Assembly: GCF_024323335.1 (NCBI RefSeq)
Contig: NC_066579.1
Span: 236,581,475-236,645,474, forward strand
Direction of reading: 5' to 3'
Source of the DNA: Lathyrus oleraceus
Lineage: Eukaryota; Streptophyta; Magnoliopsida; Fabales; Fabaceae
DNA length: 64,000 nucleotides
A program made the translations under genes and the position numbers. This document shows positions 1 through 64,000 of the stretch, one piece after another (the stretch's first letter is position 1; each line of letters starts with the position of its first letter). The notes under the pieces were generated by a model. It was not told where the DNA came from, did not search any database, and was given only the letters and a program-made list of their open reading frames with translations.

Positions 1-657
1 CAGAGTGGAATTGTTGTGAAAGCTTTCGATGGGTCGCGTAAAACTGTGATTGGGGAAGTTGACCTCCCAGTCAAAATTGGACCAAGTGATTTCCAGATTA
101 CCTTCCTGGTTATGGATATTCACCCATCGTACAGCTGTCTCTTAGGCAGACCATGGATTCACGAGGCAGGCGCCGTGACATCCACCCTACACCAGAAACT
201 GAAATTTGTGAAGAATAAGAAGCTAGTGGTGGTAGGGGGAGAAAAGGCTGTCCTGGTTAGCCACTTGTCTTCCTTCTCATATATAGATGCTGAGGATGAA
301 GTTGGAACTCCTTTCCAAGCTTTATCTATAGTTGAGCCTATTGAGAAGAAACCTCCTTCATTTGCTTCCTACAAAGATGCAAAGTTGGCCATTGAGTGTG
401 GTGCAACTGCTGGTTTAGGAAAAATGATTGAGCTAGAAGACAATAAGTCTCAGACTGGCATAGGCTTTTCTTCTGGGGTCTTCAACACTAAAGGGTTGTT
501 CAAGAGTGGAGGTTTCATCCACGCCGGTCAGGATGAAGAAGCTGCTGCTGTCTTGGAAGAAGATACAGAGGATTCTGGCAATTTCATCATCCCTGGAGGG
601 GTCTACAACAATTGGGTCGCTGTGGATATTCCTACAGTTATCCACAAGTCAACGTAA
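1..657 (+). CDS. Ogre gag-pro 3' end (protease C-terminal part), partial
   Basis: The reading frame is open from base 1 to the TAA at 655-657. It matches the region that follows the active-site DTG in the complete copy E3: a conserved stretch around AFDGSRKT, then the family signature SCLLGRPWIH and STLHQKLKFV. The catalytic aspartate itself lies before the window, so its state is unknown. The acidic tail ends near a 5' splice site. The TAA is part of GTAAT at 654-658, so it would be read only in unspliced RNA. Product: the C-terminal half of a retropepsin-type aspartic protease plus a linker, made as part of a Gag-Pro polyprotein. Pol downstream is full of stops, so this is a relic. Confidence 0.8.
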   Translation, partial: QSGIVVKAFDGSRKTVIGEVDLPVKIGPSDFQITFLVMDIHPSYSCLLGRPWIHEAGAVTSTLHQKLKFVKNKKLVVVGGEKAVLVSHLSSFSYIDAEDEVGTPFQALSIVEPIEKKPPSFASYKDAKLAIECGATAGLGKMIELEDNKSQTGIGFSSGVFNTKGLFKSGGFIHAGQDEEAAAVLEEDTEDSGNFIIPGGVYNNWVAVDIPTVIHKST

Positions 658-927
658 TGATCACTCTATTTAAAAACCCTTCTCCCATGCCAAAAGGAGG
701 AGTGATGACATTGTTGGCAACATAAATACAATGATATTTTCATTCAATAAATTCATGTTAAATGTTTATTTTTCCAATCATTTTCCCTTTTCGCTTTTTG
801 CATGAAATTGGTGATCACATAAAACCTAAAAAAAAATAAAAAAAAAAATAAAATCAATCTTTTCATCTGCATAATGATTTGCCTTGTTTGAATTCTAAAG
901 CTTTGCATATCCAGAATCATTATGTAG
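654..927 (+). other. Predicted Ogre intron between pro and pol (E1)
   Basis: The donor is AC|GTAATG at 653/654 and the acceptor TATGTAG at 921-927, giving a 274 nt A/T-rich intron. Removal joins codon bases AC and G, so the pro frame continues into pol (phase 2). E2 has an intron of the same length and phase, and E3 one of 256 nt in the same phase. Partial splicing at this position is established for Ogre elements; the exact sites here are my reading. Confidence 0.75.
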
Positions 928-3900
928 GTTGATCAAACCCATTGAACATAATGATCCAACACCATATCCCAATTTTGAGTTCCCTGTATTTGAAGCGGAA
1001 GAAGATGATGTTGAAGAGATTCCTGACGAGATTACCCGTCTACTTGAGCATGAAGAGAAGATCATTCAGCCGCATCTCGAGAATCTGGAAACAGTCAACT
1101 TGGGGTCTGAGGATTGTGTTCGTGAAGTGAAGATTGGGGCACTCCTTGAAGAAACTGTTAAGAAAAGGTTGATTGAGTTGCTACGAGAATATGTTGTAGT
1201 CTTTGCCTGGTCATATGAAGACATGCCTGGCCTAGATACGGATATTGTGCAACATTTCCTGCCTTTGAAGCCTAAGTGTGTGCCTGTGAAGCAGAAGCTC
1301 AGAAGAACTCATCCTGATATGGCAGTGAAAATCAAAGAGGAAGTCCATAAGCAAATTGATGCAGGGTTTCTGGTGACTTCTATATATCCTCAATGGGTGG
1401 CCAATATTGTGTCCGTGCCTAAGAAAGATGGAAAAGTCCGGATGTGTGTGGACTATAGAGACTTGAATAAAGCTAGTCCGAAAGATGATTTCCCTCTACC
1501 ACACATTGATATGTTGGTAGACAATACAGCTAAATTCAATGTCTTCTCATTTATGGATGGATTTTCCAGATATAACCAGATCAAGATGGCACCCAAGGAT
1601 ATGGAGAAGACAACATTCATCACACCTTAGGGAACATTCTGTTATCGAGTGATGCCCTTCGGTTTGAAGAACGTCGGAGCCACGTATCAACGAGCTATGA
1701 CCACCTTGTTTCATGATATGATGCACAAGGAGATTGAGGTATATGTTGACGATATGATTGCTAAGTCAAGAACGGAAGTTGAACATGTAGAGCATTTGTT
1801 GAAGCTTTTCCAGCGTTTAAGGAAATATAAGCTTCGTCTGAATCCCAACAAGTGTACATTTGGAGTCCGTTCTGGCAAGTTATTGGGCTTCATTGTTAGT
1901 GAAAGAGGTATTGAGGTTGATCCTGTAAAGGTCAAAGCAATACAAGAAATGCCTACGCCCAAAACTGAGAAGCAAGTCCGAGGCTTTCTTGGTCGCTTGA
2001 ATTATATCTCCAGATTCATATCCCACATGACTGTCACATGTGCGCCGATATTCAAGCTCCTCTAGAAAGATTAGTCCCATGATTGGACCGAGGATTGCCA
2101 GAAAGTTTTTGATAGCATTAAAGAGTATCTGTCCGAACCTCCGATTCTGTCTCCGCCTGTAGAGTGAAGACCTTTGATCATGTATCTGACTGTTCTTGAA
2201 GACTCAATGGGTTGTGTCCTCGGTCAGCAAGACGAATCAGGGAAGAAGGAGTATGCTATTTACTACCTGAGCAAGAAGTTCACTAATTGTGAGTCTTGAT
2301 ACTCAATGCTTGAGAAGACATGCTGTGCTTTGGCCTAGGCTGCTAAGCGCTTACGCCAGTATATGATAAATCATACGACTTGGTTGATATCTAGAATGGA
2401 TCTAATCAAGTACATCTTTGAGAAGCCTGCTTTAACAGGAAGAATTGCCCGTTGGCAGATGTTGTTATCTGAGTATGATATTGAGTATCGAGCTCAGAAG
2501 GCTATTAAAGGTAGTATCTTGGCTGACCACTTGGCACATCAGCCTATTGAAGATTATCAGTCAGTTCAGTATGACTTCCCGGATGAGGAAATTCTGTATT
2601 TGAAAGTGAAAGATTGCGATGAGCCTACACTCGATGAAGGGCCAGAGCCTGGTTCCAGATGGAGTATGGTGTTTGATGGCGCTGTAAATCAGTATGGAAA
2701 TGGTATTGGGGCAATGATTATTACTCCTCAGGGCGCGCATATTCCTTTTACAGCAAGGCTAACTTTCAAATGCACGAATAATTCGGGTGAGTATGAGGCG
2801 TGTATTATGGGATTTGAGGAATGTATTGATCTAAGGATCAAGCATCTTGATGTATATGGTGATTCGGTCCTCGTTGTTAATCAGATTAAGGGCGAATGGG
2901 AAACGAATCAGCCTGGTCTCATTCCATATAGAGATTATGCAAGGAGGATTTCGACGTTCTTTACAGAGGTTGATTTCCATCATATTCCTCGAGATGAGAA
3001 TCGGATGGCAGATGCTCTCGCTACGCTAGCTTCAATGATTATGGTTAAACTTTGGAATGAAGTTCCCAATATCACCGTGATGCGCTTGGACAGACCAGCT
3101 CATGTGTTTGCAGTAGAAGAGGTGAAAGATGATAAGCCATGGTATTATGACATCAAGTGTTTCCTTCAAAACCAGGTTTACCCGCCTGGGGCATCTGTGA
3201 AAGATAGGAAAACTTTGAGGAGATTGTCAGGCAGTTTCTACCTCAATGGCGAAGTGCTTTATAAGAGAAATTTTGACATGGTTCTGCTCAGATGCGTGGA
3301 TAGACACGAAGCAGACCTGTTAATGACTGAGGTCCATGAGGGTTCATTTGGTACTCATTCCAATGGACATGCCATGGCTAGAAAGATGTTGAGAGCAGGC
3401 TACTATTGGCTGACAATGGAGTCTGACTGCTGCAAATACGTGAAGAAATGCCACAAGTGTCAGATTTACGCGGATAAGATTCATATTCCTCTGACACTTT
3501 TGAATGTGATTTCATCACCTTGGCCTTTCTCCATGTGGGGAATTGACATGATTGGCATGATAGAGCCAAAAGCGTCCAACGAGCACATATTTATTCTCGT
3601 AGCAATTGATTACTTTACTAAGTGGGTTGAGGCGGCATGATATGCAAATGTGACCAGGCAGGTGGTCGTGAGGTTTATCAAGAATCAGCTTATATGCCGC
3701 TATGGTGTGCCAGATAAGATCATTACTAATAATGGATCTAACTTGAACAACAAAATGATGAAAGAACTGTGTAGCGAGTTCAAGATTGCGCATCATAATT
3801 CTTCTCCTTATAGACCCAAGATGAACGGGGCTGTTGAAGCTGCTAATAAGAATATCAAGAAGATTATCCAGAAGATGGTTGTCACGTATAAGGATTGGCA

Positions 3901-4387
3901 TGAGATGTTGCCATTTGCTTTACATGGATATCGTACATCTGTCCGCACTTCAACAGGGGCAACCCCTTTCTCCCCTGTTTATGGCATGGAGGCTGTACTC
4001 CCAGTAGAGGTGGAGATCCCATCAATGAGAGTCTTGATGGAAGCCAAGTTAACTGACGCTGAATGGGTTCAGAGTCGTTATGACCAGCTGAATTTGATAG
4101 AAGAGAAGAGATTGACTGCCATGTGCCATGGTCAGTTATATCAACAGAGAATGAAGAAAGCTTTTGGTAAGAAGGTCAAGCCTCCTGTGTTCCGAGAAGG
4201 TGACCTTGTGCTCAAGAAAGTCTTGTCTTTCGCACCCGATTCCAGGGGCAAGTGGACTCCAAACTATGAGGGTGCATATGTTGTTAAGAGAGCCTTTTCA
4301 GGCGGTGCTTTGATACTTACAACTATGGATGGGGAGGATTTCAATCGTCCTGTGAATTCAGATGCAGTCAAGAAATACTTCGCCTAG
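928..4387 (+). pseudogene. Ogre pol (RT, two RNase H domains, integrase), seven stops
   Basis: One frame carries the whole pol. The reverse transcriptase shows MCVDYRDLNKASPKDDFPLP, a core in which E2's FSGY reads FSRY, and YVDD at about 1743. RNase H follows, then a second, archaeal-type RNase H (VFDGAVN, GDSVLVVNQ, ENRMADALA), and an integrase with a zinc-binding HHCC module, a DDX35E-type core and a C-terminal module ending VKKYFA. Stops interrupt it at 1628, 2063, 2072, 2165, 2297, 2336 and 3638; no frameshift is needed. Most stops fit C-to-T change on one strand or the other (CAG to TAG, TGG to TAG, CGA to TGA), as expected of old methylated repeats. The second aspartate of the integrase core (ITDNG) reads ITNNG here. 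Non-functional. Confidence 0.9.
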
Positions 4388-4408
4388 AAATAAAAACAGA
4401 ATAGCTCG

Positions 4409-4561
4409 CTAAGTTGAAAACCCGAAGGGGCGGCTTAGGCAAAAATGAGCGTCTCGGTGGATTGAAAACCCGAAAGGGCGGTCCAGGCAAAAGTTAGAGA
4501 CATAAAAAAAATGAATATTTGTATCCCGCTAGATTGAGTACCTCACCCTAGGGCAATCTAG
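4409..4561 (+). other. Three stem-loops directly after pol (E1)
   Basis: Stems are CTAAG/CTTAG (4409-4413 with 4434-4438), TGGAT/GTCCA (4458-4462 with 4481-4485, one G-U pair) and CTAGATT/AATCTAG (4529-4535 with 4555-4561). Each is followed by GGCAAAA. The second has an inner CCC-GAAA-GGG, a GNRA tetraloop shape; the first has CCC-GAAG-GGG. The same cluster with compensating changes is in E2 and E3. Confidence 0.7.
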
Positions 4562-5860
4562 GCAAAAATTAGGGATTTGGCAAGTTACTGCGTCCTGACA
4601 AGGCTTTGTTCTACAACTGTCATCCGTCGGAGGATCTTGCTCATTCGTCATCAACCAAAGCTTCGAATACATCGAATTCAGAATTGGTGGAGAAATGGTC
4701 ATTATGTTCAATGTAGCCCTTTTCCAATATATATCACCAATTTCAAACTTGTAAAGATCTATGGAGTCCTGCCATTTGCAGACTACCATTCCATCAAATA
4801 AATTTGAGCCTTTTATCCATTTATTTGCACTCTTATTTGTTTCTATTCAACAAACGTTTTGCATGCTTTTAATTGAAAAAATATCGTTGTTTTGAAAAGA
4901 TGAATTTTTCATAACTTGTTTTAAACAAGCTGAACATTCACAATGATGAAAAGGATACTTAGGAGATCCTCAGTGCTCTCCCAAGGATGGTATAATCTCC
5001 AACAGGGTAAGACATTCTTTCATATTCCTGGTGTGACTGTATTTTCTTTCTCCAGAACCCTAAGTGGTATGCTTGTTGAGATATTCACCACTCTCCCCTT
5101 TCAGCGGGGTAGCAACCTTTTCTCCTCAGCAGACGTGATCCCCTTGGTGGGTATGGTACTTGGTGGTTGATCCCCAGAATCCCTTTATCCCTCGGATAGA
5201 TTCCCCAGTGGAGGTGTTTATATGGCAGATTCTACCTGTGCAATAAACTCTTTTCCCCAGCCGTGACTGATGATTCATTCCCTGCGGAGGCCTTTGCTTA
5301 CTGGTATCTCTGATTCCCGGTAGATTGGATACTCTCTGGTGATCTGGCTTTCTCTCTTGAGATGTAGTACCGGATGTTTGATTCCTGTGAAGCCTGTTTG
5401 TGTTAGAAATGTCTGTTCGTCAGTATTCATCATATCTAAATTACGCATGTGTGCATATAATTTTTCAAACATTCGGATATTCATATTGCATTTTTTGCCA
5501 TATATCTTTTGTTTGTTATCCTCTGCTAGTTGGTAATATATTTCCAAGCAGATGTCGGTGGCTGATCCCTCAATATAGAGAGTCAGCCCATTAAGTAGAA
5601 AGTGTTTATCTTTCCTTCCGCATTCCCCACTGAGTTATATCCTCGTGGACGACGGTTGTTTTCCCTTCCTCCCAACACATATATTAGGATGGGTTCCCCT
5701 ATTGAGTTATATCCTCACTAGGACGAGTTTTGATTCAGTTTGCCTCTTTGGTTTGATCCTAAATTGGCCTCTTGTGACTGTTTCCTGTGCTTCCCCGTGG
5801 TATAAATGAATAATTGCTCAGTAATCGGTAATCATTCATCTTATCCCCAGCGGAGTCTGT

Positions 5861-6703
5861 GGTTTACTACCCCTATACCGGTAGTTGTAAACCCTATTTT
5901 CTCTCCTTTGTAGAGTTAACCTTTTTGTTCATCCTAAGTTGATGACAGTTACTTTTCCGTGGTTTTCTACCTGGTATCCGGTAGATGTAATCCCCTCCTT
6001 AATGGTTATCATTATCCAATATTCGGTATTGATATTCCCTCCTTCTTTTGGATAATTGCTCTAATCAGACAATTTATCCCCAGCAAGTCATCTTTCATAC
6101 CGGTTGCCGGTAATGTTTATTGCTCCCCTTGATTGGTCATCATTATATACCTAGTTTTGGTATCCTGATGCCTTTCTCTGTGTCGGTGGATTTATCCTTT
6201 ATTAACCCAGTAACCGGTTGTGGATAATCTTCCATGCGAGTGTATTATCTATGTTTTGACGGTAATAGATAATATATCTCATGCACTCTTTGATCAAAGC
6301 TTTTGTTCTTCCCCAGTTGAGTAAGATTCGTATCCCTGTTTTGGAATCAAATGTCCATCCCTTAATCGAGTTTGCTTTTTACCCTCTTTTTGGATGATGA
6401 GTGTTCTGGGAATATTCCCCAATTCACGCTTTGGTTGGTCACCTATTATATGCCCAGTAACCGGTATCCCTGGTGTTCCTTCCTTCTGCTCCCTATTATG
6501 ACTTTTTGTCCCCTGTGGAGTCAGATTTTCCTGAGTCGAAATGTACCTTTCTAGGTCTTCCTCAGATGATTTGGTTGATTGATATCTCTCACCCTTATAC
6601 CGGTCTTAGATATTCATTATTCCCGAGCGCGTTGTTCTCTCACCCTTATACCGGTGTTCAGATCACACGTTTCTTTGAGCTTATTACCCAGTAACCGGTA
6701 ATA
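5861..6703 (+). repeat. Hairpin array with near-constant loops (E1)
   Basis: Stem-loops read by eye, inner stems first: CTACC/GGTAG at 5867-5884 with outer GGTTTA/TAAACC (5861-5866 with 5888-5893); CTACC/GGTAG at 5967-5984; ATACC/GGTAT at 6147-6163 with outer CATCA/TGATG (6138-6142 with 6166-6170); AACC/GGTT at 6204-6219 with outer TTATCC/GGATAA (6192-6227); ATTATCTAT/ATAGATAAT at 6244-6273; ATGCC/GGTAT at 6450-6467; ACC/GGT at 6591-6604 with outer ATATCT/AGATAT (6582-6613); CACC/GGTG at 6641-6656; TATTACC/GGTAATA at 6682-6703. Loops are mostly CAGTAACC, CCTATACC or CTTATACC. Confidence 0.75.
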
Positions 6704-7193
6704 CCTCATCCCGTTGCTTCCCCCCAGGAGAGTCCTTTTTGGATATCCCCAGTGAGGTCCCTTAGTGGATTATCCTCACCTAAGTCCGGATTTTTATACG
6801 AAGTATCCATTGTGGATAATGTTGTTGTGTTGGCATATTCCCCAACACATGCACCTTCGAGTCAGCTCGAGTCTTTCCATTGGATTTACTCCCTTTGGAA
6901 TTCTGTTCCCCAAGCTTTGAGCCGTGCCCTGCTCATGCATTTCCTTCTTATCCCCATTAGAGTCCCCAGAGTCTCTGTCCCATTTTATGAGCATATTACT
7001 CATTTAGAATTTCAATTTCCTCCTGATCTTTACCTTTGTGGACAGACATCCCCACAGAGTGTTACCATTCTGCATACATTTGCATCATGAGGTCTCTTAG
7101 GGACCAAAATTCGTCTCTTTGTTATTATTTAAGCCCATTCTACCTCGTCGAAACGAAGATTTTAACCTTCACTTCTCCGGCTAGAATGACCTT

Positions 7194-7206
7194 AAATAGG
7201 GGCATC
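7194..7206 (+). promoter_or_regulatory. Polypurine tract (plus-strand primer) of E1
   Basis: AAATAGGGGCATC ends immediately before the TGTAAG start of the LTR. The core AATAGGGGCA is identical in E3 (54764-54773), where the LTR edge is proven by a target duplication. Confidence 0.7.
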
Positions 7207-10200
7207 TGTAAGACCCCAATTTTGTCCCTATGATCCCTCATAGCATCATAACATTTCATTTGCATAGCCTCAAGGATCATTAGCATCTTGGTTCCCTTTG
7301 CCTTTGGTTGGGACCTTTTGTGAGTTGGTTTAAGATCACCAAGCTTGCTTGAATTGTATATCATTGCTTTTCTCATTTTGTTTACTAACCAAAAGCACAA
7401 AATATGTCACTAACATTTTTGTTTGTAGCTTGAGCAATCACAAGGTCCAAAGCTTCTAGGAGATCATTGGTACAAAGACATGGTCAAGAGGAGATGATAG
7501 CAAGCATGGTAATGGTTCCCAAAGCTCTCATCCATCAAATATGCCTCCCTAGTACCTCAATTCATCATTTTGATCAAAGCAAGTCAAAGGGCTTAAGGTC
7601 TTGTTCTTCAAGAAAACCCTAATTCATCTGTGCATCACAATGCCTTGCTCATGAAGCAACCTCAACCCATGGTCAAATACAATCAAGGGAAGTTCTTTAA
7701 TTAATCATTTCATGCATATTTAAACTTATTTGAGTGTCCTCAATCATCAATTCATCAAGATATGAGTTGTGGACTTGAGAAGTTGATCAGTCAATTCATC
7801 TGACTATTTTGAAATGCACTAAGACCTAACATTTTATGTGTTGGTCAAATGGAGATGGTTCAAAAATCAAAAACGCTCTTAAGGACAATATGAACAACTT
7901 TCATGTTCATCAAAAATTGATTTGAAGCTTGGAAGGCCATCTGCCATTCCAATACATTATAGGTCATTTTGACTGAAACCCTAATTGTGGGTCAACTTCC
8001 CAAGGACATAACTTATTCATTTTGTATTATTTTGAGGTGGGATCAAATTCATTGGAAATATTAAGATGTCTAATTCAAATGTTATGTTGAACAAAATTTC
8101 AAAATCTCAAATTAAATACATGTGATAATGCAAGACATTATAGGTCCTTTTTGACCAAATGCATTAAAAGTAAAAAGAGTCCAACTTCAATTGCCCATAA
8201 CTCTTTCATCAAAAATCTAAATGATGCAAAATTTAAGTCCATTTTGATTGTCTTGAAAAGATATACAACTTTTAGGTTGGAGGGTTTTCCATTTGAATCT
8301 TGCATAATCAAAACAGAGGGGCTTGAAAATTGGCCAATTTTAGAAACTTTGCCTTGACATGTCATACACCTTGCACTTTAAACTCAAATTTCATAAATTT
8401 CCACACTTCAAATGGATTTTTGCTCAACATAACAATTGTTCCTTACATCAAGGCCTTTCCAACCATTATTCACATGATCATGTTTGAATTTTTTTCATTG
8501 GGACTTTCGAAGAGATGAATGTTTAGGTACAAATGAGAAATTCACTTGAAATCTTGGTACATAAGCAATTGCCTTGCAAGTCACACGTCCAATTCCATTT
8601 GGCTGATGCTCAGAATTCATTTGGCATTGTTTTTGGGCCTTGTGCATGATCATGCAAGCCCATGCAATGAAGCTCCACATGCCATGCACACGGATTGATC
8701 ACATTCTCCTTGCCACTTCCTCTATAAATAGAGACCTCATTCCATTCATTTCAGACGCCTAATTCAACCTGAAATGCTGCAGAATTCTTTCCATAGCCAT
8801 CACTAAAGAAGCAATTCCATTTTTCTTAAATTTTTCAGATCTAAAATTCAACTTCATCTGGTTGAATTCTTAGATCTAATGCTTCTAAACCTTCATCATT
8901 CATCTCATTGAACTTCTGTTTTAGCAACGCAAGCAAGGCATCAAGCTCCAGCTACCAGAATTCAATCTTACATTCCAACTGGTATTTTCTTCGATTCTCA
9001 TCATCCATGGACCTTTTTGCTTGGATCTAATGTTTTCTGAAGTCCTCACTTGAGAGGCAAGCTAGTGGTAGCTTCAATTTTGCTTTTCCTTGATCTGTAT
9101 TTTGCATACCTGAATCTTTCACCTCAGATTTCTCAATTTATAGGAACCTTGAGTGTGATTCAAGGTTACAGGGGTGATGTACATCACCCCAGCTTCATTT
9201 TGGTATAAGGATCGTGCATTTCCATGAAGGTTTGAAAACCTGCAAAATTGACCGGAATCTGCAGGCTCACCGGAGAAGAAGGTGGCTCCGGTGGCCGCCT
9301 GTTGCCAGTTTGAATGATGACCGTTGGATGTGATTCCCAGATCGAATCCTGACCATTGCTTGTTATGACTTTTATTTGTTTTCCATGTGGTTGCATTGAC
9401 CGTGGCTTATCATGAGCGCGCGCCTCTGGATCCTTGGATCTGCCAACTCAATTAATGAGCTCAGATCCAAGGGCTCTCGTTTTTTCCAATTTCTATTTTC
9501 TGTTTTAATTCCATTTTATTTTCTTAAATTCAATTTTATTTCAAAAATCAATATCTCTTTCATTTTTATCCAAAAATTATGGGACCAATTGCATTATTTC
9601 CCAAATAATTTCTAGTTTCTATTTCTGATTTTTAATTTTTTTAATTTTGTCATTTGATATTTTTCATGAATTTTCTCTTTTCTGGTTATTTTTAATTCAT
9701 TTTAAATAGTTTTTTGATATTCAAAAAATACAAAAATATTTTCCTAGCCTATTTGAATGATGATGAATCTATGAAAAATATTCTCATCAATTTTTAGATT
9801 GATTTGAGATTTATTTGAGATTTTAATTCAATTAGGTTATTTTTATTCATTTTTAATTGGTTAAAAATAGTTTATGACTTTTAAAAATGCTGAAATTTTT
9901 TGTCAAACTTTGTTCGACCTTGTTGAACTTAGGATAAATTACTTGGACCTTTCAAGGTTGATTTGAAGTAATTTTGAAGTTTGACCTTTCCATTTATTTT
10001 TAATTCAAGTTTATTTTAAATATTAAAAAATGCCAAAAATAGTTTATTCATTTCTTGACTCTCAATCTTCATCTCACTTTTGTTTTTGATTGTTTGACCT
10101 TGACTTTCAATGTTATTGATCAACATATGAGGATTGGTACATTGTATTTCATTTAATGCACTTTAATTTTGCCATTTCCATTTCTCTTATCCATCTTCTC

Positions 10201-12101
10201 CTTCTTCTTCTTCTATTTCTTTTCTTCTTGATCAATGAGTTGAAGGTTGATAAGTTAGCATTGGTTAGAGAGATTTAATCTTCTTTGATTCAAATCTAGT
10301 TCATCTTGATAAATTGATCAAGTGAATGGCTTTGCATTAAGGATAGGTTGTGTTTTAAATCATGCAAAAGGCTTAAACCAATACAAGATCAATTCTCATT
10401 TTCTTTTTTTGGCATGGCAAGTTTTTGGGACTTGGTTCACTAATCAAGACTCCTAACTTGTGTTTGTTGCCTACATTATTATTGACCGGCCTCAGATAGT
10501 TGTGACTTCTACATAAGTCCAATTATGATTGCTTAACATAGCGCTAAATTTGCCTTATGGCACACTAACTACTAACACTAACTATTGACAATTAACATTT
10601 ACTTTATGCAATTTACTTTTATGCAATTTACTATTCTTGCCCATATTATCCATTTTATTTTCTCTTTGCTCATTTGAGCACATGTTTATGTTAATTCCAT
10701 TTGCCTTTTGCTCACTTGAGCACATAATTGTGTATATATTATTATGCTTGTGTTTTTGTTTTGATTGTTGTGGACCAAATGCAAAGAAATGGACTTAGTT
10801 TCTAGGACCTCCCCTATGCAAAAAATGGAGAATTGGACTTAGATTCTAGGACCTTCCTTATGCAAAATTGGAGTAAAAGGATCTTAATGATGAAGATGGA
10901 TTGGAAGGACCAAATTTCTAAACTCACTCTTGTCCATTCTTGTTTTCATTCATGGAACCTTTGATGTGTGTGCTTTTGTGCTAGGAGTTTCCATTTGAGC
11001 TTAATTGGAGGATCATTGCCATGTGCATCCAAGTGGAAGATACATGATACATTGAGGATCTCTTATGAGACTTATTTGATTGCTTATGCTTTGTGGTTGC
11101 TTATTCCAAAGGATGGGAGCTACTTGGATCATCCATATGATCTCAAGAGAGGAACTCCTTTTGTGGTTTTGATTTTTCATCCCTCATCTTTTTGTTTTAC
11201 TTAGGACTTAGCCCTTCTTCTTCATCTCTCCATTCTAACCCAAGCCAAAACCTTTTGTGCAAACATTTAACCTTTGCTTTCAAACATTAGAAACCTAAGC
11301 CTTATGCTTTTGATTTTTAAACTTTCTTTTCACAATACTTATTTTGAATTGAATCTTTAAGTCAACTTTGACTATTTTGTACATACTTCTAATTGGTAAA
11401 TATAACCCATGCAAATTTCTTTTTGTGGTTCCAATGGCCACTTCTTAATCCAATTTTCCATAACCTTTAGCTATTAGGTTTGAGTTATCTTTGTGGTAGA
11501 TGTAATACTCACCTATGTCCTTAGTGATGGACAATGAGTCTTCCATGCTTATTATAGGGTTAACCCCTCACTAGCATGTTGAAGCTATCCTCACATGGTG
11601 GATTTGTGGTTTGGTTGAGTTTTCTCCCTTTGATAACAAAAGACCTTAAGGCTTTTGGACCAATCAATTCACCAACTTGTTTTGAGATTTTTACCCCGAA
11701 CTACGAGGTTTTGATCCTAATCTTTTCATAAGATGGTACGTAGGCAATGGGTTTATCCATCCAAACACAAAATGTAAATAACTTGTATATTCTCTTCTCA
11801 TCTCTTCAATCATGTTTGCACAAACAAATTTTCACAAAACAAACAACCTTTGCAACAAGTATGAAAAGGGCTCCCTAGGAGTACCTATGATGTTTTGGGT
11901 GCCTAACACCTTCCTATTACATAACCAACCCCCTTACCCAGATCTCTGTTTCTCTTTTACTAGTTTTTGTTAAAACTTTTAGGTTTTTGTTCCCTTTCTA
12001 ACCACTCCTTTGGATAAATAGAAGTGCGGTGGCGACTCGACTTTGTATGATTTACCTTGGATTTAGTCAATATCTTTAATGGTAACGAATACCCCGCTAC
12101 A
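7207..12101 (+). repeat. 3' LTR of E1
   Basis: It starts TGTAAGACCCC right after the polypurine tract and ends ...CGCTACA, giving 4895 bp. U3 is about 1.5 kb up to a TATA box at 8723. The rest is T-rich R/U5 with no gene. It contains an imperfect 33 bp direct repeat (10791-10823 and 10835-10867), two TGCTC/GAGCA hairpins near 10670 and 10720, and TGGCGACTCG at 12030, which resembles the primer site, near the end. Small open frames here (for example 10968-11204) look random. No second LTR is available in the window for comparison. Confidence 0.7.
8723..8730 (+). promoter_or_regulatory. TATA box of the E1 LTR
   Basis: TATAAATA stands in a C/T-rich context (TCCTCTATAAATAGAGACC), a very typical plant core promoter. 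Transcription would start about 25-35 bases downstream. Confidence 0.65.
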
Positions 12102-12287
12102 CTTTGCAACCAACCCCCTTACCTATAATCTCTGGCATTTTATTAGTTTTGATTTGAAAATTTCTTATCTTTGGGTTTTGTTCGTACTTTTCCCTTTTCC
12201 TTTGGAAACAATAAAAGTATGGTGGCGACTCTGGTTTTATTGACGTTAAGCTTATCCATAGTTTAATGATCATGAATTTACCACTAC
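12102..12287 (+). repeat. LTR 3'-end fragment of an Ogre of the E4 type
   Basis: The sequence repeats the last part of an LTR: AACCAACCCCCTTAC, AATAAAAG, TGGCGACTCT at 12233 and AATTTACCACTACA. It is the inverted counterpart of E4's own LTR end at 15707-15893, and a diverged neighbour of the last 190 bp of the E1 LTR. Two similar LTR ends therefore lie in tandem and a third lies inverted 3.4 kb away. It is probably a recombination scar. Confidence 0.65.
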
Positions 12288-12315
12288 AATCATGGATTGG
12301 TGCCATATCTACGTT

Positions 12316-13047
12316 TTACTTATATTTCTTGAGGAAGGCCTCGCCTAAGTCGTTGAAAGTACGAACGCTACCACTGTCTAAACCCATGTACCAACAGAGT
12401 GCGACACTGGTCAGACTGTCTTGGAAATAGTGGATGAGCAATTTATCATTATCTGTCTGGGTTGACATCTTGTTGGCGTACATCACAAGATGGCTCAAAG
12501 GACAAGTATTTCCCTTGTACTTCTCAAAGTCAGGGACCTTGAATTTGACAATTTTCACATTGGGCACTAAGCAAAGTTCAGCGACACTCTTCCCAAACAA
12601 ATCTTTACCCCTCAGGGTCTTCAATTCCTTTTTCATATCTTGAAATTGGTCTTTCATTTCATCCATTTTCTTAAACATATCATGGACCTCATACGACTCA
12701 GAATGATAAATAGTTTCCTCAACACGAGGCAAATCATGCACAGTAGGAGAAGGAGTTGACATGACCGAGCGAGATGTCGGCATAAGAGCAATAGTAGGAG
12801 CATAACCTTTAGGCACATAATTCGGAGGCATTCCCCACAGGAATCCAGAAGGCATAGTTTGTGCAGGCTGGCTGACAAGAACCACAGACACTGGCGTTGG
12901 GACGATCTCTAAGATGATTATCCTTTATTACGGAGTTGCAGGAGTTTGAGCCGCTTGACTCTAAGCTGCAATAAGTGACTCCATCAGAGTGGTGAGTCTA
13001 GCAACTTCTTCCTTGAGCTCACAGTTCTTTTGTTCCAAATGATCCAT
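12316..13047 (-). pseudogene. Ogre gag N-terminal part (E4), truncated
   Basis: The start ATG is at 13047 (minus). A heptad-like N-terminus follows (MDHLEQKNCELKEEVARL), then three in-frame stops near 12960-12925, then an open stretch to 12316. The open part shows the family core: DLPRVEETIYHSE, LRGKDLFGK, CPLSHLVMYANKM, a W-x-G-L motif and FNDLGEAFLKKY, i.e. the retrotransposon gag capsid domain. The homologous part of E2 is at 24816-25260. Everything after the capsid helix region (zinc knuckle, protease) is absent. In life, Gag assembles the cytoplasmic particle around element RNA. This copy is dead. Confidence 0.85.
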
Positions 13048-13399
13048 ATTTTTTTGATGATCCGCGCGAGTATCATATTGATAAGTTAACTTGTCTGATA
13101 CAAAGATGAAGAACAATGAGACATCTGGCCGAAGGGCTAGAAGGCAAGAAACTTGCGATGAAAATGATGCATGAATGCAATGTTTTTGATTTTATTTTTC
13201 AAGGAACATTCAAAGTCTTACTTGTAAATATTTCAATAATAATAATCAATAATATCATTTTGAATTGACCATAAAATCTCATTTTTATTCATAAAATTTG
13301 GAAGGTTTACACTGAGTACAATTTCAGAAACCAAAATACAAATACAAGAGAAAGGGAAAATATCATCCTAAGGATCCCTAGAAACTACATCAGATGAAA

Positions 13400-14846
13400 T
13401 AGCCAAAGGTGTGTACTTTCTTCGAATGTGTCTGATCTCTGACTCATAAGCGGTCTTCATATGAGCTTTCTCTATGACGAGCTGATCGACGGTCTTCTTC
13501 CAAGCACCGGAAGGCTAAGGAATACTAGAGGAAAATAAATCCTCTGGATATCTCTCTCTTCACTGCATGCTCTTCAAGAATCTCGATGAGTGCATCTTTG
13601 TCTTTTAACTCAAATTACAACTCCACTTGCTTTTGATTTAAAGCATGGAACCGTTCTTCCCAAAGGTCCCTCTCTTGCTTCATCTTAGCTAGTGCGTCTT
13701 CAAACTCCTCTACATATTGGTTAGGGAGAGTTGATGGCTCATCCACAACCATAGACATAGGTCTTTCGCAGGCATACGACATCTTAAGCTCTCAAGCTAT
13801 CTTCTTCACCCAACTAGTGTAAAGCTCTAAAGCTACACAATTGTATGGTCCAAGCTCAGATCTTCCCTTCCTATGAACATTATGCCAAGCATGCTCCCTT
13901 TCTATGAACATTATGCCAAGCATGCACCATCCTTCCTTCCAAATTTTGGGGGTCTTTACCCTCTTGATAGAACATACCTTCTAACTGAATGTTATTAGGT
14001 TTGTCCTTCAAAGGGAACCCAAGCTGACGACGAGCCAAAGCAGGGTTATAGTTGATTCCTCCTTGTGTACCAATGAGAGGCACATTAGAGAATTCACCAT
14101 AAATGTCAATAATCTCCAAGCCATCATATGCAGGATCATACCAAGTAATATCATAATTAGTGAGAGACATAAGTCTCTGAGACCACTGTAGACATTTCTT
14201 GTTCTTTAAGAAGACTGGTGTCTGAGGCAAGTCTGAAATAAACCACTTGTACAGAGAAATATGTGTCACCCAACAAAGTTGGAACATGATTCCCAATCAA
14301 GAAGATTCTAATGGCGTTAACATCAACAAAGTTGTCAATGTTAGGGAAAAATGCTAAACAATAGATAAGTAAGACAAAAATGGTCTTGAAGGCGTCCATA
14401 CTACAAGATTGAGCAAAAGTAGTAGCTCTCCCAATCAAAAATTAGAAGTCAAGCCTCAAATCCCTCATTTCTTTGTCATATTTGCATCGATCTCAGATTT
14501 CTTCAAATGAAGAGCATCATTTATGACTTGAGATTTTAGAATCTCCTCTAATCCACTAAAGGAACCTTGTTAGATATGGGTATACCCAAGAGATATGCAT
14601 ACTATTCCAACATGGGGGCATAAGTTGATAATCGGGAAAAGTGAAGCACCGATAGAGAGGATCATAGAACTGAGCCAATACACTGAAGAGTCCTTCAACC
14701 ACCTCAGTACACAGCACAGATAAAACTTTTCCAAGACGTTCCTTGAAATCCAAGGGATCAACTACAAAGGATGTTATTTTCCTTAACTCTTTTAAATCTG
14801 GACATCTGAAATTGTACTTCTTAGTGTTCCTTCGTCCACAATCCAT
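13400..14846 (-). pseudogene. Ogre ORF1 (plant-mobile-domain-like), broken (E4)
   Basis: The ATG is at 14846 (minus). Recognisable blocks run in at least three frames: CFTFPDYQLMP at about 14640, FFPNIDNFVDVNAIRIFLIG and VPTLLGDTYF at about 14350-14270, LMSLTNYDITWY and NVPLIGTQGGINYNPALARRQLGF at about 14160-14000, then a charged coiled-coil tail to about 13400 with further stops. The same blocks occur in E3 ORF1 (42939-44578) and in E5 (61200-62847). The PTLEEY / LIG....NYNP pattern resembles the plant mobile domain family, by recollection only. The role of ORF1 in Ogre is unknown. Confidence 0.75.
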
Positions 14847-15679
14847 GGTCTGAAAGTATTTGCAGATACAACCTTAGTTCCTTGAAATTTTATTTATGTG
14901 ATGAATGTTATGATGCGCATGTATGCATGAATGTAATAATCACACACAAGGGATCACACAGAAGGAAAACACAAACAAATAGCAAGGGATGGATCAAGTC
15001 ATCGTCAAGATCAATCATCCATTTTGGTGGATTATGGTTTTCACCTGATCAACACCTAAGTTCCATTGATATTGATGATAGCTGATCGGATCAACCAAGA
15101 ATCAAAGGGTTTGTTGTGAGTCACGAGCATGGAGTCAGGTTAAGAACCATCCCAAAGGAGTGTCCTAAGGATAAATACATGTAGATCATGTTCTAAAAAG
15201 TTCCCAGAGTCGTGATCCCATCCATCGGATACTATAGGTTTAGATGACTGACTCATCAACCTATAATATTCTCAAGAGAAACTCGTCTGAGTGTAGTATC
15301 GCGTAACAACTGTTATCAAGTCAACACTTGAACAGTCTCATAACTACGTCCTAAATAGGCCAAGTTAAGGTAAATATTCTACGGTCCTCAGCTTCTCGGA
15401 CTTCCAGGTCGGAAAAAGTAATATCTATCCACAACTTACTCGTGTGACTTCAGTAATTCCAAAGGGGTCTCCACTGAGTGGACGAATCTCACGCCAACTC
15501 GTTAAGGACTACTCCACATGAGTCGAACATGACTATACCATCCTCCTATCTTAGATTGCAATCAAGTTTGGGTTAGAACTTATCTCACCACACATATACG
15601 ATATATACAAACACACAAACATCAATAATCAACAAATACAATACACATAAAAAAGTAGGCTAAACCCACTGAGGAATAC
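14847..15679 (-). other. Untranslated leader of E4
   Basis: It lies between the primer site and ORF1, with no gene. Its position and length match the leaders of E3 (42133-42938) and E5 (62848-63706). Confidence 0.55.
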
Positions 15680-15697
15680 TCCCCAGCAGAGTCGCCA
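15680..15697 (-). promoter_or_regulatory. Primer-binding site, tRNA-Arg type (E4)
   Basis: On the minus strand it reads TGGCGACTCTGCTGGGGA, identical to the E3 and E5 sites. It is complementary, with one difference, to the 3' end of plant tRNA-Arg as I remember it (CCCCAGCGGAGTCG plus CCA). tRNA-Arg is the reported Ogre primer. Confidence 0.8.
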
Positions 15698-15706
15698 CTT
15701 TCTTTA

Positions 15707-16943
15707 CGTAGCGGTAAATTCATAACCACTAAGTTATTGGCTAACTCAATGTCAATAAAACAAGAGTCGCCACCGCGCTTTTATTGTTTCCAAGGTAAAG
15801 GGGAAAAAGTACGAACAAAACCCAAAGATATGAAGTTTTCAAATTAAAACTAATAAAATGTCAGAGATTACAAGTAAGGGGGTTGGTTACACAGAGGGAA
15901 GGTATTAGCACCCAAAGTGTCCTAGGTACTCTTAGGGAGCCCTTTTTGTGTGTAAGTGTTTTGGTTAAAAAATATGTTTTGCTAAAAAAAAGAATGAGGG
16001 GATGAGAAAAGAAATCATTATTTACAATTTTGTGTTTGGCAAGACCTTTGGTCTTATGCCTACGTACCAACATATAAATGAGGGATCAAAACCTCATAGT
16101 TCGTGGTAAAAATTTCAAAATGGGTGGATTAATTTTAATAAAAGCTTAAATATCTTTTGTTATCAATGGAAGAATACTCAACCAATCATCCACCGATAAT
16201 GAGGGCTCTACAACATTTAAGAGAAAGGGCTCCAACTTGGATTTAATCAACAAGTATGCCATTAATCCTTAATAAATGGAAAGTCTTACAATCAATATAT
16301 CATGGAATTAGAGAATTATATCTCAACCAAAGATAACTCAAATCTAAATGCTCTCTTTTTAAAAGTTAAAAGGAAAAGGCACAAAGTGGCCAAAACGATT
16401 AGTCGAGGTTGTTAGTTCTTTTTGCCTTTTTGAAAAATAAGGTCAATATGATTAAGCTCATTTACAAGTTTGATTAAGAAAATATTTTGAAAATCAATGG
16501 CATAAGGCCAAGGTTTCTAATCATTAAAACAAGTCTAAGTTGAAAAACACAAGCAAAGAAGTTTTGAAAATGAGAGGGAGAGATTTTAAAATTAAAGAAG
16601 GAGGAAGAGATGAAGGGACTATCCTAGACAAGATTTAAAAGTTTAGAGTTGAAAAGCTCTAACCAATGGGAAGCATCCACAAGACAATAGTGTCAGATAG
16701 AAACCCATTTCCTTTGGATTGCTAAGCAAGCAACAAACCCATAATCATCCAAGCATTTAATAAGAAGACCAATGGTATCAAATAAAGATAACCAAACATC
16801 CAAGCAAGCACTCTAAAGCAAGCAATTTTCAATGTCTTTTAGATGTATCAGATGAAAGTCCCTTTTGAAACATACTCAAAGAGAAAGCATCAAATGATGT
16901 TAATAAGATAAAAATAATAATTCAGATAGAGAAAAGAATGAGT
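15707..16943 (-). repeat. 5' LTR of E4 (3' portion), cut by the copia element
   Basis: From the LTR end (minus: ...AATTTACCGCTACG) it runs rightwards for 1.2 kb as A-rich sequence without a gene and stops at the copia LTR start. The U5 decamer AGAGTCGCCA (the start of the primer site, reversed) is at 15763-15772, and an AATAAAAG signal precedes it in the transcribed sense. The exact LTR terminus is uncertain, because nine bases separate CTACG from the primer site. Confidence 0.65.
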
Positions 16944-17913
16944 TGTAAGAACAAGACTTTGTATCTACAATTCATCTATAAGGTTTTGATGATAACAAAT
17001 GATGAAACAAATTGGTACCCTAACATAATTTATCTAAGTGTGTAGGGCTCTAATCCAAAAAGGGTCAGATAGACATATATATGATATACATGCAAGTCCA
17101 GAATGACCACTTAGAAGTTATTCAAGCACAGGCTCTGACTCTGAACCAAAGGAAGTGCATAAGTTCTACTATGAAAGAAGTTTCAAACACTCTGAATCTG
17201 AACAACACACTCTAGGGTCTGATTCTTTGTCACTATGAAGTAATCACTATCAGAAAGACATCAAGAACCTCCGAAGTCAATCAGCCTTTAGTAACTATAT
17301 GAAGATACACACGCTGAACAGAAACATCTGATCTCTGCACACTTTGACTCAGAATGTTCACTAAGACTTAGCTGCAAATCTCTATATAAAGGGTGGATCA
17401 TCTTCATAACAAAACTCAAATCTCTATATAAAGGGTGGATCATCTTCATAACAAAAAAAATGAAGCACATAAGAATACAGCAACAAAACTCAAAACTCTT
17501 TTGTTCTTTCTAATTCTCTTTCACATGAGTTTTTGCTCTAAGCATGGAATATTTTTCTATTCTCATATTGTGTAACTTCTGTTTACTTAGAAGCACTAAG
17601 CACATAACTGTATTTTTCATTACTTGTTGAATATTCCTCAAGTGACTTGTGAAGTCTGTAAACTTGAGAGGGCTAAGAGATCTTTATCCTCTTAGACTCT
17701 CTTCGTTGTAATCTTTAAAGATTAGTGGATTATGTCCTTGTTGAAGGCAAAATCATCTTGGTCGGGTGGACTGGAGTAGCTATGAATTTCGAGCGAACCA
17801 GGATAAACTTTTGTGTCAATAGTATTATTTTTTGCGTGTGTTTTATTTGCAAAAGTTTTTATTATCTATGGAAACAATTCAAACCCCCCCTTTATTATTT
17901 TTCTCTACCTTCA
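16944..17913 (+). repeat. 5' LTR of the copia element
   Basis: It begins TGTAAGAACAAGAC and ends CTACCTTCA just before the primer site, about 970 bp. The end, with a C run followed by TTTATTATTTTTC, is typical of copia LTRs of the Angela/SIRE type. There is no partner LTR in the window, so the start is approximate. Confidence 0.65.
17375..17458 (+). promoter_or_regulatory. Tandemly duplicated TATA-box unit in the copia LTR
   Basis: A 42 bp unit occurs twice in tandem, each copy with CTATATAAAGGG. The TATA boxes are at 17383-17390 and 17425-17432. The two copies are nearly identical, so the duplication is recent relative to the age of the element or is maintained. Confidence 0.75.
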
Positions 17914-17915
17914 AT

Positions 17916-17927
17916 TGGTATCGGATC
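17916..17927 (+). promoter_or_regulatory. Primer-binding site, initiator-Met type, degenerate
   Basis: TGGTATCGGATC lies two bases after the LTR end. The usual copia site is TGGTATCAGAGC, so two or three positions have decayed. Confidence 0.7.
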
Positions 17928-17997
17928 TTCGGCTCTGTTATTGAATTTCCAATCAAACACTTAACAGTGTAGAGAGATCCAGCATGAGAAAAACATT

Positions 17998-19424
17998 ATG
18001 GGCAACACCAATGAAAGAGACAGTTACAATGTAAAACCTCCAGTTTTTGATGGAGAAAAATTAGATTATTGGAAAGACAAAATCGAAAGTTTCTTTCTGG
18101 GTTATGACGCTGACCTATGGGACATAGTTACTATTGGCTATGTACCTCCTGTATCTGATGTCGGTATTGCTAGTACCAGAAACAAGATGACTGATGACTA
18201 GAAACGTGACTTCAAAAATCATCACAAAGCCATAACAATATTGTTGAATGCCATTTCCTACAATGAATATGAAAATGTCACCAACAGGGAAACTGCTAAA
18301 GAAATACTTGACTTCCTAAGGATGACCACGAAGGCAACTCACAAGTCAAAGAGACAAAGGCTCTGGCTCTAATTCAGAAGTATGAAGCTTTCAAGATGGA
18401 GGACGATGAAGCTATAAAGGTAATGTTTTCTAGATTTCAAACTTTAATTGCAGGACTCAAGGTTCTGGACAAAGGCTACACAACTGCATATCATGTCAAG
18501 AAGATTGTCAGAAGCTTGCCAAAGAAGTGGAGACCTATGGTCACTTCATTAAAACTATCAAAGGATCTAAACAACATAAGCATAGAAGAACTCTTCAGCT
18601 CTCTCAGATGTCACGAGATAGAACTTGAGGAAGATGAGCCCCAAAAGAAGAACAAATATATAGCTCTGAAGTCCAGATCTGAGAGACGCAAACCAGAAAG
18701 GAACAAAGCCCTCCAAGCTAAAGAAGAAGATAATGACGACTCTGAAAAAGACAATTCTGAAGATGAGGAAGAGTTATCCCTTCTAACTAGAAGAGTAAAA
18801 CAAATCTGGAGAAAAAGGAATAACAACTTCATAAGACCAAGACCCAAGGGAGATTGCTCAGAATCAACTTCCAAACGCAAATCAAACAAAGAGGTAACAT
18901 GCTATGAATGTAAAGAACCAAGTCACTACAAAAATGAATGCCCAAAGCTCAAGAAAGAAAGCTCCAGGAAAGAAGGATTCAAGAAAAATTCCTTCAAAAC
19001 TAAGAAGGGACTCATGGCCACCTAGGACGACTCTGAATTTGACGCCTCTGAATCAGACTCTGAAGAAGAACAAGAAAATGTGGTATTCATGGCTACTACG
19101 GTTGGAAACTCATCAGAGAGAGAATCTGATCCTGAAAAGGTATATTCTGATCTTTCCCGCTCTGACCTTGAATCTTGCATATCTGAATCTCTAAGCTCAT
19201 ATCAGAAACTTAAAGCATTAAAAAGGGTCCTTGAAGGAACCATTGAAGAATGTGATAAGCTTGAAATAATAGTTTCTGAATTAAAGGATGACATTCTGAT
19301 TTTGGAAAGAGAAAAAGAATCTACAAATAAACAATGTTTAAAACTTGGAGAAGCTCTATCTCAAGCCCCACAAACTTCTAAACAATTATATATGAATATG
19401 AAAAGGCATTTCAAAAGCCTCTGA
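17998..19424 (+). pseudogene. Copia gag
   Basis: It starts ATGGGCAACACC. The N-terminal part (FDGEKLDYWKDKIESFF) is the common copia gag opening. A TAG at 18199 replaces Trp, and a frame change near 18320 is needed to reach the next part (18396-19025). That part holds an acidic/basic stretch and a canonical zinc knuckle CX2CX4HX4C (CYECKEPSHYKNEC) near residue 300. A TAG at 19023 (from TGG) interrupts it. A coiled-coil tail (about 19080-19424) follows in the same frame. It binds and packages RNA in the family. Not functional here. Confidence 0.85.
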
Positions 19425-19499
19425 AAAATGGGATAGAAAGAAGCAGAATGGTCTCTATGATTTACAGAGTCAGTCAGAATAAGAAAAAAGGAATAGGAT

Positions 19500-22400
19500 A
19501 TGATTCTAATGAAGACAAACACATATCTTCTACATATGATAAACCTAAACCCCCCATTTTCTTATCACTACACACATGCACAAACACAAAGTTTTACTAA
19601 TGCTAGAAAACCCAAAGTTTCAAAAAACTCTGGGAGAACTAATCACAAAGGACCCAAAAGACTCTGGGTACCAAAGGGTAAAATAGTTTATGATGTAGAT
19701 ATCCTATGCAGTAGAGTTAAGACACCAATCATGGTACATGGACTCTAGATGCTCGCGACACACGACAGGAAGAAAGCATATGTTCCAAAGCCTAGAACTT
19801 GAAGATGTTGGCTTCGTAGGGTTTAGAGGAAATCAGAAAGGAAGAATTCAGAGGCTCCGGAACCATCGGTAATGGATCTCTTCCCTCTATATCTGATATT
19901 CTCTATGTAAAAGGATTAATGCATAACCTGTTATCAATAAGCCAATTAAGTGATAACGGTTATGATATAATCTTCAATCAAAAAACATGTAAAGCAATTA
20001 GTCAGAACAATGGAACAGTTCTATTCACTGGCAAGAGGAAAAAACATTTACAAAATTAATCTTTCAAATCTAAATGATCAAAATGTAAATTTTTTAATGT
20101 ATGTAATTGAAGAGCAATGGGTATGGCATAGACGCTTGGGCCACATTAGCATGAGAAGGATTTCTCAGCTAAATAAACTCGAGTTAGTCAGAGGTCTACC
20201 TAAACTGAAGTTTTCTTCAGATGCTCTGTGTGAGGCATGTCAGAAAGGAAAATTTTCAAAAACCTCTTTTAAAAATAAAAATGTTGTTTCTACCTCTAAG
20301 CCTCTAGAACTTCTTCACATTGACCTGTTTGGACCTGTTAAGACAACTCTAGTCAATGGAAAGAAGTATGGACTGGTCATTATTGATGACTTTAGTCGCC
20401 GGACATGGGTAAAATTTCTAAAGCACAAGAATGAGTCACACATTGTATTCACTAGCTTCTGTTCTAAAGTGCAAAACAAATTTGACTCTAAAATCATCAG
20501 AGTCAGAAGTGATCATGGTGGCGAATTCGAAAATAAGTTCTTTGAGGAACGTTTTGTTACAAATGGAATATCCCATGATTTCTCCTGTCCTAGAACTCCA
20601 CAAAAAATGGGATTGTAGAAAGGAAGAATAAGACACTCCAAGAAATGGCCAGAACCATGATTAACGAAACAAATGTGGCTAAGCACTTTTGGGCTGAAGC
20701 AGTAAATACAGTGTGCTATATTCATAATAGAATCCCTATAAGACCTATTCTGGAGAAGACTCCTTATGAATTGTGTAAGGGTAGTAAACCCAACATTTCT
20801 TACTTCAATCCTTTTGGATGCCCCTGTTTTATTCTTAATACTAAAGATCATGTGAATAAGTTTGATTCAAAAGCACAAAAAGGTATTATGTTATGATACT
20901 CAGAACGCTCTAAGGGCTATAGAGTATACAACACAAAAACCAAAATTATGGAAGAATTAATACATGTCAGATTTTATGATAAGCTTGACTCTGAAAAGTC
21001 AAAGCTAGTTGAAAAACTTGCAGATTTGGAGATAACTCTTGCAGGTTCTGATGAAATGACTAAAGAATCTGAGGAAGCCGAAAAGAAAAATCCAGAAACA
21101 ACTAAACTCTCAACTATCCAGAAAAGATAAAGAATTCGTCCAAACATCTCTGAAGATTTGATTATGGGAAACAAGGATGAACCTGTCAGAACAAGGCCTA
21201 CATTCAAAGCACCTGAAGAAACCCCTATGGGATTAATGTCTCTGATTGAGCCTACTTCATCTGATGAGGAACTTCAAGAAAACGATTGGATTCTGGCAAT
21301 GAAAGAAGAACTTGATTAATTCTCAAAGAATGACGTCTGGGATCTGGTCCCAAAGCCAAAAGGAACTCACGTTATTGGAACAAGATGGGTATTCAGAAAC
21401 AAACTAAACGAAAAGGGAGAAGTTGTCAGAAAGAAAGCACGACTGGTAGCACAAGGTTACAGTCAACAAGAAGGGATTGACTACAATGAAACCTTTGCTC
21501 CAGACGCCAGGTTAGAATCTATTCGCTTACTTATATCATTCGATGTAAACCACTCCGTCAAATTATATCAGATGGATGTCAAGAGCGCATTTCTTATTGG
21601 TTATATTTCAGAAGAAGTGTATGTTCACCAACCTCAAGGTTTTGAAAACTCTAAATGTCCAGAACATGTTTTTAAACTGAAAAAAATCCTTGTATGGTCT
21701 AAAACAAGCTCATAGAGCTTGGTATGAAAGACTAAGAAACTTTCTTCTGGAACATGATTTTATTAGAGGAAAGGATGACTCTACACTTTTCTGTAAAAAC
21801 ATTAGAAATGATCTCATGATATGTCAGATATACGTTGATGATATAATTTTTGGTTCAGCTAACCCCTCTATTTGTCAAGAATTCTCTGAGTTAATGCAGG
21901 CAGAATTTGAAATGAGTTTGATGCAAGAACTAAAATTCTTTCTGGGAATTCAAATTAATCAAGCTTCAGAAGCTACATATGTATACCAAAGTAAATACAT
22001 AAAAGACATTCTGAAGAAATTTGAAATGTCAGAATGCAAACCAGCAAAGACACCCATGCATCCAACCTGCATTCTGGAGAAAGAAGAAGTAACTCAAAAG
22101 GTTTGTCAAAAGCTCTATCGTGGTATGATAGGCTCTTTTCTCTAATTGACGGCTACATGGTTAGATATTCTTTTTAGTGTACGTCTCTGTCCCAGATTCC
22201 ATTCAGACCCAAGGGAATCTCATTTAACAACAATTAAGAGAATCCTACGGGATCTGAAGGGAACACCTAACCTTGGCCTAATGTATGAGAAAACATCAGA
22301 GTATAGACTATCTGGATATTGTGATGCATATTATGCAGGAGACAGAATGGAATGTAAAAGCACATCTGGAGACTGTCAGTTCTTGGGAAACAATCTTATA

Positions 22401-22778
22401 TCCTGGGCCAACAAAAGACAATCAACCATTGCACTTCCTACTGCAGAAGCAGAATATATATCAGCTTCTCTATGCACTACTCAGATGCTCTAGATGAAGA
22501 ATCAACTAGGAGATCTTCAGATATATAAGAGTAACGTTCCTATCTTCTATGATAATACTGCTTCCATTTGTTTAAGTAAGAACCCTATTCTGTATTCGAG
22601 AGCAAAGCACATAGAAATAAAAGATAATTTTATCAGAGACTATGTTCAGAAAGGGGTAATCTCTTTAAAATTTATAGATACAGACTATCAATGGGATGAC
22701 ATCTTCACAAAACCCCTTGCTGAAGATAGATTCTCATTCATTCTGAAACACTTGAAAATTGAAAATTTTCCAGAATGA
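19500..22778 (+). pseudogene. Copia pol (protease, integrase, RT, RNase H)
   Basis: The protease remnant is at about 19732; the active site reads DSRCSRHTTG where the family has DSGCSRHMTG, so it is broken. Next come the gag-pre-integrase module with HHCC (WHRRLGHIS...CEACQKGK), the integrase core HIDLFGPV and VRSDHGGEF, and an insertion frameshift near 20608 just before the catalytic Glu. RT covers about 21290-22145 with YVDD at about 21830 and a frameshift near 21690. RNase H (GYCDAYYAGD, STSG) follows, and the end is at 22776-22778. In-frame stops lie at about 20893, 21128, 21317, 22143 and 22491. The order PR-INT-RT-RH is copia. Dead copy. Confidence 0.9.
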
Positions 22779-23273
22779 ATCAAACGTGTGCTTCTCTGAA
22801 ATGGCAAAATAAGGTTTTGAACGTAACGTCTAGTGTCTGGACCTGAATCTGATACTTCTACCAGTTAGAAGTCATCTGAATCAGAAATCCTCAGGATCCA
22901 ACCTTTTGGTATTCCTGAAGATCAGATAGATCAACATGTGGTTTCTCTTGCATCTGACCTTGGATCTTCTAGACACCTGTCTAGCAGAAATCAAGAGACA
23001 GACCCTTGAGATCTCCTCGAGCAGTATGCTGATTTGTGGATTAGACATGCATCATTAGTTGTAATTAATTTCTCCCCTAGCGTGTCAACCCTTTTTCTGT
23101 GCCATCATTAATTTCAACTGCTCCTCTTCCATCTAACGCTGCCATTTTGCATGCCCCTCGTTTGTACTTATAATTACCACACTTCACACTTTCACACTTT
23201 TCACTCACATCCTACACAAACCTCTCTCTCTCAAGCATCATCTACGTTCTTCAACAACTTCATCCCCTTCTTC
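22779..23273 (+). other. Spacer between copia pol and the extra ORF
   Basis: No gene is visible. The last 100 bases are C/T-rich (TTTCACACTTTTCACTCAC, CTCTCTCTCTC), like a 5' untranslated leader before the ATG at 23274. Confidence 0.5.
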
Positions 23274-24815
23274 ATGGATTCCCAGCAAAAATCAGTGTAC
23301 AATTACTCACAACAAATGGAATCAACGGAACAACCTCAAAGTTCTTCCCAACAAACCACTGCAACAACTGGTGTTATCTCCACTCCCATATACAAAGAAC
23401 CCCACATTTTGGATCGTGAACCCCACATCAACCTTGCCACTCCGTTTCACAAGCTTGAAGTCATGTGTGAATCTTTGGTTGATTTCGAGAATATGAAAAG
23501 AAATGGAATGGACCTCACTGAAGAACTCAGAAAGCAAGGGTGTGAAAACTACTTTCAAAGGCTCTATCGTCATGTATACACATATTTGGTCAAGGAATTC
23601 TGGCGTTTTGCATATTCAGACGACCGCTATATTGTGTCCTACGTTCTAGGGGTGAAGATCGTCATCACCGAGAAATCAATTGCTTCCCTTCTGAACATGG
23701 AGAAGACAGGGGGAAGACGTATTTACAACATCAACCCTAGGTCAAAATACATGTCCTAGGAAATTGCCCCAACAATTTTCAAGCAAAACGCTGAGGGTGA
23801 TTCATCAAAGAATAAGGAACTTCATCAGAACCTTAGAGTCTGGATGAAGATCATTCTGGGGATTATTCATCACCGCCTAGCGTCCAACTCTTCAGACTAT
23901 ATTAACACTGACCAGAAGTGTATCCTCTACTGCCTCCACAAAGGGTTAAAGCTGAATCTGTCAGCGCTGCTTTTCAAGTACCTGAGAGACTCTGTAAGAG
24001 ACACCAGGAAAAACATGAAGCCCAGAACTTACATCCTTCTAGGACGGTTGATATGTGATATTCTGATAGAGAGCGGCTTGGTGGATCATCTGATCCATCA
24101 CAGTTTGATGGAGGATGTAACTGTTGACACTAGGAGACCTCTGAATGCATGAAATCTCAAGAGCATGGGGGTAATTGAGAAGATTCTGGTCAAGCCATCA
24201 TTGGGCACCTCCTGGGAAGCCTTGAAAGATCAGAGGAAAATACCTAATGGCCTCTACCTCTTCTCAAAGATAGAACCTCCAGAGGTTGTGCGTATTATCT
24301 GCAATATCTGGCCAACCAAGGAGTTGATATCTCAGATTTCTCTGTGGACTGGCTACCTGAGCATCCACGAAATTTCATGAAGAGAATGAGAGAACCTTCT
24401 GAGAAGTCCAAGAAGGCTAAGAAAACAAAGTTGGGGGAAACTTTTGTATCAAGACCTCCAGTCCCTCTAATCTCCTCCTCCGAATCTCCAAGTAAGTCTC
24501 TGCCTCATAACTCTCCATCTCTTCATCTAAGGAAACTTGCATTTTCCCTTCCTCAAACCTCATCAATATACACACACTCTGAACCGTCACCCTCCACCAC
24601 CAAACCCTTTGAAACACCTACCTCTAACCCACCATCACCCCCTCTTCAAAAATTTAACCTCACTACCACAACCCTTCCCATCTCTGAAGCTGAAATGTTC
24701 AATGAACCCATATCACCACCCTCTTCAATACCCTCATCCCTACCTTACCACACCATCTCCTCTGACTCAGAGCCCTCTGACCCCCAATCTCCCACTCTGT
24801 GCCACCTCCCGTTGT
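23274..24815 (+). pseudogene. Extra ORF downstream of copia pol
   Basis: The ATG at 23274 opens a Ser/Gln-rich start (MDSQQKSVYNYSQQ). A globular part follows (EFWRFAYSDDRYIVSYVLGVKIVITEKSIASLLN, quoted here in pieces: VLGVKIVITEKSIASLL), then a long Ser/Pro-rich tail up to about 24800. Stops at 23757 (TGG to TAG) and 24150, and a frame change near 24330, break it. The position matches the env-like ORF of SIRE-type elements, but I see no convincing signal peptide or membrane anchor, so I do not call it an envelope gene. The globular part resembles plant transposon-associated proteins with a conserved VLG....T...I..LL pattern (recollection, not checked). Confidence 0.6.
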
Positions 24816-27792
24816 GCACGCCTTACCCCCGTGTTGAAGACAACATCTATCACTCTGAGCCATCTGAGGGCCCGGATGTTTATGAAAAGATGGACGAAAT
24901 GAAAGACCAATTCCTTGAGCTGCGCAAGGAACTGAAGACTCTGAGGGGAAAGGACCTCTTTGGTAAAAATGATGTTGAGTTGTGCCTTGTGCCCAACGTG
25001 AAGATCCCTGTTAAATTCAAAGTACCTAAATTTGAGAAGTACAAGGGAAATACATGCCCGCTCAGCCATCTTGTGATGTACGCTCGCAAGATGTCAACAC
25101 AGACTGATAATGACCAACTGCTTATCCACTACTTCCAGGATAGCTTGTCAGGTGTTGTGCTCCGGTGGTACATGGGGTTGGAGAGTGCTAGCATCCGCTC
25201 TTTCAACGATCTTGGCGAAGCCTTCATCAAGCAATACAAGTATAATATGGATATGGCTCCGGACAGGGACCAATTGAGGGCGATGTCCCAGAAGGACAAA
25301 GAGACCTTCAAGGAGTACGCCTAGAGATGGCGCGAGTTGGAAGCTTAGATAGTGCCACCCCTAGAAGAGAAGGAGATGACAAAGATCTTCTTGAAGACTT
25401 TGAGATCTTTCTACTATGAAAGGATGATCGCCAGTGCTCCCTCAGACTTCACCGAAATGGTGAATATGGGGATGAGATTGGAAGAAGGGGTCCGTGAAGG
25501 ACGGTTATCCAGAGATGACAGTTCCTCAACAAAGAAGTATGGAGGCTTTGCTAGGAAGAAGGAGGGAGAGACACATGTTGTGTCCTCCCATATTAAAAGA
25601 AGGCCCTCTGTGAGGAGGAAGGACATGCGCCCTTCCGTCAACCAACACCAGGTGGCTCATATAGCACCTGCTTTTCGAGAAGTCCATCATCAACAACAAC
25701 AACAACAATAACATCGTCAACAACAACAGGCCTACCAGCCTCGCAATAACAATACCACCAGCACCAGCAACTACGAGAGGAAGAGGGTAACCTTTGACCC
25801 GATTCTGATGACATATGCTGAAGTCTATCCTTCTTTGATTGATAGAAAATTGATCACTCCACGAGACCCTCCCGCTGTACCAACCAACCCTCAGTGGTGG
25901 TATAAGCCAGAGCTTCATTGTGTATATCATTCTGGTGCTCCCGGACATGATGTGGAGAATTGTTACCCCTTGAAGACCAAGGTGCAAGACCTTGTGAGAA
26001 GCGGTATATTGTTTTTCGAGGACGTAGGTCCTAATGTGAAGAAGAACCCATTTCCCGAGCATGGGAAGGCTGTTGTTAATATGGTACAGGGATGCCCTGG
26101 CAAATATAAAGTCATGTATGTTAATGACATAAGGCAATCTTTGGTCGAGATGCACAAGCTGTTGTGTGAACACAGTCATTACGAGCATGACCATGATAGG
26201 TGCCAGGTGTGCACTATCAATGATAGAGGATACCGACAAGTAAGAAAGGACATCTAAGAGATGATTGATCAGGGCATGATCAAAATACTTCAGAATCGTA
26301 ATGAGGACGAATTCGATGTTATCTCCCCTGTATTCAGAATTCCTGAGCCTGTTGTCGTCAAGTATGATGGCAGCAAGAAGAAAGTGTCACCAACTCTTGT
26401 GATCAAGCCAGCGGGCCCTGTCCCATATGTATCTAACAAAGTTATTCCCTACCGGTATAATGTTGTGATGTTAGAAGATGGGAAGGAGGTGTCTTTGCCC
26501 TCAACCTCCGTGGTTAGCATTTCATACGTTAGTGGTGTGACCCGTAGTGGCCGTGTTTTCTCGGCGCAACCGAAACCCCATGAAGATGTTGTGAAGAAAA
26601 CCGTGGTAAATCCTGCTGGTCCCGTGGGGACTTCTTCTTCAAATAATTTTGTTCCTGCTGTGAAGGGCGTTGACGCTGTTGTTGTCAAGAATAATAACAC
26701 TCTTATCCTAGTTGGCCAGTCTGGCATTATGAAAGAGGATGGTGACGAGATGCTAAGGCTCATCAAAAGGAGTGAATACAATGTCGTTGATCAATTGCTA
26801 CAAACTCCATCAAAGATATTTGTCTTATCTTTGTTGATGAATTCAGAGCCACACCGTGAAGCTTTGCAGAGGGTGTTGGACATGGCATACGTGGATCACG
26901 ATGTCACAATTCAGCAGTTTGATAGCATTGTTACAAATATAACCGCTCGCAACAATTTGAGCTTCTATGATGCTGATCTTCCTGAGGAGGGAAAAGACCA
27001 CAATTTGGCCTTACACATATCAATGAACTGTAAGGATGATGCCTTGTCCAATGTGTTGGTGGACATAGGATCATCACTTAATGTGTTGCCAAAGTCCACT
27101 CTGGCTAAACTTTCATATCAGGGGTCTCCCATGAGGCAGAGTGGAGTGGTAGTGAAGGCGTTTGATGGATCGCGCAAAACTGCGATCGACGAATTAGAAC
27201 TCCCGATCAAGATTGGACCTAGTGATTTCCAGATCACTTTCCAGGTCATGGATATTCATCCTTCTTACAGTTGTTTGCTTGGCAGACCATGGATTCACGA
27301 GCCAGGCGCCATGACATCCACCCTACACCAAAAGTTGAAGTTTGTGACAAATAAGAAGTTGGTGGTGATAGGGGGAGAGAAGGCTCTCTTGGTCAGTCAT
27401 TTATCTTCCTTCTCCTACATTGATGCTGAGGATGAGGTTGGGACTCCGTTCCAAGCCTTGTCTATTGTTGAGCCTTCAAGGAAAGGACTTTCTTCATTTG
27501 TCTCCTATAATGATGCTAAGTTGGCCATTGAGCATGGCACAACTACTGGTTTGGGTCAAATGATCAAATTGGAAGATAACAAGTCCCGAAATGGCATATG
27601 GTATTCTTCTGGTGTTTCCAATGAGCGTGGGTTGTTCCAGAGTGGAGGTTTCATCCACACAGTAGAAGATCAGGAAGTTGCTGCCATTGTTGAAGATGAT
27701 GAAGAGGAAGACCTTGGCAACTTTGTCATACCTGGCAGGATCTGTAATAATTGGGTCACTGTTGATGTTTAAACAGTTATCCATAAGTCAAC
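24816..27792 (+). pseudogene. Ogre gag-pro (E2), five stops and a mutated protease site
   Basis: A single frame runs through. The capsid region has YPRVEDNIYHSE, CPLSHLVMYARKM, YFQDSLSG and FNDLGEAFIKQYKYNMDMAP. Next are a Gln-rich stretch coded by CAA repeats (about 25688-25735), a variant knuckle CX2HX5HX4C (CVYHSGAPGHDVENC, about 25918) and the protease. Stops: 25322, 25346, 25709, 26255 and 27770. The protease catalytic triplet reads DIG (27062-27070) instead of DTG, a single C-to-T change that would kill activity. The exon would end at 27792 with the shared AC|GTAATG donor. Upstream of 24816 the frame continues into copia-derived sequence. Confidence 0.88.
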
Positions 27793-28066
27793 GTAATGTG
27801 TTCATTTTGTTTGAAAACCCTTCTCCCATGCCAAAAGGAGAAGTGAAGACATTGTTGGCACAATTTGATTAATACAATGATATTCATTCAATAATCACAT
27901 GTTAAATGTTTGTTTTTCCAAATTATTTTTCCTTTTTGCTTTTTTGCATGAAATTGGTGATCACCATAAAACCTTAAAAAGAGAATAAAATCAATCTTTT
28001 CATCTGCATAATGATTTGCCTTGTTTGAATTCTGAAATCTCTTTTATACTCAAAATCATTATGCAG
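27793..28066 (+). other. Predicted Ogre intron (E2)
   Basis: Donor AC|GTAATG and acceptor ATTATGCAG; 274 nt, the same length and phase as in E1. It joins AC to G in frame with pol. Confidence 0.75.
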
Positions 28067-31000
28067 GTTAATCAAACCCATTGAACATAATGATCCAACA
28101 CCATCTCCCAACTTTGAGTTCCATGTATTTGAAGTAGAAGAAGATGATGTTGGAGAGATTCCTAATGAGATTACCCATCTGCTTGAGCACGAGGAGAAGA
28201 TCATTCAGCCACATCTTGAGAATCTGGAAACAGTCAACTTGGGGTCTGAAGACTGCATTCGTGAGGTGAAGATTGGGGCACTCCTTGAAGAGTCTGTTAA
28301 GAAGGGGTTGATTGAGTTGCTACGAGAATATGTCGATGTCTTTTCCTGGTCATATGAAGACATGCCTGGTCTGGATACTGACATCGTGCAACATTTCTTG
28401 CCGTTGAAGCCTGAGTGTGTACATGTGAAGCAAAAGCTCAAAAGAACTCATCCTGATATGGCAGTGAAGATTAAAGAAGAAGTTCAGAAGCAAATTGATA
28501 TGGGGTTTCTGGTGACTTCTACATATCTTCAATGGGTGGCCAATATTGTGCCCGTGCCTAAGAAAGACGGAAAAGTCCGAATGTGTGTGGACTATCGAGA
28601 CTTGAATAAAGCTAGTCCAAAAGATGATTTTCCTCTACCACACATTGATATGTTGGTAGACAATACATCTAAATTCAATGTCTTCTCATTTATGGACGGA
28701 TTTTCCGGTTATAATCAGATTAAAATGGCACCCGAGGATATGGAGAAGACAACATTCATCACACCTTGGGGAACATTCTGTTATCGAGTGATGCCCTTCG
28801 GTTTGAAGAACGCCGGAGCCACGTATCAACGCGCTATGACTACCTTGTTTCATGATATGATGCACAAAGAGATTGAGGTGTATGTCGATGATATGATTGC
28901 AAAGTCGAAAAATGAAGTTGAACACATAGAACACTTGTTGAAGCTTTTCCAGCGTTTGAGGAAGTATAAACTCCGCCTGAATCCGAACAAGTGTACATTC
29001 GGAGTCCGTTCCGGCAAGTTATTGGGCTTTATTGTCAGTGAAAGAGGTATTGAAGTTGATCCTGCCAAGGTCAAAGCAATACAAGAGATGCTTGCGCCCA
29101 AAACTGAGAAGCAAGTCCGAGTTTTTCTTGGCCGCTTGAATTATATTTCCAGATTTATATCCCACGTGACTGCCACATGTGTGCCTATAATCAAGCTCCT
29201 CCAGAAAGATCAGCGTCATGATTGGGTCGAGGATTGCCAAAAGGCCTTTGATAGTATCAAAGAGTATCTGTCTGAGCCTCCGATTCTGTCTCCGCCTATT
29301 GAAGGGAGACATTTGATTATGTACTTAACTGTGCTTGACGACTCCATGGGTTGTGTATTGGGTCAGCAAGATGAATCAAGGAAGAGAGAATATGCAATAT
29401 ACTACTTGAGTAAGAAGTTCACCGATTGTGAGTCTCGGTACTCAACTCTTGAGAAGACATGCTGTGCTTTGGCTTGGGCTACTAAGCGTTTACGCCAGTA
29501 TATGTTAAATCATACAACATGGTTGATATCCAAAATGGATCCAATCAAGTATACCTTTGAGAAGCCTTCGTTAACTGGGAGGCTTTCCCGTTGGCAGATG
29601 TTGTTATCTGAGTATGATATTGAGTATCGCGCTCAAAAAGCTATTAAAGGTAGTATCTTGGCTGATCATTTGGCACATCAACCAATTGAAGATTATCAGT
29701 TTGTGCAGTACGACTTCCCGGATGAGGAGATTATGTATTTGAAGATGAAAGATTGTGATGAGCCTACGCTCGATGAAGGGCCAGAGCCTGGTTCCCAATA
29801 GGGTATGATGTTCGATGGTGCTGTTAATCAGTATGGAAATGGTATTAGGGCAGTGATTATTACTCCTCAAGGCACATATTTTCCTTTTACGGAAAGGCTA
29901 ACTTTCAAATGCACGAATAATATGGCGGAGTATGAGGCTTGTATTATGGGTTTGGAAGAATGTATTGATCTTAGGATCAAACATCTTGATGTTTATGGTG
30001 ATTTGGCCCTTGTTTTTAATCAGATTAAGGGTGAATGGGAGACGAATCAACCTGGCCTCAATCCATACAGAGATTATGCGAGGAGGATTTCAACTTTCTT
30101 TACGAAGGTTGACTTCCATCACATTCCTCGAGATGAAAATTGGATGGCAGATGCTCTTGCTACGCTTGCTTCAATGATTGTGGTGAAATATTGGAATGAA
30201 GTTCCCAATATCACTGTGATGCGTTTGGATAGACCAGCTCATGTATTTGCAGTCGAAGAAGTGAAAGATGATAAGCCATGGTATTATGATATCAAATGCT
30301 TTCTCCAAGGTCAAATTTACCCACCTGGGGCATCTATTAAAGATAAGAAAACTTTGAGGAGATTATCTGGCAGTTTCTACCTCAATGGTGATGTGCTTTA
30401 CAAGAGGAATTTTGACATGGTTTTGCTCAGATGCGTGGATAGACATGAAGCAGACCTGTTGATGACTGAAGTCCATGAGGGTTCATTTGGTACTCATTCC
30501 AATGGACATGCCATGGCAAAGAAGATATTGAGAGCAGGCTACTATTGGCTGACAATGGAGTATGTTACTGCAAATATATGAAGAAATGCCACAAGTTTCA
30601 GATCTATGCGGATAAGATTCATATTCCCCCGATACTTCTGAATGTTATTTCCTCACCATGGCCTTTCTCCATGTGGGGAATTGACATGATTGGCATGATT
30701 GAACCTAAGGCGTCAAACGGTCACCGTTTTATTCTCGTAGCTATTGATTACTTCACTAAGTGGGTTGAAGCGACATCGTATGCGAATGTGACCAGGCAGG
30801 TGGTTGTAAAGTTTATCAAGAATCAACTTATATGCTGATATGGTGTGCCAGATAAGATCATTACTGATAATGGATCTTACTTGAACAACAAGATGATGAA
30901 AGAGCTATGTAGCGAGTTCAAGATTGCACATCATAATTCTTCTCCCTATAGACCCAAGATGAATGGGGCTGTTGAAGCTGCTAACAAGAACATCAAGAAG

Positions 31001-31525
31001 ATTATTCAGAAGATGGTTGTTACGTACAAAGATTGGCATGAGATGCTGCCATTTTCTTTACATGGCTATCGTACATCTGTCCGCACTTCAACAGGGGAAA
31101 CCCCTTTCTCCCTTGTATATGGCATGGAGGTTGTGCTCCCCGTGGAGGTTGAGATCCCATCAATGAGAGTCTTGATGGAAGCCAAGTTGACCGAGGCTGA
31201 ATGGGTTCAAAGTCGTTATGACCAGTTGAACTTGATAAAAGAGAAGAGATTAACTGCCATGTGCCATGATCAGTTGTATCAGCAAAGGATGAAGAAAGCC
31301 TTTGATAAGAAGGTCAAGCCTCGTGTGTTCCGATAAGGTGACCTCGTGCTCAAGAAAGTCTTGTGTTTCGCGCCCGATTCCAGGCGCAAGTGGACTCCAA
31401 ACTATGAAGGTTCATATGTTGTTAAAAGAGCATTTTCAAGCGGTGCTTTGTTGCTTACAACTATGGATGGGGAGGACTTCACTCATCCTGTGAATTCAGA
31501 TGAAGTCAAGAAATACTTTGCCTAA
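28067..31525 (+). pseudogene. Ogre pol (E2)
   Basis: It is open from the acceptor to 29801: RT with MCVDYRDLNKASPKDDFPLP, SFMDGFSGYNQIKMAPEDME, YVDD near 28880, then the first RNase H. A TAG at 29799 (TGG to TAG) precedes the second RNase H (MFDGAVN, ENWMADALA). Near 30565 one base is missing in the integrase zinc module. Stops follow at 30836 and 31334. Integrase residues WGIDMIG and ITDNGS are kept, as is the Glu in GAVEAANKN. The protein would end FA at 31522. Fewer lesions than E1, but not functional. Confidence 0.9.
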
Positions 31526-31545
31526 AATAAAAACATAATAGCTCG

Positions 31546-31696
31546 TTAAGTTGAAAACCCGAAAGGGCGACTTAGGCAAAAATGAGCGTCTCGGTGGATT
31601 GAAAACCCGAAAGGGCGGTCCAGGCAAAAGTTAGAGACATAAAAAAAATGAATATATATCCCGCTAGATTGAGTACCTCACCCTGGGGCAATCTAG
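31546..31696 (+). other. Three stem-loops directly after pol (E2)
   Basis: TTAAG/CTTAG (31546-31550 with 31571-31575, one G-U pair where E1 has C-G), TGGAT/GTCCA (31595-31599 with 31618-31622) and CTAGATT/AATCTAG (31664-31670 with 31690-31696). The first two enclose CCC-GAAA-GGG. The layout is the same as in E1 and E3. Confidence 0.7.
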
Positions 31697-33470
31697 GCAA
31701 AAATTAGGGATTTGGCAAGTAACTGCATCTTGACAAGACTTTGTTTTATAGTTTTCATCTGTCAAAGATTCTCGCTCAGTCATCATCAACTGAAGCTTCA
31801 AATACATTGGATTCAGAGTTGGTGGAGAAATGGTCATTATGTTCCATGTAGTCCTTTTTCCAATATATATCACCAATTTCAAATTTGTAAAGATCCATGG
31901 AGTCTCGCCATTTGCGGACTACCATTCTATTAAATAAATTTGAGCCTTTTATCCAATTCTTGGGACTCTTATTTGTTTCTGTTTAACAAATGTTTGCATG
32001 TTTTAATTGTTGAATATCATTGTTTTAAACAAATAAAGTATTTTATAAACTGTTTTAAACAAAATGAACATTCTTAATGACTGAAAGGATAGTCGAAACG
32101 TCTTCAGTGCTCTCCCAAGGATAGTACGATTTTCAAGCTAAGACATTTGTTCATATTCTGACATTCTTATATCCTCTTCATCAACTTTTGAGATGTCTCC
32201 CCAGCAAACACGGAAAGAATAATACATCATTAGCTTCCCAGAGATTCTGGCACTAGCATTTGTGTTTTATCGATCATATGGTTGTCATCTCTTGTGTGGA
32301 CTGACCTAAAATCCCTTATAGATTGATAAAAGTGGATATGCTATCTATTCACGAGGAAGTTTGTCTTTCCCCAGCATGAGTAAGAATCTCCAGCGAAGTA
32401 GGCATGTGTTCCCTGCAGAGCTATCTTTCCGGATTTTTGCCTCCTTAGCAAGAAGTTGTCTAGAGAAATTGGTGAAGGGCTTGTGTCCCTTTCATCCTCA
32501 GCATGGCACGTTTCCGTTTCCCTCAGCCGAGGTATCTCCTTTGAGAGTGTTGGCAGTTTATCCCCAGTATGGTCGCTTACAGTCCATCCCCAGTGGAGTT
32601 GCCTGACCCGAGCCTGATAATTGGTATCCCCTCCAAGTCTGGAGAATTTCTTCCAGTATCAGACGGTGATGAGGAAGATGTGTTATTTCTATCCCCAGCG
32701 GAGCAAATGGTTCTTTCTCCCATGGCAGAGATGTCTCTCCAGCAGTTAGGAAGGAATGTTTAGAATTGATGAGTATCTGCTTGGCGGTCGTTCCCCACGG
32801 AGTCCCACATCATTTCCTTGATAAGTTCCCTAGTAGAGTTTCTTCTACGACAGATCTTATTGATATCCAGTCCCCTGTTCCCGAGGATTGTTGGAATATC
32901 CCCGGCAATCGGAAGCAGTGACTTTGCCTATCCCCAGCGGTGGTCTATGTCTCCTGGTATTAGATCATCCTCACCAGAACTGATTTCTCCTATGGGCCTT
33001 GTCTTCCTTTTTGAAGATATTATGCTGGATGTCTGTTCGTGGCTCTTGAGCCTGTTTGTGTTAGATATGTCTGTCTGTCAGCATTAATCATACATAAATC
33101 ACGCATATACATGCATAATCATATCATTCAGATATTCATGATGCATTCTTTGCCATATATATTTGCTTGTTATCTCTTGCTATTGGTGAAATATTCTTCC
33201 CTAAGCAGATGTTTTGTCTGATCTCGCCATATAGAGTCAGCCCCCCATAGGCAGAAAGTGTCTATCTTTCCTTCTTTATTCCCGACTGAGTTATCTCCTC
33301 GTGGATGATTATTGTTTCAGTTTCCTCCCCAGTTGTGTATCGGGATGGAATTACTCCTCTGAGTTTTTATCCTCATTGGGTTGAGTCTGGTTTGATTGTG
33401 TCTTTCTAGTTTGTTCCTAGATTGACTCCTCTCTTGTTATTCCCTGCAGTTCCCTGTGGTTTAGTTGTTC
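31697..33470 (+). other. E2 3' region, first part
   Basis: No gene. T-rich sequence with repeated TCCCCAG-type motifs (32587, 32691, 32931) like those in E1 and E3. It is similar to E1 at 4562-5820, with differing blocks. Confidence 0.55.
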
Positions 33471-33638
33471 AATTGCTCAGTAACCAGTAATTGTTCATCC
33501 TTTTCCCCAACGAATTTTGTAGCCTTCTACCCAATAACCGGTAGTTATAAGTCCTTTTTTCTGTGGTTTTCTACCCAGTAACCGGTAGATGTAATCCCCT
33601 CTTTGTTGGTTATCTTTACCCAGTAACCGGTATCGATA
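33471..33638 (+). repeat. Hairpin array (E2), cut short by E5
   Basis: AATTGCT/AGTAATT with loop CAGTAACC (33471-33492, one G-U), CTACC/GGTAG with loop CAATAACC (33527-33544), CTACC/GGTAG with loop CAGTAACC (33571-33588), and TACC/GGTA with loop CAGTAACC and outer TATC/GATA (33611-33638). Same family as the E1 array. Confidence 0.75.
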
Positions 33639-33663
33639 CTCCTTCGTTTTTGAGTAAACCACC

Positions 33664-35647
33664 TGTCGCAGCATAAAAAAAATAGGAGTGCGAAGAAAGG
33701 AAATGACAGAAGAGTCGCCACCGTGTGTTATTTATCCCAAAGGAGGGAAAGGAAACGCTCGAAGTAAACCTGGACAAAGGAAAGGAAAAGACAAGGTCTC
33801 GCAACGAAATCTTGCGTTCGGGAGTCGATTATGCGAAGGGAAGGTATTAGCACCCCTACGCATCCGCAGTACTCTACGGGATCCACTCTTGTTGTTCTTG
33901 TCTAAAGGGTGTGGGTTTATCTAACGTACTATTTACTAAAAGGGGGGTCAAAAGAAAATGACTCGCGCGGATGTCGCATCCACTGCATACCTATATGGGT
34001 TAGGGGGATGTGTGCTCGGTAAGACGTCGCATCTTATGCCTACGTATCTCATCTGGAATGAGAATCAGAGGAAAACGTAGTTCGGCTAACTACGGGTTAA
34101 GGGTTGTGTTTTGGGCGAACGATGTTACTACGCAATCTACCGGATGCTCGACCTTTGGAGACTTACTCGCCTGTAGTAGAAGGAGTAAACGTGTTCTTAG
34201 GAGAAGAAAAATCAATGAGTTTGTTTGTGTTAGGGATGCTCATGCAAAAAGGCAGTCCTAGACGAAGGAACCGCGCTACCTTACTTGACATGCAAACGGG
34301 AGACTATACGAAGCCTAGAAATCCTATGGGGAGACGATCATACCATACAAAACAAATATGCATAAAGTAAACACGCCAACAAGGGGGCTCAAACATACAT
34401 GGGTAGGGCTTTAGTCAAGAGGGGTCATATCAACCTCGACAAACAAGCCATAGAAAGGTAATCAAATGGGCTATTAACCACTGACAATGAACGTCAGGGT
34501 GAGCAGATCAAAAGGGTAATGAGGATAAGACCTCATAGCTCTTAACCCTGGACAGGGTGAGCTCATGACAAGGCGTGGGGGTTCAGAAAGATGGAACCCT
34601 CTCCACTGACCGACCGGACAAAAGATCTTGAGCTTTTGTTCTGAAGCATCGACACGTAGTGTGATCTTAAAGAACGACGCACTGAATAACGGGGGATTGA
34701 CTACTAATCCCTTTTATCCGTCAATTGCCTCTTCATGGAGGTCTTTAGACACAAAAATAAACACACAAAAACATTGCCTCCTATCGAGGTCTTCCAGCTA
34801 AGAAAGCGGTAAAATGCGGGAAAAATAAAGGGGTCAAGAGATCTACCGCACGGATAAAAATCCGAAGTAATAGCAACTAACGACACAAGAAACCCGGAGA
34901 TCCCTCAAGCTAGCACCATCAAAGAAAGCGAGTCAGTACAGGTAATCGGAATAAACCTCCAGGTGGTATCCCACAAATAAAGTGGAATACCAAGCAAGCT
35001 ATCTCTTCAAGAGTCATGTGAGCCCTCACAAAAACTCAACAAACAGGTTAAAGTAACAGGATGGAATCAGGAGAAAACAATACCATGACGAAGACAAAAC
35101 AGATTAGGGCAAACAGAAAAGTAACTGCTGTCGCGATCGCTGCTGCTTCGCTGCAGGCTCGCCCAGCGAAGCGGCTAGCGAATGCCTGCGGGTTTTGGGT
35201 TCTCCATGGATAACAGTACGATCTCGGCAACCCAAACCCTATGGTATCCAACAGCAACGAAACAATTAAACATTCAAGGTATTGTTTACACATTCATGCA
35301 TATCTAAACCCGTGGGCAAAGCCTAACGATACCTCATACATTCAGAGAGTTCAAATTAAAAGCATAGATTAATGGGAGTAAGGGCAAACCTAATTAGAGA
35401 GATCGATTAAAATCGAATGGCCCGACTAGGTTTGCAAAGCAATGTTAGAGTTTGCGTGAGACGGGGGTGAAAAAGTGTGTGAGTCAGAGTGAAATTTTCA
35501 GAGCTGTCTGGAGGCTGCTGCAGATTAGTTCATCTCTCCCCTTCTCTCCCTCTTTTTCTCTCTAGCCTTTTTTTTTCTTTTGTTCCACTGAAACTCTAGT
35601 ATTTATAACCTGATTTTCGTGGCTTGGTGGGCTCAAATGAGGGCAAC
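33664..35647 (-). repeat. Left (3') LTR of E5
   Basis: The first 270 bases match 63727-64000 closely, with small indels. It has no gene. Short hairpins occur: GGATG/CATCC (33969-33981) and TAAGA/TCTTA (about 34020-34037), with loops related to GCGAC. The U5 decamer AGAGTCGCCA is at 33711-33720. The U3 boundary (right side) is unresolved. A GA-rich stretch in the transcribed sense lies at 35531-35585. Confidence 0.65.
35602..35608 (-). promoter_or_regulatory. TATA box of the E5 LTR
   Basis: The minus strand reads GGTTATAAATACTAG. It is placed correctly to start transcription leftwards through the LTR. Confidence 0.5.
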
Positions 35648-35687
35648 TCAGGCCCATGACTTTCTGTTATTTTTCTCAAAACGCCGG

Positions 35688-35692
35688 ATAAG
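35688..35692. other. Target site duplication of E3, left copy (ATAAG)
   Basis: ATAAG directly precedes the 5' LTR TGTAGC and recurs directly after the 3' LTR at 61195-61199. Five bases is the usual Ty3/gypsy length. Confidence 0.95.
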
Positions 35693-35820
35693 TGTAGCAC
35701 CTCAAATTTGCACCTACCATTATACATACATTTTCATACTAGGTCATAGCATATCATGGTCCATTGCATAGCATTTGCATTGTCCCTCAGTTGCCTCAAG
35801 AGCAAGCAATCAAGAATCAG

Positions 35821-36181
35821 GTCAAACTAATCTCCTGATCAGTCAACCAAGCAAGCAAAGGAATTTCTCATTGAATCAAGGCCTAGGGTTTGTCCAACAA
35901 GTTCACATGACTTGGAGGTCTATTTGAAGTATTTTAGGCAAGGGTTGAAGGCTCAGAGGTCAGCAGTTCATACACAGACAGTCAAAAAACCTAAAAAGTC
36001 AACTGTCAGTCAAGGCAGTCGATGGTGGTCATTCTTGTGGAATTTGGGCACCATGGTCAATAATCAAGAGTTCATACAACTTGGGACATCATTTGAAGTC
36101 AAGTCCTCAAGGAATTAGGGTTTGGAAGTCATCAGTCAATGCACAATCAGACAGAAACCCTAGAAGTCAACTGTTGGTCAA
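35821..36181. promoter_or_regulatory. Cluster of GTCAA (W-box core, reversed) in E3 U3
   Basis: GTCAA occurs at 35821, 35842, 35981, 35998, 36009, 36056, 36098, 36135, 36166 and 36177: ten times, all in the same orientation. TTGAC on the other strand is the core bound by WRKY factors in defence and stress responses. The same cluster is in the 3' LTR, 19083 bases further on. Confidence 0.45.
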
Positions 36182-39100
36182 CTGTCCATTTAATCAGTGA
36201 TTGGACGATTGGAATTGGTTTGTGGGAGTTCATTCATGTCCAAATAGTCATCATATATCATGCCAAACACCATCATGGAAGAATTTGAAGCCAGATCATA
36301 AATTTCCCAAAACGGAAACTGGGCCTGTAACTGAAACTTACCAAAAATGGAAAGTTTTGATCCTCAAGCTTACATCATGATACAAGCCTCAAATGAATTT
36401 TTGCCCAACATGAAAGTTGAAGATCTTGTTCTCCCATTTCCAAAAAGTCCTAGAACTCTCAATTCCCATGTGTGGTTGGCAAGTTATGATCGAATCGATT
36501 TCAGAAAATCTTGAACTTCAAAGGGCCATATCTCTCAAACCGTTTGGCCAATTTTGGTGGGGTTTTTTCCTACAAGTCACATTTGATCCCCTCTTTCCAA
36601 AAATATAAATTTCATGTGCCAAAACTTCACCAATCAAAATGGCATATTTTGACTTTTCTCATTTAAATGAAAGTTTGACCAAGAGTTGACTTTTTGATTT
36701 AAACATTTTTTCAACATTTGGCCAATTGGAACAGCTCATAAATGTCATTTAGAATGTGTTTGCAAAGTCGAATTATGCAGCACATTTGAATCTATACTTG
36801 GTTGCTTGAATTACAAGAAAGGTACAAATGCACCATACTTGTCCATGCCTTGCCTTGTACCTCAAAAGGACAGCATTGTGCATCATTTTTTCTGTCATTT
36901 GTGAACCTAATTAGCAGCCTAACCAACAGCAAAACAAGGGGCCATACTAACTTGCCTAAAATTTGGAAAGTGAAGGTACTTTGCAACCATCCATCCATGC
37001 TTCCACAACCATACTTGTACCACCACATTGCAGATTTTTGCCCATGATTTTCTGTCAAAACCAGACAGTAACAGCATGGCTTTCCCTCTTTTTTCCTGTC
37101 ATGAGTAACATATTGCAGCAGAAAAGCCAAAGGGACTTCATTCATTTTTGACTCAGCATTTTCCTCCTCAAATTAAAACAACAGCCAACAGCAGGTTTTA
37201 GCAAGAGGATTTTTCTGTCATTATGAGGACTGGTAGCAGCAGCAATAGGTGGCACACAATTCTCTCTCAAAATTGCCCATGCTGTTGAAAACTAGAGCAT
37301 CATCCAACAGCAGGCACATTTTTCATTTTTCTGTAAAAGATAAAAACTCCTAATTAGCATCCATCACGAACCATTTTTTTTTTTTGGGGCCAAGGGAAAT
37401 TGATTGTGCAACCTCATTTTATCCAAAACTGATCACACTGTCAAGAACCCCTAAGAAAAAAACTGGCTTTTGCTTAAACATCATATCTTCCTCACTTTCT
37501 GGCCTGGCATTAGCAGCAGCTTCAAAAACACTCTTCACTAATCCTCATAACCTCACTTGCATTTTGCCAAGCCTGGCCTTGCATTGCCTAAAGAAACCCT
37601 GCCATGCCACCAACTGCACAAAAAACCAAAGATGAAGAGCCTCACTATCTGTCATGAAGCTAACAGCCACAAGCCATGACCAACTGCACTCACCCTTTGC
37701 CTTGCACATTGTTCTGCACCACTTCCCTGCCATAACAAAACCAGTAGCAGACCAACCAAACCCCTCTCACACTCTCTCCAACTCACCCTGCTATTGGCAG
37801 TGCATTGGCCCTGTCCAAAAAGCACAAAAACAAACCAGTAGCATAGCCAACCCTACCTTGCCTTGCTAACATGACATAAAACCTGCTAACCAACAAAACC
37901 TTGTACTCTCAAAAACCCTACACTGCACCTTCAAAACCTTACAAACACAACAAACTAACCTGGCCATGAAAAACCAGTCACACCCTCCCAAATCACATTT
38001 GGCTACTTGCATTTGAACTTCACATGGCCAAACTCCAAAGAACCTGTCCAACTCAAAACCAAGCCTTGCATTTGGACCATATTCCCTCATCCTTTTCTGT
38101 CAAAACCAAGCACTAGCTGCAGCCAACATAACTTAGCAAATCCAATCAATCTTTCATTCACCTTGTTCGACCTTCCTGTTGGCAGATGGAAAAAGCTATC
38201 AAAACTCAATAATCTCAAAAAGACCAACATAACACTACAGCAGAGAATTTGATCCACCTTGCCCTCACCTTGCTTTTGCTGTCCAAAACTAGCAGCCACA
38301 AGAAACAATCTTGCCTTGCCAACCCATAGCAGCAGACCAAATCACCTTCACTTACTCCCTCATTTCTTAACCTGGCCTAGGCATTTACACTCCACTCAAA
38401 CCTCACCCTTGCTATGCATTTTCATTTTGCTGTCAAACACCAAAACCACACCTTGACCTTGTCTTGTTGGTTCATCATCAAAGAGGTTGAACATTGAATT
38501 CCACTCCAAGCATCCACAAGGCACAAGAACTTCACCAGTCATCATCAAGAAGGCCATTGGACAAACTGTCTCACTTCAATAGTAACAAACAACATCAAGG
38601 ACACAAACTGCCCTTCAAAAAAGGTATGGATTCGACCCTCCCATTTTCTCAAATTGACATATACTTTGGAAAGATCTTTCAATGCTGAGTTTAGTGATGC
38701 TTTCCTTTTTGAAAATGATTGCTTGTCCATGAAGATATGATGAGATAAAGTTTGATGTTTGAAAATGTTTCATGTGATTTCTTGTTGTGTAGTTCAAATT
38801 AATGAAAATAGGGTTTGGATTGTTGTTGTATGATGTTTGATGATTACAATGGTATGCTCAATTGACATTTTTGGGGAGAAATTAAGAAATTCGAATTTGG
38901 AGATGATGCTGCTACAGTAAACCCCAAAGCCATTTTCCAGTTTTTCTTCTTTCCTCACGTGTACTGTGCCATTCCCCTCCAGCCAATCAAAACATTCCAT
39001 TTACTGCCCAAAACGACTGTGTTTTGTTAAGTGGATTCAAATATTACAAAAATGCCATTCTTGCTTCATTTATTTCACATTTTTATAACCAACCTTCCAA

Positions 39101-40990
39101 AATTCATAACTTGCTCATTTTTGATCCAAATTCAATGGGATTTTTTGTGTTGTGTTCATCATGATCTCTACTTTTTTATCATTATTTTTCCAGAATTTTT
39201 GGGTGAGTGGTTTTTAAATGGTGCTAGGGTTTGTGACATGTGACCAAATTTTGTACATCTTGCCAAAACATTTGTGAAATGATGATACTTTATCCAATGG
39301 CTCCCAAATTTTTTGTGCTTAAACTAGACACATTCATGGTGATTTTGGTATAAAGTTTGTGGATTTATCATTTGTGGTTTGTGAGATATGATTTTTTGAA
39401 TTAGGGTGTGACAACTTGTGTCACACCATTGATGTCCAACTTCATGATTTTCATTACCATGCTTCCTTACATCCAAATGACCCCAAATTTTGCATGAACC
39501 TACTCTTGTATGTCTAGTTCACATGTGAATTTTCTTGGATTTATTTGAGCTATTTTCCTAATTGTTTGAGATTTTCTCCCCTGCCTAGTCAATAGTTGAC
39601 TTTGTGTGACACATGTTCCCATTTCATTTGTGAAATTCTCATACTTTATTAGATGAACATGAAATTTGATATGTGATAACTAGACATCTCAAGCTTGGCA
39701 TTGGTGTTAATCTCATTCATTTCTCATCTGTTTTCAATTTGATATGATTTTTTGAAGTTGACCCATGCTTGTTGACTTTCTTTGAGCATGTTCAAATGTG
39801 CTTTGACTTTCTGATTTTCATTGACTGCCTTCCACTCATCCAAATGGGATGAAATTTGACATGCTTACCATGCTATGTGTTAGGTTTGATCATGATTTAT
39901 TTGATGATTTTTGGAAAATGTTTAGATTGCTTTTGAGTTAAGTCTTGCTGTTGACTTATATGAGCTTCTGTTTGCCATATTTTGACCTAAACTGTTCATG
40001 AAATGATGATAGTGATTGATATGAGTGTGAATCCAATTGGGTTTGTTTCTTGAATGCTTAAATTTGACTTTGATTGGATATCCTTTGCTGTTTTGACTTT
40101 CTCATTCACTTTTGACCCTAGGCTTGCCCTAGTGGTCCTGTTACTCACCTTTGAGTTTGTGATTTCAGGTTGACCATCAAATGGCCATTGAGACCAATTT
40201 TTTTGATTGAGCTTACTCAAGTATCATTGTCTAACCTCTTTGTTTTGTAGGTGGCTTGGCTCACATGCCATAAGCTTTGTACCCTGCACATCCATGTGCC
40301 TCTAATGGACTGATGTTGTCTGTTTCTGTTTGTTTTGTTTGAAGTCGCATACTAACATCTGCTTGACTGTTTCAGGTGCTTTAGTTGCTTTTAGTTCCTT
40401 GTGAACTTTTGCTTTGCTTTGCTTGTATAAGCAATTTGCATTGAGGTATGTCTCTCTTACTTCATGTAGTCTGGAAGACCTGGCCTGTTACTTGGCCAGG
40501 CAACTGTCTGAAGTCCTCCTTAAGAGGCAATGTTTGTGATTGTTTACTTTTGTCCTTGCATAGAGTCAAAGTCCTCCTAAGTGAAGAGGCAATTGGTGGA
40601 AGGTAGGGATATGCAATCTATCCCCCACTATTCAGTGTGTCATCCGCTTTGCTCACACCGCTGTGTTGATGCATTGCAGATACAAACCCAAGATCTTGTG
40701 CAATTGCACAGTTGAGTCAGTATCAAATGTGTAGAAGGGTTCCCACTTTCTGAACCCACACATTCTTGTCTTGAGCTCTCCCAGGCCAGGGATAAGAGCT
40801 GTGAAGTCTTATCTTCACTCACCTTCCATCTGCTTCACCTTAGTCTCTCAATGGCAAGGTTAAGAGCACATTCACCCAGTTCCAGAGGTTTGTTTGTTGA
40901 GGTTGATATGACCCCTTGACTAAAACCTAACCCTTGTTTGAGCCACTTGTTTGTGTATAGCGTGTGCTATCTGTGCTTGTAGGATTGTTT

Positions 40991-41150
40991 GACTTGCTTC
41001 CTGTGCAAGATAGGATTGTTTGACTTGCTTCCTGTGCAACTTAGGATTAGTTTAGACTTGCTTCCTGTGCAAGTTAGGTTTTGCTTGGCTTGCTTCCTGT
41101 GCAAGTTAAGTGTGTGTGGCTTGCTTCCTGTGTGAGCCATGTTTAGGATA
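40991..41150 (+). repeat. Tandem stem-loops with loop TTCCTGT in the E3 LTR
   Basis: Five units of about 32 bp share TTGCTTCCTGTG. The pure stems are ACTTGC/GCAAGT, and CTTGC/GCAAG in the fourth. The last unit has TGGCT/AGCCA, changed on both sides. The second unit has a C/G difference between the two LTRs (GCAAC here, GCAAG at about 60120). The 3' LTR copy is at 60073-60232. Confidence 0.65.
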
Positions 41151-42114
41151 GGTTGGCCCTCGTGCCATTTAGCTAGAAACCATAACTTAGGGTTGATTTT
41201 GCATGACAACATCTAGGCTCGAGTCGTAGTCTCCCTAGAGTTGTGTCTCCCTCTGTTATCTGGTTAGGCTAGAACCTTTGTCCCTCCGTAGGGGAACTAC
41301 ATCGCCCTGATCTTCACACCAGATGAAGTATGTAGGCAGGAGATTGAGCTGATCTCTCCGGGCGCCTTTTCTTTCTTTTGTGTGTGTTGCCTGACCTTTG
41401 CTAGGCTCGAGTCTGTGACTCCTTAGCATTTGCTGTCTGTCTGTTTGTGTGTGCTTGACAGTTATAGGCTGAGTCCCCGACTCCCTATTAACCTGTTGTG
41501 TCGTTGTGTGCTTGGAAGCTGATGTAAGCCCATCAAGTGGCATTTGGGTTCCAGTGTGTGTGCGTTTAGGTTCGGATGCTGACATAAGTCCAGTGATTGG
41601 CAGTCGGGCTCCATGTTTGCCTTTGCTTTGTTTTGTTTGTGCGCGTGTCAGCCGAGCTACGAATGCTCTGATTCTTCTCTCGTCCGAGAAGATACGTATG
41701 CATAGGATGCGACATCCTAGCGAGCATGTGTCGTTTCCCCAGTCCGAACTACTTCGACTCTGATGTCTATGCCTGATAGACTAAGTAGGCCCAGGATACG
41801 ATGTCCTGCCGAGTCAGTTTCAGTCAGTTTCTTTTGTCTCTTTCAGCCAGTGTGTGTGAGTATTTAAGCAGTGTTTAGCAACCAATCTTCCTTCCTTTTG
41901 TGCGTGGATCCCGTAGAGTACTACGGATGCGTAGGGGGCCTAATACCTTCCCTTCGCATAACCGACTCCCGAACCCATCCTCTTTGGTCGCGAGACCATG
42001 TTCTTTCCTAGGTTTACTTCGAGCGTTTCCTTTCCCTCTTTTGGGATAAATAACGCACGGTGGCGGCTCTGTTGTTCTTTCTTTTCCCGCCGGTTTTTCG
42101 CGCGATGCGACAGC

Positions 42115-42132
42115 TGGCGACTCTGCTGGGGA
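42115..42132 (+). promoter_or_regulatory. Primer-binding site, tRNA-Arg type (E3)
   Basis: TGGCGACTCTGCTGGGGA lies two bases (GC) after the LTR end CA. It starts with TGG, complementary to tRNA CCA. Eighteen bases are shared with E4 and E5. Confidence 0.88.
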
Positions 42133-42828
42133 CATAGAGAAGTTGACCTATGCTGGTCCATCTTCCCTGAGCGAGTCTCTCCTAGCGCTCTCTAGGTTAG
42201 GGTTTTGGTTGCTTTGTGCTGTGTTTATTTATTGCATTCATTATTTACTGTTTGCATTCATTGTCTATTGTTTGCATTTATGTTTGCATTAATGTTTGCA
42301 TTTATTCATCTGTTCACCTGGCTGGTTGTCTGTTTCTCTCTGTTGGGGGGAAGAGTCAGTTGAGGTAAAAGGTCCAATACCCAGACCATGAGTGCAATCT
42401 AGGATACCTAGGAATAGAGTGATTCATGGGAAGCGGGTGGTATGGCGCCACTTAGCGGAACATTGATATCACGAGCAGTTCAGACCCTGGTGGGATGCTG
42501 TCGTTACATACTTCGGGTGTGTATATGATAGTATTCTGCGAAAGGTTATTTATGCTGCGTTCCTCTCAGCCTTACCCTGGCCTAGACTACACCCGTGAGT
42601 TGGGAAGGGTTATTCATTACAGGTACCGTTGGTGACTCGGTTCTGTTGGTGACTCTAGTTCAGACAACAGTTTTCGGTTGACCTTAAGTCGGATTTATGT
42701 TCTGATTTTGACTGAAGCTTCGACCTAGTAATCAGAGATTGCACAACCAGCCAGCCATGTCTGCATCATGTGCATCATAGCATATTTATTTTTCAAAAGA
42801 AACGCAATAAAAAAAATCAAAAAAAAAG

Positions 42829-42864
<36 letters not shown>

Positions 42865-42938
42865 AAAAAAAGAAAAAAACTAATCTCTGCATGCATATCA
42901 TTTCTCAGGTACATTCCAGAGCTTGTCTACTGATAGAG
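42133..42938 (+). other. E3 leader with a long A-rich tract
   Basis: Non-coding between primer site and ORF1. An A-rich tract with a few G and C interruptions covers about 42806-42879, ending 60 bases before the ORF1 ATG. The packaging signal would be expected in this region in the family, but no specific element can be pointed to. Confidence 0.6.
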
Positions 42939-44578
42939 ATGGCAACGGTCCCCGAGCCGAAGCGGAAGACCTGTTCCTACAGCTTTCATCGTGAGCCGTT
43001 GACTTCACTGATTGAGTTGGGTAGCTTTGTGACAGATGATCGTCTGAAGAATTTCGTTGGACAGTATGGAGATATCTTGACAGTACTGAAGACAGTAGTG
43101 GATCCGGTGTCTCTGCAGACACTACTACAGTTTTATGACCCAGAGCTCAGATGCTTCACTTTCCAGGATTATCAGCTTGCACCTACTCTCGAGGAGTATT
43201 CTATCCTGTTGAGTATCCCTATTCAGCATCAGATTCCCTTTTTGGACGTCCCAAAGGAGGTCGATTTCCGATTGATTGCCAGAGCTCTACGAATGAATGT
43301 CAAGGAAGTTGGTGAGAATTGGAAGCCCTGTGGGGAAGTTGTGGGTCTGCCGTTGAAGTTCCTTCTGAGAGTTGCTAGAGATGAAGCCGAGAAGGGGAAT
43401 TGGGAAGTTTTTCACGCGCAGCTTGCCACCATGATCTATGGGATTGTCCTATTTCCCAGTATGCCAAATTTTGTTGACCATGCAGCTATCAGTATCTTCA
43501 TTGGAAGGAATCCAGTCCCTACCCTTCTAGCTGATACTTACTATGCCATCCACAGTAGGCATGGTAAGGGTGGAGCCATCAGGTGCTGCTTACCTCTTCT
43601 GTTCAAATGGTTCATGTCTCTTCTGCCAGCTAGTGGACCATTTGTAGATACCCAGAGCACTCTTAAGTGGACTCAGAGGGTCATGTCACTCACCTCCTAT
43701 GACATCAGATGGCAGTCGTACCGGATAGATGTGAAGGACGTCATTATGAGCTGTGGAGGATTCCGTAATGTGCCACTCATAGGGACCAGAGGTTGCATCA
43801 ATTACAACCCGGTTCTTTCTCTTCGCCAGTTGGGTTTGTGATGAAGGGAAGACCACTTGAGGCTGAGGTAGCTGAAAGTGTGTATTTTGAGAAGAAGGAT
43901 GACCCGGCTAGATTGGAGCAGATTGGGAGGGCTTGGAAGTCCATTGGTGTCAAAGATGGATCTGTCTTAGGGAAGAAGTTTGCCATTGCTATGCCTGATT
44001 ACACCGATTGGGTCAAGAAGAGAGTGGAAACTTTGTTGTTACCCTACGATAGGATGGAGCCGTTGCAAGAGCAACCACCCTTGGTTCTCGCTGATAGTGT
44101 ACCTGCTGAGCACTATAAGCAAGCCTTGATGGAGAATCGTCGGTTGAGAGAGAAAGAGCAAGACACTCAGATGGAACTATACAAAGCTAAGGCTGATAAG
44201 CTGCACTTGGCCCATCAACTCAGGGAAGTGCAAGGAGAGGATGCTAGCAGAGCACGGAGCAAGAAGAGATCATATGAGGAGATGGAATCCATGTTGGATG
44301 CAGAGCATAGGGAGTGTTTGAGGTTGCAGAGAGCAGAAGTCAACTATCAGAAGAAGATCAGAGACCTAGAGAAGCAACTCAAAGACAAAGACACTCAGTT
44401 GAAGAAAGAGATGGAGTTGAGACAGAAATCAGAGGACTATCTTGAAGGAGAAGTCTTGGAGCTTAGAAGACAACTGAAGGAGAAAATCACCCCTCTACCA
44501 GAATGTTCAGAATGCTCACTGTTGATAGACCAGTGCCATTACCTGAAGACCCTCATTCCGGAAGACCGTCTGTCTTAG
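42939..44578 (+). pseudogene. Ogre ORF1 (plant-mobile-domain-like) with one frame break (E3)
   Basis: ATG at 42939 (MATVPEPKRK). The N-terminal globular part holds LLQFYDPELRCFTFQDYQLA, APTLEEYSILLSIPI, MIYGIVLFPSMPNFVDHAAI, PTLLADTYYAIH and NVPLIGTRGCINYNP, resembling the plant mobile domain. The frame stops at 43839-43841 (TGA). The same protein continues at once in the -1 frame (FVMKGRPLEAEVAESVYFE) to TAG at 44576, with a long coiled coil over the last 150 residues. E4 and E5 read through at this point without a shift, so one base is probably missing in GGGTTTG. The site also has the shape of a -1 slippery heptamer. Total length is about 546 residues. The biochemical role of Ogre ORF1 is not known to me. 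Confidence 0.8.
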
Positions 44579-45034
44579 TTTGTATCTCTGATTGTATTTT
44601 GTTGAGAATCACCTCCAGGCTTGTTGGATGGGATTCATTTGCGTGTAAGCCATCTCTTGGATCTTTTTGTTGAGAATCACCTCCAGGCTTGTTGGATGGG
44701 ATTCTTTTTCTTTGTACGTTGTTTATTCAGATATTCTGTTGACATTGGTTGTATGCTTTTTACCCTTATGTATATATAAGGATGTCAGCATTTCCTTGCA
44801 TCTGTTTGTCCTCTTGTTGCTGCAGGTTGCCATCTTTTCAGGATGGGTCAGGCTCTTTGAATGCCTGAGAAATGAGCATATCATGTGCATCATACGCATC
44901 ATTAGCATCATACTCATATCATTTTGCATAACAGGTGTTCTTGGTCGTGGCTTCTCACTCTGGTTCCTGTTTTAGGCAGGATAGCTGATCAACGTCCGCA
45001 CCGCTACTCAACAAGACTGAATCAACAGAGAAGT
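44579..45034 (+). repeat. ORF1-gag spacer with a 40 bp direct repeat
   Basis: Two identical 40 bp copies (TTTTGTTGAGAATCACCTCC...) lie at 44597-44636 and 44665-44704, spaced 68 bases. A CCTTAT/ATAAGG hairpin containing TATATA lies at about 44763-44780. The gag frame is open upstream of the chosen ATG back to about 44924, but without an ATG. Confidence 0.65.
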
Positions 45035-48000
45035 ATGGATCAATTTCAAGCTGAATTGGCTGAGATGAAGGCAAGCATGGCCCAGTTTATGAATATGATG
45101 CAAGGGGTTGCGCAAGGTCAAGAGGAGCTCCGAGCCATGGTTCAGAGACAAGAGGCTGCAAATCCACCGACCAACCATGCTCCGCCAGAGGGAGGTCCGG
45201 TCAATGATAACAATGTTGCTGCTGCTGTACCCGTCAACAACTATGCTGTAGGTGATGAGTTGGGGGGTATTCGAATCAACGGTCAACCTATTGTTCCAGA
45301 TGTCGCTAATGCCAGAGTAGTCCGCGCTCCGGCCCGTAATCCTGTTCCGATTGTTGACAGACAGGAGGATATGTTCTCTCTGCTCAGTGAAGACGAAGAC
45401 GTTCTGGGAAGGGTTAATGAGAGAGACCGCAAAGTTGAAGCTCTTGCTGAAAAGATCCGTGCTATGGAAAGTCAGAATTCTCTCGGTTTTGATGTTACTA
45501 ATATGGGATTGGTTGAAGGTCTGAGAATCCCTCACAAGTTCAAAGCACCGTCCTTCGACAAATACAACGGTACTTCTTGCCCTCGCACCCATGTGCAGGC
45601 TTATTATCGAAAGATCTCTGCGTATACTGATGATGAAAAGATGTGGATGTATTTTTTCCAAGATAGTCTATCTGGGGCTTCTTTGGACTGGTACATGGAA
45701 TTGAAGAGAGATTCGATCCGATGCTGGAGGGATCTAGGTGAGGCCTTTTTGAGGCAATACAAACACAACATGGACATGGCACCGAGCCGGACTCAGCTGC
45801 AGAGTCTTTGTCAGAAATCCAATGAAAGCTTCAAGGAGTACGCTCAGAGGTGGCGTGAACTGGCTGCTAGAGTTCAACCCCCTATGCTGGAGAGGGAGTT
45901 GACAGATATGTTTATCGGTACTCTTCAAGGTGTGTTTATGGACCGGATGGGGAGCTGCCCTTTCGGTAGTTTTTCTGATGTCGTCATTTGTGGAGAGAGG
46001 ACTGAGAGTTTGATCAAAGCTGGGAAGATTCAAGATGCTGGATCCTCTTCTTCTAGGAAGCCGTTTGTTGGGGCACCTCGTCGAAGAGAGGGTGAAACTA
46101 ATGCTGTTCAACACCGCAGAGATCAGAATAGAATTGAATACCGTCAAGCTGCTGCAGTAACCATTCCGACACCTCAACCTCGTCAACAACAACAAAGAGT
46201 TCAACAACCGCAACAACATCAACAACCACAGCAGCGTCCTTTCCGGCCTAGGCAGAAGTTACAGGCTGATAGAAAATTTGATCCTCTGCCTATGTCTTAC
46301 GCAGAGCTACTACCCGAACTACTCAGGTTGGGGATGATTGAGTTGCGTACAATGGCTCCGCCTACAGTATTGCCTCCTGGATACGACGCCAACGCCCGTT
46401 GTGACTTTCATTCTGGGGCACCAGGCCACCATACTGAGAAGTGTCGAGCTCTCCAGCACAAGGTTCAAGATTTGATCGATGCCAAGGCGATCAACTTCGC
46501 TCCAGTGCCTAACGTCGTAAACAACCCTATGCCTCAGCATGGTGGGCATAGAGTGAACAATATTGAGGGGAAAGAAGCTGAAGATCTGATTGTTAATGTT
46601 GATGATGTTCAGACTTCTCTGCTAGTTGTGAAGGGTCGTCTGCTGAATGGGGGTGTCTACCCGGGCTGTGATGAGAATTGTTTGGGCTGTGCAGAATCTG
46701 AGAATGGTTGCGACCAGTTGAGGACCGGTATCCAGGGTATGATGGATGAAGGTTGTTTGCAATTCAGTAGGGCTGTAAAAGATCGTGGAACAGCGTCAAC
46801 TATCACCATTTACTTTAAACCGTCTGAAGAACGTGGACAAAGGGTCGTCAGTGCACCTGCAGCAAATGGTACCCCAGTTACCATTCCCGTGCCTGTAACC
46901 ATCAGTGTTCCAACTACTATCGTTGCGTCTGAAAGAAGGGCTGTTGAGAATAGTAGAGCTGTGCCGTGGAAGTATGATAACGCTCACCGCAATTACAGAA
47001 GGGCTGAAAGTCAGACAAGACCGGTGAGTCAAACTCCAGTGACAATTGGTTTACCGAATAGAGTTCCTGCAACTATTGGTCCGGCTGTGGATAATGTAGG
47101 GGGTCCAGGAGGTTTTACCAGAAGCGGTCGTCTGTTCGCACCGCAGCCTTTGAGGGACAATAATGCTGAGGCTCTCGCCAGAGCAAAGGGTAAACAAGCT
47201 GTGGTTGAGGAAGAGCCTGTTCAGAAGGAAGCGCCCGAGGGCTCATTTGAGAAAGACGTGGAGGAGTTTATGAAGATAATCAAGAAAAGTGACTACAAGA
47301 TTGTAGACCAGTTGAATCAAACTCCGTCCAAGATTTCTATACTTTCGCTGTTGATGTGCTCTGAGGCACACCGTAATGCCTTGCTGAAGATGTTGAATTT
47401 GGCTTACGTACCTCAAGAGATTTCTGTCAATCAACTGGAGGGTGTGATGGCCAATGTGAGCACCAGACATGGTGTAGGTTTTACCAACTTGGACTTACCA
47501 CCTGAAGGACGAAACCATAACAAAGCCTTGCACATCACCATGGAGTGCAAGGGGGCAGTGTTGTCTCACGTATTGGTAGACACCGGGTCGTCGCTGAATG
47601 TGTTGCCTAAGCAGATTCTGAGGAAGATTGATGCGGAAGGGTTTGTGCTTAATCCCAGTGACCTGATCGTTCGTGCTTTTGACGGCTCCAAGCGTTCCGT
47701 GTGTGGAGAAGTTACCTTGCCTGTGAAGATAGGTCCTGAGGTTTTTGATATCATCTTCTATGTTATGGACATCCAGCCTGCCTATAGTTGTTTGTTGGGG
47801 CGTCCATGGATTCATGCAGCAGGGGCAGTCTCGTCGACTCTCCATCAAAAGCTCAAGTATGTCTGGAACGGTCAGATTGTGACTGAGTGCGGTGAAGAAG
47901 AGATTCTGGTGAGTCATCTATCCTCGTTCAAGTATGTTGAGGTGGATGGCGAGATCCACGAAACCTTATGCCAGGCATTTGAGACTGTGGCTCTTGAGAA

Positions 48001-48358
48001 AGTGGCGTACGCTGAGCAGAGAAAGCCAGGTGTTTCAATTACTTCTTACAAACAGGCTAAGGAGGTTGTTGATTCTGGAAAAGCTGAAGGCTGGGGCAAG
48101 ATGGTGGATTTGCCGGTTAAAGAAGACAAATTTGGCGTTGGTTATGAGCCTCTCCAAGCAGAGCAGAATGGTCAAGCGGGTCCGAGTACCTTTACCAGCG
48201 CTGGGCTGATGAATCATGGTGACGTCTCCGCAACCAGTAGTGAAGACTGTGACAGTGATTGCGATTTGGACAACTGGGTTCGCCCGTGTGCACCAGGGGG
48301 GTCTATCAACAACTGGACGGCTGAAGAAGTGGTTCAAGTTACTCTTCTGACAGAGTAA
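45035..48358 (+). CDS. gag-pro: Gag-Pro polyprotein of E3 (capsid, zinc knuckle, aspartic protease)
   Basis: 1107 residues, no stop. The start is the first in-frame ATG (MDQFQAELAEM), opening a coiled coil. The capsid domain spans about residues 160-300 (CPRTHVQAYYRKI, YFFQDSLSGASLDWY, WRDLGEAFLRQYKHNMDMAP, FKEYAQRWRELA). A Gln-rich linker is near 380-402. The knuckle is a variant CX2HX5HX4C (C456, H459, H465, C470) where the usual form is CX2CX4HX4C; E2 has the same spacing. The protease has DTGSS at 849-853 and SCLLGRPWIH downstream. The acidic C-terminus is followed by the TAA, which lies in the 5' splice site (GA|GTAATT). Unspliced RNA thus gives Gag-Pro; spliced RNA gives Gag-Pro-Pol. 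Acts in the cytoplasm, forming the particle. Confidence 0.95.
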   Translation: MDQFQAELAEMKASMAQFMNMMQGVAQGQEELRAMVQRQEAANPPTNHAPPEGGPVNDNNVAAAVPVNNYAVGDELGGIRINGQPIVPDVANARVVRAPARNPVPIVDRQEDMFSLLSEDEDVLGRVNERDRKVEALAEKIRAMESQNSLGFDVTNMGLVEGLRIPHKFKAPSFDKYNGTSCPRTHVQAYYRKISAYTDDEKMWMYFFQDSLSGASLDWYMELKRDSIRCWRDLGEAFLRQYKHNMDMAPSRTQLQSLCQKSNESFKEYAQRWRELAARVQPPMLERELTDMFIGTLQGVFMDRMGSCPFGSFSDVVICGERTESLIKAGKIQDAGSSSSRKPFVGAPRRREGETNAVQHRRDQNRIEYRQAAAVTIPTPQPRQQQQRVQQPQQHQQPQQRPFRPRQKLQADRKFDPLPMSYAELLPELLRLGMIELRTMAPPTVLPPGYDANARCDFHSGAPGHHTEKCRALQHKVQDLIDAKAINFAPVPNVVNNPMPQHGGHRVNNIEGKEAEDLIVNVDDVQTSLLVVKGRLLNGGVYPGCDENCLGCAESENGCDQLRTGIQGMMDEGCLQFSRAVKDRGTASTITIYFKPSEERGQRVVSAPAANGTPVTIPVPVTISVPTTIVASERRAVENSRAVPWKYDNAHRNYRRAESQTRPVSQTPVTIGLPNRVPATIGPAVDNVGGPGGFTRSGRLFAPQPLRDNNAEALARAKGKQAVVEEEPVQKEAPEGSFEKDVEEFMKIIKKSDYKIVDQLNQTPSKISILSLLMCSEAHRNALLKMLNLAYVPQEISVNQLEGVMANVSTRHGVGFTNLDLPPEGRNHNKALHITMECKGAVLSHVLVDTGSSLNVLPKQILRKIDAEGFVLNPSDLIVRAFDGSKRSVCGEVTLPVKIGPEVFDIIFYVMDIQPAYSCLLGRPWIHAAGAVSSTLHQKLKYVWNGQIVTECGEEEILVSHLSSFKYVEVDGEIHETLCQAFETVALEKVAYAEQRKPGVSITSYKQAKEVVDSGKAEGWGKMVDLPVKEDKFGVGYEPLQAEQNGQAGPSTFTSAGLMNHGDVSATSSEDCDSDCDLDNWVRPCAPGGSINNWTAEEVVQVTLLTE

Positions 48359-48610
48359 TTTTCTGTTGTTTTGTCATTTTGCATGAAAATCCTACGTTCT
48401 GCCCAAGGCGTAGTGATTCATTTTTGTAGGGCCTCATCATGTTTTAATGATTATCATTAATGAAGGACATTTTTTGAACAAACTTTATGATCCTTGTCTT
48501 TCTATTTTTTGTTTTCATTTTTCTTTTTCAAAAACAATAAAAATGGCAATGTTTTTTGTTTTTGTGACTTTATTGAACTCTTTTTCTAAAACAAAGCATC
48601 AAACATGCAG
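48355..48610 (+). other. Predicted Ogre intron (E3)
   Basis: Donor GA|GTAATT, acceptor AAACATGCAG; 256 nt, T-rich. The two donor-side bases GA plus A from the acceptor side make one Glu codon, so gag-pro and pol join in frame. The phase is the same as in E1 and E2 although the sequence differs. Confidence 0.8.
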
Positions 48611-51600
48611 AAGCGATCTTATGGCATTCACTATGAACAGTTCTGTTATGGCTCAGTATGATTTCGATAATCCCATTTACCAAGCTGAAGAGGAGAGTGA
48701 GGAAGACTGTGAACTCCCTGCAGAATTGGCCAGATTACTGAAGCAGGAGGAAAGGGTCATCCAACCTCATCAGGAGGAGTTGAAAACTGTTAATTTGGGT
48801 ACTGAGGACGACAAAAAAGAAATCAAGATTGGGGCTGCTTTAGAGGACTCTGTCAAGAGGAGGCTGATTGAGATGCTGAGAGAATATGTGGAAGTGTTCG
48901 CCTGGTCGTACCAAGATATGCCTGGTTTAGATACAGACATTGTGGTGCATCGATTACCTCTTAGGGAAGGATGTCCTTCGGTCAAGCAGAAGCTTCGTAG
49001 AACGAGTCCTGACATGGCAACTAAGATCAAGGAAGAGGTTCAGAAGCAGTGGGATGCAGGTTTTCTGGCTGTTACCAGTTATCCACCGTGGGTGGCCAAC
49101 ATCGTTCCTGTGCCGAAGAAGGATGGTAAAGTCAGAATGTGTGTCGATTACCGAGATTTGAATAGAGCGAGTCCGAAAGATGATTTCCCATTACCTCACA
49201 TTGATGTATTGGTTGATAATACGGCTCAATCCTCGGTATTCTCTTTCATGGATGGTTTCTCCGGATATAATCAGATCAAGATGGCGCCAGAGGACATGGA
49301 AAAGACGACATTCATTACACCTTGGGGCACGTTCTGCTACAAAGTGATGCCATTTGGGCTGAAGAATGCTGGTGCTACCTATCAGAGGGCAATGACGACT
49401 CTCTTTCATGACATGATGCACAAAGAGATTGAAGTGTACGTAGACGATATGATTGCAAAGTCGCAGACAGAAGAGGAGCACCTGGTTAATTTGCAGAAGC
49501 TGTTTGATCGGTTGAGAAAGTTCAAGCTGAGGTTGAATCCGAACAAGTGTACGTTTGGGGTAAGATCAGGGAAGCTTTTAGGCTTCATTGTCAGTGAGAA
49601 AGGGATTGAGGTTGATCCAGCAAAAGTCAAAGCTATTCAAGAGATGCCTGAACCAAAAACGGAGAAGCAAGTCCGTGGGTTTTTAGGGAGATTGAATTAC
49701 ATTGCAAGGTTCATATCTCATCTAACTGCTACATGTGAACCAATTTTCAAACTGCTCAGAAAGAATCAAGCGATCAAGTGGAATGATGATTGTCAGAAAG
49801 CTTTTGACAAAATCAAGGAGTATTTACAGAAACCTCCAATCCTTATACCTCCAGTTCCAGGGAGACCTCTGATAATGTACCTGTCAGTGACTGAGAACTC
49901 GATGGGGTGTGTATTGGGACAGCATGACGAGTCTGGTCGAAAAGAGCATGCCATATACTACCTTAGCAAAAAGTTTACCGACTGTGAAACAAGATATTCA
50001 CTGCTCGAGAAAACTTGCTGTGCTTTGCCCTGGGCTGCTCGCCGACTAAGACAGTATATGTTGAACCATACTACCTTATTGATTTCTAAGATGGATCCAG
50101 TGAAGTACATCTTTGAGAAACCAGCTCTCACCGGACGTGTTGCCCGTTGGCAGATGATCTTAACAGAGTATGACATTCAGTACACGTCACAGAAGGCCAT
50201 CAAGGGTAGTATTCTGTCAGATTACCTTGCCGAGCAACCGATTGAAGATTATCAGCCTATGATGTTTGAATTCCCTGATGAAGACATCATGTATCTCAAG
50301 ATGAAAGATTGCGAAGAGCCTCTTGTCGAGGATGGACCGGACCCGGATGACAAATGGACACTGATGTTTGATGGGGCTGTGAATATGAATGGTAACGGTG
50401 TTGGGGCAGTGCTGATCAATCCTAAAGGTGCTCATATACCTTTTTCTGCCAGATTGACGTTTGACGTCACCAACAACGAAGCTGAGTATGAGGCTTGTAT
50501 CATGGGGATAGAAGAAGCCATTGATCTGAGGATCAAAACTCTTGATATATTTGGAGATTCCGCTCTAGTGGTCAATCAAGTCAACGGAGATTGGAATACG
50601 AACCAGCCGCATTTGATTCCGTATAGAGATTACACCAGAAGAATACTGACGTTCTTCAAGAAAGTAAAGTTGTATCATGTCCCCCGGGATGAGAATCAAA
50701 TGGCGGATGCTTTGGCAACTTTGTCGTCTATGATCAAAGTTCATTGGTGGAATCATGTGCCACATGTTGCGGTGAATCGACTTGAGAGACCTGCGTATGT
50801 GTTTGCAGCCGAGTCTGTTGTGATTGATGAGAAGCCGTGGTATTATGACATCAAGAATTTCCTCAAGACTCAGGAGTACCCTGAAGGTGCGTCGAAGAAC
50901 GACAAGAAAACCCTGAGGAGGCTAGCTGGAAGCTTCTATTTGAATCAGGATGATGTGCTATACAAAAGGAACTTTGACATGGTCTTGCTCAGATGCGTGG
51001 ATAGACACGAAGCAGACATGTTATTGCAAGAAGTGCACGAGGGTTCGTTTGGTACCCATGCTGGTGGTCATGCAATGTCGAAGAAATTGCTGAGAGCTGG
51101 TTATTACTGGATGACTATGGAATCCGATTATTTCAAGTATGCTCGGAAGTGCCATAAGTGTCAAATCTATGCTGATAAGGTGCATGTACCACCAAGCCCT
51201 CTGAATATCATGAATTCGCCTTGGCCGTTTGCCATGTGGGGCATTGATATGATTGGGAAGATCGAGCCTACTGCTTCGAATGGACATCGCTTCATCTTGG
51301 TTGCGATTGATTATTTCACCAAGTGGGTAGAAGCAGCTTCCTATGCTAACGTTACCAAACAAGTGGTTACCCGGTTCATCAAGAAAGAAATCATCTGTCG
51401 TTATGGAGTTCCTGAGAGAATCATCACTGACAATGGTTCGAATCTCAACAACAAGATGATGAAAGAGCTTTGTAAAGATTTCAAGATTGAACATCACAAT
51501 TCTTCTCCTTATAGACCGAAGATGAATGGTGCTGTAGAAGCAGCAAACAAGAATATCAAGAAGATTGTGCAGAAGATGGTCGTTACGTACAAGGATTGGC

Positions 51601-52088
51601 ATGAGATGCTGCCTTTCGCTTTGCATGGGTACCGTACCTCAGTACGTACGTCGACCGGGGCAACCCCTTACTCCCTTGTGTATGGTATGGAAGCTGTTCT
51701 ACCTGTTGAAGTGGAGATTCCTTCTCTGAGAGTTTTGTTGGATGTCAAGCTGGACGAAGCTGAGTGGATTCGAACAAGGTTTAACGAGTTGAGCCTTATC
51801 GAAGAAAGACGGTTAGCAGCTGTATGCCATGGACAGTTGTATCAGAGAAGGATGAAGCGAGCCTTTGATCAGAAAGTGCATCCTCGAAACTATCAGGTCG
51901 GTGATTTAGTGTTGAAGAGGATCCTCCCTCCCGGTGCAGACAACAGGGGCAAGTGGACTCCTAACTATGAAGGTCCGTATGTTGTGAAGAAGGTCTTCTC
52001 CGGTGGAGCCTTGATGCTTACAACTATGGATGGTGAAGATTTTCCGTCTCCTGTCAACTCAGATGTAGTCAAAAAATACTTCGCATAA
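48611..52088 (+). CDS. pol: Pol of E3 (reverse transcriptase, dual RNase H, integrase)
   Basis: 1158 complete codons after the acceptor, uninterrupted. RT: MCVDYRDLNRASPKDDFPLP, SFMDGFSGYNQIKMAPEDME, YVDD at residues 276-279. The RT-linked RNase H (MGCVLGQHDESGRKEHAIYY) is at about 410-530. The second, archaeal-type RNase H, the mark of the Tat lineage, has D587, E625 (or neighbours), D649 and D699. Integrase: zinc module H809, H816 and CHKC; catalytic D879, D940, E976 (DDX35E); C-terminal GPY-type module (GKWTPNYEGPYVV). It ends VKKYFA. Pol is translated only as a fusion after splicing; the open frame upstream of 48611 is intronic. It copies element RNA into DNA and inserts it. All key residues are present. 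Confidence 0.95.
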
Positions 52089-52097
52089 ATCGACCCG

Positions 52098-52291
52098 CTG
52101 GACAAAAGAATAAAAGAGTCCAGGCAAAAAAAGGGCATCCCGGCGAACCAAAAAAACAGAAAGAAAAGGTTCGGGCAAAAATTAGGGATAAAAATGAAAA
52201 AATTCGTACACCCGGTAAGTCGAAAACCCGCAAGGGCGGCTTAGGCAAAAATGGGTATCCCGGTGGATTGAAAACCCGAAAGGGCGATCCA
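52098..52291 (+). other. Four stem-loops directly after pol (E3)
   Basis: CTGGAC/GTCCAG (52098-52103 with 52118-52123), CGAACC/GGTTCG (52144-52149 with 52168-52173), TAAG/CTTA with inner CCC-GCAA-GGG (52216-52219 with 52240-52243), and TGGAT/ATCCA with inner CCC-GAAA-GGG (52264-52268 with 52287-52291). Nearly all are followed by GGCAAAA; the second has GGGCAAAA. The stem of the fourth is fully Watson-Crick where E1 and E2 have a G-U pair. Confidence 0.75.
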
Positions 52292-53631
52292 GGCAAAAGT
52301 TAGGGATTAAAGCGAAGACTACAGTCTGAGTTGTCTGTACTTCATCGAGCTTTGTCGTCTGCCATCTCGAAAGATGTGATCTGTCCAGTCATTCTTCTCA
52401 GAAAGCAAGGAGTTGGGAGGAAAACTGATGATCTGTGAGTTATAACAGAGTTGGGAAATAGTGGATGCCGTGTTCACATTGCCATTAGGATAGATTTTTC
52501 CTTTTGTGCGCAATTACCTCTTTCTAGGAATTGCTTCCCAATGTATTTGCCTCTTCAGGCACATTTTCAATCAATAAAAATCGTTATTCAGATAAACAGC
52601 TTCTTTGTTTTTATTTTTACTGTTTTGTTTGCAAAAATGTCCGAATTTTTGATAAGCATTGCATATAAAAACATGAAGGCTAAACAATAACTCGCAGGAT
52701 GGCGAAACATTTGAAAATTATTTTGAATGTTGAGGACACTTGAACGTATCTTGTCCATGTCTCCCCTGGGGGCAGTTTGTTGTGCTGTTTTTCAAGTTGA
52801 CATCTGTGAGGACGTTTCCTCAACAGATATTTTCCCCAAGCAAGTTTGGAAGCTATCAGAGCTATGTTCCCCTACAGAGACGTCTGTGGATAGTGCCTTC
52901 TATTTCCAGCAGATCTAAGGATTGCCTATCCCCAGCAGACCTGTATTTGCCGATTTCCTCCCCGAGTGAGGCAGGATCATTTGAGATTTATCTCCAGCAT
53001 TTACCCTACCTGTGGACTGAAGGATATCCCTAGCGGAGTTTACCTTTCCCCAGCAGCAGGTGCTATTCCTCAACATGAGTGTGAAGTCGTTTCGCCATTC
53101 CTCAAGCAGAGTTCCCCGCAGAGTATTTCCTCAAGCAGAGTCTCCCTACAGAGTTGGAGTATCCGATCAGTTCTGGCTCCCCAGCCGGAGTTTTTCATCA
53201 TTTTGCATTTTGCATGTAGTAATCATTGCATCCTCAAAAATTGCGTAGCATTCCCATTCAACATGGAGCATTACGCCATAGAAAAATTCAAACATATGCA
53301 TTCATGTGTTAACTTCACCAGACCGTATCCCCGGCAGAGGCGGATCATTTCGTTCAACATCAGCGCAGCAAGACTGCTACAGTTGCTCTTGACAGCATTC
53401 AAAATTGTTTATTCCCCACAGAGGTTTATTTCCTCACCCGATGGTGACAGAGGTTCATTTCCTCACCCGATGGTGACAGAGGTTTATTTCCTCACCCGAT
53501 GGTGACAGAAAGTTTGTTTCTCCTCAGTGAGACCCCCAGCAAGTGGTCAACCTTGCCTTGACATATCTCAGATGTCGTTTTTGTGATACCAGTAAGTGTC
53601 ATGCCAGCAACCGCGTGTGCTTATTCATTTT
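52292..53631 (+). repeat. E3 3' region, first part
   Basis: No gene. It contains TCCCCAGCAG-type motifs (52929, 53047) and many CAGAGT-like words. Three tandem 29 bp units lie at 53425-53453, 53454-53482 and 53483-53511, each with the hairpin TCACC/GGTGA around CGAT. Confidence 0.6.
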
Positions 53632-54644
53632 TGGTGTCGGTAAACACCATTGTTTCGGTGTCGGTAAACATCGAGTATTTTCTCCAGTCATCAGTAAATG
53701 TCTGGTCATCATTTTTGGTGTCGGTAAACACCATTGTTTCGGTGTCTGTAAACATCGAGTATTTTCTCCAATCATCGGTAAATGTCTGGTCATTTTTGAT
53801 GTCGGTAAACATCATCTTTCGATGTCGGTAAACATCGAGTATTTCTTTCAGTCATCGGTAAATGTCTGATAAATCCCCAGCTAGAAATCCCCAGTAGAGT
53901 CATCTGTGAATGTCCTATCTGGTTTCCAGTTGCAAATATTCGTATCTTCCCAATAATTTTCTCATTCCCAGTCATCGGTAAATGTCTGGTCATTTCTTTG
54001 GATGTCGGTAAACATCATCTTTCGATGTCGGTAAACATCGTGTCCCACCCCAGTCATCGGTAAATGTCTGGTCATTCTTTTGATGTCGGTAAACATCATC
54101 TTTCGATGTCGGTAAACGTCGAGTCACATCCCAGTCATCGGTAAATGTCTGGTCGTGAAATCAAGATCCCCAGAAGTCGTCGGTAAACGTCTTGTCTGGT
54201 ATCACCACAAAGAGTTTATTCCTCCCCAAGTGGAGATGCCATCGGTAAATGGCCCCGTGTTCTTCGATATCGGTAAATATCGAATTCCCAGCTGCAGCAG
54301 CCATCGGTGAATGGTCTTGCTGAGTTGACATCGGTAAATGTCAAGTTTCTTTGAAGCCACCATCGGTAAATGGTCCTGCTTCCTTTCAACATCAAATTTG
54401 TTTTCCCAGCAGCCATCGGTAAATGGTTGTGCTGAAGTTGATATCGGTAAATATCAAAGTTTCCAATTTTAACCATCGGTAAATGGTTTTGCTTTTCAGA
54501 AGTTTATTTTCCCCAGCCACCATCGGTAAATGGTCTCGCTGAAGTTGATATCAGCAAATATCAAGTTTCCAGTTCTCCAACCATCGGTAAATGGTTTTGC
54601 TTTTGCTGAAGCTGTCAATTGCAGGCGTCGTCGGTAAATGACGT
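53632..54644 (+). repeat. CGGTAA hairpin array of E3
   Basis: About two dozen short inverted repeats around the same hexanucleotide CGGTAA. Examples: TGGTGT/ACACCA (53632-53649 and 53716-53733), CGGTGT/ACATCG (53656-53673), TGATGT/ACATCA (53797-53814), TCGATGT/ACATCGA (53819-53838), GCCAT/ATGGC (54238-54253), TTCGATAT/ATATCGAA (54263-54284), TTGACAT/ATGTCAA (54325-54344), TTGATAT/ATATCAA (54438-54457), AACCAT/ATGGTT (54471-54488 and 54579-54596), and GCGTCGT/ATGACGT with G-U pairs (54625-54644). A further class is CCAGtCAT/ATGtCTGG with one T-T mismatch (about 54050). At 54545-54564 the loop has changed to CAGCAA but the 7 bp stem is kept. Confidence 0.85.
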
Positions 54645-54762
54645 GGTTCTTTTGTATCATATCCAGTACTGTGCAAATTCTACGGTTCTTTGGTATTCAA
54701 TCCCTGTTTACCCTGAAAGTCTGACAGCCGTTGCTATCATCCGTTCGGGTTCCCAGCTGATT

Positions 54763-54775
54763 GAATAGGGGCAGC
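54763..54775 (+). promoter_or_regulatory. Polypurine tract of E3
   Basis: GAATAGGGGCAGC lies directly before the 3' LTR. The core AATAGGGGCA is the same as in E1. Confidence 0.75.
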
Positions 54776-57700
54776 TGTAGCACCTCAAATTTGCACCTAC
54801 CATTATACATACATTTTCATACTAGGTCATAGCATATCATGGTCCATTGCATAGCATTTGCATTGTCCCTCAGTTGCCTCAAGAGCAAGCAATCAAGAAT
54901 CAGGTCAAACTAATCTCCTGATCAGTCAACCAAGCAAGCAAAGGAATTTCTCATTGAATCAAGGCCTAGGGTTTGTCCAACAAGTTCACATGACTTGGAG
55001 GTCTATTTGAAGTATTTTAGGCAAGGGTTGAAGGCTCAGAGGTCAGCAGTTCATACACAGACAGTCAAAAAACCTAAAAAGTCAACTGTCAGTCAAGGCA
55101 GTGGATGGTGGTCATTCTTGTGGAATTTGGGCACCATGGTCAATAATCAAGAGTTCATACAACTTGGGACATCATTTGAAGTCAAGTCCTCAAGGAATTA
55201 GGGTTTGGAAGTCATCAGTCAATGCACAATTAGACAGAAACCCTAGAAGTCAACTGTTGGTCAACTGTCCATTTAATCAGTGATTGGACGATTGGAATTG
55301 GTTTGTGGGAGTTCATTCATGTCCAAATAGTCATCATATATCATGCCAAACACCATCATGGAAGAATTTGAAGCCAGATCATAAATTTCCCAAAACGGAA
55401 ACTGGGCCTGTAACTGAAACTTACCAAAAATGGAAAGTTTTGATCCTCAAGCTTACATCATGATACAAGCCTCAAATGAATTTTTGCCCAACATGAAAGT
55501 TGAAGATCTTGTTCTCCCATTTCCAAAAAGTCCTAGAACTCTCAATTCCCATGTGTGGTTGGCAAGTTATGATCGAATCGATTTCAGAAAATCTTGAACT
55601 TCAAAGGGCCATATCTCTCAAACCGTTTGGCCAATTTTGGTGGGGTTTTTTCCTACAAGTCACATTTGATCCCCTCTTTCCAAAAATATAAATTTCATGT
55701 GCCAAAACTTCACCAATCAAAATGGCATATTTTGACTTTTCTCATTTAAATGAAAGTTTGACCAAGAGTTGACTTTTTGATTTAAACATTTTTTCAACAT
55801 TTGGCCAATTGGAACAGCTCATAAATGTCATTTAGAATGTGTTTGCAAAGTCGAATTATGCAGCACATTTGAATCTATACTTGGTTGCTTGAATTACAAG
55901 AAAGGTACAAATGCACCATACTTGTCCATGCCTTGCCTTGTACCTCAAAAGGACAGCATTGTGCATCATTTTTTCTGTCATTTGTGAACCTAATTAGCAG
56001 CCTAACCAACAGCAAAACAAGGGGCCATACTAACTTGCCTAAAATTTGGAAAGTGAAGGTACTTTGCAACCATCCATCCATGCTTCCACAACCATACTTG
56101 TACCACCACATTGCAGATTTTTGCCCATGATTTTCTGTCAAAACCAGACAGTAACAGCATGGCTTTCCCTCTTTTTTCCTGTCATGAGTAACATATTGCA
56201 GCAGAAAAGCCAAAGGGACTTCATTCATTTTTGACTCAGCATTTTCCTCCTCAAATTAAAACAACAGCCAACAGCAGGTTTTAGCAAGAGGATTTTTCTG
56301 TCATTATGAGGACTGGTAGCAGCAGCAATAGGTGGCACACAATTCTCTCTCAAAATTGCCCATGCTGTTGAAAACTAGAGCATCATCCAACAGCAGGCAC
56401 ATTTTTCATTTTTCTGTAAAAGATAAAAACTCCTAATTAGCATCCATCACGAACCATTTTTTTTTTTGGGGCCAAGGCAAATTGATTGTGCAACCTCATT
56501 TTATCCAAAACTGATCATACTGTCAAGAACCCCTAAGAAAAAAACTGGCTTTTGCTTAAACATCATATCTTCCTCACTTTCTGGCCTGGCATTAGCAGCA
56601 GCTTCAAAAACACTCTTCACTAATCCTCATAACCTCACTTGCATTTTGCCAAGCCTGGCCTTGCATTGCCTAAAGAAACCCTGCCATGCCACCAACTGCA
56701 CAAAAAACCAAAGATGAAGAGCCTCACTATCTGTCATGAAGCTAACAGCCACAAGCCATGACCAACTGCACTCACCCTTTGCCTTGCACATTGTTCTGCA
56801 CCACTTCCCTGCCATAACAAAACCAGTAGCAGACCAACCAAACCCCTCTCACACTCTCTCCAACTCACCCTGCTATTGGCAGTGCATTGGCCCTGTCCAA
56901 AAAGCACAAAAACAAACCAGTAGCATAGCCAACCCTACCTTGCCTTGCTAACATGACATAAAACCTGCTAACCAACAAAACCTTGTACTCTCAAAAACCC
57001 TACACTGCACCTTCAAAACCTTACAAACACAACAAACTAACCTGGCCATGAAAAACCAGTCACACCCTCCCAAATCACATTTGGCTACTTGCATTTGAAC
57101 TTCACTTGGCCAAACTCCAAAGAACCTGTCCAACTCAAAACCAAGCCTTGCATTTGGACCATATTCCCTCATCCTTTTCTGTCAAAACCAAGCACTAGCT
57201 GCAGCCAACATAACTTAGCAAATCCAATCAATCTTTCATTCACCTTGTTCGACCTTCCTGTTGGCAGATGGAAAAAGCTATCAAAACTCAATAATCTCAA
57301 AAAGACCAACATAACACTACAGCAGAGAATTTGATCCACCTTGCCCTCACCTTGCTTTTGCTGTCCAAAACTAGCAGCCACAAGAAACAATCTTGCCTTG
57401 CCAACCCATAGCAGCAGACCAAATCACCTTCACTTACTCCCTCATTTCTTAACCTGGCCTAGGCATTTACACTCCACTCAAACCTCACCCTTGCTATGCA
57501 TTTTCATTTTGCTGTCAAACACCAAAACCACACCTTGACCTTGTCTTGTTGGTTCATCATCAAAGAGGTTGAACATTGAATTCCACTCCAAGCATCCACA
57601 AGGCACAAGAACTTCACCAGTCATCATCAAGAAGGCCATTGGACAAACTGTCTCACTTCAATAGTAACAAACAACATCAAGGACACAAACTGCCCTTCAA

Positions 57701-60700
57701 AAAAGGTATGGATTCGACCCTCCCATTTTCTCAAATTGACATATACTTTGGAAAGATCTTTCAATGCTGAGTTTAGTGATGCTTTCCTTTTTGAAAATGA
57801 TTGCTTGTCCATGAAGATATGATGAGATAAAGTTTGATGTTTGAAAATGTTTCATGTGATTTCTTGTTGTGTAGTTCAAATTAATGAAAATAGGGTTTGG
57901 ATTGTTGTTGTATGATGTTTGATGATTACAATGGTATGCTCAATTGACATTTTTGGGGAGAAATTAAGAAATTCGAATTTGGAGATGATGCTGCTACAGT
58001 AAACCCCAAAGCCATTTTCCAGTTTTTCTTCTTTCCTCACGTGTACTGTGCCATTCCCCTCCAGCCAATCAAAACATTCCATTTACTGCCCAAAACGACT
58101 GTGTTTTGTTAAGTGGATTCAAATATTACAAAAATGCCATTCTTGCTTCATTTATTTCACATTTTTATAACCAACCTTCCAAAATTCATAACTTGCTCAT
58201 TTTTGATCCAAATTCAATGGGATTTTTTGTGTTGTGTTCATCATGATCTCTACTTTTTTATCATTATTTTTCCAGAATTTTTGGGTGAGTGGTTTTTAAA
58301 TGGTGCTAGGGTTTGTGACATGTGACCAAATTTTGTACATCTTGCCAAAACATTTGTGAAATGATGATACTTTATCCAATGGCTCCCAAATTTTTTGTGC
58401 TTAAACTAGACACATTCATGGTGATTTTGGTATAAAGTTTGTGGATTTATCATTTGTGGTTTGTGAGATATGATTTTTTGAATTAGGGTGTGACAACTTG
58501 TGTCACACCATTGATGTCCAACTTCATGATTTTCATTACCATGCTTCCTTACATCCAAATGACCCCAAATTTTGCATGAACCTACTCTTGTATGTCTAGT
58601 TCACATGTGAATTTTCTTGGATTTATTTGAGCTATTTTCCTAATTGTTTGAGATTTTCTCCCCTGCCTAGTCAATAGTTGACTTTGTGTGACACATGTTC
58701 CCATTTCATTTGTGAAATTCTCATACTTTATTAGATGAACATGAAATTTGATATGTGATAACTAGACATCTCAAGCTTGGCATTGGTGTTAATCTCATTC
58801 ATTTCTCATCTGTTTTCAATTTGATATGATTTTTTGAAGTTGACCCATGCTTGTTGACTTTCTTTGAGCATGTTCAAATGTGCTTTGACTTTCTGATTTT
58901 CATTGACTGCCTTCCACTCATCCAAATGGGATGAAATTTGACATGCTTACCATGCTATGTGTTAGGTTTGATCATGATTTATTTGATGATTTTTGGAAAA
59001 TGTTTAGATTGCTTTTGAGTTAAGTCTTGCTGTTGACTTATATGAGCTTCTGTTTGCCATATTTTGACCTAAACTGTTCATGAAATGATGATAGTGATTG
59101 ATATGAGTGTGAATCCAATTGGGTTTGTTTCTTGAATGCTTAAATTTGACTTTGATTGGATATCCTTTGCTGTTTTGACTTTCTCATTCACTTTTGACCC
59201 TAGGCTTGCCCTAGTGGTCCTGTTACTCACCTTTGAGTTTGTGATTTCAGGTTGACCATCAAATGGCCATTGAGACCAATTTTTTTGATTGAGCTTACTC
59301 AAGTATCATTGTCTAACCTCTTTGTTTTGTAGGTGGCTTGGCTCACATGCCATAAGCTTTGTACCCTGCACATCCATGTGCCTCTAATGGACTGATGTTG
59401 TCTGTTTCTGTTTGTTTTGTTTGAAGTCGCATACTAACATCTGCTTGACTGTTTCAGGTGCTTTAGTTGCTTTTAGTTCCTTGTGAACTTTTGCTTTGCT
59501 TTGCTTGTATAAGCAATTTGCATTGAGGTATGTCTCTCTTACTTCATGTAGTCTGGAAGACCTGGCCTGTTACTTGGCCAGGCAACTGTCTGAAGTCCTC
59601 CTTAAGAGGCAATGTTTGTGATTGTTTACTTTTGTCCTTGCATAGAGTCAAAGTCCTCCTAAGTGAAGAGGCAATTGGTGGAAGGTAGGGATATGCAATC
59701 TATCCCCCACTATTCAGTGTGTCATCCGCTTTGCTCACACCGCTGTGTTGATGCATTGCAGATACAAACCCAAGATCTTGTGCAATTGCACAGTTGAGTC
59801 AGTATCAAATGTGTAGAAGGGTTCCCACTTTCTGAACCCACACATTCTTGTCTTGAGCTCTCCCAGGCCAGGGATAAGAGCTGTGAAGTCTTATCTTCAC
59901 TCACCTTCCATCTGCTTCACCTTAGTCTCTCAATGGCAAGGTTAAGAGCACATTCACCCAGTTCCAGAGGTTTGTTTGTTGAGGTTGATATGACCCCTTG
60001 ACTAAAACCTAACCCTTGTTTGAGCCACTTGTTTGTGTATAGCGTGTGCTATCTGTGCTTGTAGGATTGTTTGACTTGCTTCCTGTGCAAGATAGGATTG
60101 TTTGACTTGCTTCCTGTGCAAGTTAGGATTAGTTTAGACTTGCTTCCTGTGCAAGTTAGGTTTTGCTTGGCTTGCTTCCTGTGCAAGTTAAGTGTGTGTG
60201 GCTTGCTTCCTGTGTGAGCCATGTTTAGGATAGGTTGGCCCTCGTGCCATTTAGCTAGAAACCATAACTTAGGGTTGATTTTGCATGACAACATCTAGGC
60301 TCGAGTCGTAGTCTCCCTAGAGTTGTGTCTCCCTCTGTTATCTGGTTAGGCTAGAACCTTTGTCCCTCCGTAGGGGAACTACATCGCCCTGATCTTCACA
60401 CCAGATGAAGTATGTAGGCAGGAGATTGAGCTGATCTCTCCGGGCGCCTTTTCTTTCTTTTGTGTGTGTTGCCTGACCTTTGCTAGGCTCGAGTCTGTGA
60501 CTCCTTAGCATTTGCTGTCTGTCTGTTTGTGTGTGCTTGACAGTTATAGGCTGAGTCCCCGACTCCCTATTAACCTGTTGTGTCGTTGTGTGCTTGGAAG
60601 CTGATGTAAGCCCATCAAGTGGCATTTGGGTTCCAGTGTGTGTGCGTTTAGGTTCGGATGCTGACATAAGTCCAGTGATTGGCAGTCGGGCTCCATGTTT

Positions 60701-61194
60701 GCCTTTGCTTTGTTTTGTTTGTGCGCGTGTCAGCCGAGCTACGAATGCTCTGATTCTTCTCTCGTCCGAGAAGATACGTATGCATAGGATGCGACATCCT
60801 AGCGAGCATGTGTCGTTTCCCCAGTCCGAACTACTTCGACTCTGATGTCTATGCCTGATAGACTAAGTAGGCCCAGGATACGATGTCCTGCCGAGTCAGT
60901 TTCAGTCAGTTTCTTTTGTCTCTTTCAGCCAGTGTGTGTGAGTATTTAAGCAGTGTTTAGCAACCAATCTTCCTTCCTTTTGTGCGTGGATCCCGTAGAG
61001 TACTACGGATGCGTAGGGGGCCTAATACCTTCCCTTCTCATAACCGACTCCCGAACCCATCCTCTTTGGTCGCGAGACCATGTTCTTTCCTAGGTTTACT
61101 TCGAGCGTTTCCTTTCCCTCTTTTGGGATAAATAACGCACGGTGGCGGCTCTGTTGTTCTTTCTTTTCCCGCCGGTTTTTCGCGCGATGCGACA
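54776..61194 (+). repeat. 3' LTR of E3
   Basis: 6419 bp, almost identical to the 5' LTR. Differences found by eye: near 36022, 36151, 37396, 37436, 38027, 41039 and 41957 of the 5' copy, plus one T fewer in the run near 37380. It includes the same GTCAA cluster and TTCCTGT hairpins. Confidence 0.96.
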
Positions 61195-61199
61195 ATAAG
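61195..61199. other. Target site duplication of E3, right copy (ATAAG)
   Basis: Identical to 35688-35692; E5 ORF1 sequence resumes immediately after it. Confidence 0.95.
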
Positions 61200-62847
61200 C
61201 AGATTCCTCTTGTGAATAACTCCATCCAACTCATTGATGTGCTCCCTATAGTAATTCACATCATCTTCTCTGAATACCTCTTTAAGTATGGATTTCTTCA
61301 AACCTGCCAGCACCTTGAGTTCTTCAATCTGTCCTTGAGCTTTGTTGAGTTGATCTGTGAGGTAACCATGGGTTGAACGGGCGCAAAGAAACTCATTGTT
61401 CTTCTCCTTCAGCAAAATCTTCAACTTCTCTATCTGACTAGTCAACTCGGCCACCATCTCCTCCTCCTTTATCTTCCTAGAAGCTGAAAATGTATCCCAT
61501 TGCTCTTGCCATCCAGCTAACTTACCATGAGCATCTGTTAACTGTTGTTTGACTTGCCCTAACTCCGAACTGGATGATCCCAGGGCTTTGTCTGTCTTCC
61601 TGAAGAAGTCCACCTTCGCAGCTAATTTCCTCTCTACTTCCTCCTGCAATCTGATGGCTTCCCCCTTCTGATATTCTGCCTCATGGAATTGATGCATACA
61701 GTCTTGCAGCTTCACACTCAACTCCGAGTTTTCAGTTTGAAGCTCCTCCATGGCACTCTTCAATTTGTCATACTCCTCTCGGCTCACCATTGTTGACTGC
61801 TCAGGAGTAGGTGGATACAAAGGCTCTTCAACAGGAAACGGCAGACCAAACTCTTCGACTCTTCCCTGAAGCCACTCTTCGTACTGAGGGTATGTTCTAC
61901 AATCTCCTTTTCCAAGCACAGTCCTTTCTCTCTTGATCACCTTGAGCCAAGCCTCAGCTGCCTTACTGGATACTGCCAAATCAGGCGAAGAATGGAAAAA
62001 CAGAGATTCTTCCACATCTTTTTCCAAAGGCGGAGTTCTTAACGCATACCCAAACTGTCTGACTGCCAGAGAAGGATTGTAGTTGATACTTCCTCTTCTT
62101 CCTACCAATGGTACATTCGGAAAGTTCCCACAACTATGAATAATATATGCCCGAAGAAAGCTTCGGTCTGACCACCAAGAAATATCTTCAGCTCTCAACC
62201 CCATCAATCTCTTCGACCAACTCAACGAGTCCTTGACATCAATAAACGCTCCTGACTTGGGTAGGTGGGAACTGAACCACTTATGAAACAAGGGTGCACA
62301 ACAATTCAATAATCCTCCCCTTCTATTCTCATTCCTGTGATGCACTGAATGAAAGAAGTCTCCCAACAAGGTCGGCACCGGGTTTCCCAGCGCAAAAAGG
62401 CGTATTGCGTCTACGTCCACAAATTTGGCAACATTGGGGAACAGGACAATCCCATACACACAAAGAGCCAACACAACACCGAAACCCCTCTGATCACCTT
62501 CTTCAAGCTTCTTCCATGCTGAGATCGGGCAGAAACTCGGAACTCTAGAACAACAACTGTGACTTGATAGGAACTCTGAGAAAACTGGAAATCTCCTCCA
62601 AAGTAGGGACCAAGATATACTCTGGGAATGTGAAACACCTCAATGGAGGGTCATAGAACTGCAGCAGTGTGAAGAGAGCGTCATGTTGATCTTTGGAAAG
62701 ATCCGTAACGAAACTCAGAATCAAACCGTACTTCTTCCGGAATCCTTCTAGAGAACCGTGATCCATTAACTTCATCAGCTGTTGAATGGGCTCCAAACAA
62801 ACTACATGAAACTTGTAGGTGACATGTCTCTTTCTGCCAATGTCCAT
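61200..62847 (-). pseudogene. Ogre ORF1 of E5, frame-broken and split by E3
   Basis: ATG at 62847 on the minus strand (MDIGRKRHVTYKF). The first frame to 62545 has LLQFYDPPLRCFTFPEYILVP and PTLEEISSFLRVPI. About 60 residues present in E3 are missing or scrambled, and a frame change leads to the second frame from about 62510. That frame holds CVYGIVLFPNVAKFVDVDAI, PTLLGDFFHSVH and NVPLVGRRGSINYNPSLAVRQFGY, with no break at the point where E3 ORF1 shifts frame. A long coiled coil follows. E3 interrupts it at 61200. Before that insertion the frame would have run on to a TGA at 35648-35650. The present open frame continues into the E3 LTR only by chance. Confidence 0.8.
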
Positions 62848-63706
62848 CTTAAGAGAACCAGAAAACCCCGACCGGAATCAAGACGAAGATGTAAACCCCT
62901 AGTAATAGATAAACATGTGTTAAATGATATGAATGCGGAATGATGTGAATGCAATGCAGTGGCATGTCAATCAGGATTGTTGTATCTGCTTGAACATCTG
63001 TCAGGTTGCACTGTCTGAATACGAAATCAAAACTCTGCTTTAACAAACCGGGTTGGTTGGAGGTTAAGGTTTCCTGAATTTAGCCCGCCCCTTACTGGTA
63101 GGTTCTAAGAATAGAAGTTCGTCTGCTTCAGCCCTTCAGTCGAGAATAATACATTTACCACTGAAGGTTTGGCATTATTACGGGATAAAAGACCTCCATT
63201 GACTCCTTTCAACAGGGTATCCTAGAGTAAGTTCCTGGTCTCGGGGTCCTCGGATTGAGCAGCGAGAATGCGCCCACCAGAGCTAACATAACCGCGTCTC
63301 GGAGGAGAGGCCTCGACTGAGTTCTCGGGAAATGGTCACCAGAGTCGAAGATTTCTAAAGGAACATCATGCCGTTACGGAACACCCGTGGGACAGAATAT
63401 ATCCAAAAGAAACCTCGTCTGGAATATGGGTCTTCATGAACGACTTAACGTAGCAACATGCCACGCAAGCCTCATGACTATCCACTGTAAAACCTGTGTG
63501 TACGCTCAAGCCTGGGTAGTATGCTTACCTCTTATAGAACATCCCATCCCAACAAACAGAACCAGCAGATACGGCAATCACATGTACACAATGCAATAAG
63601 ATAAAGCAGGTAAATGCTGAAAAATAGATAACTGTACAAAAGAAATGAACACCCAATAAACAAACAACCTACAAAAGCTAGGAGGGACTCTCTTAGGGAA
63701 ACAGGG
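62848..63706 (-). other. Untranslated leader of E5
   Basis: It lies between the primer site and ORF1 on the minus strand, about 860 bases, as in E3 and E4. No gene seen. Confidence 0.55.
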
Positions 63707-63724
63707 TCCCCAGCAGAGTCGCCA
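63707..63724 (-). promoter_or_regulatory. Primer-binding site, tRNA-Arg type (E5)
   Basis: The minus strand reads TGGCGACTCTGCTGGGGA, two bases (GC) from the LTR end, the same geometry as E3. Confidence 0.85.
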
Positions 63725-63726
63725 GC

Positions 63727-64000
63727 TGTCGCAGCCAAAAAAAAATAGGAGTGCGAAAAAAACAACCGGCGAAGAAAGGAAATGACAGAAGAGTCGCCAC
63801 TGTGCGTTATTTATCCCAAAGGAGGGAAAGGAAACGCTTGAAGTAAACCTGGAAAAAGGAAAGGAAAAGACAAGGTCTCGCAACCAAATCTTGGGTTCGG
63901 GAGTCGATTATGCGAAGGGAAGGTATTAGCACCCCTACGCATCCGCAGTACTCTACGGGATCCACTCTTGTTGTTCTTGTCTAAAGGGTGTGGGTTTATC
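63727..64000 (-). repeat. Right (5') LTR of E5, start of it only
   Basis: It begins TGTCGCAGCC and is closely similar to 33664-33940, with a 12-14 bp indel near 63760. The U5 decamer AGAGTCGCCA is at 63790-63799. It continues beyond the window. Confidence 0.8.

Follow-up and report, generated by a model that had tools for sequence, protein, structure and literature searches.

The question raised by this locus is what maintains an array of small hairpins which share nearly the same loop and differ in the stem. The window (the whole stretch analysed, 64,000 nucleotides of Lathyrus oleraceus) was placed at C1:236581475-236645474 by search of the 3.795-Gb pea assembly, and self-comparison identified in it a full-length Ogre, element A, at 35693-61194, exceeding 20 kb. 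The organisation of this element is that of Ogre (Ty3/gypsy, Tat clade), comprising very long LTRs, an extra ORF1 before gag, a second RNase H and, between pol and the 3' LTR, the tandem repeats that form the hypervariable 3' region of the group. A hallmark of Ogre is that gag-protease and RT-RH-INT lie in separate ORFs joined by splicing; here the gag-protease ORF ends at 48358 and the separate pol ORF starts at 48447. The pol product contains RVT_3/RNase_H at residues 637-758, downstream of RT_RNaseH at 471-575 (Pfam), the second RNase H being presumably of the archaeal type. The primer binding site is presumably of the tRNA-Arg type (Table 1). Hairpins with a near-constant loop and covarying stems occupy the region 3' of pol (end 52088) and stop about 120 bp upstream of the polypurine tract.

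ORF1 consists of two overlapping frames (42768-43841 and 43793-44578) and is interrupted in this young copy; gag and pol are open. Its product matches Q6WAY4_PEA, presumably the entry from the original pea Ogre, with 89% identity over 84% of the query, and relatives were found on Lathyrus oleraceus contigs. The predicted structure has a mean pLDDT of 63 and a long helical region at the C-terminus; a known RNA-binding fold was sought, and neither a PDB match at E <= 0.001 nor a sequence match was obtained. A packaging signal (psi) is recognised by Gag and required for encapsidation; a motif scan of the gag ORF of element A identified no CCHC zinc knuckle. Two more Ogre pol copies are present in the window, one (C) at its left end and one (B) at about 26.7-32 kb; they share 87% identity, and each is 67-68% identical to A. 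A second DUF7745 ORF (61038-62474, minus strand) overlaps the end of the 3' LTR and continues past it, and apparently comes from another Ogre copy in the opposite orientation.

Table 1. Coordinates of the features of element A and of the related 3' regions (positions in the window)
Feature	Position	Strand	Basis
Element C 3' region, 8 hairpins with 8-nt loops	5862..6706	+	alignment
Element B 3' region, 3 hairpins with loops CAGTAACC and CAATAACC, interrupted by another insertion	33522..33638	+	alignment
Element A 5' LTR	35693..42112	+	self-BLAST: 6420 bp, 99.88% vs 3' LTR
Primer binding site TGGCGACTCTGCTGGGGAC	42115..42133	+	sequence directly after 5' LTR
ORF1 (DUF7745)	42768..44578	+	ORFs and Pfam PF24924
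gag-protease ORF, 1144 aa	44924..48358	+	Pfam Retrotrans_gag; protease motif
pol ORF (RT, RNase H, second RNase H-like domain, integrase)	48447..52088	+	Pfam
Hairpin array, 30 units, loop C-N-G-Y-R-A, T-A closing pair, covarying stems	53630..54645	+	scan and covariation tests
Loop starts, units 1-15	53638, 53662, 53692, 53722, 53746, 53776, 53803, 53826, 53856, 53904, 53976, 54006, 54029, 54058, 54087		
Loop starts, units 16-30	54110, 54139, 54181, 54243, 54271, 54305, 54332, 54364, 54417, 54445, 54477, 54524, 54552, 54585, 54632		
Segment I, 81-84 bp repeats with three hairpins each	53625..54154	+	TRF and unit scan
Transition hairpin AAGtCGT/ACGtCTT, outer CCAGA/TCTGG (outer by eye)	54173..54194	+	unit scan
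Segment II, 107-bp repeats (54295-54604) and flanking units	54235..54645	+	TRF and unit scan
Polypurine-tract region GAATAGGGGCAGC	54763..54775	+	sequence; adjoins 3' LTR
Element A 3' LTR	54776..61194	+	self-BLAST; 6.42-kb LTR pair
CCCCAGCAGAGTC near-copy regions	52869-53901 (A), 32199-32840 (B), 5255-6964 (C)	sense	motif count

The array had been predicted as about two dozen hairpins with a fixed CGGTAA loop, and both figures need correction. Thirty units were identified by a scan that demanded C-N-G-Y-R-A, fixing loop positions C1, G3 and A6 (a stemless match at 53605 was excluded), and among them the loop is CGGTAA in 25 and CAGTAA, CTGTAA, CTGTGA, CGGTGA and CAGCAA in one each. The pair closing the loop is T-A in all 30 units; the second and the third pairs are Watson-Crick in 29/30 each, the remainder being G-U. 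At least five contiguous pairs (G-U counted) were found in 22 units. The other eight have three inner pairs, a T-T mismatch and then more pairs; exceptions are 53776, where the mismatch is followed by A-C, and 53904, with few outer pairs. The T-T mismatch predicted for one subclass is thus present in these 8 of the 30 units of the window. In the pooled stretches described below this class has exceptions, the T-T being replaced by A-T in four TTTGACAT/ATGTCTGG units and by C-T in one. CGGTAA is found at 37 places in the window, where 8.6 would be expected, and the 12 copies outside the array never have stems longer than 3 bp. Perfect hairpins of at least 5 bp in 53621-54660 number 19 (16 with this loop type) against 5.0 in shuffled sequence (maximum 11), and those of at least 6 bp number 12 against 1.4 (maximum 7; 200 shuffles in both cases). 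A covariance model built from 24 units recovers the 30 sites, all on the plus strand, with no other match in the window up to E 5.

Segment I comprises two repeat blocks, 53625-53868 and 53967-54154, and the spacer between them holds one divergent unit (53904). Its three hairpins are TGRTGT/ACAYCA, TCGRTGT/ACATCGA and CCAGtCAT/ATGtCTGG, the last with the T-T mismatch. The stems of segment II are (R)CCAT/ATGG(Y), TTGAYAT/ATRTCAA or TTCGATAT/ATATCGAA, and AACCAT/ATGGTT, some units having also the outer stems CAGCA/TGCTG and GAAGC/GCTTC (by eye). The self-complementary stems named in the original prediction were all found in their places. Upstream of the main array, at 53418-53509, there are three 29-bp repeats with the hairpin TCACC-CGAT-GGTGA.

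The array grew by tandem duplication, as seen in its 81-84-bp and 107-bp higher-order repeats, yet matched slots differ on both arms: TGGTGT/ACACCA and TGATGT/ACATCA, TTGACAT/ATGTCAA and TTGATAT/ATATCAA, or CCAG/CTGG and TCAG/CTGA occupy the same slot in different copies. The flank columns located 2-14 nt off the loop are mostly close to saturation; they differ in 29-76% of unit pairs, and in at least half of the pairs in 22 of the 26 columns. When the 3' letters were permuted among 24 distinct units, the observed 82.8% of paired cells compared with 63.3% and the observed covariation score of 0.626 with 0.291, values reached by none of 500 shuffles; with the partners slid by 1-3 columns the score was 0.219 or less. 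The covariation proposed at the outset was thus recovered against shuffles in pairing and in score, but not in the count of doubly changed pairs (7 against 6.6) or in the number of pair types (19 against 19.2), where the 24 units present no excess.

Because the copies of the array are related, a null that respects relatedness was also used, in which right-arm changes were redistributed over a neighbour-joining tree in four constructions (both arms, left arm only, right arm only and shorter flanks), the trees being rough because they were built on 20-34 nt. In the array of element A 170 of 210 cells are paired against 124-132 under this null, and the pair-keeping changes on the same branch are 6-9 against null means of 0.6-1.3, neither being reached in 2000 nulls on any of the four trees. 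An explanation by relatedness only, with a few ancestral palindromes copied in tandem, agrees with the higher-order repeats but not with the failure of the tree-aware nulls on every tree tried for A, nor with the different arms inside one slot. It is refuted for family A at the level tested, stands for lineage F (see below), and as a general account is very improbable. The worry that the units might be simple copies of two or three ancestral palindromes is therefore removed, and the initial observation is confirmed and broader than first described.

The same design was identified in other copies of the family. The triple TCGGTAAA at array spacing gave 81,118 matches in the pea genome (overlapping triples each counted) against 1 for the reversed control, and a stem was found in none of the four isolated TCGGTAAA sites scored among eight loci (L001, L003, L004 and L005). 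Eleven further stretches (L039-L049), taken non-randomly from the start of the C1 matches listed and three of them holding only 4-7 units, were pooled with the window into a set of 272 loop-selected units with 96 distinct arm pairs. The tree test on the 12 stretches, made with 224 distinct units whose loop matched CGGTAA in at least five of six positions, gave 1240 paired cells of 1568 against 964 (0/500) and 6 double changes on the same branch against 1.8 (reached by 5/500 nulls). One-sided changes kept the pairing by G-U in 66 cases, broke it in 49 and repaired it in 20. The pea Ogre copies are probably mostly dead, with shared amplification bursts, and those of one genome are not independent. 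One of the stretches, L046 (1-1201, minus strand), is an array of 61-bp period where the CGGTAA hairpin alternates with a CCAGTCAT-GCGTAA-GTGTCTGG variant; this array may be an early satellite expansion.

The units used for the flank, tree and G-U tests were loop-selected and their loop constancy is partly by construction. As the scan itself fixed C1, G3 and A6, constancy of the loop was judged by a loop-blind count, in which 109 of 121 perfect hairpins from the 12 arrays (stem of at least 6 bp, identical tandem copies counted) have a 6-nt loop. Position 2 of these 109 is G in 92, A in 11, T in 5 and C in 1, and every other position has one base in 105-108 of them; rare loops with a different base at position 1 or 3 occur, for example in L045. 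Position 2 is freer than the others, which points to a base that is flipped out or goes unread; part of its A may come from CpG decay.

The main rival to selection is quasi-palindrome correction, where the reverse transcriptase would switch template in the hairpin and copy one arm from the other, leaving complementarity without any selected function. The hairpin region is reverse transcribed in every cycle, and in a passage on the hypervariable 3' region PMC7004042 mentions copies co-packaged in one particle (citing Macas et al. 2009). Correction of this kind, however, leaves unexplained the near-constant loop of the loop-blind hairpins amid diverged flanks, as well as the T-T mismatch, which most units of its class retain. 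It also predicts simultaneous changes in the two arms, of which few fall on one branch in the pooled set and in lineage E, and the lean towards G-U described next argues against it. Templated correction is regarded as unlikely.

Among the 96 distinct arm pairs of the pooled stems G-U exceeds A-C by 24:7 at positions 2-5, but the ratio shrinks to 29:18 at positions 2-6, near the shuffled 83:71, and to 6:3 in the window alone (positions 1-6). For this reason the evidence that pairing is maintained as sense-strand RNA is weak to moderate. Folding energies in 100-nt windows over 53001-55000 are ordinary, with mean z of -0.64 and -0.71 for the sense strand and -0.97 and -1.61 for the antisense, and predicted pairing is higher in the antisense (0.70) than in the sense (0.60); such z-scores are uninformative for short AT-rich hairpins. 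The proposal that RNA structure is maintained in the 3' region of an Ogre stands as regards the element, the location and the pairing beyond the relatedness null, but its sense-RNA part keeps the grade just given and finds no sense preference in folding energy. The search of 52100-54780 in Rfam gave three weak matches up to E 5, none above gathering; the best had 22.9 bits against the 40 needed and lies on the minus strand outside the array, and no known Rfam family fits. No relatives were identified in viral and genome contig collections. Kissing of the loop with the rest of the element was discarded, TTTACCGA being found twice only, in coding sequence at 47050 and 49974, and not near the 5' end.

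The hairpins could also be read as a DNA-level element: dyads recognised by a DNA-binding protein, cruciforms, or satellite seeds. Sirevirus LTRs contain boxes of palindromic repeats that have been interpreted as DNA sites acting in cis (PMC2829016), satellites derive from Ogre 3' tandem repeats (PMC7004042), and some pea arrays are simple tandems, such as the one of 61-bp period in L046. A dimeric DNA site, however, keeps its half-sites and tolerates changes in the spacer, whereas here the spacer (the loop) is kept and the half-sites vary; moreover, the arrays are in the 3' region, outside the LTR, and the non-Watson-Crick pairs weakly favour G-T over A-C on the sense strand. A DNA-level role is improbable.

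The same hairpin design with lineage-specific loops is present in the Ogre lineages B/C, D and E; the loop cores of these were picked after reading the sequences, so that their shuffle tests are descriptive. In element C the loops are CAGTAACC, CTTATACC, CCTATACC, TGGTATCC and CAATATTC, on variable stems mostly ending in ACC/GGT. B and C together have 11 aligned hairpins, a twelfth (6824-6851, loop CATATTCC, different arms) having been removed before counting, and CAGTAACC is the loop in 5 of the 11; 83.3% of their cells are paired against 73.3% shuffled (0/500), with 3 double-change pairs against 1.7 (reached by 58/500). In the genome, ACCCAGTAACCGGT twice at array spacing was identified in 3,845 places against 0. 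At positions 3-6, 98 of 136 cells are paired against 75 (maximum 87 in 2000 nulls). This count used 34 distinct arm pairs with the loop and with CC/GG as closing pairs, taken from 12 loci of which three overlap at one place. A common core links the A loop, C-N-GUAA, with CAGUAA-CC, the main loop of B/C.

A search for further lineages with a Populus integrase piece, where 150 of 139,745 candidates were scored and 30 loci fetched, gave 19 loci of D, 2 of B/C, 6 of E and 3 of F, with representatives 74-80% identical. Lineage D has a 14-nt apex of the CATCTTTGAGT or TTCATCTTTGAGTT type on stems such as GTTACC/GGTAAC, TCCATC/GATGGA, GTGCT/AGCAC, TGTGC/GCACA, TGCC/GGCA and CTACC/GGTAG. Its units all come from L090 and L094, the 19 loci of the integrase search ending before the array and giving none; a stem of at least 4 bp is present in 24 of 35 distinct units against 7.0 (maximum 14 in 500 nulls), and the tree test with 36 units gave 143/216 paired cells against 109 (2/2000) and 4 double changes against 0.9 (10/2000). 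The loop of E is CAAGAGY, on stems such as CTGAGAAAT/ATTTCTCAG, ATGAGAAAT/ATTTCTCAT, TTGAGAAAT/ATTTCTCAA, TTAAGAAAT/ATTTCTTAA, TCAGC/GCTGA, TCAAC/GTTGA and TCAGT/ACTGA. Stems of at least 5 bp were found in 21 of 39 E units against 8.2 (maximum 14 in 1000 nulls), and in 23 units of one register 188/230 cells are paired against 143 (0/2000), with same-branch double changes not significant (1 against 0.86); the locus L063 and its follow-up L091, which apparently run into LTR-like sequence, were left out. Finally, F presents CAGGT/ACCTG around CAT(A/G)(T/C)NTGA in 33 occurrences, 14 of them distinct, and gives no covariation signal because its arms are constant (mean stem 4.64 against 4.59). The F loci L064, L074, L075 and L092 contain tandem repeats (91 bp in L092) with the near-palindrome CAGGTCATGTATGAACCTG, also of constant arms.

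These loops bear on another explanation, proposed because the loop of A shows N/GUAAA: the array would be a set of decoy splice donors recruiting U1 snRNP and suppressing splicing or premature polyadenylation in the 25-kb RNA. Each loop variant of the window agrees with G-Y-R-A-A and leaves position 2 free, G-Y-R-A being required by the scan itself. A stem, however, is not needed for pairing with U1 and would rather impede it, and the GU core is missing from the loops of D and E and from some of B/C (CTTATACC and CCTATACC), which makes a U1 decoy highly unlikely. A GNRA-like loop as a general rule was rejected, since it fits A (C-N-GNRA) and fails for D, E and some B/C loops.

The preferred reading, to which a probability of about one half is given, is a selected sense-strand RNA hairpin array offering multivalent sites for a lineage-specific protein that would handle genomic RNA. 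The array would be a cis-acting module of the Ogre genomic RNA, with some 30 small stem-loops formed in the sense RNA shortly before the polypurine tract. Each would display U[CNGUAA]A, and its stem could take any sequence provided that pairing holds. A conserved loop on free but paired stems points to a protein reading the loop in a helical frame, the opposite of a DNA dyad, and the hairpins are thus putative docking sites, many used together, for an RNA-binding protein. Part of the Ogre RNA has to escape splicing, and the RNA has to be packaged; the location of the array at its 3' end suggests a part in genomic-RNA handling, where the bound protein may mark the full-length RNA for packaging into particles, for export of unspliced RNA, or for both. 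Tandem duplication would supply new docking sites, and these would then drift while staying paired, which would give the apparent hypervariability. The roles first suggested for the array were a possible repeated binding site for Gag or a host protein, or possible protection of the RNA end.

As the loops differ between lineages of one nucleus, a reader encoded by the element (Gag or ORF1) seems more likely than a shared host factor. A further and rather doubtful step is that each Ogre lineage has its own loop word, read by its own protein, as an RNA identity tag to package or export its own genomes only; if so, loop words would be replaced in step with changes of the protein that reads them. 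If the hairpin arrays are selected, they would represent a concrete cis signal for recognition of the genomic RNA of a plant LTR retrotransposon, explain how the region varies without loss of function, and constitute a natural library with very many stem variants on one loop. Palindromic motifs in Ogre-derived satellites could then have an origin at the RNA level.

Other repeats were identified near the hairpins. The motif CCCCAGCAGAGTC is exactly complementary to 42119-42131, within the primer binding site of element A. Its near-copies (up to 3 mismatches) on the sense strand of the 3' regions number 8 in A, 5 in B and 6 in C, where local shuffles give 0.5, 0.3 and 0.4 (19 in total against about 1.2), and the other strand has 1, 0 and 0. 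Letter-permuted motifs average 0.3, 0.1 and 0.1 in A, B and C, although one permutation reached 6 in A. In Ty3 part of the primer binding site is present in the 3' UTR, and circularisation through the tRNA has been proposed (PMC4974528); the copies found here might possibly serve end-to-end pairing or be tRNA-related repeats. Exact copies outside the three 3' regions, at 15681-15693 and 63708-63720 on the plus strand, may be primer binding sites belonging to opposite-strand elements. The LTRs of element A contain 31-bp tandem repeats (40980-41132 and 60062-60214), several with a CTTGC-TTCCTGT-GCAAG hairpin, and many perfect hairpins are found in the LTR stretch at 40-42 kb.

Among known systems, the Ogre/Tat hypervariable 3' UTR repeats (Vondrak et al. 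2019, PMC7004042) belong to the same elements and likewise lie between pol and the 3' LTR; these tandem repeats vary between families, and short arrays can expand. Ogre accounts for a large share of legume genomes, 45% in Lathyrus sativus, and its 3' repeats seed satellite DNA (PMC7004042). The difference is that in the main text of that paper the terms "hairpin", "palindrom" and "secondary structure" are absent, and in the parts covered constant loops or covarying stems are not mentioned. In the literature searched, which includes parts of PMC7004042, PMC2206039, PMC2829016 and PMC6911290, covers subscription journals thinly and leaves Macas et al. 2009 outside, the Ogre 3' repeats figure as a hypervariable kind of tandem sequence and their structure goes unmentioned, and no description of loop-conserved covarying hairpins in Ogre was found.

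The bipartite primer binding site and cyclization of Ty1/Ty3 genomic RNA are similar in that sequences of the 3' end act in reverse transcription, but no repeated arrays of constant-loop hairpins are described in the parts of that review covered (PMC4974528). The palindromic repeated motifs of Sireviruses (Bousios et al. 2010, PMC2829016) are likewise palindromes present in many copies in the non-coding sequence of LTR retrotransposons of plants; as presented in the sections covered, they differ in that most of them lie in the LTR, 5' of the promoter, in being read as DNA sites, and in having conserved arms (a CGG-CCG core in all but one element) around a spacer that differs. The array of element A is outside the LTR, and it is its loop that is conserved and its arms that vary. 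Constitutive transport elements, which export unspliced RNA through NXF1, consist of a few stem-loops near the 3' end, compared with about 30 covarying copies in element A. Those of simple retroviruses, as described in the parts of PMC4829213 covered, resemble the array in being an RNA element that serves unspliced genomic RNA.
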